Shown here: piece by piece, positions 1 through 64,000 of the stretch
Position numbering within the stretch: the first letter of the stretch is position 1
How the letters are laid out: each line of letters starts with the position of its first letter
Source of the DNA: Dillenia suffruticosa
Lineage: Eukaryota; Streptophyta; Magnoliopsida; Dilleniales; Dilleniaceae
DNA length: 64,000 nucleotides
Assembly: GCA_033439265.1 (NCBI GenBank)
Contig: JAVTVX010000026.1
Coordinates: 1,229,501-1,293,500, forward strand
Direction of reading: 5' to 3'
Notes under the pieces: model-generated
What the model was told of the DNA's origin: nothing
The model's input: the letters and a program-made list of their open reading frames with translations, nothing else
Database searches by the model: none
Program-made: the position numbers and the translations under genes

Positions 1-739
1 TTCAATGTTCAAAATACAGCTTTTCTGCTACCTATGGAAAGGCAAATTTGCACGAACGAGAGGATTTCACTGAAGCAACTGAATTCAAAAAGGTTTAGAC
101 TAGCTTCAGCAACAGCAAGTGTTAAGAGTATGAACAGAGTGGCTGAAGCATCATTCTCACGCAGGTAGAAGAAACAGCATATTCTGCTACATAAATTTTT
201 ATTTGTGTATATGTTGCAGGGACAACAAACAGAAGAAAAAAAAAAGTCAATATCCTCATTTTTCAAACAAAGAATTTCCTAGGAAAGAACAGGCATCAGT
301 TTACATACGTCGACAATCAACATACATATCAAACATGAAAGGTTGCCTAATAATTTCTCAGAAAATATGTCCTGAAAACAAGATGGATAAAGTAATTAAA
401 CTGAAATTGAAAATTTCAATTAGCCACCAATAACTCAACAGCAGGTGCCTCAATGGTAATTGTGATCCTCTGCAACAGTGCAGTACAACACCATTAATAA
501 AGAATGGGGCTACAATTATGTAAAGAGTAGACCATAGAAGAGTTGGCCAACAGAAGACTGCCTGCTCTTCTTTGGAATCTATCCCCAAATCAAAAATCAC
601 TTGGAATTTGATTACATGCTTGACAATAATGGAACTTTGTAAAGCAAGATAAAGACTACATAAAATGCTCACCTAGTGGAGAAACAACTTATTTGCAGTA
701 CTTAAGTATAAAAGAGAGATGAACCATTTTTTTTCAATG

Positions 740-754
740 AATATAAAAGAGTAA
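740..754. repeat. Target-site duplication of the SINE, left copy
   Basis: AATATAAAAGAGTAA, identical to 929-943 on the other side of the SINE. The 15-bp perfect match fixes the element's borders. Confidence 0.85.
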
Positions 755-928
755 AAGGGTTTACCCCATGCACAAAGTACTCCCCGGCTTAGTGGGGGGG
801 TAGAGAGGGTGAGTTTATATGGACGCAGCCTTTCCCTTGCATTTTTCCAAAGAGGCTGTTTTCACACCTCAAGCCCGTGACCTCGAGGTCACCAAAGGAG
901 CAACTCAACCGTTGCACCAAGGCTCGCA
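755..928 (-). mobile_element. Au-type tRNA-derived SINE
   Basis: Read on the minus strand, the element opens with GCGAGCCTTGGTGCAACGG and continues through GTGACCTCGAGGTCACGGGC, the tRNA-like head with its B-box region. It then runs through AACAGCCTCTTTGG and AAAGGCTGCGTCC, phrases typical of the plant Au SINE. It is flanked by perfect 15-bp direct repeats, AATATAAAAGAGTAA at 740-754 and 929-943, the expected result of target-primed insertion. It is about 174 bp long and near full length for the family. It lies inside the probable EF-hand intron, in the same direction as the gene. Confidence 0.88.
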
Positions 929-943
929 AATATAAAAGAGTAA
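929..943. repeat. Target-site duplication of the SINE, right copy
   Basis: Exact copy of 740-754, directly abutting the tRNA-like 5' end of the SINE. Confidence 0.85.
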
Positions 944-1118
944 TGAACCAAATATTAAGGGGCATGAAATAAGTGCAACAAGTTGTTATATTGCCTTACA
1001 AACATGGACACAAAATACAACACATTTTTAAGGCAGCACACAAGCAAGACATTGAAATACAACAACTATACACCCCTGTTCCTAAAGTATGTGGCCTGGA
1101 AAGTGTTCCAAAAGTGGC

Positions 1119-1800
1119 GAGTGTGTGGTTCTGAAAAGAACAGAAAACTTAGACATGCCAACTTTGCATCCAACAGGTGGAGATGTTGGATGAGTGTTGC
1201 GTCAAATGAGATGTTGAATACTTGCACAGCAATACTTTTTAACTTCTCATGCAAAATGTCCAGCAAGTGTGTGGTGCTGAAAACGAAAACTTAGTGCCCC
1301 GTTTGGCAAGGCTTTTTTTGGCTTTTCTTCTCCTTATAAGGAGAAGTAGAAATTAATAGTTTTTTAAATAAAGTTAAAAATTAAAAGTAAAATTAAAAAG
1401 AAAGAGTGATGTAAGGGTAAATGAATATGAATTTATGATATGGGAGTATTTGAAATTTCATATCCTTCAAGTGAGAATACAAATGGAATAAAAAGAAATA
1501 TACTTACCAAAAAGCTGAAGTATAAAAAAAGGACAAGGAGCTTTTTCTTAAAAGCTCCTCCCAGGAGTTTTTTCTTAAAAGTTACTTTTTAAATTTTTAT
1601 TCATAAAAAAAGCTATTTTTAAGGAGAAGAGAATTTGTTAGGCAGGGCTTCTCCTTATAATGAGAAAATAAGTTGATAAAAAGCCCTGCCAAATGGGCAC
1701 TTAGACATGTCAACCTGTCCATCTAACAGGTGTTGGGCAAGTGCTGGTGTCCAATGAGGTGCTGAATACTCACACAACATTACTTCTCATGCTTGCATAG
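1119..1800. repeat. Two-copy tandem repeat, second copy split by a MITE
   Basis: Copy 1 (about 1119-1262) contains GTGTGTGGTTCTGAAAAG, then GAAAACTTAGACATG, an AACAGGTG motif, TGAGATGTTGAATACT and ACTTCTCATGC. The same motifs recur in the same order from 1266 to 1290, then stop, and resume from 1701 to about 1795. The break is the MITE at 1294-1700. Copies are about 75-80 percent alike by eye, so the duplication is old. Confidence 0.7.
1294..1700. mobile_element. Tourist/Harbinger-like MITE
   Basis: This is a 407-bp element with terminal inverted repeats: GTGCCCCGTTTGGCAAGGC at the left, and GTGCCCATTTGGCAGGGC when the right end is reverse-complemented. It is flanked by TTA on both sides (1291-1293 and 1701-1703), the 3-bp target duplication of PIF/Harbinger elements. 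It has no coding capacity. Near each end is a subterminal CTTCTCCTTATAA motif; on the left it forms a 20-bp perfect palindrome (1327-1346). The neighbouring repeat copy shows the uninterrupted target. Confidence 0.75.
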
Positions 1801-4737
1801 TGCAATACAAAATTGTAGAAGGGAACCATTTAACTAATCAAACATCAAATGAAAAGGTTTGGGAAAAGGGAAAGGTAAAGAAATGAAAATTGGAAATACC
1901 TTCAATTATTCAATTGGAAAGGCACGTGTTATTTGGATCACTTGGATGTGGGCAGGGAAGGGAAAGCAATCAGGTATCAGCACAAAATACATCGTGATTC
2001 TTGCTTTCCCCTCCCCCCCCAAAAAACCAACATAAAGACAATTTTTCAAGAAGTTTCGGTTAGTCTTGGTTCAAGAACAGAAGAGCAAAACAAGCATATG
2101 CATTATCCACCAACATTTTGTAGCATTTTAACAAAATCCCTACCCATTCCACAGTTAGCCATTATTATCAGAAGGTAATTTCCATCAACAATTTAGCTTT
2201 CGCACATAGTTTCCACCACTGAGATTAGTCGTCTTTTAATGGTTAATAATTTATATAGCACCAGAGGCCACAACTGCAATAAAACAATGAAATTCACAAT
2301 GTATACATACATAAAGCACCATGAAGAAAATTATTGTTTTATGAGCAGAGCGACAGCACCAAAGCAAGTCAGTGCTCTCAAATCCTCATATCGAGCTCTT
2401 TCCAGCCAAACTACTCTTTTCTGAAAAATAGAAAGGATCACCCTGACAATCCTCTTTTCACTGAACAGTATAGAACACTCACCAAGCTCATAACTAACTA
2501 TGTTTCTGATCCCATCCAAACAATATGAACTAAAATAATAATAATAATAATTTATCCGACAAAAGGCATGAGTCTAAGAGCAGCATACAAGAAGCAAATG
2601 ATCCACAGTTACACAGTTGCTTTTAGAGTAGCGCATCGATTAGAAACAATCATGTAGTGACGACATAAAACTTTGCCCCAATATGAAATTCAGTACACCA
2701 ACTTTCAATTGTTCATTTAAGGATATTAACTTAATCAATTAGTTCAATTTAGGCCATGTAATTTGTTTAATGTGTAAAAGGGCCACGTGGTGTCCACATG
2801 GTGCTGACATGGTGAAAGTTTGAGTTTTACCTCAAGTTAAGACTGAGTTGGCAAAAAGACTTACCCAACAAAAAATAAGACGATAAAAAGTAAATCATTA
2901 AAGCTAAATTTGCTTAAACAACCAATCATGTCTAATAAGAGCAATTACACTCAATCCAAGTGAGACCTATGAGCCATGACAGACTCAGCATTGAAGATGG
3001 TGAAGCTCCTACTCTGATTAATCTGCAACCAATCCAATAATAATAATGTACAGTAGAAGGTCTCCAACTCCCAGACACTTACAAGGTAGTGACAATCGCA
3101 TTTGTTTTGTTCCTTCTTTACCAGACAAATGACAGAATCCTCCTTTTCTCTTACAATTGCTGGGAGATCAGATTAAACAATTTTCCCATTCCTTATAAGC
3201 TAAACCCCTGAGATGTAACTACTTAATACTCTCCAGTCTCTTCACAAACCACAAACACAGAGACCATCCACCACATTTCTCAGTCACCTCTTACTCCCAA
3301 TTGTAAATTTCACATGAACCGCCAATGGAAAGAAATGTCTTTCTCCACCATGAATCTTCAAAGTCAAGCTCCATATATTAACCTCAAACCAAAATCTTAA
3401 CAAAAACATAAAATACACCAGGAGATTCAAGACAGTGCTTAAAATTAGTAAAAGTTCCCACCCTGACAATGAAAAGCGCCAATCTTCAGACCTCCTAACA
3501 CTCTCCCCCTGACTACATCATCCCTAATAGCTTCATTTTGCTAAATCCTATAAGCATCCCAAATAAATGAAAAGTAAATCCCCAGACCTACAACCAAGAA
3601 TGTTGGCCAACATCTCACAGGTATAACCAGCTAACCGAGATGAACTCATTCTTAGACATATCCACCCTCAAACTCAAATTTCACACAAAGCACAGCAAGA
3701 TATTTTTGACTTTACATCCACTTCCCTCAAAATTAATGGCACAATCTATGAAAAGAAGTCGAAACTGAAACAACCACCTTGGTGTGTAGAATTCTGATTG
3801 TAACTTCACCCCCTTTAATAGCATCATGTTCTTTTTTTTTTTAACTAATATTAACAGTAAAGGAAAGGGAGTTATCTGAGGCCATGAGAACAGTGAAATG
3901 ACCCATTGATGACACATGACCAAGATAAAAAAGGAAGAAGTGGAGATACAACCCTGATCCAACTTCTCTATCTCCCTTTAAAACCATCCTTTCTGCGGCT
4001 TATAAAGATGTCCCAACAAATGTGATTCTACACACCTTGAGTTGAAATTCAGCATTAGCTATCAACACTAAACGACTAGGACTTACTGCCCCTCCATATT
4101 GACATGTTGAGCCCATCCAATCGCCCTGCCAACCACTAGTTGCAAGCTTCTTGCTAGGACTACAAGCTATGCCCACCACAGTTATCATCATAAAATGTTT
4201 GATATTGATTTCCCCTTTTTCGAATGAACAACCTGAAAACTTGCCACAAATTCCCCGCAGGAAATCAATTCACCAAAATTGTGTATTTATTTGACAAAAC
4301 TTAGGCTAAAATAATAAAATTTGAAACATAAGTTATATGGAGCAGGTTGGCCCAGGTACATGAGAAGGAGGACTTAAACAGAGCCCACCCACCCCAAAAA
4401 AATACCATCCTGCAGTCCCCAAAAATGTAACTTCGAGTTGTTCCCTAAAATCGAATCCATAACCCAGTCAAAGTGTTGAATAACAGACCCACTTAGGGCA
4501 GGACAATTAGGTTGCCCGTTGACACGGTCTGCTTTGCCATCCCTACAAATATGACCAGGAACAGTTCCTGCTTATACCTTATTGAAGGGATATGAAATAA
4601 GTCATTCTATCACTCTAATTAAAGAAAAATGGAACAATCAATCAAGAATTACATACCTTTAAATTCACGTGACATTGTAAGCACATGTTTATGTATGAAA
4701 TTAGAGCAATATGAAGTCAGCTTCTGGTGACTTATAC

Positions 4738-7670
4738 CTGAGATATAATATAATCTGCCTGTTGTTTTGCATAGTAGCGCTCTGATGGATGAAGTTTCCC
4801 AATTATGGGAAGGAGTTCCAAATCTGTCAAGTATCTGTGAAGGAGAAAAAATAGTAAGGAAATAATATATGAAAATGCCAAATAGATCCAACAAATGATT
4901 GATAAGGATGTTTTAATCAGTACCCATCACCATCCGTGTCAAGATCAGCAAAAAACTTCTTAGCTGGAGCCTCCGTTGGATTATCAGAGTTGTATGAAGA
5001 ATTATAACCCTCTTCATCATAGTTTCTTACCAAGTCAAACAGCCCATGGAAGAACTCTTTAAAATTAACCTTGCCATCCTTGTCAGTATCCCTTTCTCTA
5101 CAAGAAGGGAGAAAGGCCAAAAAAAAAAAAAAGATGGATTATCTAAGAAAGAACAACTTCTTATTTATATGTAGGACTCTGAAGAATTAAAGAATAATAG
5201 CACATACATGCACTTTTTATTCGTAAACTCCAATATGGTGCACAAAACCCACTTAGTTGACTAAACTGCTGTGGTGGCAGCAACTTATGAATATGAAAGA
5301 TGATATGATTTGCGAACTCCCTAACAGAATCAATTTCCTAGCATGAGAAGAACCTTGAAGCAAGAAAACATGGAACACATGACTTTGCCTTGACTACACA
5401 TTCTGTTACAGGGAAGAAACTATTTACGTTCCTGCCATAAACATTTTTTAAAAGCAGAAAAGGAACAAAAAGTTCTGGTTACAAGAAATTCTACAAAATC
5501 TGTAACACCTGAACATTCACAAATGGGGACACACAAAATAAATTAGCAGCCAGAGCCATCTATCTATCAATCTGCACCATGTGGGAATTCATTTTATTAG
5601 GTAAAGAAAAAGAAGAGGCCAATAGCAGAACAGCGAATTTCTCAAATATCCCAGTAGTAATAGCAACAAAAAGCAATGAGAGAGCAATGGAGGGAAAGGT
5701 TTTCACCTTATTTCCTCCTGGCACAGCCACCGGAGTAGCTTGGGGTTTGTGCTGTCAGCTGGGTGCAAAAAACTAGAAAATCATGAAGAGTACAGATTAA
5801 TTACAGAATTAGCATAAATTTAAGAGAAACTATAAAAGTCAAACACTTACTCATTGAACTCTGTCTTATTCAGTAGACCATCTCCATCTGCATCAGATGC
5901 ATTGAAATGCTCCTCTTTCCACCATCCCATGTCATACCCAAAAGAATCATTATCTGCCATGCAAAGTCAAACTATGAACATAAATACTTAGTAAGTACCA
6001 CCTTACTCCATGTTAAAGCAATTAACTTGTATGGTAACATAACCAAAATTTAGTAAACACTAATATGTTAAAAAACTGCTCAACTCAAGGTTCAGAATGT
6101 TTTCCCGTCTCTTTGGACTTGGTACAAAAATATTACTAATCGAATACATCTACCTTCGCCCGAAATTTGTTTCCACCAGAAGTGTCCATTCGTTCTGTAT
6201 GTTAAACAAGACTAATCTCCATTTACCAACTTTCAAACGATAGAAGTACTTTCAGTTCCATTGTGCAGCCCTCAAGGGAATTTGTGTAAAAATATGGTTT
6301 TATGTTTATGACATAAATAAGATTAAAAAAGAAAAAGGGAACAGCAATAAAAGACGTAAGTGAGATGGAGAGTTGTGGGAGGACATCCAAAAGGCTTCAT
6401 ACACCTTTTAGGGCAAAAAAAAAATGCAAATAACAAATAAGACAAAGCTTATTGCCCAAAAAAACAACAAACAGATTAGGAACTGATGTTAACATCCAGA
6501 AGCTCCACAAATCTAACCATCTATAGCATACAATTCATTAACCAAAGGAAGGAGAAAAACTAACTGGCAACCTTAAAATTTCATCCTCCCACAAGTTGGT
6601 GCATCCAAATCCCACTTGTTTTTCCTGAAAGCAATAACACTGCTTTTCTACTCCCCGAAAATGTCCACACCAGCTCTTTTCCTCAAATATTTTAAACAAA
6701 GACTTTGTCATATGATATTAAGAGCCACTACAACCTAGTTCCTCCCATCTTCCTCCTCAAAATTGTTTCCAGAATCCCTGGTACAAAATTTACTGTGTAT
6801 TTATGTACGCTTTCTCAATCACTTTTCTCTTTTTGTCCTAAAGATCTTTCTTCGTTTAATTGACTGGTTGAGGATATTGCCATCAAATCCTTCAAAGGAC
6901 ATTTTCTAATCTCCACAAAGCCCTGTGAGAAATCTTTTCATTGCCTATACAAGTAAGATGGTCGGGGGCTGCTTTGAAAGGTGCCGAAGTGAGGCATTCA
7001 TGATTTTGGCTGCGGGACCAAGGCCCTAACATGTCTGCCTTCAGAAATTGTCAAGATTCGAATCCCAACCTTACTGAAACTGAACTTTGGTAATTTTGTC
7101 TGTATATCAGTTTCAGAATTAAAAAGGAACTGCAAAACTTACACCAAGTGGTGTCCTTGGGACTCAGAAATCCTTTCTATATTCAAGTCCTAATAATTTA
7201 AAGTAGTAAAGAACTAGATTAATGCACAGACAAGCTTAACTGCTCTATGATTGAATTTTAACTTAGAGCCGCATTATTTAGAACTTCACGCATCAATTAG
7301 TGGCAACACAGGGTCTTGTCAACCTACCAGTGCCAGAAGTAGCTGGTGGTAAAGACCAATAAGGTGGTATCAAAAAAGTCTTAGGACAAAATCTCGCTTG
7401 TACGAGGGTGGGGGTGTTTATGGGTAGGGGAAGAGCTTGTTTTGGATTGGCTCTAGTTTGTAACTCCTTTATGTAGTGTCATTCACATGTTTTTGTTGGA
7501 AATTTATGGAGTCAATAGAGTGTGTCAGAAATAAGAGGAGTTAATAAAATTTTGGAACTTCCAGGGAATATGAATAGTCATCATAGGAAATTGTTGTATT
7601 TATTTGTTTGTGTACTTTTGTTTTATAAATAGATTTGTGCCTGCTGGGCACTAAAGCAACATTCCACTAA

Positions 7671-7711
<41 letters not shown>

Positions 7712-8768
7712 AGAAATTGGATCAAGAACAAATTAGCCTTCTTTCTCAACAGTTACTAAATGGGGCAGGGAGGTCTCTCTCTCTCTCTCTCAAGAAATTA
7801 GGTCAAGAACAATTTAGCCTCCTTTCTCAACAGTTACTAAATGGGGCAGAGAGGGTTGATGGTTGATTTTATGGAAATCTGGTGCTACACCTTCCAAGTT
7901 GTCGTATTCCATGTGAAGCTCTCTGCGGCCGAAGATCTTAGACTAAGATCTAGTTTACAAACAAACCCATCTTCCTTCTCGTTCTGCATTACACCATTAC
8001 TTCCAACTTTAGCACATTCCAAGTCACGATGCTTATATATCGCTTAATTTGGAACCACACTAACAATTAAAAAAATAAAAATAAAAAAACCAATTTCTTC
8101 CGCAAAAATGAAAGGGGATTCACAAAGAGTCAAGCTGTAAATAGAAATCATTAGAGTCACAACAATGTTAAACCTGATCCTTAGAGGGGAGAGAGATATA
8201 TATATAGACCTGCACTGCGAACCCAGCCAGGAGGCTCATACTCAGAGAAGGAAACGAAGCCATCGTGATTCTTATCATGGAGCTCAATCTCGCGCTCAGT
8301 TCGATGCAGGACCTCCCTCTGCGCCAGCTGCAAATTCCACTCTGTCAACTCCTTCTCCGTTATGAATCCATCAGGAGGATCGACATCGATCTTCGGGAAC
8401 AACAAAAGCAACCGACTCGTCACATTGAATCTCTCCTCGTCATTCAAGTAATCCTCAGCGTCCATGAAATCTTCCCACTCCGGCTGCGATTCCTCTCCGG
8501 GAGTCGCCGTTTGATTGTCGAAGAACATCTGCCTCTCCCATTCCTTGTCCTCTCTCCGTCGCTCGATCTCGGCGACGAGAGGATCGAATGCAACGGGTTG
8601 GTGGTGGTGGTGGGCATGGCGGGAATCGGAGGGGCGAGAGAAGGTGAAGTTGGAGCGAAGCTTGAGATGGCGATGGCGGCGATCGGAGGAATGTTTTGGA
8701 GAGCGAGAGACGAGGAAGAGAAGAAGAAAAGCTACGGTAATGTATATTATCACCGAAACTTTCCCCAT
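4738..8768 (-). CDS. Multi-EF-hand calcium-binding protein, reticulocalbin/calumenin-like (3' end off window)
   Basis: Five exons on the minus strand: 8210-8768, 5851-5953, 5707-5772, 4924-5097 and 4738-4834. Each boundary is GT-AG and the phases match, giving 333 residues without a stop. The start ATG opens a hydrophobic stretch at residues 4-20 that could be a signal peptide or anchor, followed by a basic and His-rich linker. EF-hand loops lie near residues 128-140 (irregular, one residue long), 165-176, 207-218, 246-257 and 296-307; the last four carry the usual DxDxDG...E pattern. The protein resembles Arabidopsis At5g08580 (about 390 residues by memory), so roughly 45-60 C-terminal residues, normally a sixth EF-hand and acidic tail, are missing. 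I searched 1-4737 for that exon and did not find it; it probably lies left of the window. Expected role: calcium binding in the secretory pathway or at a membrane. Family call is firm; cellular location is inference. Confidence 0.9.
7010..7080 (+). repeat. Possible tRNA-derived SINE head (weak)
   Basis: GGCTGCGGGACCAAGGCCC followed by AAGATTCGAATCCC resembles a pol III A-box/B-box pair at about tRNA spacing. No target duplications or tail were found, so this may be chance or an old fragment. It lies in intron 1 of the EF-hand gene. Confidence 0.25.
7676..7708. repeat. (CT)n microsatellite
   Basis: About 16 uninterrupted CT units in intron 1 of the EF-hand gene, next to the 81-bp tandem duplication. 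Confidence 0.95.
7710..7855. repeat. 81-bp tandem duplication, two copies
   Basis: CAAGAAATTGGATCAAGAAC at 7710 recurs as CAAGAAATTAGGTCAAGAAC at 7791, and both copies continue through CAACAGTTACTAAATGGGGC. The period is 81 bp and the copies differ at only a few sites. Both are preceded by a CT run, which suggests slippage or unequal crossover at the microsatellite. Confidence 0.88.
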
Positions 8769-8843
8769 ACTTTATTTCTCTCTCTCTCTTTCTAGATTTC
8801 GGGTTCAGTAAGGTTAGAGAGAAAGAGGGAGATGGAGGTGAGT

Positions 8844-8862
8844 GAGAGAGAGAGAGAGAGAG
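8844..8862. repeat. (GA)n run in the EF-hand 5' leader region
   Basis: This alternating GA run sits 76-94 bp upstream of the ATG. On the gene's strand it is a CT-rich tract, as is common in plant 5' leaders. Confidence 0.8.
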
Positions 8863-8901
8863 ATTTGACGAGATTTGGACTGCTGTGAAAGAGTGTGCTA
8901 G

Positions 8902-8910
8902 TGACGTGGC
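8902..8910. promoter_or_regulatory. TGACGTGGC, bZIP-type element upstream of the EF-hand gene
   Basis: TGACGTGGC lies 134 bp upstream of the EF-hand ATG, past a GA-rich leader. It matches the ACGT-core hybrid element bound by plant bZIPs, including the TGACGTGG form used by ER-stress bZIPs. A calcium protein of the secretory pathway would be a sensible target, but one 9-mer in a promoter is weak evidence. Confidence 0.3.
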
Positions 8911-11900
8911 GGAGTGTTATTGGTTGGAGTAGCATAAGTGAAAAATGCATTCTCATGTAACTAAAATTAGTTGGGGTTGAAGGCTACCTGATTTGCAACG
9001 CCACAATAGAGAGAGTGCTGGCGTTTGGTGGGCAGTGGCTTAGTAGGAATAGGACCCCTCAACGCTCGCCTCACCGATATTTCCAAAACTATAACATATT
9101 TGACATGTTCAAAAATAATTCGATGATTTTTTTATACATTCATAGATGATCAAACACCATATCTCAAAAATATATCTAAATTAAAAACTCTATTTCTTAA
9201 ATTTTCCTACAAAAATAGTTTTCTCAATGATTTTTTATGATTTTATACGTGATATTTAAAATTTTTATACTGTCATTCAATATTTATTATTTTGTATAAA
9301 ACATAATGATAAAATAGTTAAGAAGCATTAAATGATAATTAAATAAATATAAATTTTATGTATATTAATACTTATAAAAAATTAAAAAAAAAAAAAATCT
9401 ATTCGAAATGATAGAAAACATGTGTTAATTGTATTTTCTCATATTGCTTGTAAAACAAAGAATATATCTTCGTCACAAGCAAAAAAAAGGTTATTTCATC
9501 TCTTAATCAAGTTTTTGAGTTCGACTCACGATTTAAATATAAAAAAAATTATATTTGGAAGATAGTTTTCTTAAATGAGTCACAGTAAATTTCAAATCGA
9601 ATTAGTAAAAATATAGATTCGGATATTGATTAGTATAGTAAAAAGAAAAAAAAAAAAAAAAAAAAAGGTATTTCGAATTTGGTGGTGTGATAGCGCTAAA
9701 ATCAAACCAAGAGAGAGATTGTTAGGATATTCATCACATTGGAGTGTATTGGTGTAATCCCTCTGATTGTTAATTGCATCATCAATAATGATAACCAACG
9801 AAAATTCATTTTGTTGGTTTCATAGATCTTTATAACGAATTCAGTTTGTTAATTTCAAGAAAAAGATTGTTATCTTAGTTGATGATCCATAATAATTTTA
9901 AATCTAACAAAACTGATTTAGAATACGACTAATAATTCCATCTAATTGTTATCATTAAATGATTTTTCTCCTCTCTCTTTGGACGCCTCAAGTATATATG
10001 TGAAATTTTACTGAAACCTAGAAATGTCATGGGAGGGTTTATAAGGATTGGGTAAATCGATAATGGTAACAACATTAATTCGAATAAAAATAATACGCCA
10101 AAAGCAGCAACATGAGTAATAAATTCGCATCAAACAAGATATGAATAATAATTTCGTATAGTTATCATCATTAATTGATTTTATATATTGATCATATGTC
10201 ATCAATTAGGGCTCCCTCTGTCTTTCTCTCTCCCCCTCCCCTCTCTGTTGACACCTCAAATATATGTGCAATTTTTCCTGGCGTTGTCACGCGTCCTCGC
10301 TTTTGGTGTTATCACAACAAAAGGGTAACTCCCTTTTGATTTTTTAAAATTCAAATGATTAAGGCGGAGTTGAAAGAAAAAATTACTCCTCCCCTTGATT
10401 TTATTATTTGAATTTTAATAATAAGATTTGAGTTGTGTCAAACCCGTATAGGCGATCCAACCTCCCCAAATTTCCAACAGATCCCTTGCAGAGCTATAAC
10501 ATCTATAATTCTTCTTTTGTCTTGGGTGCTTGAACTTATCAAACATTTGCTGGATATTTTGAGAATACAAAATATTACTCCTCCCAGGATTGGTGTGTTA
10601 ATGTTGTGCTAAAAACATGTGGAGTTATGTGATTTTCACTTGTAGTTTAGTTTTTGAAATGGAAGATATGATTTTGCCAAAATTATTTGTAGGTAGTAAG
10701 TGATATCAATTGAATTGGATTTACATGGGTTCATTATGTCATTGTTTTTTTTTGGTATCATGTTTTGGACACTACTCGATATTTAGGATTTTGTCTCGAT
10801 TAATCCGAACTTACATGAAAACTCGATACTTCTGGTGGGAGTCGAATTTCGATCATATTTAAATATACTCAATTCTATATCAAATTGAGTCTGATCCATG
10901 TTGTAGGTTCATTAGGTCATTGTTGGTATAACGAGTTAAGTGAATGGGACATTGTCAGCGATAACAGAAGCTGCAAAGATGAGGGAAAGAAGTTGCAGAT
11001 GTTTCATGTTAGAAAAATTTTTGTTCTTGTTTCATTCAAGTTTCTTGTGACATGTGGGTTCTTCAATTTCGGACATTGATCTAAATTTTTCACCTACTCC
11101 AGAGCATAATGTGCATACAAGAACACGAGAAACATCACAAACTCCAAACTCTGTTGGAAAACAAACAAATGAGCATGGCGCTTTGAAAACTTTTAATTTA
11201 GTTCTATTGCATGTAAGTCTGCAAAAGCAAGAAGCTTGATTACTCTCTCTCTCTATCTACGAAGCGTGTTATAGTCACGTAGGAGGATCTTTGAGATTTG
11301 GATAAACCGATAATGACAACTATATTAATTTGAATAAAAGCAATGGACCAAAGGGAACCAAATCAGTAATCACTTCATATCAAACAAAATTGATTAAGGA
11401 TACGAGTGATAATTATGTCTTGTTGTCGTCGTTTTACTTGATTATGTATTTATTATATGTCATCAGTTCGGACTCTCTCTATCTTTCTTTCACCCCTCTC
11501 TCTACTAACACCTAAAATATATGTGGAATTTTGCTAAAATCTAGAGACGCCATTTCTTTTCTTCTGATTACTTTTTTTCTTTTTTTTTTTTTTTTATGGT
11601 ATCTATGAAACATGTTACTGTTAGTGAAGGAGGATTCTTGACGTTTGGGTAAATCGATAATGGCAACTACATTAATTTGAATAAAAGCAATGCACCAAAA
11701 GTAACAACTTCGTATCAAACAAAATTGATTAGGATATTAGTAATAATTTCGTCTGGTTGTTATCATTAATTGATTTTGTATTTATCAAATGTCATCGGTT
11801 CGGACTCTTTCTGTCTCTCTCTCCCCCTCTCTCAACATTGTGTGAGTCCCAAAAATATCATCTCTCTCCATCTCTCAGCTTCCTCTCTCTCTTTCTCTCA

Positions 11901-13044
11901 AGTCCCACAACTTCCCAATTTAAAAATGTGTACGTGAATTTTGGATAGAATGAAATGGTGTGGAACAGTGTGACTAGAGAGTCAAAAAGAGAAGGGATAG
12001 AATTTCTTCGAACATTTAAAAAGAGAGGGCTCAAGAAAGAAAAGGGTTAATCAATTCTCACACCAAGGTATTTGAACCAAAGAAGAAGGTAATCCAATTA
12101 CGTAACACTCTTCTAGACCTAAAATTCTTAATCATCGAAAAAAATAAATGACTTTAATTCAATTTGAATTTTGAAATTTTCGTACGAAAAATATATTTGT
12201 TAATTTATTTTAAAACGTTTCATTTACTAATTTGGTTCAATAATTTTGATTAAAAAATTTTAATATTTTATTATTAAATTCATCGTGGTTTGATTTTTAC
12301 TATATTTAACGATTGCAGTTTACATGTGTGTGTTGCCACCCCAATTTCTGTTTGCTTTCTAAAAGAAACTTTTATTTTCTTTTGCTCTCGAAATTTCTAT
12401 TTTGTATTGTTTTCTTCGTATTTAGTGCTTTAGTTAGTTCTGCTTTTTTCTCTGTATCCTAATTTGTTTTGGAATTTATTAATTTTTTTATCTAATTTCT
12501 TTGTTCGCCTGTTAAATGCAGTTCCGTGCAATAAAGTGAAAACAGGACCTTCCTTTATTAGGTGCTAGTGCTACCCTTTTCCTTCCAAGGGATGGGAATT
12601 TTCGGGGGCATCTTGTGAATTACTTTCTATTTGCAATGCTACAGATGTGTCATTCTGTGTTAAACAACAAAAGGTATTCAGCTTTGTTTTTCTAATATCT
12701 GAACGAGTACTGTAGTTGTGCCCAAGTGGTGAATAACGATTGTGGTCCTCCTGATGGGTTATTTTCATAAGGAAAAACATTTGGTAATTCTAAAAATTAC
12801 AGTAAAAAAAAACAAATCTCTCACCCGTCCCACTATTCCTCAGGTGGGTTTTGAATTTCAAAATTCTTGGTTGATAGAATCAATTTTGAATTTGAAACTT
12901 TTTGAGAGGCATCTTCATCTATGTAAATTTATTATCTTTTACTGCTTGGTTAATCGGTGGAGAAGATAGCGCAGTATAAGACTCCCCTACCGTGGTTGAG
13001 GGAGTCTTTGTGGTCCTATATTGTTTTTCTGCAATTAAGAGCAG
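8911..13044. other. Spacer between the divergent EF-hand and MYB genes
   Basis: AT-rich DNA with homopolymer runs (for example A at 9641-9666) and no convincing protein. It holds the four-copy long repeat described separately. The right end probably includes the 5' leader of the MYB gene: a pyrimidine-rich acceptor TTAAATGCAG precedes 12522, and another (GAGCAG) precedes the ATG at 13045, so one or two leader introns are plausible. Confidence 0.5.
9906..11850. repeat. Four diverged copies of a long repeat (about 250-350 bp)
   Basis: Copies lie at about 9906-10030 (part), 10031-10280, 11281-11552 and 11629-11850. Shared landmarks in order are GGGTAAATCGATAATGG, ACATTAATTTGAATAAAAGC, ATCAAACAAAATTGATTAGG, TTATCATTAATTGATTTT, ATATGTCATC, a TCTCTCTCCCCCTCTC-type tract and ACACCTCAAATATATGTG. 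The last two copies are offset by about 345 bp. The order and spacing suggest repeated local duplication. No coding potential. Confidence 0.7.
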
Positions 13045-14284
13045 ATGACTTCATATGAGAGTATCAACAGAAGCTGTTCATGGAGTAGAGAGGAAGATAA
13101 GGCATTTGAGAATGCTCTTGCTACTATTTCTGAGGATTCCTTGGATCGATGGGAAAGAATTACTTGGAGAGTGCCTGGAAAATCTATCGAGGAAGTTAAA
13201 CATCACTATGATGTTTTAGTTGATGATGTCAATAGGATTGAGTCTGGGTGTGTCCCACTGCCTATATACCATTTTCCTTCAGAGGGTTCATTTGGTGATG
13301 GTCACGTGGGTGAGAGTGGAACTAGTGGAAAGGTTGGTTGTGTATCTGGTCATGGAGGCAAAGGTTCAAGGTCAGATCAGGATCGGCGAAAAGGGGTTGC
13401 TTGGACAGAGGAAGAGCACAGGTAAATCAAATCTGTGTGGGAATATTTTGCATATTAGAACTGGGGTCTATGCCAGGACTTTTGTTTTCTTTTTTGCAGG
13501 GATAAAAAGAGGCCAGTTGTTACCCTCTCTGGGTATGACCATGGAGATCTACTCCTGCTGTGAACACATACATACCCTTGGAAACTTAACTAGTTAGGGT
13601 GTACTTCTGCAAAACTCATGACTTGACCTGTGACATCATGGTTACGAAGTTAGTTTCTTGTCCGCTTGGGCAACCACCTTGGTAGTCTATGTCAGGATTA
13701 GTTAAATTAATGAGTTGACTAAATATACATTATATGGAACAAAAAACTACTACATACTCTTAACTCCTGAAACTGTCCAAAGAGGAGAATGTTTCAGTAA
13801 TACTGATACTGCTGGTTTGAATTGAAATAGGTTATTTCTTCTTGGATTGGACAAGTATGGAAAGGGAGATTGGCGAAGCATATCCCGCAACCTTGTGGTA
13901 ACAAGAACGCCCACACAAGTGGCCAGCCATGCCCAGAAGTATTTCATTCGATTGAACTCTATGAACAAGGAGAGAAGGCGGTCCAGCATCCACGATATTA
14001 CCAACGTTAGCAATAGAGACATTTCAATGCCACAAGTACAGATCGCTGGTCGACCAAATGCTGCCATTTCAGGAAGTCCTAATCCTCCTGCAGCACCTCT
14101 GTATGGCGCCATGACTATTGGGCAATCAATGGGTGGAGCTGTTGTTTCAAATCTTCCAGCCCCACCTCCAATGGCTTACGGCGTGGAAGCACCGGTTCAG
14201 GTGCAGAAGGTTCCTGGTGCACCAATGAACATGGATCCTTTAATTTACACGATGCTGCAGCTGCACGAATCTGTTCATAGATAA
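13045..14284 (+). CDS. SRM1: Two-repeat MYB transcription factor, SRM1/DIVARICATA type
   Basis: Exons 13045-13421 and 13831-14284 join in phase across a GT-AG intron to give 276 residues. An N-terminal SANT/MYB-like domain (about residues 10-62, with W12 and W35) is followed by a Gly/Ser linker. A second MYB domain (about 114-170) ends in the diagnostic VASHAQKYF at residues 156-164. The C-terminus is Pro-rich with [10 protein letters not shown] and [14 protein letters not shown] blocks, closely like Arabidopsis SRM1 (At5g08520, about 298 residues). SRM1 is known as a seed-germination and salt/ABA-linked transcriptional activator acting in the nucleus. The gene is complete. An AATAAA-like signal lies near 14377. 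A related paralog (At5g23650 type) cannot be excluded, so the symbol is provisional. Confidence 0.93.
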
Positions 14285-14548
14285 ATTGCCTATTTTGGCT
14301 GGTGAAATATTGGCTTAGTCGGTTATTTTTACAAATTGTCTAATGCAACCGTTGTCAGTGTCTCATATGAGATTACAAATAAATCTTTTTAGGGGAGAAG
14401 GTAGATGCATCTGTATAGATTTGTTGAATGTGAGCGGCATTGCAAATAGAACAGCAATGGCCTTTTTGCTCTCTCTCTCTTTAGATCTAGGAAGAGATTT
14501 GTGTTGGAAAAGTTGCAAAGCGTCTTAATTTCTGGTAGTAATTTAAGT

Positions 14549-14994
14549 GCATGTTTAGTAGAGTTTTTTTTTTTTTTTACCTATTTTCTCCTTTTAAGGG
14601 AAGTAAAAATTAATTCCTTTAAAACTTGTTTGGTTTTTTTTACTTTTGAAATAAATTTAAAAATTAAAAGTTAATTCTATTTTTATTTTTAAAGTAAAGT
14701 TAAAAGTTAAAAATTAATAGATATATTTGAATTTTTGTATCATTTAAATGAGAATATTAATGAAATAAAAACAATTATGTGAATATATAAATGAAATAAA
14801 AAGTCTATATTTTTTATAAAAACTAGAACATTAAAAAAAGAGAAGAAAAAATTCCCTATGAGTTTTTTCTTAAAAACTATTTTAAAATTTTTTCTTCATA
14901 AAAAAAAACTCTTTTTTTTAATTTTTAAATAAAATTATTTGACAGTACTTTCAGAAAAAGAGAAGTTAAAAAGAAATCTCGCCAAACAGACACT
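14549..14994. mobile_element. MITE-like element related to the 1294-1700 MITE
   Basis: The left end GTGCATGTTTAGTAGAG and the reverse-complemented right end GTGTCTGTTTGGCGAGA form an imperfect terminal inverted repeat resembling the first MITE. The interior has the same type of AAATTAAAAGTTAA tracts and a TTTTTTCTTAAAA motif. Flanks are TAA and TGA, so the 3-bp target duplication is imperfect or decayed. It lies about 260 bp beyond the MYB stop codon. Confidence 0.5.
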
Positions 14995-17089
14995 GAGGTC
15001 ATAGAAGCACATAAAATTGCAATTGATGACTATCGACTCTTTTCTGCTGGCTCTCCCCAGAAAGCACAACTCTTTCAACTGGTGTCCTAATTTCAATGAG
15101 CCCTGAACCCCTCCCAACGAAGATGATATCCACTCGACGGAGTTAGAACCATCCCTTGAATAGTGTCAAATCAAACTATTCCAAGGGAACCCACTTGTCT
15201 TTCCAAATTCTAATCGATTTGGCTAAGAGAAAGAGGCGAATTTTCTGATCCTCAAAGCACCCATCAAGCTTAGTCATACAAAGCTTCTCCTAAGCTGGCC
15301 TGCACAGCAATTGAATACAAAGCAATTCTCCAAATTATTTTATTTTGAAATGGTTTGGTGTAACAAAAGGTTCATCTCCAACCAATGCCACAGCAGCTAC
15401 TTACCTTATTTGCCTCTGAATTTTTAAACTTACCCTCCAAATATATAGCATTAGCAATTTCCATTTTGAGAATCCAACTACCCATGGGGTGGACGGCTAG
15501 AGGAGTCCTCGCCCTCCCCAACTCTCCAGAAACTTTCTTTGGCATCGGTGCCACTTAGCAAATGATTTGAATTATCAACACTACTAAATGTAGAAATTCC
15601 TCACAAAAATCTAATTGTGAATTTCTTTTCTTTTCTTTTCTTTTTGGATTAGGGTTTTTGGGTAGTAAATTATATTACATGTCATTTAACATTTTGATTT
15701 GAGTCCTTCGACTTTTATGATTTCTTTTCCCTTTTAGTTTCGAAAAAATCATGTCGATAAATATCTACAAACTTTGTTGTTAGAAAGTATTTACTTAATA
15801 TGGTCAAAGCAATAGTGCGGGAGTTCGTCTACATTAGTTTAAAATTCATTTTTACTTCTCCTTGGTACACTTTACAAATGAAATATTTTCGTGTGTTTCA
15901 CTAAAATTAATTACATTAATTAATCTTATTAAAATGTTGATTGTACGTCAAGAACATTTAAGTTTAAAATTTTTTCTTTAATAATTTAATATGAGATTTA
16001 AGAACCAAATGTTTAGATCGGTCATTGTGTGTCTTGGAGATGAATTTTACTTCACAGATAATTGTTCCGTTGAGTTAAGTGAGAAACCGGTGTTGATGAG
16101 TCTTTTAGGCCTTCGTAGATGGTGAGACCTGTAAATATCGCCAAACAGTGTCCCGAAGGGGAAGTTCTGACACTCAAATTAGAAAAAATAATGATAAAAG
16201 AATGAGAAACAGACTAAATAGAGCTATCGAATGGCCCTATGTTGCCTCTGAGTAATAAGTGTAGGGTTATCGAACGTAACTGATTGGCTGCCTGTACTAA
16301 GTGGTTAAGGATCTCAAGTAGCTATAGAGATTCCCTATCTTATAGGAAGTGATTATAGAGATTTACTTTCTTATTGAGAAAAATTTTTGAGAGTAGGAGA
16401 AATTTGTATAAGATTAAAGAAGATTTAAATTTGTCAAAGATTTTCTTTTTTATTGAATATTCACGTATTAGACTTATCATGTAATGGAAATTACTTCTGA
16501 GCATCCAATAAGGAGTAAAAACAACTTAAAGGTCCTAACAGGGAGAGTTAGAATAATCGAGAGATTGAGGGATTGGGAGGTGAAGTGGCGGCTTCCCGAG
16601 AGGACACTTAACCGAGAGATCAAGAGCATGTTCAATTGTTAATGGGCCTTATGACCATTGATTCGGTAGTTCCCAAACTTTATGATGATGGGTCCTTAGA
16701 TCATGTATCATTACCGTGGAATCACCGAGTTGCTTTTTTCAAAGAAAAATGGATACATTCAATTCATTATCAAAGTTGACGCACCGAGAAATTGAGGTGG
16801 GACATGATGGATCAAACCCTAGAGATAAAAGGATCTAACCAGAGTAGGGAGAAAATTAAAAATTATATAAGTGAAATCAATGTCTAAAATAAATTACAAA
16901 TAAAGTTCTTAAAACATATTAGATGTTAATGAGATATAATCCAATTGATATTATTTTCTTTTATTTAGACATATTGAATTCGAATCTTTTTTACGTAATC
17001 AAAAATTATTAGAGAATATATTGATGCCAAATTATTTTAGCTTCTCTAGCTATAATAAGTCCAAAATAATTATTTTAGATAATATAAAG

Positions 17090-17118
17090 TCTAAAATAAT
17101 TTCATTGACCATTCATCA
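17090..17118 (+). repeat. 29-bp inverted repeat, left arm
   Basis: This arm begins TCTAAAATAATTTCATTGAC. Its exact reverse complement is at 17684-17712, with a 565-bp interval. Both arms are also flanked by TTAGATAATATA-like sequence. Confidence 0.85.
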
Positions 17119-17594
17119 TCATATTTTTACACGCATGTTATGCATTGTAAGTGTTTTCATAAAATTATTCAACTAGATTCATCCTCTCTTTCATGTTGAA
17201 AAAACCATTGGAAAACATATATAGTAGAATTGGGACTTTGTTTGAGAACTTCATTCACTTCTCAATCAACGATGTAGTAATGTAGTTTGATACGCTATCG
17301 GTTTAGATCCCACGTCCCAGGTGACCCCTCATATAGTTTAGTTTAGTTTATTTAGCTGTGTCACATGTAAACTTCCAACTCTCTCTCTCTCTCTCTCTGC
17401 TTATTGTGTCATCTGTCACCTTTTTATCTTTTTTTGGTTATGAGATTGCATTTGCATAAGAAATGAAAGATAGGGTTGGCATCAGAAAGATAAAATGCCA
17501 GCACCAAAAGCATCGTTTCCACGTCCACTTTGTGTAAGATTACAAAAATCAAATATTAATGCCTCCTGCTTTATCACATATATTATGAAATAAA

Positions 17595-17627
17595 CCCTCC
17601 CCCCTCCCCCCTCCCCCCTCCCCCCAC
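17595..17627. repeat. CCCTCCC-type C-rich tract
   Basis: Four to five tandem units of about 7 bp, nearly pure pyrimidine on the plus strand. The complementary G-rich strand could form a quadruplex. Confidence 0.85.
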
Positions 17628-17683
17628 CTATTTTTTATTTCTTTTGCCCCCACCATTACAAATATATATATATATATATATAT

Positions 17684-17712
17684 TGATGAATGGTCAATGA
17701 AATTATTTTAGA
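17684..17712 (-). repeat. 29-bp inverted repeat, right arm
   Basis: Perfect reverse complement of 17090-17118. It follows a TA microsatellite, a common site for hairpin-mediated rearrangement or MITE ends. Confidence 0.85.
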
Positions 17713-18214
17713 TAATATATAAGAAAATGTAAATGCTGCGGCGGCTTGTAACTCTTTTGTGTTTGCATGTGGTCACCTCTTCTATCCCCCAATAAAATTT
17801 TTACCTAATAAAAGAAAAAAACAAACATAGTTAATTTAGAAAATGAAGAGTGCGCACTTGTCAAAAACAGATGTTATGAATATGAATGTGCCCAAAAATT
17901 AGGCCTAAATATTTGGTATGACTTCCTAATTTTTTGCTAAGAAAGAAAAACTAAAAACATTGGGCTGCCAGTTTTTTACTTATAAGAAAAAATGGCAATG
18001 CTTAATGAGAAGGAGAAAGAAGAAAGGCATTTGGATCTAAGGATTCTATAGAGACCTTTTTTTTTTCCCCCAAAAGCAACTAAAGACACCATTTTCTCAA
18101 ACACACCAGTTTGGGGGGTTCATGCCTTTTTAGGGCTTTATCCTTGTAATTGATGACTCATGAGCCCATAAACTTTGACGTGTACACGCTTCACACACCA
18201 CATACCTCCTTTCC

Positions 18215-18223
18215 TTTAAATAA
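18215..18223 (+). promoter_or_regulatory. Probable TATA box of the GEM-like gene
   Basis: TTTAAATAA lies 77-85 bp upstream of the ATG at 18300, with a CA-rich likely start region (TTACACACAAAGCACAG) and a GA-repeat leader between them. The spacing fits a plant core promoter. Confidence 0.45.
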
Positions 18224-18299
18224 CACCCTCAAACAAATTTTAAGGCATCCTAGTTTCTTACACACAAAGCACAGATCAGAGAAAGAGAGAGAGAGAGAG

Positions 18300-19198
18300 A
18301 TGAAGAACAGCACCTCACAACAAGTCATTGTGATTCCAATCTGCTCTGCAGCATATCTACTTCCTAACAGGTCATGTGGCAAATATTTACCACAATTTCC
18401 AGCCCAATACCAGCTCGATTTCCCTAGTTCCAAACTAGGTAATTTTCTTCTTCTTCTTCTTCTTCTCTCTCTCTCTCTCTATAAGCCCGGTACTTTGCAT
18501 ACGTAATTAACACAGATATGTCTATTCTTTTTCAAATATTAATGGCAGACAAATCAAATTCAGTGATCAATAGGATGGGCAAGATTGGAAGAAAAGCGGA
18601 CAAGTTTGTAAGAGAGCATGGTAAGAGATCACAGAACAGAACCCTTTTGTCTCTTTTGATCAAATATAGTCGTTGTTTTGCATTCTGATTTTATTTTGAA
18701 ATGTTATTGGTGCGTGATGAAGCAGTGAAACTAGCACCCAAGATCTCAGAAACAGTGAAAGTAAAGCTGAGTTTGGGAGCAAAAATTCTGCAAATAGGAG
18801 GTGTCGATAAGGTATTCAAGGAGACATTTAGTGGAGTACAAGGAGAGAGGCTGATGAAAGCTTCTCGGTGCTGTTTATTCACCACATCAGGTCCCATAGC
18901 TGGCCTCCTCTTCATCTCCACTCACAGAATTGCTTTTTGCAGTCACAAATCCATCAAAATTTCTTCCCCAGATGGACAGCTTCTTCATAGATTCCCTTAC
19001 AAGGTGGTGATCCCGATAAGAAAGATAAACAGAGCATACCAAAGTGTGAATGTCGCCAAGCCTTCACAAAAATACATACAAGTAGATACTGTGGATGATT
19101 ATGAGTTTTGGTTTATGGGTTTTCTTCATTGTCAAAAAACATTCAACCATCTTCAAGAGGCAATCACTCGTTTCTCAACTTTACGACAAGAGTTATGA
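18300..19198 (+). CDS. GRAM-domain GEM-like protein
   Basis: Three exons, 18300-18438, 18549-18620 and 18726-19198, joined by GT-AG introns in phase, give 227 residues. The first exon encodes a poorly conserved N-terminus. The second encodes the NRMGKIGRKADKFVREH motif typical of GEM-like/ABA-responsive proteins. The third carries the GRAM domain (about residues 95-180), including VFKETFSGVQGERLMKASRC, TTSGPIAGLLFISTHRIAFC and KYIQVDTVDDYEFWFMGFL. Arabidopsis relatives are GEM-like 4 (At5g08350) and the At5g23350-23370 cluster. GRAM domains bind phosphoinositides or proteins at membranes; GEM itself links cell division to epidermal fate, and some relatives are ABA or stress induced. The short N-terminus is usual for this subgroup. 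It converges on the F-box/LRR gene. Confidence 0.92.
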
Positions 19199-19716
19199 CG
19201 CTTGGTTTGGCCCATGTAATTATATCTAGCAAAGGAATGCAACATCCTGCTGTATCAAAGGGTTTTTTTTTACTAATGAAAAGTATTACCCTTGTTCTCT
19301 TCATATCTGCTTTCCTCTTACCTCTTCCTCCATTCCTAGCAAATCCAGCAAAATGGGGGAGAGAGAGGGAGAGAGAGAGAGAACTTTATGCAAATATTTT
19401 ATTGCAGTGATAACTCCCATCTAAAGCCATCCCCAGCTACCAATTTGATAGATGCACTGCAGTGAAAATGAAATCACTTTATGGTACAGAAATCATTAGA
19501 AGATTAATTTATACTGGCAAAAAACCAATGCCAGAAACGAACAGAATACATATGAATAATTTCTGAGTGCTGATACAAAGGCAGGCCTAACAATTACTCA
19601 CATCTGAAACCAGCGTAGCCATACAGAAACAAGGTGAATCCTCGGAAAAGCCCTCAAGCAGCTGTTGAGGCACATGCAAGATTTCACAAGGGTGTGAAGC
19701 CTTTTAAATATCATTC
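19199..19716. other. Shared 3' region of two convergent genes
   Basis: The GEM-like stop (19198) and the F-box/LRR stop (19717) are 518 bp apart. The interval holds a GA-repeat (about 19357-19383). On the minus strand CAATAAAA (19397-19404) could be a polyadenylation signal for the F-box gene. The two 3' UTRs may overlap. Confidence 0.5.
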
Positions 19717-22234
19717 TTAAGACAACAGATCAGGCTCGGACAAACTCCCCACAAAGTTCACTTTACAGCATCCAGGAAAAAGCAACCCAGCCTCCTCACA
19801 GCCTGCCTTCGTGACATGGGGGCAAGACCTCACATCAAGGTACTCAAGAGAGTTACATGACTTCAATACCAGGCCAATTCCTGTCACTGTGATTCTTGGG
19901 CAGTTGCTCACCTTCAAAAGCTTCAATTTTAGCTCAGATCCTTCATCATCTAGTCCTCGAAAAGCATCATCAGTCACCTCCTCGCAGCACCCAATGTCCA
20001 AAGCCTCAAGATTTCTGCACTCGGAAAGAATGCAATTCAATGAAGAGTCAGAAATGTTTAAACACCAGTCCATCCGCAGATTCTTTAGGCTGTGACCGCA
20101 TGCAGCAGCCAATGACTTTATGGACTCATCAGAGATGCCCCTGCAGCCACCAATAATAAGAGTCTCTAGGTTTCTGCAGAACCTAGCTAAAGATAATATG
20201 GATTCATCCCCAACTTTGTAGCAATCCAACAACTTTAACGTCCTCAGTGTAGCAGCACAGGCCTGAGAAACAGTGGAGATACCACCATCCCCCACATTAC
20301 TGCATTTGTTAATATCTAAATGTTTTATTAGCTGACACCCGCTAACAAGACCGGTGAGGCCCAAGTCTGTAGTATTGGTGCATCCTTGCAGTCCCAACTC
20401 TTCAAGATTGGGGCAATTTTCTGACAGAGCTTTTAACAATCCATCTGTAATAAACCTACAACCAGCAAGATGCAGGCTTCTTAGATCATGGCAGCCCAAT
20501 GCAACAGCTGACAGTCCCTTGTCTGTCAACTTTCTGCAATAAGACACATCCAATGACTGAAGCGAAGAAAGACCACATCCAATCTCAACCATTCCAGCAT
20601 CAGTAACACCTAGAATATAACGAACATTCTCAGAAAACAATTATGAAAGGATTTACTCTGATCACAAACAAGATTAAGACAACTCAACTTCATCAAGCCT
20701 TGTATCCAAATCACCTTTAAAGACCCATCACACCTAAAATTATTAGCTCAAAAAGTTGGAAACAAAAGGATAACTCTTGCAACAGATTCAGAAAAGTTGT
20801 AACTAATTTATTTTCATCAAATTGAGTTGAAGATTGCCTCTTCCAGAAGTTCTCTCTTCCCTCTTCTCTCTGCATATGTATATTGAGTTTTGAGGGAGTG
20901 GCCAACCACCACAATTCCAGCAAAGTGGTATCAAAGTAAGATTAGAATAGAGATGGCATCAAAGGGAGTGTTTTCCAATCCACAAGTCATCCTAGCTAAA
21001 CAATGACAATTGGGCATCAATAATGAAAATCAACCTTGGTTCCCAAGTGTGGGATATTGTTGAAAGAGGCTTTGAAGTGACCCAAGACGATTTGACATAG
21101 GCCCATCAATAAGCTTTGGGGAAGGAAAGAAGGATCAATTAGTCCTCACTATCATTGGATGAAAATATGCTAGAGTAGATTACAAACAAGACTACATCCA
21201 AGCAAGCATGAGATGCTTATTTAAGTACTCTCAACAAGAGTTTGAAAGATGCAAACTTGTATATATATATTTTTAAGATTTTTATATGTTGAAGTTCAAC
21301 CTTTAAATCTGGAGAGGTTAGAAAGGAAAACTGATGGATTTATTATATGGATAAGGAGATTTACGCTATCAAAAGAAATGCTAATTGGGGTTCTAAAAGG
21401 CAAGCAATAGTCAAGTGAGTATTCCCAATCAAAAAAGAAAGGGGTGAAGTCTAAAGAGACAAGGCAAGACTCCGCTGCTAAAGGTTACAAGCATACGCTG
21501 GCATTGACTATGAAGAGTTGTTCCGACCCACCTTCTTGCCACCATGCTTCCGACAAGCAGTTTTAAGCATAACAATGAACGAAGGCATATGGGTTGGAAG
21601 TCACTTTTCATGGACCTACAAAACTAAGTGTAAACAGAAGGCGGAAGAGATCTTCATATGCTAAAAGAGGCAAAAATTCAGGGCCTTCACTTCCAATTAC
21701 TGGGAAGCGTTTTCTTTAGCAATAGATTCACACGATTTTTCACCCAAAAATGCTACTCTCAGTCTTGTTACTGATTAATCAACAATTGATCAGGTTTACA
21801 GATACCCGTGCCCAGATTTTGCCCAAATTCAACAAGATCCTCAATCAAAAATAACAAGTTAAAGTGAGTCGGAGGGTGAATTGAAAATTACCTTTGCAAT
21901 TCTGGAGATTGAGAATTCGCAAACAAGTGAAGCCATTGGCAATAACAGAGAGATCGGAATCGGTGACGCCAGGATAGAAGGAACGAGAAGCAGACTGGGA
22001 GATGTCCAAATGGAGAAGGCGAGTGAACCTGGCGGCCATCTTGCGGAGCATGTGAGGTCCAGCACGAGCGGAGAGCTTCTTCCTCTCGCTGCTCTGCAGA
22101 TTGAGCCATCTCTTGCACACCAATCCGAAAACTTCCTTGTCCTTGTCGGTCTCCAACTTTCCCAGTATTGCTCGCAGCTCGTCGTCCGTTAATGCTTCGT
22201 TTATACAAACTCCCACCATGTCTCTATCCTCCAT
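19717..22234 (-). CDS. F-box/leucine-rich-repeat protein (At5g23340-like)
   Basis: Exons 21892-22234 and 19717-20609 join in phase to give 411 residues. The start chosen is the ATG at 22234 (MEDRDMVGV), because the upstream in-frame codon is GTG. Residues about 13-55 form a degenerate F-box (ALTDDELRAILGKLETDKDK, VFGLVCKRWLNLQ). The rest is a run of cysteine-containing LRRs of about 26 residues, each with a pattern such as LQSLDVSYCRKLTDKGL or LRSLHLAGCRFITDGLL, ending in CCKVNFVGSLSEPDLL. Length and ends match Arabidopsis At5g23340 (about 405 residues). The expected role is substrate recognition in an SCF ubiquitin ligase; no substrate is known to me. The 1.28-kb intron holds a copia fossil in the opposite direction. 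Confidence 0.93.
20870..21640 (+). mobile_element. Ty1/copia fossil fragment inside the F-box/LRR intron
   Basis: A primer-binding-site-like GTGGTATCAAAGTAAG (20933-20948) is followed by sequence reading like the start of a copia gag (around WASIMKINLGSQ, 21012-21050), then a piece resembling copia reverse transcriptase (about 21440-21620). It is oriented plus, antisense to the host gene. It is an old, broken internal fragment with many breaks and no recognisable flanking LTR pair. Because it is spliced out, the host protein is unaffected. Confidence 0.65.
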
Positions 22235-22777
22235 CGCTATTGCCACCGAGGATGAGGATGATGATGATGATGAGAGAGCGAGAGAGAGATATAGGGTGCG
22301 TGTGTGTGTGTGTATAAAATTCCAATTCTACTATGAACAGCGCAGTTGGGTAGGTTCCAATTGGGGTAGTCTGATTTTCTAAATTCGGATTCGGATTCGG
22401 AAAAAAAAAATAAAAAAAGAAATTATTACCCCCAACAAAACCCAACCCAACCCAACCCAACCAGTGATGGAGGTGGTTTGGGAAATTTCATCGGTCAGGT
22501 GCAGATTTTTTTCATCCACCGTCGACCCACGTAGTGCCGGATCGGAACCAAAAATATTTCGGGTTAAGTGGGCTCCGGCAAATTCGGGTTGCTTGATTAA
22601 CCTAAAAAAAAAAAAAGAATTTTAATATTATGTATTTTTTTATCGATATTCAGATTTTATCTGACTAATCTATTCTAAATATTATGATACTACTAAGAGA
22701 TTAATTTTTTCAAATTTTATTTTTTTCATTTTTATAACTCAAATTTAAGATATATCCTATATATAGTTCAACGGAAG
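22235..22777. other. Promoter side of the F-box/LRR gene
   Basis: This holds a GAT repeat (22254-22270), a GT run ending in GTGTATAAAAT (about 22298-22320), TCGGAT repeats (22385-22400) and four CCCAA units (22441-22460), then AT-rich DNA up to the LINE. On the gene's strand ATTTTATACACAC (22307-22319) could serve as a TATA region about 75 bp from the ATG. Confidence 0.4.
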
Positions 22778-25197
22778 ATAAGTGCTCCTAAATTGCAACT
22801 TCCCTATCCCTTTAATAAAACTCATTATGTTTGTTATCACTAATAGTGAGGTCTCCTTGATTTGGAACGGTGAGGTGCTGCCAGCTATGAAGTCGGATAA
22901 AAGGCTAAAACAAGGTGACCCCTTATCTTTTTATTCTTATCATGGAAAGACTATCCTATCTTATTCAGGACAAAGTGAAGAAAGATGTGTGGAATTTCTT
23001 CAAATTTTCAAAAGAGGGTCTCCAAATCTCTCACCTCTTTTTCGCGGATGATCTTATGCTATTCGTAGAAGCAGACCACCACAATCTGATTATAGTGAGA
23101 GAATGTCTTAAGGACTTTTCAACTGAAAGTGGGCTGTGCATCAAAGAGACCAAATCAAAGGTGTGGTTCTCCCCTAGAACTCCCACCTTCCTCAGAAGTT
23201 CCTTGGCGAATGCGTGCAGGTTCTCAAGCACAGAGGAATTGGGCAAGTATTTGGGCATTCCTCTTATTCATAGCAAAGTGAACAAGGATTTTTACAACCA
23301 CTGAAAAAGTTCAGGGAAAGCTGAATGGATGGAGTACGAGACTGTTAAGCAATGCTGGGAGGAGAGTGCTCATTCAAGCAGTAACTTCAGCTACCCAATG
23401 TACTCAATGCAGGCTTGATGGCTCTCTTCGAATACGTGCAAGAAGCTGGACAAGATTAATAGAGACTTTCTTTGGGGGACTACAGATGGCAGGAGGAAAG
23501 TTCACATGTCCAGATGGGTAGTGGTCTGCAGATCAAAACAGGAAGGTGGCTTGGGAAAACGTGAGATGAGGAGTAATACTACCATGTTGGCAAAATTGGG
23601 GTGGCGCTTGATCAAGAATGACCAGGCACTGTGGTGCCAAGTGATAAATCAAAAGTATTTAAAAGGGAAGAACCTTTTGGAGTATAGTGGGAGATCTACA
23701 GGCTCGCATATTTGGAGAGGCATTCTGAAGTGCAGGGACTGCATTAAGAGGGGGCTCAGATGGAGGGTGGGAAATGGGAGAAGTATAAACTTCTGGGAGG
23801 ATGTGTGGGTAGGGAAAGGAAAATTAATGGAGAATGCCATCCATCCCCAAGAAAGGCACTCTCAAAGCCTGAATGTTAGTCAATTCATTACAAAGGAGGG
23901 GAAGTAAAAGGTGGAAGACTTGAGGTGTCTGATTAGTGAGGATAAGGTGGAAGAAATCAGAGGGATCTTGCTTCCCAGAAGTATGGAGACTGAAGATCTG
24001 CAGAGTTGGACAGGAACAAAAGATGGCTCTTTCTCAATCTCTAGTACGTATCATCTTCTTCAAGGCAATGTCCAGAAGCGGTAACACCAAAATGTGAACT
24101 GGAAGTGGATTTGGAAGGTTAATTGTCCTGAGAGAGTCAAGTTCTTTATTTGGTTGGCAGTGAGGGATAGAATCCTGACTAACATGGAGAGGAAGAAGAG
24201 AAGACTTTCGGAGCATGATAGTTGTGAAGTATGCAAGGAGAACTCTGAGACAGTCTTCACGTGCTAAGGGACTGCAAAGAAGCTAAAGAAATCTGGTATC
24301 TTATTGGTTCGGACATCGAAGAAACCAAGGACTTTTGGGAGGGTAATTTTGCGTGTTGGATCAGGAAGAGTGTGCAGGCTAACTTCAAGGCCAAGTCCCT
24401 TAAAGAGTTTGGCATATTGTTGCTGCCATCTGGTGCATCTGGAAGAGAAGATGCAAAGCAGTTATGAAAAGAGAAACCACCCCGCCGAGGATAACTGTGA
24501 AGTTGATTAAATGTCTCAGCAGTAGGTGGGAAGAGAGCCTAAATATGGAGCAAAGTCAAATGCAGATGGTCAGGACTATCACCAAGTAGACTCCTCCTGA
24601 CAGAGGTAAGCTAAAGCTTAATACGGATGGTGCTCTTGATACTACTTCTGGGTTAGCTAGTGGGGTTGCTAGCAGGGGAGGCATTCTGAGGGATGACGAA
24701 GGTAATTGGGTTGTGGGCTTCACCCAGAACATAGGTCGCACAATGGTTCTGGCAGCGAAAGCCTGTGCGCTGAGAGAAGGCCTGCTGATTGCCATGGCCA
24801 AAGGTGCTATGCAAGTTGAGATAGAAGTCGACTATTTGGCTTTAGTTCAGCTACTGAAAAAGGACATTGTGTCCACGCATCCTCTTTTCAATGCGGTGTC
24901 CGACTGCAAGAAAATCATGAGTGAGTTGGGGGGTTCGGAGGTTAAGCACATCTATAGGGAGTCCAACAAATGCACTTTGGCATAGTGTGTTTCCGTTGGA
25001 GCAGTCTCCAGAATCCATACGCTACTTGTTGTGGGAGGATAAAATAGGCATTGATGTCCACAAAAAAAAAAAAAAAAAAAAAAGGCATTAAGTCTTGTAG
25101 ATCCGTTAGAAGTAGGCCTGAGGGCCATTTGTATTAGCGTGGGTTGTTCCTGCGGCCCTTTGGGCTTCTTTGTCTTCCATCCAACCGAAAAAAAAAG
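22778..25197 (+). mobile_element. L1-type LINE, 5'-truncated, decayed
   Basis: The surviving 2.4 kb starts inside the reverse-transcriptase domain: LKQGDPLS at about 22903-22926, then HLFFADDLMLFVEAD with the catalytic FADD at 23041-23052. A C-terminal linker/zinc-ribbon region follows (about 23506-24470, WRVGNGRSINFWEDVWVG). The last part is an RNase H-like domain from KLKLNTDGA (24608) to a stop at 24985. Frames change several times and in-frame stops occur, so it is inactive; ORF1, the endonuclease and the RT N-terminus are absent. The 3' end is either the A tract at 25062-25083 or, more likely given the LINE-like tail after it, the A run at 25188-25196. I could not identify target duplications. 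RNase H at the end marks the plant L1 group. Confidence 0.85.
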
Positions 25198-26211
25198 AGC
25201 AAAGTAACATGTTGCTTTATCTATAACCAACCATTTGAAACGTTGGTAAATGTGAGCCTGCGCAATTCCCAATTGTCATTTGTTTTGATGTGATGTGAGC
25301 CCAATGCATGTTGTCCCCTCCAACAACTTGCCACACCTAACATGTTTGTGTTTTGAAGAGTCTATCCAGATGCCAACCACTTCCTATGGAGGAAGATGAA
25401 GCAAGCAGTCATGGGACAGACGGATGAGGTTACTATGTAACTCCATTGGAGACTCTCCAAAGGTAAACAAAAAAGAATGGATCCTAATGCCACAGAGTAT
25501 GAAGATCTTCAATCCCTATTGAGAAAAATAACTTCAGATGAAAAGTACCATTTTATCATCATGATTCTTGACAAAATGTAGGGAGTTTTGGGGAATGCAA
25601 AGTACAAGGGAGGAGGAGATCCTATTAGTATTACATCCATTGAGATTGTGGAAACACACAGTTGTTGCCTTTTAATGGTGCAAAGTAAAACTCTATAGAC
25701 CTCATAGATTGGGGCCTTTTTTAATGGGGAAGAGTGTTTAATAAATAGCACATTCACATAAATGGTACGACCTAGCACCTCATGTTATCTTCTTCTTCTC
25801 CATAACAACTCCGCGAACTAAATAAGGGTAAATCATACATACTGGAGAGTAGAGATACATTCCCATTTCAAAAACAAAAATTGTGCACTCTGTCTCATTT
25901 ATCCAACATTTGAATACAAGACAATTGAATCAATCAATTTGGTTATTTTTGCCTGCAATTTGGACCAAAAATCCCCACCCCCCACCCCCCAAAAAAAAGG
26001 AAAACAAAAGGAGCAAGCACACTAATAAACAAGTACATAAAATATTTTTCTTTTCATTGAATGATATATATATATATATGTTTGCTTCAAATATATCACT
26101 GTGTCAATTACTGATTGCATACGGCCAACTTTTGTGCCAATGAATTGAATCGAGGGTAGTATGGAGCCATAAGTTAGAGAGAGAACAAAAATCATAGGTC
26201 AGTAATACCAA
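25198..26211. other. Spacer, no gene seen
   Basis: AT-rich DNA between the LINE tail and the stop of the DUF829 gene, with a C/A-rich tract (25974-25997) and a TA run (26066-26079). No conserved protein or RNA recognised. It should include the 3' UTR of the DUF829 gene. Confidence 0.5.
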
Positions 26212-29200
26212 CTACGATGACTGCTTGCAGCAAGTAAGCACGCAATCCTCCAGAAATCGGTTGAGTTGAGATGTATAAAGACTTGGGTTATTTCGGAAAT
26301 GATCAACATGAGGTGTGTACATGAAGTTGCAAGCTCTGACTTCACGCCCAATCTTTCGCTGCTCCTCTATGAATGATTCTACATGATCTGCAGGTATTAC
26401 TCTGTCCGCAGAGCTATAGATGTATAATTGTGGACAGCTAGGTTGCTCTGATGACAACACGCCCAAAACATTGGAGAGCCTCCTGTAGTGTCACATAAAA
26501 CTAAAGATATTAAGCCAATTTTTTTTTTTTTAAATAAGTATATTGAAAGCAAATAGTGAAAGAGTGGATTCCATATGCAATTGAAATGATCTACCAGGAG
26601 AACTAAAATATCAATCAATGGCGGCATCATACAATGAGCAATTCTTCCCACCATGGACCAAGTTATTTTCTTAACACTTGAGCAAACAGTATATACTTCC
26701 CAACCCCCGGGGGGGGGGGGGGTGGGAGGAGGAGAAATGCCTTTGATTCATAGTTGAACCCAAAGCCAACATCTGGTCCATCCAAAAAAACCCATAAACC
26801 AGCTCCTTGGCCAGTCTTGAGTTTCTTTAAAGACCAGAGTTGCACTTGAATTGATGAAACCTAGCGGTTCAAGTGCATACTAGACAAAACCCGACCATAT
26901 TTAAAAAATAAAAAATCATCGGCGAGAGATATTACCGTACTATGTAGCACCTAACACTTTCAGAAGTGACCATGTCCGCATGATGTGTTGGAAACACTTG
27001 TTACACATGACAAAACAACACTTTGTAGCACGTGTAATGTAAAATTTTGCAAATTTTGTTGCGTCACCACATCCTTTTCAAGCCATGTCTTGTGTCCGCA
27101 TCCAATTTTTGGTCGCCATAGTTTTTGTGATCCTTTAATGGCTAATTTATAGTCGAATAGTTGTTTATAGTTGATTAAAAAAAAATCCCTTAATTTAACT
27201 ATGAAAATTATCAATTAAAATTTCGCCAAAGTCACAGATAAGTAACTTTTGACTTTGAAACAACCCCAAACCTTTATTTTAATCAATTAGCATCCCCTAA
27301 AACTTTTAAAATAAAAATCAATCCATATGTAGATGGAATTAGGATTTTGTTGATTTTGTCCATGGTACATGCAACAGACATGACTCATGTCTTTCTCTAC
27401 CTCTCTCTTGCAAAGAACAACAGATTTTAAAAAGGAGGGTTGGGGGAGAGAGGGAGAGAGGGAGAGAGGGAGAGAGGAACATTTTTTTGGGCACCAAATA
27501 TGGAATTCTTGTCAAAATGTTAGTTAAGAGAGTTGAATTTGGTGAAAAATTACCTCAGACAGAGAAGTCGAAACCTAAAAGAGTTCATCAGAAATGTTAA
27601 TTATTGTCACAAATTTTATGAATTTTCATTGAGGGGAGAAAAAAAGAAAGGGAATCTTACGCACAATTTAAAGGCAAGATTTTGATCTGTCACGAAAAAT
27701 CAAGAGGAAAAGCCAAATACAAAAATGCTGTTAACAACATCCACTTACATGGCACATCTATTTCAAAATTTTCAGAGATGATTCACTGTTATCATGATTT
27801 AGGGGGGATATTTGAATGTAGATGCAAAATTAAGGGGTTATTTGTGGTTTTGATCAAAATTAATTCTCCAAAATAAGTAAGAATAGGATCAAAACAATGA
27901 TATTGGGTTGTATAACACCAATTGAACTATAATTACATTAAAAATCAATGCCACATCGGAGTCTCCAAAAAGATTGCTATTTAGCTGTCTTCAGTGATAC
28001 CATAACTCCAGAAATTTTTTTATTGATGGGAGAAGCATAAAGTGACGATGGCATTTAATTTGTCACTCTTAACACATTGTACTTTTTTGTAAAAGAAAAT
28101 GATCAGAATAAATCATTGGGCCAAATTTTATTTAACCAAGTTAAATTCAAAATCACATCTTCTGTTGCAACAAAGTGCCATCAATTACTAGTTTAAGTGT
28201 TCGGCACAGTGAGACAAATTCGTTATAAAAAGCCATAGTGATTATTTTAGATCTCACATTTTATGCCAGTATTTTGTTTTCCATACTAAATTTACAATAT
28301 TGCACGTAAAAAAATGAACTAATGGATGAAAAAAGAAATCTAAATTGAAAAGTCAGGTAAAATAACTAAGATTTCTCAAAAAACCAAAAGGTTAAGTAAG
28401 TCTAAATAAACAAGTATATTGAGATGTGCCTAATACCTGTTCACAGTAGGAATCTTGAAGACCACTTCAAAAAACTTCTCCAGGAGCACTAATAATGCTG
28501 CTTCAGTTACTGCAGGGCTGGGCTCCACAGGAGTTTTGGAGCCAACTGGCAATTCTGTATCTGATACACCAGAGCTTGGATTTCCTTTCGTCGCAACACT
28601 ATGCTTTTTAAGAAAAGCAGCAGAGAACCCGGAGGCCCACACCTAGACAAAGGAATTGTAAATTAGGCAAACTTTCAACATAATAAAGATATAAATTAGC
28701 CACACCTGTATGAATCAAAATTTTATTCCTGGGGGATGGCAGTGGGGCCGACACACTCAAGTAAGCCAAAATCCCAACTCAGTAGGAATCAACTATATAA
28801 ATCCATCTTCTTCATTGGGGTCTATTAAAAGGGCATGTGACTGGGTAATTTCTAAATTTAGAAAGGGGACGTGGGGAGGAGCACATGAAGCTAATCACAG
28901 CGTGTTATGGATAGGAAACAATTATGACAAACATACAAAATTAGCCTCAAAGATGTCAGACAGAGAGGCCCACAGACCACTCCACCTAAACCGCTGGAGT
29001 ACAAGATGAGTTCACATTCAAACTCTTTTGTTTAACAACAGTAAGAGCGATTCAATGCTTCACTAAAAAAATACACAACACAGAAAGATACAATAACGAG
29101 GACCACTGCCAAATTTCTACTTCAGCATACTTAAAAACTTTTACATGACTGCATACCTGAGGATCAGGAGAAGCAACAGGTGCAGAATCAACTATGCAGC

Positions 29201-30104
29201 CCCTAATGTTGCTCATTAATGAAGGATCCTGCTTCTGAAACTTCTCGAGAATGACTCCATATCTGTTACCAAGAGACATGCAACCAAACCAACAATTCAT
29301 GCTTCTAGGTCCAGGACGTACAAAAGTAAGGCAATTGAGTATAGAGATCACTTACGTAAGCCATCCGGTGTTGCTGAAGGTGTGAAACACTAGGTTTTTC
29401 CCACACTCCTCTTCCAACCAATCAGCCAAATGGCTCACAAGCAACTCCACATCCTGCTCAGCTTTGCCTCCAACCTGATAGCTGATAATCTCAGACATGG
29501 GGAATGTAAAGGTAATGGCATGAAAACCCCTTGAAGTATACCACTCTGCATATCTTTTCAAATGCTTCTGCTTGGCTCCCAACCATCCTAACAAAACCAC
29601 CACTGTCCTAGACTTTGCCAATGAACAATCAGAATTCCCCACAACATCATATACATTTGGCTCTGGTAAATGCCATTTGTACAAAACCTCAGGGACCGAG
29701 GTAGGCCCCGTATTCTCATATGTGAGTGGTTTGGCCAACTCTGCTGTTCGAAACAAGTTGAGAAGTGACAAAGAAGATACAAGAGAAGGAAAAGAGGTTG
29801 TACTGGGCGCAAAATTGGAGCTGGAATTTAGAACTGGGAAACTGATATTAGTTACAGGAACACGAATTCTGGTTACAAAGGACAAATTTGCTAGCTTAGA
29901 AACAGAAATATGAGACACCCATGACCTGGATTCTTTTAGCGAAGTAGTACAAGTTGAAGAACTAGATTCTTCTATGAGAGATATAGATTCTAATGATGAT
30001 TTGGGAGTTGAGAATTTAGTGGGGAGGTCAGAGGAAAAAGAGGCTACAGCAACAGCAGTTGCAGCAACTAGAGGCCGTTGAAGGATTCCGGACAAGGAAC
30101 CCAT
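26212..30104 (-). CDS. DUF829/TMEM53-family alpha/beta hydrolase-like protein
   Basis: Four exons, 29356-30104, 29157-29262, 28437-28642 and 26212-26482, all GT-AG and in phase, encode 443 residues. The first 110 residues are Ser/Thr-rich and poor in acidic residues at the start, suggesting an organelle transit peptide (inference). The DUF829 core begins at TVVVLLGWLGAKQKHLKRYA (167-186). A nucleophile-elbow-like FHTFSNTGW puts the candidate catalytic Ser at 244. The other candidates are D380 in YSSADRVIP and H415 in PHVDHF. The elbow is S-N-T-G, not the classical GxSxG, as is usual for TMEM53 relatives. No enzyme substrate is established for the plant proteins. Introns are 93, 514 and 1954 bp. 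Complete and apparently intact; family call is firm, activity unknown. Confidence 0.9.
26709..26722. repeat. G homopolymer (14 nt) in DUF829 intron 3
   Basis: Uninterrupted run of 14 G preceded by CCCCC. Length may be unreliable in sequencing. Confidence 0.85.
27444..27478. repeat. (GGGAGAGA)n minisatellite in DUF829 intron 3
   Basis: Four tandem 8-bp purine units, GGGAGAGA, inside the 1.95-kb intron. Confidence 0.85.
28745..28860. repeat. Interspersed-repeat fragment in DUF829 intron 2 (unclassified)
   Basis: AACTATATAAATCCATCTTC followed by TTCATTGGGGTCTATT resembles a short repeat phrase common in dicot genomes (GGTCGGCTATATGGATCC, then ATTGGGCTCTATT). The class is uncertain to me and no borders were found. 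Confidence 0.3.
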
Positions 30105-30126
30105 GATGCAAAAAATTTAGTTTTTT

Positions 30127-31300
30127 CCTAAAGTTATAAATGTTTCCTAAGATGAACAAATGATTCAGATGAATATTCTCAATCAATATACCAAAAAAAA
30201 TGAAAATTGAAGCGGACCCAACCTACAAATTTTCATAAAAGACCCAAATTACAAATATTGATCAAACATCGATTGCATTAAAAGAACGAAAAACGCGGGA
30301 AGGGAATACTTGAAACATAGAAAAGGGAAAATGTACCTGGTGGAGTTGGGGTTGAATTTGAATTTGAACTCAAGGAAATCGGGCTGTCATTGAAAATGAC
30401 AGCCCAACCATCAATATTATTTAGCAATTTTTCCTTCTCATGGAACACCTCCCTCTGCAATTTCAATCAAATTTCTTACTATCAATATGAATAATATATT
30501 ATTTTACAGAAGTCGAGAGAGAGAGAGAGAACTTGTGTTTTCTGTAAACAATGACACGTTGGGTAAGGTTAATTAAGTGTCCAAATCAAAGTCAAAGAAA
30601 AAGGCGATGGTTATGGTTCCAGCAATGTAGGCAAGGCGACGCTGGTGAAAGAGAAAAAGAGGACTTTGACCCTCCTATGAATCTCTGCTCCGAGTCTCAG
30701 GTAGAGTGATTCAGCACAAAGACAAGGGTCAAAACAAAATGCCGCCCGCCAACGAACGAGCGCGTCGGAAGGGGTTTATGAAGAAAAGACGATTTTGCCG
30801 TCGCCGGGGGGAAAATCAAGATTTGATGAGATAGAGAAGATTTAATATGAGTTACAAATTTTAACCTTATAATTAAAGTTACAAACTGATAATTAAAGTT
30901 CTGGTTTTCAGTTTGTTGTCGGTGTAACTCATTATTCTGGTTTTCATTCTCATAAATTTCTTCGAAACTTGAAAGTCAAACTTGATGAAGAATAATGAGT
31001 TACAAAATTGAAAGCCTCAGGGAGAAGATTTGACCCAAATCGCAGCACGAAGCGGAGAGAGAATATCAAAGACTCAACAAACTGATAATGCGAACCCAAA
31101 CCCTTATAATACCCAAATTTATGAAGAATTTTTTATCCAATCTAAGATTTTTTTTGCATACATTTGAAGAGGAAGAGGAAGAAGAAGAAGAACTTACCTC
31201 AGATAGAGAAAAATCGGGGGAGACGAAGCTGCTGCTAACAAGCGAACGGAGAGAGAGAGAGAGAGAGAGAGGAATAGAGAGAGAAGACAAGCGAGAAGGA
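30127..31300 (-). other. Probable spliced 5' leader of the DUF829 gene
   Basis: Good splice signals suggest two non-coding leader exons. One ends at 31198 (GAG|GTAAGTT) in a CT-rich leader. The second spans 30337-30454 (TTGCAG|AGGGAGG to CACCAG|GTACATT). A third acceptor (CTTTAG) would start the coding exon at 30127, 23 bp before the ATG. The middle exon contains short upstream ATGs and a perfect hairpin (30381-30405). Not supported by transcript data here. Confidence 0.45.
30381..30405. repeat. Perfect 11-bp stem hairpin in the DUF829 leader
   Basis: GGGCTGTCATT and its exact reverse complement AATGACAGCCC are separated by only 3 bases. In the transcript (minus strand) this would form a stable stem with a TTC loop. 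Confidence 0.85.
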
Positions 31301-33590
31301 GAGAGAAACCGAATTTTATCGCAGGAGAAAAAGAGAGATTTCAGGCGGAATGGGCGCAGATTTATTTATTGCTCAATCTCTCTCTCTCCCCCCCCCCCCC
31401 CCTAAATATGAGGAGAGCAGAGAGGTATGGGGCAATGGGAATTGGAAGGGAATCTCTCTCTCTCTTCCTATTTCTCTGTTTCCGCGTTGCGAGAAGCGTA
31501 TTCTGAGTTGGTTTCGATTCCTTCTTTTAAAAAATAAATAAATAATTAACGGTCGCGTGCCCATTCAGCCACCAATTTTCGTAGCTTATTAGGTTTTTTT
31601 TTTCCTTTTCTTTTTCTTTCCTTTCTAAATACTTCCGATTGGCGTACGTAGGCAGCCATATCTCCGCCAAAGATTTAAATAAAAATAAAAATAAAAAACT
31701 GAGATTTCTTTTATTTCCCAAAAAGGGAAATTATAAAAAAAAAAAAAAAAAAACCCCACTTTCTTTCGATATTTAGAATTTGGAATTCAAATTTAGAAAG
31801 AAAAAAAAATCTTACTCTTTACACTTTTCTGGCATCCCTCTCTCCTTCTATGAACTTTTCGATATAAAATTTAAAATTAACTAATAAACTCTATTTCTAA
31901 ATTTTAAACCCACGACTCCTTCTACATTAAAACATAAGAAATTATAGACTAATAAATTTTGATTCAAGTGACATATTTCTCCTCCCCTAATAATAGACTC
32001 GAATTCAAATCTCAATATATATATAAATAAAAAATTATAAGAAAAAAATTTATAATTTTAAGTTACAGCTCTCAAATAATTAATCCCTATATTTATAATT
32101 AAAGTTCAGTTTATTATCATTATAAGTTATAAATTTTACTCCCAAATATTTTCAATTTTTTATTTTTTTTAATATGAGTATTGATTATATATTGTTTTAA
32201 TTCTGGTTTTCATTCTCATAATTTTCTTCCAAACTTGATTTCATTATTTGGAAACTGAGATATTGAAAAGCATCTTTATAAGAATATTCGTAATGTTTTC
32301 ATTTTCTTTGAAACACTTCTATTACGTGCAAATTAGGTTAGTCTTTTAGGGGCATCAATGTCATTTTACTTTATCCTGTAGCCTGAATGTTAATCAGGTT
32401 GCCTTTTTCATAATTCCGCCAAAATGGGAGTCGGGTGGAAAGGCATATTCGTGCATGATTCTTGTGTGGACGGTGGGTGGGACCCAGCAGTCAAAAACTT
32501 CTAACCCACAGCTGACACCAGACACGGAACTGGTCCTCGCTTCTGCGCCTGCTTTAGGCATGGAGGTGCCCGTGACTTCCCCCCCCCCCCCCCTTTCTCT
32601 CTTTCAACGTGACACTTCCCGATCGTCTCGCTCCGATTATTAATCCCGATCGACTCGTTAGAGATCTCTACTCGAGGACAGGTATCATTATCTAAATCAC
32701 GAGCCAAACTCTTACCCTTAATCAAAAGACAAAAATAATCTATTCACTCGATCAACTCCCACAAATTTTCTCTCTCAGTTACATATTCTTGACATTTTCT
32801 ACTTTTAAGTTAGAAATAATAATAAATAAAATCTTTAATACAATTTTAAATTAATTTTTTATTTATATAATTATTTTAATTAAATAAATTATAATATAAA
32901 ATATAGATTTAATCACAGTAATACTATAATGAATTAAAATTAATTGTTAAGAGAGTTAAGATTATGAAGTGAATTTGATATCATAATAAAGACAATATGA
33001 TTTTTATTTAAAAACTAATGGTTAGTACATAGAACTTTATATCTATATATCATAATTAAGAAATTGAATTAATCGAATTAAGATTTAAAACATACAAATT
33101 AGGGTTTTCACATAGCTCAAACTTGGCTTACTATGCCATCACACCTTTTCCTTTAGAATTTATGTTTTTTTTTTTTTTGAGTCAACAATTATCTAAAAAT
33201 TATTAATTTATATATATTACTAAAAATTATTGGCACTATTATTATATTACAAAGTATATATTCTTTCTTTTTATTTCCAATTTCTTCTAAATTTAGTGGA
33301 GAGACAAAGATTTTCATGTGTATTAGATCTTTAATGGTAAAGTTTTTATAATTTCTTATAACTTATAAACTGTTATAAATAATCACTTTAGTTCTTTTAA
33401 AAATATTTCCCTTATTATCATCTTTTTCTCTTTCCTTTGTTTAGGCATATATAAGGAAGATTAACGTCCCAACACAAACAAAACAACAAATTAATAAATA
33501 AACAAATGGAAAAGTGAATATTTAATTCCAGAATATCCATAAACTATTAAACGAGTTGTTTGTTTAACGACACACCAAATACCCAATTTA
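31301..33590. other. AT-rich spacer upstream of the DUF829 gene
   Basis: No gene is seen. It contains a C-run (31390-31402), an A-run (31735-31753), another C-run (32580-32593) and extensive A/T-rich DNA. A diverged copy of 30862-30985 recurs at about 32072-32240 (shared CTGGTTTTCATTCTCATAA and AATTAAAGTT), so part of this stretch is duplicated. Confidence 0.5.
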
Positions 33591-33595
33591 AGGGC
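33591..33595. repeat. Target-site duplication of the copia array, left
   Basis: AGGGC directly precedes the LTR terminus TGTTGG. The same 5 bp follow the other LTR terminus at 55973-55977. Confidence 0.8.
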
Positions 33596-34088
33596 TGTTG
33601 GATTTAATCGCGCATGCGGAAGCGAGAATTAAATAGATCGGAATTTTCGGGATAAATACCTATATTGGGCGGTCTCCAAAATCCACCGTGTCGCGATGTC
33701 CCTTGAACGGATCGCACGGTCGGATGGTGATCACGAGGTTAGTCGAATCACCACCACAGCATCACAACGCCGCAATCCTCATGTCCGGTGAATCGTCTGA
33801 CGATGGGAGATTTTCCTACGCGAAAATCTCCATCCCTCTCTCTATTTTTCTCTCTCTAGAGAATATGTTTTTGTGAAACCCTAGCCTCCATCATGGTTGC
33901 CCATGGATGCTCTCCACACACAAGGTAGGAATAATTCTTTCTCAATTGAATCAAGAGAATAATCTCCATTAGGGTTAAGATTTGGGAGTTACCAAATAAT
34001 ATTGGTTAATATTGGTAAGTAATAATGGGAGTTACCCCATTATCTCATTCTTACCAAATTGCCCCACAATGGGCATAAATCACCTACA
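33596..34088 (-). repeat. LTR of the copia array (leftmost, full length 493 bp)
   Basis: Runs TGTTGGATTTAATCGCG ... AAATCACCTACA on the plus strand and is followed at once by TCTCCCACTTGC, the complement of a polypurine tract (GCAAGTGGGAGA). In element orientation this is the 3' LTR. It includes a CT-rich patch and a TAGAGAATATG stretch. Confidence 0.88.
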
Positions 34089-36011
34089 TCTCCCACTTGC
34101 ACATTAGGGCATTTCATTTCCGTCAATCACAAGATCGCAACTCATGCAATCTATCGCATCACCCTAATGGACTTTCATACTGGATTGGGCGTCGTGCGAC
34201 CGGCGAGTACACCTGCAAGCAAAGACTTCTCGATACACCTGTTAGGATGATCGAGTAGTCACTGTTAGTATAAAAATAACTCGCTATACCCCAGACTCAA
34301 TGCATTTACATCCATCGAGCCACTTTCCTCATCGAAAGTGATCCCCAATCAATTTGCTCGACTATGTATTCATTATTATGTTTGAATCCCAACATGGATT
34401 AACACAATAGGTCGACCTATGAATACATAACAATGATGTAATGACTATTGGCCTTCCTTTTCCCAAACTCGAATCTATCGGTCTCAATTCAGCTGCTTTC
34501 CTAGACCTGCCCCTTAGACCTCAATTTATCTTCCGGGCCATAGGTAAACAGACTAAAGTAGCAACACTGAACCAATACTTCTAGAGACAGCCGAAAGTAA
34601 TAAGGGCATAAGAGATCCCACCCAATGGATCTCAGGTCTCACACAGTGGGAACGGGGATCAATATCAAACTATCGTCTCAAATAATAGCTCCCACTATCC
34701 CATGGTCGTCTCATCACACGTGGTATGAAACACGTGCCACAGTGTTATTCCCCCATCTCTCAAAGGGCATATGTCAGATTTCTCTAACACCGTACAGGTA
34801 CGGGACTCAGTCTACACATAAGACTTTACCCAGAGATCTCAGAGAGAGCAACTCAGAGACAATATCACAAATCGCAGGTGATATCTGAGATCTCAAACCT
34901 GGCTACTTACAGGCAACATGGATGTGGGTATTTCCATGTCGGTCATATCGCATATGACCTCATCCTGAACACATATCAGGGCGACTTATGTTCTAGTAGG
35001 GCTACTCTCAAAGCCTCTTACAACTAGAATCCGTCTCATCTCCGCTCACTCAGAGTCGGAGGTGGTCACTCGTGTGAGAGAGTCAACCACGCCTGCCTGA
35101 CACATCTTTTATCACAAGATCACAATACATGACAACAAATAGTGCATGAATTAAATATGTGACCCAATAGTGCATGCATGTCATATATTAAAATAAGCAT
35201 CTAAAACAGTATATAAGGAGAAATGTTAAAGTACACTAAACCCAATGATTCCTTATCTCACAAAGGAATCTCTCACAACGGGTTTTCTGAAGAGATCAGC
35301 TCTCATGCTGAGGTGTACTTAGATGTCACAATACCCTTCTCGGTAATATCTCTCATAGTGGTCTTCGGTATTAATGTGTTTGGCTTTGCTATTACACTTA
35401 GGGTCTCTTTTGATGACAGTGTCGGTCTGATTATCACAATAATCATCACTGACCTCCCACTATCTGTCACAATCCCTAAGTCTTCCAAAAAATTTCTGAA
35501 GCCAACTATTCTCATGAACTGCAATTGAGCACACTACTAGCTCAATCTCTATCGTAAATAGAGATATACTGGTTCTCTTCTTACTACTCTAAGAAGATAA
35601 AACCTTTTGCGTTTATTCAGATCACTACTCCCAGTCAGTATCTGAATCTCAACCACAAAACGCAAATCACCTCATCCGTAACACATGGAGAGCTCTGCAG
35701 TTCAAATGAGATATTTCGGAATCCTTTTTCACTGCTCTACAGTGATCCCTTCCAGGATTCCATTAATACCTACTTACTAGATTAACCATAAAATAAATGT
35801 CTGGTCATGTATGCCTCATCGCATACATCAAATTGTATATCACACGTGTATACCTCATCGCATACACTAGAAATGTATTTTGCACTGGAATAAGGGATTC
35901 TACTCATCTCCCTTATTTCTTTATAAATTCTAGGGCATGTGTCAAGATTCAGGTCTTTTTATCTTTAGCGATTAGAGTATCTTTTAGGTTGTCATCGCTC
36001 TTCTCGAAATG

Positions 36012-36686
36012 CTTAAGAATCTACCTGATGTAAAACTCTTGTTAGAGAGTCAACACCATTCTCAAGCGATCCCTATGGATCCAAAATCTGAGAATGAACT
36101 AAAACCTCATAACCATGTTACAATGGTCATTAGATACTCTCTGTTGTTCCCAGCCAACAGTATGTCACCTACATATGAGAACATGCTCATAAAAGAGTCA
36201 TCGGGGCGTATCTGATAGATACAATGATCCTACTCGATCATTACTAAACCATAAGATATCACCTTCTCGTGAAATCCAAGCGCCGCTGTCTAGATGATGG
36301 CTTAAGGTCGTATTTTGATTTCTAAAATCAATAGACCTTATCCACCTGATCTACTAGAACGAACCCAAAGGGATGCTCCATGTAGATCGCCTCATCTAGA
36401 CTTCCACTACGAAAGCGGTCTTTACGTCCTTGTGATGTGACTCTTGATCTATGTTCGTGACAATCGCTGAAAGATAAACGGATCGAGATAAATTGGACTA
36501 TGACTCCTCGATAGTCCACCCCTCAGTCTAAGTGTAACCCTTGGTTACTAGACGGGTTCTTTATCTCTTCATCAATCCGTTGACCTTTATCTTGACTTTG
36601 AGAACCTACTTGTTCCCAATAGTCCTTCTGCCCTTAGGCAAATCAACTAGGTCCCAGACCCCGTTGATTCTTATCAATTCCTTCTC
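36012..36686 (+). repeat. Inverted duplication inside copia unit 1, left arm
   Basis: A 675-bp arm in the same orientation as units 3 and 4 (corresponding to about 52314-52988). Its reverse complement is at 37001-37675. I found one mismatch in the parts compared. Confidence 0.85.
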
Positions 36687-37000
36687 GAGAATGATTTCCC
36701 TAAGAGAGGTGAAATCAATTAGGACCTTACCCTTTATGCGATGGATTAGCCTAGTGGCTCGGGGAGCCCAGCGGCGGGATACAAGAATCCACTACGGATC
36801 TTGATCTCAGTGGGAGCGATCCATCAAGAGGTAAAGATTTTTCTCTCCTCCTAAGAGTGTCGAGAATGCGTATTTAAACGTTGTTTTCTCGATTGAGGGT
36901 GAGACCCTCATTGCGACTTTAGAGGATGATGAGAAATCTAAACGGTCCGAGAGGCTCTCGAGAGGATGTAAAATGCCGTTTAATGAAGGCCATAAATGAA

Positions 37001-37675
37001 GAGAAGGAATTGATGAGAATCAACGGGGTCTGGGACCTAGTTGATTTGCCTAAGGGCAGAAGGACTATTGGGAACAAGTAGGTTCTCAAAGTCAAGATAA
37101 AGGTCAACGGATTGATGAAGAGATAAAGAACCCGTCTAGTAACCAAGGGTTACACTTAGACTGAGGGGTGGACTATCGAGGAGTCATAGTCCAATTTATC
37201 TCGATCCGTTTATCTTTCAGCGATTGTCACGAACATAGATCAAGAGTCACATCACAAGGACGTAAAGACCGCTTTCGTAGTGGAAGTCTAGATGAGGCGA
37301 TCTACATGGAGCATCCCTTTGGGTTCGTTCTAGTAGATCAGGTGGATAAGGTCTATTGATTTTAGAAATCAAAATACGACCTTAAGCCATCATCTAGACA
37401 GCGGCGCTTGGATTTCACGAGAAGGTGATATCTTATGGTTTAGTAATGATCGAGTAGGATCATTGTATCTATCAGATACGCCCCGATGACTCTTTTATGA
37501 GCATGTTCTCATATGTAGGTGACATACTGTTGGCTGGGAACAACAGAGAGTATCTAATGACCATTGTAACATGGTTATGAGGTTTTAGTTCATTCTCAGA
37601 TTTTGGATCCATAGGGATCGCTTGAGAATGGTGTTGACTCTCTAACAAGAGTTTTACATCAGGTAGATTCTTAAG
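37001..37675 (-). repeat. Inverted duplication inside copia unit 1, right arm
   Basis: Reverse complement of 36012-36686 across a 314-bp spacer (36687-37000). The spacer is the family's next segment (matching about 52989-53300), also inverted. Normal orientation resumes after 37675. Confidence 0.85.
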
Positions 37676-39765
37676 TCTTCGATTATAGTGCCGTTCGTAT
37701 TCGCCTAGGAACACATATTTTCTCGCGGGTCTAACTCACCGTGTGAATGCGAGAAATCGTGGCACAACCCCATAACCTCAAGTGGCTAAGGTCAGGCTGC
37801 CTCCCTGTCCAAAGCTCAATGGGGAACTGACTACTAGTCAGTAGTCTCGTAATACTCTTATCGAAACAGAGTCTCATGTGTAGTTTAGACGAATACTTGC
37901 GTCCTCGCTCGGTTCTTGAAAGTCTGTACTTCTCAAATCTAACTGATTCTCAATCTCGCTTATGAACCTCCTGAAGCAGTCAAATGCCTCAGACTTGTGC
38001 GAGATCAGATAGATGAACCGAAACACACGTAAACATCTATAATTATCTACACAACTCCATTTCCGGCTCTCATGCTTATGAGACCACAATAAAAAGAAGG
38101 AAGGTACAATAGTTAACTGCAATGGAGTCCCAGCTCTCATTGCATCGCCAAATGGTTTTGTCGTCATTTTGCCGACTAGGCAAAACTCACATACGGGTAA
38201 CTCGAATCTGGTTAGCGGGTCCAAGAAACCTCTCGCTACTAACCGATTCATCATCTCTTACCCCATGTGTCTAAGTCTCATTTACATCATCATCTACGCA
38301 ATCAGATGTAAAGTCAATAGTAGAACTACAAAAAAAAAAACCATTACAAGGAGTTGTACCCAGTGCATACATTCCATCATGGATTAAAACCAGAATAATT
38401 TAGAAAATTATCGTATTAAAAACAAGGGAATGATTTCACACATATCGTAGTCAATTTTAGACAAGGTACTAAATTGTAGATCCGTCGAATGCCTACAACA
38501 TTGAGGACGTCATAGCAAGTGTCGTTCCCTCTGACAACGACAAATGATCTGTCCTTAACGTAAATCCTCCAAGTTTAAGGATTCACCTGACGGAACTATA
38601 TTTACGCACTCCTGTCTCGAGTTACGTGGTCGGTTGCTCCTGATTTCAAAGGAGAGAAATCAGCGAGTATTATAGTGAATGAGACAAATCTCACACCACG
38701 TAAAGAAGAAGAATATTGATTTCTGCTCGTCACACTCACGAGCGAAATGACCAAATCTACCTCAAACGTAGCAATTTACTTTGGTCTAATCTAATTCCTT
38801 CTTCTTGCGTTCTTGTACCTCGTTGTCGGTTTTCTTGGATGATTTTTATTACCTAGATCTCGAGTCACGTTCGCTAGGCTTAGCGCCGGGGAAGTCCTTA
38901 CTTGACTCCTCTGAATAAGCATGACTCGAGTGTGGCCTACTCGCCTCTAGGTGCTCCTCATCGAGCTCACAATTTGTATTCACGTCAACGAAAGTACGAA
39001 TACTTTCGTCAAATGTGAAATAGGATTTCACGGTTTCCCATGAATCAGGTAAAAAAATGGATCACATCCAATACCCAAATTCCATCCGAAATTTACTCGT
39101 CCGTATATATTAACTCGGTGATCATACTCGCCATTTGCTTCATTGTATGATTAACCCTTTTCTTCTGCATCCTCACATAGGAGCCGAAGAGAGCAACACT
39201 ATGCTCTTTTGGGACGAGTCGAACCGACGTGTTCATAAAATATGACTCGAAAAACGAGACTAAGTCATCGTGTATGCCACTGTTAAGCGTTGCCCTAACT
39301 TGACAAATCTTTTGTCCCATACACGATAGATCTCTTTATCTCGTATATTCTGAGGCGCGGTACCCACCCTGGGGCCCATCATCTCTTGCCTCAGATTCCC
39401 GTTAGATTTTTGTCTCTCGAGAATAAACCGAATCTACTCATAAAATCGCGCAGATCATATCATTCAGTTTACTCTCCTTGCAAAAATTTACAAAAATTTA
39501 ATACGACAGTTCTCAACGCATTAAGAGAGATATTTGTGACTTGGAGATGCTTATTATCTCATTTTTGTACGCCCTACGAATCATCAAGACCAAAATGACT
39601 TGAATACGACCCCAAAGCGAGCGTATGAGTCAACGGACACCATACACCACAACTTGGAATCGCATCTTACCATTTGGATTGTGATTCGGCATACAAAAAC
39701 CCACAAAAAGTCACATTTATGGATGTAGGACCCCCAAAAATTGAAAAAATTCAATTTTAAGCGTT

Positions 39766-40330
39766 CTCACGCGCCGCACGGGGACCGTCACGCGCCGCCG
39801 CTCGCCGGCGGTGCGATCCACGCGCCGCCGCGCGCCTCCACGCGCCGGCGGTGAGCCTCCACGCGCTGCCACGCGCCTCCACGCGCTGGCAGCAGTCTGG
39901 CTCACGCGCCAGACGCGCGGCCCGGCTCAGACGCGCTGCCACGCGCCTGGCGCGGCTCGGCTCACGCGCGCCCAGTCGCGGGGCGCGGCTCACGCGCCTT
40001 CACGCGCTGAGCCGTGTTGAGCCGGTCAGACCGGGTCGGTCAACGGGTCAAGGTTGACCCGACTGACCCGGTCAACGGGTCAGGGGTTGACCCGACTGAC
40101 CCGGTCAACGGGTCAGGGGTTGACCCGACTGACCGGTCAACGGGTTCGAGTCCGACCCGGTCGGGTCGGTTGCGGGTCGGACCGGGTCAGGGTCCGACCC
40201 GATCCGCTGACCCCCCTGCCCGTTCACGCGCCTGTGTGGAGCGTGAAGTCCACGCGCCTAGCAGACGCGCCTTCTGGCGCGTGGGTGTCACGCGCCCGCG
40301 GGTTTGGGCCGGTTCTTCTTCGCCCGACGG
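39766..40330. repeat. GC-rich, repeat-packed leader of copia unit 1
   Basis: Two repeat styles adjoin between primer binding site and gag. About 39768-40013 is full of CACGCGCC/CACGCGCT units. From about 40020 to 40200 a 33-bp unit (GACCCGACTGACCCGGTCAA core) repeats about three times. The same zone occurs at 43182-43407, 48905-49440 and 55422-55885. It is very CpG-rich against an AT-rich background. The long open frames across it are by-products of composition. Confidence 0.85.
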
Positions 40331-40847
40331 GTCCTGCAACGGGTTTTTCGACCCGTTTTCTGGAAAACTCGATTCCGGCTGTTGTTTCTTGCATTTTTCG
40401 ACTGGGAAAAATTTGTGGGTATCCTCCAAACATCCTACACTCGATTTTAGGAGGATTCAAGCCCAAAAATGGTGGGATTCAACCACCCCAGTCGCGGCCC
40501 TCCGCGGCCATTCAGAAATCCCAGTTTCCGGCACCCAAATCACACAATAAAATATATAAAACCGTAGATCTAGATGCAAGGAACTCATTTCTATCATTTT
40601 CATGCATCGATCCGCCCTCTAAAGCCACAGATCTAAGGGTTTTATGTCCGTAGGGTCGCAAACTTCGACCGGACTTTTCATGGCCCAAACATGCTCCGAA
40701 AATTAAACAAAAAATATATTTGTGATCCCTGGGCCATGGGTATTCTTGCAGTGTTCTCGGATTCACGAAACTCATCCGTGATCCGGACCCCAAAATTTTA
40801 AAAACCCCAAAAATAATTCCGAAAATTATTAAATTAAATCCAACGAC

Positions 40848-40860
40848 CGCTCTGATACCA
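40848..40860 (-). other. Primer binding site of copia unit 1
   Basis: On the minus strand TGGTATCAGAGCG, complementary to the 3' end of plant initiator Met-tRNA, one base from the LTR terminus at 40862. This fixes the orientation of the family as minus. Confidence 0.85.
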
Positions 40861-43407
40861 ATGTTGGATTTAATCGCGCATGCGGAAGCGAGAATTAAAT
40901 AGATCGGAATTTTCGGGATAAATACCTATATTGGGCGGATCGCTCCCACTGAGATCAAGATCCGTAGTGGATTCTTGTATCCCGCCGCTGGGCTCCCCGA
41001 GCCACTAGGCTAATCCATCGCATAAAGGGTAAGGTCCTAATTGATTTCACCTCTCTTAGGGAAATCATTCTCAAGAAATATAGTATTACGAGACTCAGTC
41101 TCGATTATAGTGCCGTTCGTATTCGCCTAGGAACACATATTTTCTCGCGGGTCTAACTCACCGTGTGAATGCGAGAAATCGTGGCACAACCCCATAACCT
41201 CAAGTGGCTAAGGTCAGGCTGCCTCCCTGTCCAAAGCTCAATGGGGAACTGACTACTAGTCAGTAGTCTCGTAATACTCTTATCGAAACAGAGTCTCATG
41301 TGTAGTTTAGACGAATACTTGCGTCCTCGCTCGGTTCTTGAAAGTCTGTACTTCTCAAATCTAACTGATTCTCAATCTCGCTTATGAACCTCCTGAAGCA
41401 GTCAAATGCCTCAGACTTGTGCGAGATCAGATAGATGAACCGAAACACACGTAAACATCTATAATTATCTACACAACTCCATTTCCGGCTCTCATGCTTA
41501 TGAGACCACAATAAAAAGAAGGAAGGTACAATAGTTAACTGCAATGGAGTCCCAGCTCTCATTGCATCGCCAAATGGTTTTGTCGTCATTTTGCCGACTA
41601 GGCAAAACTCACATACGGGTAACTCGAATCTGGTTAGCGGGTCCAAGAAACCTCTCGCTACTAACCGATTCATCATCTCTTACCCCATGTGTCTAAGTCT
41701 CATTTACATCATCATCTACGCAATCAGATGTAAAGTCAATAGTAGAACTACAAAAAAAAAAAAACCATTACAAGGAGTTGTACCCAGTGCATACATTCCA
41801 TCATGGATTAAAACCAGAATAATTTAGAAAATTATCGTATTAAAAACAAGGGAATGATTTCACACATATCGTAGTCAATTTTAGACAAGGTACTAAATTG
41901 TAGATCCGTCGAATGCCTACAACATTGAGGACGTCATAGCAAGTGTCGTTCCCTCTGACAACGACAAATGATCTGTCCTTAACGTAAATCCTCCAAGTTT
42001 AAGGATTCACCTGACGGAACTATATTTACGCACTCCTGTCTCGAGTTACGTGGTCGGTTGCTCCTGATTTCAAAGGAGAGAAATCAGCGAGTATTATAGT
42101 GAATGAGACAAATCTCACACCACGTAAAGAAGAAGAATATTGATTTCTGCTCGTCACACTCACGAGCGAAATGACCAAATCTACCTCAAACGTAGCAATT
42201 TACTTTGGTCTAATCTAATTCCTTCTTCTTGCGTTCTTGTACCTCGTTGTCGGTTTTCTTGGATGATTTTTATTACCTAGATCTCGAGTCACGTTCGCTA
42301 GGCTTAGCGCCGGGGAAGTCCTTACTTGACTCCTCTGAATAAGCATGACTCGAGTGTGGCCTACTCGCCTCTAGGTGCTCCTCATCGAGCTCACAATTTG
42401 TATTCACGTCAACGAAAGTACGAATACTTTCGTCAAATGTGAAATAGGATTTCACGGTTTCCCATGAATCAGGTAAAAAAATGGATCACATCCAATACCC
42501 AAATTCCATCCGAAATTTACTCGTCCGTATATATTAACTCGGTGATCATACTCGCCATTTGCTTCATTGTATGATTAACCCTTTTCTTCTGCATCCTCAC
42601 ATAGGAGCCGAAGAGAGCAACACTATGCTCTTTTGGGACGAGTCGAACCGACGTGTTCATAAAATATGACTCGAAAAACGAGACTAAGTCATCGTGTATG
42701 CCACTGTTAAGCGTTGCCCTAACTTGACAAATCTTTTATACCATACACGATAGATCTCTTTATCTCGTATATTCTGAGGCGTGGTGCCCACCCTGAGGCC
42801 CATCATCTCGTGCCTCAGATTCCCGTTAGATTTTGCATCTCGAGAATAAACTGAATCTTCTGATAAAATCGCGTAGATCACATCATTCAGTTTGCTCTCC
42901 TTGCAAAAATTTAATACGACAGTTCTCAACGCATTAAGAGAGACATATGTGACTTGGAGATGCTTATTATCACATTTTTGTACGCCCTACGAATCATGAA
43001 GACCAAAATGACTTGAGTACGACCCCAAAGCGAGCGTATGAGTCAACGGACACCATACACCACAACTTGGAATCGCATCTTACCATTTGGACTGTGATTC
43101 GGCACACAAAAACCCACAAAAAATCACATTTATGGATGTAGGACCCCCAAAAAATTGAAAAAATTCAATTTTTAGCGACTTCACGCGCCGCCCGGGGGCC
43201 CACACGCGCCGCCGCTCGCCGGCGGTGCGATCCACGCGCCGCCGCGCGCCTCCACGCGCCGGCGGTGAGCCTCCACGCGCTGCCACGCGCCTCCACGCGC
43301 TGGCAGCAGTCTGGCTCACTCGCCAGACGCGCGGCGCGGCTCATACGCGCTGCCACGCGCCAGGGCCGGCTCGGCTCACGCGCGCCCAGTCGCGGCGCGC
43401 GGCTCAC

Positions 43408-43884
43408 TGGATTTAATCGCGCATGCGGAAGCGTGAATTAAATAGATCGGAATTTTCGGGATAAATACCTCTATTGGGCGGTCTCCAAAATCTACCGTGT
43501 CGCGATGTCCCTCGAACGGATCGCACGGTCGGATGGTGATCACGCAATCGAACCACCACCTCAAATCCACGACGCCTCAAGCCTCGTGTCCGGTGAATCG
43601 TCTGACGATGGGAGATTTTCCTACGCGAAAATCTCCATCCCTCTCTCTATTCTCTCTCTAGAGAATATGTGAAACCCTAGCCTCCATAGTAGCCTCCCAT
43701 GGCTTCTCTCAACACACAAGGTAGGAATCATACTTTCTCAATTGAATCAAGAGAATAATCTCCATTAGGGTTAAGATTTGGGAGTTACCAAATAATATTA
43801 GTTAATATTGGTAAGTAATAATGGGAGTTACCCCATTATCTCATTCTTACCAAATTGCCCCACAATGGGCATAAATAACCTACA
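43408..43884 (-). repeat. Internal LTR of the copia array (diverged copy)
   Basis: Shares the whole LTR layout from TGGATTTAATCGCG to AATAACCTACA and is followed by the same polypurine-tract complement. More different from the outer LTR than the 49901 copy is. Confidence 0.85.
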
Positions 43885-46800
43885 TCTCCCACTTGCACAT
43901 TAGGGCATTTCATTTTCGTCAATCACAAGATCGCAACTCATGCGATTTATCACATCACCCTACTGGACCTTCATACTGGATTGGGCGTCGTGCGACCGGC
44001 GAGTACACCTGCAAGCAAAGACTTCTCGATACACCTGTTAGGATGATCGAGAAGTCACTGTTAGTATAAAAATAACTCGCTATACCCCAGACTCAATGTA
44101 TTTACATCCATCGAGCCACTTTCCTCATCGAAAGTGATCCCCAATCAATTTGCTCGACTATGTATTCATTATTATGTTTGAATCCCAACATGGATTAACA
44201 CAATAGGTCAACCTATGAATACATTACAATGATGTAATGACTATTGGCCTTCCTTTTCCCAAACTCGAATCTATCGGTCTCAATTCAGCTGCTTTCCTAG
44301 ACCTGCCCCTTAGACCTCAATTTATCTTCCGGGCCATAGGTAAACAGACTAAAGTAGCAACACTGAACCAATACTTCTAGAGACAGCCGAAAGTAATAAG
44401 GGCATAAGAGATCCCACCCAATGGATCTCAGGTCTCACACAGTGGGAACCGGGGATCATGATCATACTATCGTCTCAAATAATAGCTCCCACTATCCCAT
44501 GGTCATCTCATCACACGTGGTATGAAACACGTGCCACAGTGTTATTCCCCCATCTCTCAAAGGGCATATGTCAGATTTCTCTAACACTGTACAGGTACGG
44601 GACTCAGTCTACACATAAGACTTTACCCAGAGATCTCAGAGAGAGCAACTCAGAGACAATATCACAAATCGCAGGTGATATCTGAGATCTCATACCTGGC
44701 TGCTTACAGGCAACATGGATGTGGGTATTTCCATGTCGGTCATATCGCATATGACCTCATCCTGAACACATATCAGGGCGACTTATGTTCTAGTAGGGCT
44801 ACTCTCAAAGCCTCTTACGACTAGAATCCGTCTCATCTCCGCTCACTCAGAGTCGGAGGTGGTCACTCGTGTGAGAGAATCGACCATGCCTGCCTGACAC
44901 ATCTTTTAATCACAAGATCACAATATATGACAACAAATAGTGCATGAATTAAATATGTGACCCAATAGTGCATGCATGTCATATATTAAAATAAGCATCT
45001 AAAACAGTATATAAGGAGAAATGTTAAAGTACACTAAACCCAATGATTCCTTATCTCACAAAGGAATCTCTCACAACGGGTTTTCTGAAGAGATCAGCTC
45101 TCATGCTGAGGTGTACTTAGATGTCACAATACCCTTCTCGGTAATATCTCTCATAGTGGTCTTCGGTATTAATGTGTTTGGCTTTACTATTACACTTAGG
45201 GTCTCTTTTGATGACAGTGTCGGTCTGATTATCACAATAATCATCACTGACCTCCCACTATCTGTCACAATCCCTAAGTCTTCCAAAAAATTTCTGAAGC
45301 CAACTATTCTCATAAACTGCAATTGAGCACACTACAAGCTCAGTCTCTATAGTAAATAGAGATATACAGGTTCTCTTCTTACTGCTCTAAGAAGATAAAA
45401 CCTTTTGCGTTTATTCAGATCACTACTCCCAATCAGTATCTGAATCTCAACCACAAAACGCAAATCACCTCATCCGTAACACATGGAGAGATCCGCAGTT
45501 CAAATGAGATATTTCAGAATCCTTTTTCACTGCTCTACAGTGATCCCTTCTAGGATTCTATTAATACCTACTCACCAGATCGACCATTAAATAAACGTCT
45601 GGTTATGTATGCCTCATCGCATACATCAAATTGTATATCACACGTGTATACCTCATCGCATACACTAGAAATGTATTTTGCACTGGAATAAGGGATTCTG
45701 CTCATCTCCCTTATTTCTTTATAAATTCTAGGGCATGTGTCAAGATTCAAGTCTTTTTATCTTTAACGATTAGAGTATCTTTTAGGTTGTCATCGCTCTT
45801 CTCGAAATGCTTAAGAATCTACCTGATGTAAAACTCTTGTTAAAGAGTCAACACCATTCTCAAGCGATCCCTATGGATCCAAAATCTGAGAATGAACTAA
45901 AACCTCATAACGATGTTACAATGGTCATTAGATACTCTCTGTTGTTCCCAGCCAACAGTATGTCACCTACATATGCGAACATGCTCATAAAGGAGTTATC
46001 GGGACGTATCAGATATATGCAATGATCCTACTCGATCATTACAAAACCATAAGATATCACCTTCTCGTGAAATCTCAAGCGCCGCTGTCTAGATGATGGC
46101 TTAAGGTCATATGTTGATTTCGAAAATCAATAGACCTTATACATCTGATCTACTAGAACGAACCCAGAGGGATGCTCCATGTAGATCGCCTCATCTTTAC
46201 TTCCAATACGAAAGCGGTATTTACATCCTTGTAATATGACTCCTAATCCATGTTCGTGACAATCGCTGAAAGATAAACGGATCGAGATAAATTGGACTAT
46301 GACTCCTCGATAGTCCACCCCACAGTCTAAGTGTAACCCTTGGTTACTAGACGGGTCCTTTACCTCTTCATCAATCCGTTAACCTTTATCTTGACTTTGA
46401 GAACCTACTTGTTCCCAATAGTTCTTCCGCCCTTAGGCAAATCAACTAGGTCCCAGACCCCGTTGATTCTCATCAATTCCTTCTCTTCATTTATGACCTT
46501 CAATAAACGGTATTTTGCATCTTTTGCAGAACTCTCGAGAGCCTCTCGGACCGTTTTAGATTTCTCATCTTTTGCAACGAGGGTCTCACCCTCAATCGAG
46601 AAACAACGTTTAAATACGCATTCTCGATACTCTTAGGAGGAGAGAAAAATCTTTACCTCTTGATGGATCGCTCCCACTGAGATCAAGATCCGTAGTGGAT
46701 TCTTGTATCCCGCCGTTGGGCTCCCCGAGCCACTAAGCTCATCCATCGCATAAAGGGTAGGGTCCAAATTGATTTCACCTCTCTTAGGGAAATCATTCTC

Positions 46801-49800
46801 AAGAAATATAGTATTACGAGACTCAATCTCGATTATAGTGCCGTTCGTGTTCGCGTAGGAACACATATTTTCTCGCGGGTCTAACTAACCGTGTGAATGC
46901 GAGAAATCGTGGCACAACCCCATAACCTCAAGTGGCTAAGGTCAGGCTGCCTCCCTGTCCTAAGCTCAATGGGGAACTGACTACTAGTCAGTAGTCTCGT
47001 AATACTCTTATCGAAACAGAGTCCCATGTGTAGTTTAGACGAATACTTGCGTTCTCGCTCGGTTCTAAGAGTCTTATTGACTCTCAATCTCGCTTATGAA
47101 CCTCCTGAAGCAGTTTAATGCCTCAGACTGATGCGAGATCAGATTGATGAACCGAAACGCACGTAAGCGTCTATAAGCATCATTTTTTACACAACTCCAT
47201 TTCCGGCTCTCATGCTCATGAGACCACAATAAAAAGAAGGAAAACACAATAGTTAACTGCAATGGAGTCCCAGCTCTCATTGCATCGCCAAATGGTTTTC
47301 TCGTCATTTTGCCGACTAGGCAAAACTCACATACGGGTAACTCGAATCTGGTTAGCGGGTCCAAGAAACCTCTCGCTACTAACCGATTCATCATCTCTTA
47401 CCCCATGTGTCTAAGTCTACTATGTCATTCATTTACATCATCATCTACGCAATCAGATGTAAAGTCAATAGTAGAACTACTAAAAACCATTAGAAAGAGT
47501 AATACCCAATGCATACATTTCATCATGGATTAAAACCAGAATAATTCAGAAAATTGTCGTATTAAAAACAATGGAATAATTTCACGCATATCGTAGTCAA
47601 TTTTAGACAAGGTACAAATTTGTAGATCCGTCAAATACCTACAATATTGAGGACGTCATAGCAAGTGTCGTTCCCTCTGACAACGACGAATGCTCTGTCC
47701 TTAACGTAAATCCTCCAAACTTAAGGATTCACTTGACGGATTACGCACTCCTATCTCGAGTTACGTGGTCGGTTGCTCCTGATTCCAAAGAAGAGAAATC
47801 AGCGAGTATTATAGTGAATGAGAAAAATCTCACACCACGTAAAGAAGAAGAATATTTATTTCTGCTAGTCACACTCACGAGCGAAATGACCAAATCTACC
47901 TCAAACGTAGCAATTTCTTTGGTATAAACAAATTCCTTCTTCTTGCGTTCTTGTACCTCGTTGTCGGTTTTGTCGGATGATTTTTATTACCTAGATCTCG
48001 AGTCTCGTTCGCTAGGCTTAGTGCCGGGGAAGTCCTTACTTGACTCCTCTGAATAAGCATGACTCGAGTGTGGCCTACTCGCCTCTAGGTGCTCCTCATC
48101 GAGATCACAATATGTACTCACGTCAACGAAAGTACGAATACTTTCGTCAAATGTGAGATAGTATTTCACGGTTTCCCATGAATCAGGTAAAAAACTGGAT
48201 CACATCCAGTACCTAAATTTCATCCGAAATTTACTCGTCCGTATATATTAACTCGGTGATCATACTCGCCATTTGCTTCATTGTATGATTAACCCTTTTC
48301 TTCTGCATCCTCACATAGGAGCCGAAGAGAGCAACACTATGCTCTTATGGGACGAGTCGAACCGACGTGTTCATAAAATATGACTCGAAAAACGAGACTA
48401 AGTCATCGTGTATGCCACTGTTAAGCGTTGCCCTAACTTGACAAATCTTTTGTCCCATACACGATAGATCTCTTTATCTCGTATATTCTGAGGCGCGGTA
48501 CCCACCCTGGGGCCCATCATCTCTTGCCTCAGATTCCCGTTAGATTTTTGTCTCTCGAGAATAAACCGAATCTACTCATAAAATCGCGCAGATCATATCA
48601 TTCAGTTTACTCTCCTTGCAAAAATTTAAAAAAAATTTAATACGACAGTTCTCAACGCATTAAGAGAGATATTTGTGACTTGGAGATGCTTATTATCTCA
48701 TTTTTGTACGCCCTACGAATCATCAAGACCAAAATGACTTGAATACGACCCCAAAGCGAGCGTATGAGTCAACGGACACCATACACCACAACTTGGAATC
48801 GCATCTTACCATTTGGATTGTGATTCGGCATACAAAAACCCACAAAAAGTCACATTTATGGATGTAGGACCCCCAAAAATTGAAAAAATTCAATTTTAAG
48901 CGTTCTCACGCGCCGCACGGGGACCGTCACGCGCCGCCGCTCGCCGGCGGTGCGATCCACGCGCCGCCGCGCGCCTCCACGCGCCGGCGGTGAGCCTCCA
49001 CGCGCTGCCACGCGCCTCCACGCGCTGGCAGCAGTCTGGCTCACGCGCCAGACGCGCGGCCCGGCTCAGACGCGCTGCCACGCGCCTGGCCCGGCTCGGC
49101 TCACGCGCGCCCAGTCGCGGGGCGCGGCTCACGCGCCTTCACGCGCTGAGCCGTGTTGAGCCGGTCAGACCGGGTCGGTCAACGGGTCAAGGTTGACCCG
49201 ACTGACCCGGTCAACGGGTCAGGGGTTGACCCGACTGACCGGTCAACGGGTTCGAGTCCGACCCGGTCGGGTCGGTTTGCGGGTCGGACCGGGTCAGGGT
49301 CCGACCCGATCCGCTGACCCTGCCCGTTCACGCGCCTGTGTGGCGCGTGAAGTCCACGCGCCTAGCAGACGCGCCTCCTGGCGCGTGCGTGTCACGTGCC
49401 CGCGGGTCTGGGCCGGTTCTTCTTCGCCCGACGGGTCCTGTAACGGGTTTTTAGACCCGTTTTCTGGAAAACACCAATCCGGCTGTTTTTTCTTGCATTT
49501 TTCGACTGGGAAATATTTGTAGGTATCCTCCAAACATCCTACACTCGATTTTAGGAGGATTCAATCCCAAAAATTCTGGAAATCAACCACCCCAGTCGCG
49601 GCCCTCCGCGGCCATTCGGAAATCCCAGTTTCCGGCACCCAAAACTCACAATAAAAGACATAAAACAATAGATCTAGATGCAAGGAACACATTTATAATT
49701 TTTTCATGTATCGATCCGCCCTCTAAAGCTACAGATCTAAGGGTTTTATGTCCGTAGGGTCGCAAACTTCGACCGGACATTTCATGGCCCAAACATGCTC

Positions 49801-49900
49801 CGAAAATTAAACAAAAAATATATTTGTAATCCTTGGGCCATGGGTATTCCTACGGTGTTCTCGGATTCACGAAACTCATCCGTGATCCGGACCCCAAAAT

Positions 49901-50388
49901 TTTAATCGCGCATGCGGAAGCGTGAATTAAATAGATCGGAATTTTCGGGATAAATACCTATATTGGGCGGTCTCCAAAATCCACCGTGTCGCGATGTCCC
50001 TTGAACGGATCGCACGGTCGGATGGTGATCACGAGGTTAGTCGAATCACCACCACAGCATCACAACGCCGCAATCCTCATGTCCGGTGAATCGTCTGACG
50101 ATGGGAGATTTTCCTACGCGAAAATCTCCATCCCTCTCTCTATTTTTCTCTCTCTAGAGAATATGTTTTTTTGTGAAACCCTAGCCTCCATCATGGTTGC
50201 CCATGGATGCTCTCCACACACAAGGTAGGAATAATTCTTTCTCAATTGAATCAAGAGAATAATCTCCATTAGGGTTAAGATTTGGGAGTTACCAAATAAT
50301 ATTGGTTAATATTGGTAAGTAATAATGGGAGTTACCCCATTATCTCATTCTTACCAAATTGCCCCACAATGGGCATAAATCACCTACA
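49901..50388 (-). repeat. Internal LTR of the copia array (near-identical copy)
   Basis: Matches 33607-34088 with only a handful of differences and is followed by TCTCCCACTTGC at 50389. Near identity to the leftmost LTR points to recent duplication or conversion. Confidence 0.87.
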
Positions 50389-53300
50389 TCTCCCACTTGC
50401 ACATTAGGGCATTTCATTTCCGTCAATCACAAGATCGCAACTCATGCAATCTATCGCATCACCCTACTGGACTTTCATACTGGATTGGGCGTCGTGCGAC
50501 CGGCGAGTGCACCTGCAAGCAAAGACTTCTCGATACACCTGTTAGGATGATCGAGTAGTCACTGTTAGTATAAAAATAACTCGCTATACCCCAGACTCAA
50601 TGCATTTACATCCATCGAGCCACTTTCCTCATCGAAAGTGATCCCCAATCAATTTGCTCGACTATGTATTCATTATTATGTTTGAATCCCAACATGGATT
50701 AACACAATAGGTCGACCTATGAATACATAACAATGATGTAATGACTATTGGCCTTCCTTTTCCCAAACTCGAATCTATCGGTCTCAATTCAGCTGCTTTC
50801 CTAGACCTGCCCCTTAGACCTCAATTTATCTTCCGGGCCATAGGTAAACAGACTAAAGTAGCAACACTGAACCAATACTTCTAGAGACAGCCGAAAGTAA
50901 TAAGGGCATAAGAGATCCCACCCAATGGATCTCAGGTCTCACACAGTGGGAACGGGGATCAATATCAAACTATCGTCTCAAATAATAGCTCCCACTATCC
51001 CATGGTCGTCTCATCACACGTGGTATGAAACACGTGCCACAGTGTTATTCCCCCATCTCTCAAAGGGCATATGTCAGATTTCTCTAACACCGTACAGGTA
51101 CGGGACTCAGTCTACACATAAGACTTTACCCAGAGATCTCAGAGAGAGCAACTCAGAGACAATATCACAAATCGCAGGTGATATCTGAGATCTCAAACCT
51201 GGCTACTTACAGGCAACATGGATGTGGGTATTTCCATGTCGGTCATATCGCATATGACCTCATCCTGAACACATATCAGGGCGACTTATGTTCTAGTAGG
51301 GCTACTCTCAAAGCCTCTTACAACTAGAATCCGTCTCATCTCCGCTCACTCAGAGTCGGAGGTGGTCACTCGTGTGAGAGAGTCAACCACGCCTGCCTGA
51401 CACATCTTTTATCACAAGATCACAATACATGACAACAAATAGTGCATGAATTAAATATGTGACCCAATAGTGCATGCATGTCATATATTAAAATAAGCAT
51501 CTAAAACAGTATATAAGGAGAAATGTTAAAGTACACTAAACCCAATGATTCCTTATCTCACAAAGGAATCTCTCACAACGGGTTTTCTGAAGAGATCAGC
51601 TCTCATGCTGAGGTGTACTTAGATGTCACAATACCCTTCTCGGTAATATCTCTCATAGTGGTCTTCGGTATTAATGTGTTTGGCTTTGCTATTACACTTA
51701 GGGTCTCTTTTGATGACAGTGTCGGTCTGATTATCACAATAATCATCACTGACCTCCCACTATCTGTCACAATCCCTAAGTCTTCCAAAAAATTTCTGAA
51801 GCCAACTATTCTCATGAACTGCAATTGAGCACACTACTAGCTCAATCTCTATCGTAAATAGAGATATACTGGTTCTCTTCTTACTACTCTAAGAAGATAA
51901 AACCTTTTGCGTTTATTCAGATCACTACTCCCAGTCAGTATCTGAATCTCAACCACAAAACGCAAATCACCTCATCCGTAACACATGGAGAGCTCTGCAG
52001 TTCAAATGAGATATTTCGGAATCCTTTTTCACTGCTCTACAGTGATCCCTTCCAGGATTCCATTAATACCTACTTACTAGATTAACCATAAAATAAATGT
52101 CTGGTCATGTATGCCTCATCGCATACATCAAATTGTATATCACACGTGTATACCTCATCGCATACACTAGAAATGTATTTTGCACTGGAATAAGGGATTC
52201 TACTCATCTCCCTTATTTCTTTATAAATTCTAGGGCATGTGTCAAGATTCAGGTCTTTTTATCTTTAGCGATTAGAGTATCTTTTAGGTTGTCATCGCTC
52301 TTCTCGAAATGCTTAAGAATCTACCTGATGTAAAACTCTTGTTAGAGAGTCAACACCATTCTCAAGCGATCCCTATGGATCCAAAATCTGAGAATGAACT
52401 AAAACCTCATAACCATGTTACAATGGTCATTAGATACTCTCTGTTGTTCCCAGCCAACAGTATGTCACCTACATATGAGAACATGCTCATAAAAGAGTCA
52501 TCGGGGCGTATCTGATAGATACAATGATCCTACTCGATCATTACTAAACCATAAGATATCACCTTCTCGTGAAATCCAAGCGCCGCTGTCTAGATGATGG
52601 CTTAAGGTCGTATTTTGATTTCTAAAATCAATAGACCTTATCCACCTGATCTACTAGAACGAACCCAAAGGGATGCTCCATGTAGATCGCCTCATCTAGA
52701 CTTCCACTACGAAAGCGGTCTTTACGTCCTTGTGATGTGACTCTTGATCTATGTTCGTGACAATCGCTGAAAGATAAACGGATCGAGATAAATTGGACTA
52801 TGACTCCTCGATAGTCCACCCCTCAGTCTAAGTGTAACCCTTGGTTACTAGACGGGTTCTTTATCTCTTCATCAATCCGTTGACCTTTATCTTGACTTTG
52901 AGAACCTACTTGTTCCCAATAGTCCTTCTGCCCTTAGGCAAATCAACTAGGTCCCAGACCCCGTTGATTCTCATCAATTCCTTCTCTTCATTTATGGCCT
53001 TCATTAAACGGCATTTTACATCCTCTCGAGAGCCTCTCGGACCGTTTAGATTTCTCATCATCCTCTAAAGTCGCAATGAGGGTCTCACCCTCAATCGAGA
53101 AAACAACGTTTAAATACGCATTCTCGACACTCTTAGGAGGAGAGAAAAATCTTTACCTCTTGATGGATCGCTCCCACTGAGATCAAGATCCGTAGTGGAT
53201 TCTTGTATCCCGCCGCTGGGCTCCCCGAGCCACTAGGCTAATCCATCGCATAAAGGGTAAGGTCCTAATTGATTTCACCTCTCTTAGGGAAATCATTCTC

Positions 53301-55665
53301 AAGAAATATAGTATTACGAGACTCAGTCTCGATTATAGTGCCGTTCGTATTCGCCTAGGAACACATATTTTCTCGCGGGTCTAACTCACCGTGTGAATGC
53401 GAGAAATCGTGGCACAACCCCATAACCTCAAGTGGCTAAGGTCAGGCTGCCTCCCTGTCCAAAGCTCAATGGGGAACTGACTACTAGTCAGTAGTCTCGT
53501 AATACTCTTATCGAAACAGAGTCTCATGTGTAGTTTAGACGAATACTTGCGTCCTCGCTCGGTTCTTGAAAGTCTGTACTTCTCAAATCTAACTGATTCT
53601 CAATCTCGCTTATGAACCTCCTGAAGCAGTCAAATGCCTCAGACTTGTGCGAGATCAGATAGATGAACCGAAACACACGTAAACATCTATAATTATCTAC
53701 ACAACTCCATTTCCGGCTCTCATGCTTATGAGACCACAATAAAAAGAAGGAAGGTACAATAGTTAACTGCAATGGAGTCCCAGCTCTCATTGCATCGCCA
53801 AATGGTTTTGTCGTCATTTTGCCGACTAGGCAAAACTCACATACGGGTAACTCGAATCTGGTTAGCGGGTCCAAGAAACCTCTCGCTACTAACCGATTCA
53901 TCATCTCTTACCCCATGTGTCTAAGTCTCATTTACATCATCATCTACGCAATCAGATGTAAAGTCAATAGTAGAACTACAAAAAAAAAAAAACCATTACA
54001 AGGAGTTGTACCCAGTGCATACATTCCATCATGGATTAAAACCAGAATAATTTAGAAAATTATCGTATTAAAAACAAGGGAATGATTTCACACATATCGT
54101 AGTCAATTTTAGACAAGGTACTAAATTGTAGATCCGTCGAATGCCTACAACATTGAGGACGTCATAGCAAGTGTCGTTCCCTCTGACAACGACAAATGAT
54201 CTGTCCTTAACGTAAATCCTCCAAGTTTAAGGATTCACCTGACGGAACTATATTTACGCACTCCTGTCTCGAGTTACGTGGTCGGTTGCTCCTGATTTCA
54301 AAGGAGAGAAATCAGCGAGTATTATAGTGAATGAGACAAATCTCACACCACGTAAAGAAGAAGAATATTGATTTCTGCTCGTCACACTCACGAGCGAAAT
54401 GACCAAATCTACCTCAAACGTAGCAATTTACTTTGGTCTAATCTAATTCCTTCTTCTTGCGTTCTTGTACCTCGTTGTCGGTTTTCTCGGATGATTTTTA
54501 TTACCTAGATCTCGAGTCACGTTCGCTAGGCTTAGCGCCGGGGAAGTCCTTACTTGACTCCTCTGAATAAACATGACTCGAGTGTGGCCTACTCGCCTCT
54601 AGGTGCTCCTCATCGAGCTCACAATTTGTATTCACGTCAACGAAAGTACGAATACTTTCGTCAAATGTGAAATAGGATTTCACGGTTTCCCATGAATCAG
54701 GTAAAAAAATGGATCACATCCAATACCCAAATTCCATCCGAAATTTACTCGTCCGTATATATTAACTCGGTGATCATACTCGCCATTTGCTTCATTGTAT
54801 GATTAACCCTTTTCTTCTGCATCCTCACATAGGAGCCGAAGAGAGCAACACTATGCTCTTTTGGGACGAGTCGAACCGACGTGTTCATAAAATATGACTC
54901 GAAAAACGAGACTAAGTCATCGTGTATGCCACTGTTAAGCGTTGCCCTAACTTGACAAATCTTTTGTCCCATACACGATAGATCTCTTTATCTCGTATAT
55001 TCTGAGGCGCGGTACCCACCCTGGGGCCCATCATCTCTTGCCTCAGATTCCCGTTAGATTTTTGTCTCTCGAGAATAAACCGAATCTACTCATAAAATCG
55101 CGCAGATCATATCATTCAGTTTACTCTCCTTGCAAAAATTTACAAAAATTTAATACGATAGTTCTCAACGCATTAAGAGAGATATTTGTGACTTGGAGAT
55201 GCTTATTATCTCATTTTTGTACGCCCTACGAATCATCAAGACCAAAATGACTTGAATACGACCCCAAAGCGAGCGTATGAGTCAACGGACACCATACACC
55301 ACAACTTGGAATCGCATCTTACCATTTGGATTGTGATTCGGCATACAAAAACCCACAAAAAGTCACATTTATGGATGTAGGACCCCCAAAAATTGAAAAA
55401 ATTCAATTTTAAGCGTTCTCACGCGCCGCACGGGGACCGTCACGCGCCGCCGCTCGCCGGCGGTGCGATCCACGCGCCGCCGCGCGCCTCCACGCGCCGG
55501 CGGTGAGCCTCCACGCGCTGCCACGCGCCTCCACGCGCTGGCAGCAGTCTGGCTCACGCGCCAGACGCGCGGCCCGGCTCAGACGCGCTGCCACGCGCCT
55601 GGCCCGGCTCGGCTCACGCGCGCCCAGTCGCGGGGCGCGGCTCACGCGCCTTCACGCGCTGAGCC

Positions 55666-55885
55666 GTGTTGAGCCGGTCAGACCGGGTCGGTCAACGGGT
55701 CAAGGTTGACCCGACTGACCCGGTCAACGGGTCAGGGGTTGACCCGACTGACCCGGTCAACGGGTCAGGGGTTGACCCGACTGACCGGTCAACGGGTTCG
55801 AGTCCGACCCGGTCGGGTCGGTTGCGGGTCGGACCGGGTCAGGGTCCGACCCGATCCGCTGACCCCCCTGCCCGTTCACGCGCCT
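55666..55885. repeat. 33-bp W-box repeats in copia unit 4 leader
   Basis: Same three-copy 33-bp repeat as unit 1, each unit with TTGACC and its inverse GGTCAA. Unit 3 (49193-49260) has fewer copies. Confidence 0.85.
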
Positions 55886-55895
55886 GGCGTCTGGC

Positions 55896-55916
55896 CCCTA
55901 AACCCTAAACCCTAAA
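55896..55916. repeat. Interstitial telomere-type repeat (CCCTAAA)3
   Basis: Three exact copies of CCCTAAA, the Arabidopsis-type plant telomere repeat, between the unit 4 leader and the terminal LTR remnant. The 55886-55895 bases next to it match neither side. Other copies of the family lack the repeat at this place. Confidence 0.88.
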
Positions 55917-55972
55917 AACCCCATTATCTCATTCTTACCAAATTGCCCCACAATGGGCATAAATCACCTACA

Positions 55973-55977
55973 AGGGC
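55973..55977. repeat. Target-site duplication of the copia array, right
   Basis: AGGGC immediately after the LTR terminus CCTACA, matching 33591-33595. Confidence 0.8.
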
Positions 55978-56933
55978 TGACCAACTCGAAGTCGAAATCT
56001 AGATTAAGAAAAATTTTGTCGATTGTATGGATTAACCGTTATAAAAATAAATCTCTCGATATTTGATAATCATATTATATCTAATTAAATTTAGTTTGAA
56101 TCAAATTGACTTTTTAAAAGGATAAAACTCTCACAATAACTATTTTTTTCATATATAAAATTTGAATCCGAAATCTTTCGATATTACCCACCACTTACCA
56201 ACTAAAGTTTGCAATCCTCGCCGGAGTTTACAGGTAACCAAACTTCTAAGTGAATTTCACTGATACATACCGACTCTAGAATTATGACATATAATGATGT
56301 CGCATAGATATAGACAAGAATAGTCGAACCTCCCTTCTCTATCAATAGGTTGCGGTTTAGGTACTCTTTTCTTAGTAAACTCCAACAAGCTACGTATCAC
56401 CTCCTAACACAACCTTTTTTATATTTTAAGGAACAACAAACTTACTCATCATATAAACAAGTTTCTAAATTTCTTTTCTTACATAACAAATATACCATTT
56501 CCCCAGTTGCTAATTTTCTTTTTTTAAAAAAAAAAAAAAAAAAAAAACTTTTTTTGTTCCAGAAAATTACTTTTATGTATTTGGGTTTAACCATACATAA
56601 CGATTTCTTTTTCCTTTGCTTGACATCCCTGATTACACAATGGGCCATAAATTCTGATATTACAAAATCATGTATATCTAGTCAATTGGTTGTTCACTGA
56701 AAAAATTAATCTAGCTGACCACACAAGATTTGCTCGAGTAGAAGATCAGGAAAAATAAAACAATATTAATAAATAAAGATATACATAATTTGATTTCACT
56801 AGGCTCTACTATTCTTAAATTTGAGGTTTACAAAATGAAACTCTTTGTCATGTAACTATAGGCCAAAGGTGTTTTGGCAAACAAACAGTGGAACTTTACT
56901 TCAACTACAATATAAATATTAGATAAAAAACAA
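55978..56933. other. Spacer between copia array and myosin stop codon
   Basis: AT-rich, with an A-run at about 56527-56546 and no recognised gene. The right end should contain the myosin 3' UTR. Confidence 0.5.
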
Positions 56934-59900
56934 TCAATTGATCCTTGAACTGTTTCTCCTCCCCCACCATTTCTTCCTTGCTCTCTCTGCATTCCCTTCT
57001 TCATTTCCAAGCTTGTGCAAAATCACCTTCGTCTCCCGAAGTCTTGCCCCGTAATCCTTCTTCCAAGCTTCAAACATCTGTTTCAATCTTCTAAGTTCGC
57101 GGTCTGGGTTCAGAGTCGCTTCCGTCTGACCAGACTTAACCTCAACCAAGAACTTGGCATCATCACCAAACACCTGGCTTCTTTGCTCAAACTCTTCAGC
57201 TAGCCGGCTTATGACACTCAAACCCGCACTCATCGGTCTTGAACCATTACTTTCTTGGACCCTATAATGATGACTTCCCGTTTCCCAGCTGTTGTCTCTG
57301 TCATCAGTCATGTTTACTGATGCATCCGAGTTTCTCCCCGAGTCATCAATGGCTAAGCTTTTCTTTGCAATGGAGAGGCTAGACTGTAAGGATCTCATTT
57401 GTTTTTGCCATACTTCTTCCATGGATTTCATTTTCAGCTCATATTCTGACCAACGGCTTTCATATTGTTGGAGCCGTTGATGGAGGATGTCATTCTCCTC
57501 TTCTTTCTCTCTCAAAGCAGCCTCAGCTTTAAGAACCCGCCGCTGTAACTCAGCTAGGAATGACGACTTCACTAACACCTCATCTGACTCATTACCCTGT
57601 TTGTTCAACAGTATTAAGTATCACAATGCAATTCCTTTTTATTTTCACTAACAATTTTCCCTTTGAATAGCACACAAATGGCCAAGTATTAGATGTGCAC
57701 AGTGACAATAATGTGCAAGGAGCTTCAGAGAAGGAGAAAAAGATAAGTAAAGACCCAGAAATAACTACCTGCAGAATGATGGCAGAGATTATTTCAACAA
57801 AAACCTAAACCTAGTTAGTAACCTAAGTGTTGGAGATACTGCAGGTACCTGCTAGCCAGAGGATAATTCGAATTATCTTCCTTTATATAGAAGGCACCAA
57901 AAGCTCTCTAGGCAACAGCTAGAATGAGTTTTAAGGATTAGCAATAACTGCAAGGAAAGAACTAACACCCTAAGGTTGAATTTGGAATGCAAGGAAAGGA
58001 TAAATGGACGCAGTTTAGATAACACCGATGCTCCATGGTTTTGGATCAACATGGAAATATTAAGCCCGCAAAGTGGGGAAACAAGTAGACCCACATTGAA
58101 CTTCAGTAACATATTACCCCTTACAAATTATTAACATCCCCTTTGGATGCAAATAACGGAGCATGTTAACATAAAATTTTAAATGAAGCATTCTAATTTT
58201 CAAAATATGCCCCATTATTATTTTCCCACATACCAAATGCCTGCTAAATGTAAGGCAGGGAAGACAATAGATATATCGATCCAACAACAGAAGTGAACTG
58301 TCATAAAGGAAACACATTCTGATGTGAAACACTTTCTTACCTTTTTGCCTCCACACTTCAGCAATCCTATATTCCCAGAGCATCTTCTGACTAACCACCC
58401 GCGAATGACTGCAAAGGATGCCACAACATATAGCAGATTACCTTTCATGACAATACAAAAATGATCATGTGCATCCTGCCAAGCTAAATAGCTCTGTTTG
58501 ATTCTATAAGAAGAAGCCATTCAAAATCTTTTAATTAAAATGCAATGATCCTTTTTACCCCTATTCCCACACAAGTTTATCAGTTATCCTAGTTCCTCAC
58601 AGGTATTAAATTTCATGAATCAACATTTATTTCTTACCAGACTGTATCACCACAGATGCATCATGAACATCCAAGAATCTTTTCCTGGTAATCCTGCCCT
58701 TCATCTTCTTCTGAATGATCACAGCGGCTCTATGCCTTTTCAGTAAATGTGCATACTCCTTTCTGGTCTTTTCAGCCCGAATAACTGTAAGAATACATCA
58801 TACAAGATCATTTCAAAGCACTACTTGGGGTAAGAGAAACATGCTCAAGATAAAATTGGAAACGTAATGATGAAAGCAACAGTACATGACTGAAGGATAG
58901 CAATTCCTCTCTTAAGCTCTTTGAGATGAATTCGAGCTTGGTGACCTCTGAAGCAGCTTTGAACACGAAGAATGCCATGGAGAGTCCGGTTTCTTGTATC
59001 CTCAAGAACTCCAATCTGAAGGACGGAGAAAATGAAAAGGTGAATATGAATGAACAAAACTGGAGTCTGTTGTAATAGCCAAATAATCTACACAATCTAC
59101 ACAGCAATTATGAGCTTTTTTCCAGCATTCATTCCAAAGAGATCCAATAAGGTGGATTGATATTCGCATTTAAGTAATTTTCTTTTGCATTTTTGGGTAA
59201 GGAAAAGGGAAGGAGAACACACATATCAACATTAAGTTAATCATACATATTCCATATGCGAATTACTGCGTTTAGTTTGTTCTCTTAAAAGCCACAGTGA
59301 AGAGGTTAGTTTCTACAGAATGATTACAAATATCTGCATAATTTCTCTCATACTTAACCCTGACACAAGTATCTTACAGGCACAACCTTACACCACGTTT
59401 TTAAACACTAACCAAAAATAAAAACCTGCAAGTCCCGGGCATCAAGCAGACACTTCCAAAGTGGAACCTTGTGAAGTTCAAACATGAACATGCAAAAGAC
59501 ACTCCAGATTTAATCATCTTGAAAAGTTGGGGATATGACACAGACAACTTAAGCATCAATTTAATGTTTTTTTCCCTATAAATATTGATATTGTATTCTT
59601 TGTTAGACCAACATTTTCATAGAGCTGTGTCCACATTAAGGACCTTTTGGCAGCAACAAATTGTGCAGAGCCATGTCATCTCTGCTGTTTTCTAATTTTC
59701 TTTTCTTTTCAATCACGAGTTTCAGCTAATTGAATAAATAAATACCCTTAAGATAGCACTAAGAGTTTATAGGATTAAATCCAACACATCAAGCTTGAGG
59801 AGATCTATAGGTAGGGGAAAAGCCAATGCACATTATGAGGAAAGGTAAAAAAAATCCAATCAAAATAATCATCATCCTGTCAATCAAACATTTCTCTAAC

Positions 59901-60862
59901 ACTAAAGTGCTCATTGATCAGATATCCATATATTTTGCAGCATTTCTTTTCGATTTAAAATTGACAAGGTAAAAACTAGGCATCAATACATGAAAACATG
60001 GCACAAAGTTCCTCTAATAAGAAAAAGGAAAAAAAAAAAAGAAAAAAGAAAAAACATGCATTAACACTAAGTTGTCTTCACATGTCAGTCATTTCTTTAC
60101 AGATATATGGTTAATTCTCTAGTTTTCATTCTTTTCCCTACATATTTGGCTTTTCGGTGATCACTTTGATGTTGAAAAAGACAGTTTTAACACCTTTTCC
60201 ACCCAAAATTCATCAAAGGCCGCATAGATGGAGGCAAGTTACAATGAATTGGTCTCTACATGGGCAAGAGTTGGAAGGTTATAGACTATTGAAAAGCATT
60301 GCCCCTCCACTTTAAATCTAGAAGGCAAAACCACTCGTCTCCCCAATTCTTTCTCAGGAAAAAGATAATGGAAATAAGAAAGTAAAAAAGAACCGCAGCG
60401 TAATCAAAGCAGTTGCAACACCTGTCCAGTGCGGAAAAACAATTTTGTATAGCCGACTTGGTACATCTCAGGCAGAATATCAAACTGATGAAGAATTGCA
60501 ACTGAAACACTAAGTGGATCCTGGGAAGCAACATTGTCGACTAGAAGAAAACCATATCTAATGAAATAAATGAAAAGGCCAGAAAAATACGTTATAAAAT
60601 TAATTCAAAACTTAAAACTTTCATTCAAACAAATGAAGAAAAGTCCCTTTTGCTACCTTCTTGCAAATTTTTGGTGAGACATCCTGGTAGGAAAGCCAGA
60701 CCTTGATATTCGAACAACTTCAAGGACTCCACAACATCTTAGCTGCTGCAGTACCAATCCTTGCTCATATATGCCAGGAGATTGGAAACTGTTGGGTTTT
60801 ATGCAACGAATGAAATGTGGTGTAGTGTTCTCTAAACGTTGCATCAACTGGAACAGTTGACC
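56934..60862 (-). CDS. Class VIII myosin, 3' half (5' exons off window)
   Basis: Six exons on the minus strand: 60657-60862, 60422-60557, 58886-59015, 58638-58784, 58341-58408 and 56934-57596, all GT-AG and in phase. They encode the end of the motor domain (TTPHFIRCIKPNS, LVLQQLRCCGVLEVVRISRS, then a converter with EMYQVGYTKLFFRTGQ). IQ motifs follow (VQSCFRGHQARIHLKELKRG, HRAAVIIQKKMKGRITRKRF, IQSVIRGWLVRRC). A short coiled coil (AELQRRVLKAEAALREKEEE) leads to a basic tail ending KKWWGRRNSSRIN. The tail most resembles Arabidopsis VIII-A/VIII-B (At4g27370 type) by memory. Class VIII myosins bind actin and act at plasmodesmata, endosomes and new cell plates. The upstream motor exons were not found to 64000. 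Confidence 0.93.
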
Positions 60863-62959
60863 CTAGAGATAAGATAAGTGCATAGCAAAGCAATAAACAA
60901 TTCAGCTTGATATTGATGATCATGCGCTACAGAACATATCATTGAGTAGGAAGAAACAATGAGCCACTTTAAGCAAGCAAATAATACAGGAAAGTAGAAT
61001 TCTATTATGAAGGGCTTGTAATGCAACACAACAGCATTCAAGGAATTAGAAAGTCTATTTTTTTTTCATTAGTTTTTCATTTAGGTATCTATTAAGGAAG
61101 GCTTTTTTTAGTCTATTGACTAATTAGGAAGTTTTAACTAATTAGAAAGTTTTAGTAAGCTTGTCCCAACAGGTATAAATAGCACAATAGTAGTCAATTT
61201 ATGGAGGAATGATTTTTCTCTCAAATACAGAATTTATTTGGTTTTCTTTAAACCAAATTATATATTTTTCTTCCAAACACAGTCAGCATATTCCAGCCTC
61301 ATTTTTGAGATTCAATTGCCCTAAACTCTTCCACTACTTCATCGTGGCTTGGTGCTAAATTTAATAGGATAACAACAATTTCACCATAACTATGAGTCAA
61401 GTTAGGTTTAACGCATAAGCCATCTTACATCCAGAGATCAAAGGTTCCACAGCATGATAGTGCATTTCAAGAAAAAAACTCACCACAACAATTTCACCAA
61501 AATTCAACCTTGAAGTATGACAACAAGACAATCATACCGTTTTCGTTGTCAAGAAAAGAAAAACTTCTGGGCACCGAAACAGAAAAATAAGCACAAAAAA
61601 TAATACATCATGGTGGCCCAAATCTGGATAAAGCTCGGACATGGTGGCGCATGGTTGACCGTGTTTTCAGATTTCTAGATAAAATAAATCAAAATTTTTT
61701 AAATTTAAAAAATAAATAAATAAATTTTCAAATCAATTCCTACTCTATTATATGAAAATAAGAAGGGTAATTATGAATATTGATTAAAGATCTCAAGCTA
61801 AATATCTATTGTCCTTGTGCTTACCAGCTTATTAACATTTATATGCTTCTATATATCTACAATTCACCCATGGCATGCCGTTAGAGTCTAATAATGAAAT
61901 CTACATAGAAATACATTAGAACTCCAATCCTTCAAATAAATCCTTTTAATGTCCGTGGAATGTGGAGGGAGAGAGAGAGTTACAATACCATTGTGTCAAA
62001 TGTCATTCAAACTATGTGCATCTCTATTTTAGTCAACAAGTAATAGACTTCCAATGAAGCTGATTTTTGGGAAAATCTAATTACCATTTAATTGTATGAT
62101 TGCATCGTGACGCCTAAAGACACGATTTTATGGAATTCAATGTAAACAAATGTAAACATTGTATGACATCCAAGAATCTTTACCTTCTTGATATTCTAAA
62201 ATCTTTGATTCCAACCTTATGGAAAGGGATTAGTTTCGCAATGATTTCAAAAGGTTCCCCCATAATTTCTCTAAAAGATTTCCATCAATATTTATTTTTT
62301 AAATTGAAAAGACAACATTTGTGATCATAATTGAATTATTTGCACTAATATCACTGAGTTGTTAGATGTGGGTCATTGATATTTAATGTGGACTTTACAT
62401 TTCCTTCTTTATCCTTATAAAAAAATCATTCTAAATATGTTTCCAATTTGCCAACATAGTAGTTTCATGGTTTGACCTCAAGAGATGGATTGTAACAATT
62501 CAGGATGAAATTGTTGGAAAGCTTTAATCTTTTTTCTTAGCTACAAGATTTCCATCAAAATCTAACTGACTTGTGTTTATCTGGCTATATCAGAGTTGGA
62601 AATTTTATTCACTATTGGAATTTTTATTCAGATCATACTTTCCTATTTTGTAGTAGATATTTATTTCTTTACGAAGTTCTCTACAACGACTAAACTATTA
62701 AGAGAGGTTTCTGAGGAGAAAGTACTGATTGACTTCATAGTTCAAGGGTTTGAATCTAACAGTCAAACAGAAATTCATTATTAAGGTTTATACAACAATT
62801 CATTTTCCCTTATGGATCATGATTCCTCAAAACTTTGTTACTTCCAAAAATCACTAGTCAAAAAGAAATAATAACAATAACAATAAGAAAGCACTTATGC
62901 ACAGAACAGGCTTTCTAGTAGCAATCTAAACAAGCAGGCCCAAAGCCAGTTGGTTTTGT
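60863..62959 (-). other. Probable long myosin intron, left part
   Basis: The acceptor CTCTAG precedes the exon starting at 60862, so this belongs to an intron whose donor lies beyond the window. AT-rich; no coding exon seen. The stretch at about 61050-61380 has a TATAAATA (61173-61180) and an LTR-like feel, but no ends or partner repeat could be found. Confidence 0.5.
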
Positions 62960-64000
62960 AGAAAACCAGACCAGACCAGCCCGTCATTTATCTTGAGTGA
63001 GATAAATATTCTCTAGACTGAGAATTATCTTGAGGGCTTGAGAAATTTTCGTGAAGGAAAATTTCTCCCGTCATTGGGTTCATCGGACTTTGGGTTGAGG
63101 CATCGTGGATCCGTGGTGGTGGTTCGTTTCATGATCACCATCCCGACCGAGCAACCCGTATAAGGGAATTTGCAGTAGGTTGATTTCTTGGAATCCTACA
63201 CATCGCGGTATTTATCCGAAAATTCCAAACTTTTAATTTATAAACTTCCGAATGCGCATGTAGTGTAATAAACCTAACATTGGTATCAAAGTGATCGTTA
63301 GATTTATTTAAAAAAAATTTCAAAATTTTTTGAGTATAAAATGTGTAGGGTATAAAATTTAGGGTTCAAATTAAGAATGAGTTTCGTGATTTCGAGAAAA
63401 CCACGAGAATGCCCATGACCCAAGAATTATGAAAATAATTTTTGTTGAATTTTTTGAGTATACTTTGGCCATAAAATGTAAGGTTGAAGTTTTCGACCCT
63501 ACGGACACAAAACCTTAGATCTGTAGAGTTTAAGGACGAATCAATCTGTAAAAATGGTCTAGAAATATTTATCATGCTCAGATCTATATTTAGACTATTA
63601 ATTGTGAATTTTGGTTGCCGAAAATCGATTTTCTAAAATGGCCGCGAAGAGCCAAAACTTTGAATGTTTGATTTGCCGAGATTAAGGTCTAAATCAAAAT
63701 AAAATCGAGTAAAAAATGGTTGGATGATGATCAATTATAATTTTCCAGTGAAAATCACGTTAGAAGTAGACCGAAAATGGGATTTTCGGCACCCGGGTCA
63801 AGAGGACTCGGTTGCAGGCCCGTTGGGTGAAGGAGATCCGGCCCAACCCGTGGGTGTGCATGGAGCACACGCACGAGAAAGTGCATGACGCGCAGAAGAG
63901 TTGGCGCATGCAGTTCACAGGCTAGTGAGGCACATGAACAACAGAGGCGGTTTCCCGGTCAAGTTGACCCGAATCCGAGTCCGGCCTGCTTCGTGACCCA
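62960..64000 (+). mobile_element. Diverged Ty1/copia relative, plus strand, runs off the right edge
   Basis: About 62960-63279 aligns in style with the reverse complement of the array LTR: GATCACCATCCCGACCG, CGGTATTTATCCGAAAATTCC, ATGCGCATG, and a terminus CTAACA. Next come TGGTATCAAAGTG, a primer binding site (63281-63293), and a leader sharing GACCCTACGGACA and CTTAGATCTGTAG with the array family, then a GC-rich zone with GGTCAAGTTGACCCG (63959-63973). The left LTR end is indistinct. It is an older member of the same family in the opposite orientation, probably inside a myosin intron. It looks broken; only the start is visible. Confidence 0.75.

What the first reader, a model, noticed from the sequence alone, without database searches (positions are those of the whole stretch)
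33591..55977. A 22.4-kb copia array bounded by one 5-bp target duplication
AGGGC sits directly outside the first LTR (33591-33595) and directly outside the last LTR remnant (55973-55977), while the internal junctions are LTR-to-internal joins without their own target duplications. The simplest reading is one copia insertion that grew into a head-to-tail multi-unit array by unequal exchange or replication-based duplication, followed by rearrangement. Copia arrays of LTR-internal-LTR-internal form are known but seldom this large on one site. Near identity of units 1 and 4 says the growth is recent.
Basis: partly seen in the sequence, partly recalled or inferred. Interest (0 to 1): 0.75.

Follow-up and report, generated by a model that had tools for sequence, protein, structure and literature searches.

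The report
Patchwork copia retrotransposon multimer, one insertion
A plant jumping gene sits here as a 22-kb chain of four damaged copies bounded by one insertion scar; the chain is a patchwork of at least two related versions of the element, which suggests that free copies recombined with each other or with the inserted one.

Summary
AGGGC flanks the block exactly at the TG...CA ends, no internal LTR boundary has a target duplication of its own, and units 1 and 4 differ by 8 substitutions in 5637 aligned bases. The element is copia, on the minus strand.

Growth by unequal exchange alone does not fit. Unit 3 is a relative (type B, 3.5-4.7% substitutions) up to point X (48347-48452) and type A after it; unit 2 is type A up to the same point (42633-42738), then 5.1% different. 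Of 79 unit-3-private sites 78 lie left of X; 40 of 40 unit-2-private sites lie right of it. The simplest reading is one circularly permuted B unit set into A sequence by a single crossover of a one-LTR circle. Copy choice between two co-packaged RNAs predicts the same coincidence and is the main rival; chance alone is about 3%. All four units are damaged: an inverted duplication in U1, truncated joints, and a 31-bp filler with three telomere-type repeats at the right end.

Multi-unit LTR elements with one target duplication are known (Triticeae, rice, maize, pear), as are Ty1 cDNA multimers. This is a chimeric member. No genome or reads were held, so misassembly is not excluded.

The parts
33591..33595 (.). 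left target site duplication AGGGC
33596..34088 (-). LTR1, 493 bp, complete, TG...CA (3' LTR in element sense)
34089..34099 (-). polypurine tract (complement TCTCCCACTTG) beside LTR1; same context after 43884 and 50388
33596..40861 (-). Unit 1 (type A at least to about 40234), LTR1 to PBS, interrupted by the inverted block
36687..37675 (+). inverted block in unit 1: identical to the reverse complement of U4 52312-53300; gives a 675-bp inverted duplication (36012-36686 against 37001-37675) and flips about 314 bp; joints with 0 and 2 bp of strict microhomology (read by eye)
40849..40860 (-). primer binding site (TGGTATCAGAGC in element sense), the only exact copy found in the array; inside a hairpin with 12-bp arms
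40862..40938 (-). 77 bp of an LTR (U5 end), identical to LTR1, then joint Jc (2-bp overlap) to deep internal sequence
40937..43407 (-). Unit 2 internal piece: type A up to X (42633-42738), then private sequence (read as type B) to 43407
43408..43884 (-). Unit 3 LTR (type B), lacking the outer 3 bp; joint Jd to a unit 2 leader that lacks its last 868 bp, PBS included
43408..49905 (-). Unit 3: type B from LTR to X (48347-48452), type A after X; leader from about 49344 differs from U1 again (38 of 567)
49901..50388 (-). Unit 4 LTR (type A, one U3-like site at its start), lacking the outer 7 bp; joint Je with 5-bp microhomology TTTAA to a unit 3 leader that lacks its last 60 bp, PBS included
49901..55886 (-). 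Unit 4 (type A), near-identical to U1; leader lacks its last 627 bp, PBS included
55887..55917 (.). filler of about 31 bp holding CCCTAAA x3; no 10-, 11- or 12-base match elsewhere in the window
55918..55972 (-). right LTR remnant, identical to the last 55 bp of LTR1 and of U4's LTR (start of the 5' LTR in element sense)
55973..55977 (.). right target site duplication AGGGC

Best explanation
The block is a heterogeneous copia multimer at one integration site. Integrase inserted type-A element DNA and made the AGGGC duplication (shown by TSD and ends). A related type-B copy, present outside the chromosome as a one-LTR circle or an equivalent head-to-tail cDNA, recombined by a single homologous crossover at X with an A unit. 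This left one circularly permuted B unit between U2's A head and U3's A tail (the mosaic is shown; the circle and the single B source are inferred). Further A units came from the same kind of event or from in-place duplication (inferred). Leader ends lacking 868 or 60 bp joined to LTR ends lacking 3 or 7 bp (Jd, Je), the inverted block, Jc and the filler look like end-joining or template-switch repair, either when circles closed or later (joints shown, timing inferred). Whether the multimer was complete before integration or grew afterwards is unresolved. No unit has a long pol reading frame, so the element would have needed proteins supplied in trans (inferred).
For: A single TSD at true LTR ends. 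Complementary switches in U2 and U3 at the same 104-bp interval: 78 of 79 unit-3-private sites left of it, 40 of 40 unit-2-private sites right of it, Fisher p 5e-31 (sites are linked, so p is only a guide); BLAST profiles made without MAFFT show the same change-over. The stretch X(U2)-Jd-LTR-X(U3) is one unit long: spacing 5714 against 5710 expected from the U3-U4 spacing with the bases missing at Je and Jd taken into account. It has one LTR, as a one-LTR circle would give; an ordinary two-LTR insertion has no contiguous leader-LTR-PPT order (established element anatomy). The LTRs of U3 and U4 are cut only 3 and 7 bp from the outer end, as trimmed cDNA ends would be. In yeast, HR promotes Ty1 cDNA multimers and multimeric integration is reported (PMC7524711, PMC4378997, passages seen).
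Against: The match of the two switch points has a chance of about 3% if U3's switch were uniform over the unit (210 of 6498 bp, my arithmetic), and it was noticed after the fact. A/B identity stretches of 175-260 bp occur elsewhere, so X is located only roughly. That U2's tail and U3's head are one source is inferred; U2's tail could be a third source. U1 and U3 differ again by 38 of 567 bases in the leader, where U4 is missing, which needs at least one further switch that the circle model does not predict. The cuts at LTR +3 and +7 also lie in one arm of a hairpin around the PBS, so later hairpin-driven deletion explains them too. No circle, read or relative was seen.
Confidence: 0.42

Rival explanations
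1. Reverse-transcription copy choice: A and B RNAs shared a particle. Minus-strand cDNA copied A to X, switched to B for B's 5' part, skipped the PBS into U5, transferred to B's 3' end, copied to X where B's RNA had already been degraded, and was forced back to A. The long cDNA was then integrated once.
For: It predicts two switches at the same X with each RNA copied once, and fits the joints into U5 and the single TSD. Dimers with one 5-bp TSD, explained by template switching, are reported from Triticeae, rice and maize (PMC1950507, whole text read).
Against: Two RNAs give two units, not four; the three A-type parts, which differ by about 0.1%, need more A templates or later duplication. The reported cases have complete cores and an internal LTR, while here three of four units lack the PBS.
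Confidence: 0.27
2. In-place growth only: one A insertion duplicated by unequal exchange or replication-based repair, with later conversion by dispersed relatives making U2 and U3 look foreign.
For: U1 and U2 share states at 33625 and 38836 that U3 and U4 lack, as sister duplicates would. The inverted block and filler look like replication-based or end-joining repair.
Against: Conversion from an ordinary B insertion cannot supply leader-LTR-3' half in one stretch. Two separate conversions would need to end at the same X by chance. The joints are not homologous LTR crossovers.
Confidence: 0.13
3. Recombination elsewhere, then transposition: a complex formed by unequal recombination between elements at another place was transcribed and inserted here as a whole.
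For: This is the presumed origin of 252 multi-LTR Cassandra elements in pear, and 4 of 5 further complex TRIM elements there have TSDs (PMC4668562, passages seen).
Against: Those are TRIMs, which are short (recalled); a 22-kb transcript with internal LTRs and broken joints is a harder substrate (inference).
Confidence: 0.05
4. Assembly artefact: near-identical copies were joined or ordered wrongly.
For: No reads or second assembly could be checked. X lies in about 104 bp of A/B identity, where a short-read graph could switch.
Against: Copies 99.86% alike over 5.6 kb are kept apart, which suggests long reads; no N bases; the outer TSD is exact.
Confidence: 0.1
5. Nested separate insertions.
For: Several LTR pieces in one block.
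Against: No internal LTR boundary touches host DNA or carries its own target duplication; the units lie in one orientation except the inverted block.
Confidence: 0.03

Closest known systems
Template-switching complex LTR retrotransposons (Sabot and Schulman 2007, PMC1950507, whole text read)
   Same: Tandem units, one 5-bp TSD around the whole, two of the cases copia (Angela), model allows slightly different family members as parents
   Different: Those have three LTRs, two complete cores and alike outer LTRs; here four damaged units, complementary switches at one point, an inverted block, and a right LTR of only 55 bp
Ty1 cDNA multimers of yeast (PMC4378997 and PMC7524711, passages seen; Bryk 2001 seen only as a reference)
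   Same: Copia-type element, heterogeneous multimers, homologous recombination of cDNA, multimeric integration
   Different: Experimental yeast strains; here a natural plant locus with mosaic units and truncated joints
Cassandra tandem arrays and multi-LTR TRIM complexes (PMC7215508, abstract, discussion and passages; PMC4668562, passages)
   Same: Alternating LTR and internal units in plants, three or more LTRs, some with TSDs; growth discussed as recombination or template switching
   Different: Those are TRIMs, Cassandra with 5S sequence and almost identical units; here a pol-derived copia element, no Rfam match in the window at gathering score, and one unit 3.5-4.7% different over most of its length

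Membership tests
Copia (Ty1/copia) LTR retrotransposon | TG...CA LTRs and 5-bp target duplication | tested here: met
Copia (Ty1/copia) LTR retrotransposon | PBS next to the 5' LTR and PPT next to the 3' LTR | tested here: met
   that the PBS fits initiator tRNA-Met is recalled
Copia (Ty1/copia) LTR retrotransposon | integrase before reverse transcriptase, RVT_2 type | tested here: met
   weakly: 4 of 10 open pieces of U4 hit gag_pre-integrs, SH3_retrovirus and RVT_2 (twice) in that order, E 0.0019 to 0.12, all under the curated cut-offs
Copia (Ty1/copia) LTR retrotransposon | intact polyprotein (autonomy; not needed for membership) | tested here: not met
   longest open piece over pol is 127 aa; the longer array ORFs (137-210 aa) lie in or beside the leader
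Template-switching complex (Sabot and Schulman) | one TSD around all units | tested here: met
Template-switching complex (Sabot and Schulman) | outermost LTRs highly alike | tested here: inconclusive
   55 of 55 bp identical, but only 55 bp of the right LTR remain
Template-switching complex (Sabot and Schulman) | two complete cores and an internal LTR | tested here: not met
   PBS only in U1; internal LTRs lack 3 bp, 7 bp or all but 77 bp
Ty1-type cDNA multimer | heterogeneous head-to-tail units at one insertion site | tested here: met
Ty1-type cDNA multimer | dependence on Rad52-type recombination | not testable with these tools
   needs genetics
Cassandra tandem array | 5S-bearing TRIM element without pol | tested here: not met
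   no Rfam match at gathering score in the window; weak pol-type hits

The most novel reading that the evidence does not exclude
The locus preserves, base by base, the footprint of a retrotransposon circle recombining into an integrated copy in a plant: a circularly permuted B unit bounded on both sides by the same crossover point, with its circle-closing joint (Jd) still readable. Plant retrotransposon circles would then be able to build arrays at existing insertion sites without integrase.
Probability: 0.3. Interest if true: 0.6.

Novelty: new member of a known kind. Interest (0 to 1): 0.35.

Why it matters
Tandem retrotransposon arrays are usually put down to unequal exchange or template switching. 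This locus holds at least two related sequence types, so the joins can be read. If the permuted unit is real, it links extrachromosomal retrotransposon DNA to array growth in a plant; among the papers seen here, cDNA recombination into multimers was described for yeast Ty1.

Tried and rejected
Rejected: nested insertions (no internal TSD); plain head-to-tail duplication of one element (unit 3 and the unit 2 tail differ). Led nowhere: own-genome search (no genome held); one exact LTR-end pattern each in viral contigs and genome contigs (0 matches; by their descriptions these collections do not hold plants, so this says little); the source of the filler; Rfam (0 matches at gathering score). Weak Pfam hits SDH_C, DUF6845 and HMW1C_N were set aside as chance.

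One search found no paper. I looked into six held papers: PMC1950507 whole; PMC7215508 abstract, discussion and passages; PMC4378997, PMC7524711 and PMC4668562 passages; PMC12273906 by word search only, which gave nothing on this point. Two others asked for were not held. The remaining papers were seen as listings only, among them a fungal eccDNA study that holds the term 1-LTR circle (PMC9694575). I make no claim that a circle-integration footprint is absent from print.

Counting notes: indel runs count as one site. Its run count was 4, not 2, because of one unit-3-private one-base indel inside a gapped stretch (39489); the run probability it printed is therefore not used. The middle piece of U3 (46486-46828) was outside the site lists.

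Considered and not settled: whether U1 or U3 is the non-A one in the leader (U1 40235-40801); whether U4's LTR start (T at the place of 33625, shared with U3) is B type or ancestral; whether U2's tail is B or a third source.

Full report
OBSERVATION. The block starts at TGTTGG (33596) and ends at CCTACA (55972), with AGGGC directly outside each end. Self-comparison (hits of 60 bp or more, E 1e-10) shows units related in direct order, one inverted block, and no match of the block to the rest of the 64-kb window. The element reads on the minus strand: PBS complement at 40849-40860, PPT complement after the LTR ends at 34088, 43884 and 50388. Ten of the 90 open pieces listed for U4 were scanned; four hit gag_pre-integrs, SH3_retrovirus and RVT_2 (twice) in copia order, below the curated cut-offs. 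The longest open piece over pol is 127 aa, and five of the six A/B indels between U1 37679 and 39300 are not multiples of three. The element was therefore probably non-autonomous before the array formed (inference).

ANATOMY. U1: LTR1 to PBS, with the stretch equivalent to U4 52987 to about 53322 replaced by an inverted copy of 52312-53300, which makes a 675-bp inverted duplication. U1/U2: a normal PBS-LTR joint, then 77 bp of LTR identical to LTR1, then a jump into internal sequence with a 2-bp overlap. U2/U3: a leader lacking its last 868 bp joined to an LTR lacking its outer 3 bp. U3/U4: a leader lacking its last 60 bp joined to an LTR lacking its outer 7 bp, with TTTAA at both sides. U4/right end: a leader lacking its last 627 bp, filler of about 31 bp with three CCCTAAA repeats, then the last 55 bp of an LTR. 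In the last three cases the PBS is lost. The PBS of U1 lies in a hairpin with 12-bp arms (DNA fold z -2.93, 4 of 200 shuffles fold as well); the LTR cuts at U2/U3 and U3/U4 fall in one arm.

MOSAIC. U1 and U4 differ by 8 of 5637 aligned bases; U1 and U2 by 0 of 1582 left of X and 37 of 722 right of it; U1 and U3 by 107 of 3068 (LTR to 36686), 73 of 1553 (37679 to X), 2 of 938 (X to 40234) and 38 of 567 (40235-40801). In the part held by all four units (U1 37679-39993), 119 sites set U2 or U3 apart where U1 and U4 agree, and one more has three states. Of 79 unit-3-private sites 78 lie left of the interval 39209-39314; the exception is a one-base indel inside a gapped stretch. Of 40 unit-2-private sites all lie right of it. 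From LTR to 36686 the longest stretch without a U1/U3 substitution is 260 bp. Reading left to right the array is A in U2 to X, foreign from X through Jd and the U3 LTR to X in U3, then A again. If the foreign part is one source, it is a single permuted unit.

MECHANISM. A circle with one LTR, recombining once with an A unit at X, gives this order by necessity. Forced copy choice between two RNAs in one particle also gives it. A chance match of two independent switches is about 3% (my arithmetic), so the inference is moderate, and it was made after the fact. In-place duplication may still explain the A-type parts: U1 and U2 share two states that U3 and U4 lack (33625, 38836). A further switch is needed in the leader, where U1 and U3 part again and U4 is missing.

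KNOWN KINDS. Sabot and Schulman describe complexes of two units with one TSD from Triticeae, rice and maize and propose template switching; their Table 1 counts 20 recombinant complexes and 2 template-switching complexes in about 7 Mb of Triticeae sequence (PMC1950507, whole text). A pear study counts 252 Cassandra complexes with 3 to 5 LTRs and 5 more of another TRIM, 4 of these with TSDs (PMC4668562 passages). Cassandra arrays reach 12 almost identical units (PMC7215508 abstract and discussion). In yeast, HR promotes Ty1 cDNA multimers and multimeric integration is reported (PMC7524711 passages); [quoted passage not shown] The present array works like these; it departs from the Triticeae complexes in having incomplete cores and LTRs.

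LIMITS. No genome, reads or relatives were available (exact patterns in two collections gave 0 matches). The species is unknown; that it is a plant rests on gene families in the flanks (GRAM, LRR of plant F-box type, DUF829; 7 of 10 scanned flank ORFs had a hit, two of these below the curated cut-off) and on recalled knowledge. Age was not computed; 0.14% between A units indicates a recent common origin of those parts, not the date of insertion.

Divergences were recounted, the PBS was placed at 40849-40860, 'short of the PBS' became 'lacking the last n bp before the LTR', the inverted block's single mismatch proved to lie at the joint, and the pear paper was added together with a fifth rival; the odds of the copy-choice, in-place and assembly rivals were lowered slightly to make room for it.

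Noticed in passing
55887-55917: Filler at the right end holds three plant-telomere-type repeats (CCCTAAA), the only run of two or more in the window; perhaps telomeric DNA captured during break repair.
   Followed up: partly
40815-40885: The PBS lies inside a hairpin with 12-bp arms formed by the LTR end and the leader.
   Followed up: partly
40037-40145, 49176-49251, 55689-55797: A 32-33-bp minisatellite in the element leader with 3.4, 2.4 and 3.4 copies in U1, U3 and U4.
   Followed up: no
18689-22327: GRAM-domain ORF on + and LRR ORF on -, with a weak F-box hit (below its cut-off) further right; ordinary plant-type genes.
   Followed up: no
24590-24982: ORF with a good RVT_3 (RNase H-like) hit, E 1.6e-18.
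   Followed up: no
7693-7854: 81-bp unit repeated twice at 92% next to a CT run.
   Followed up: no
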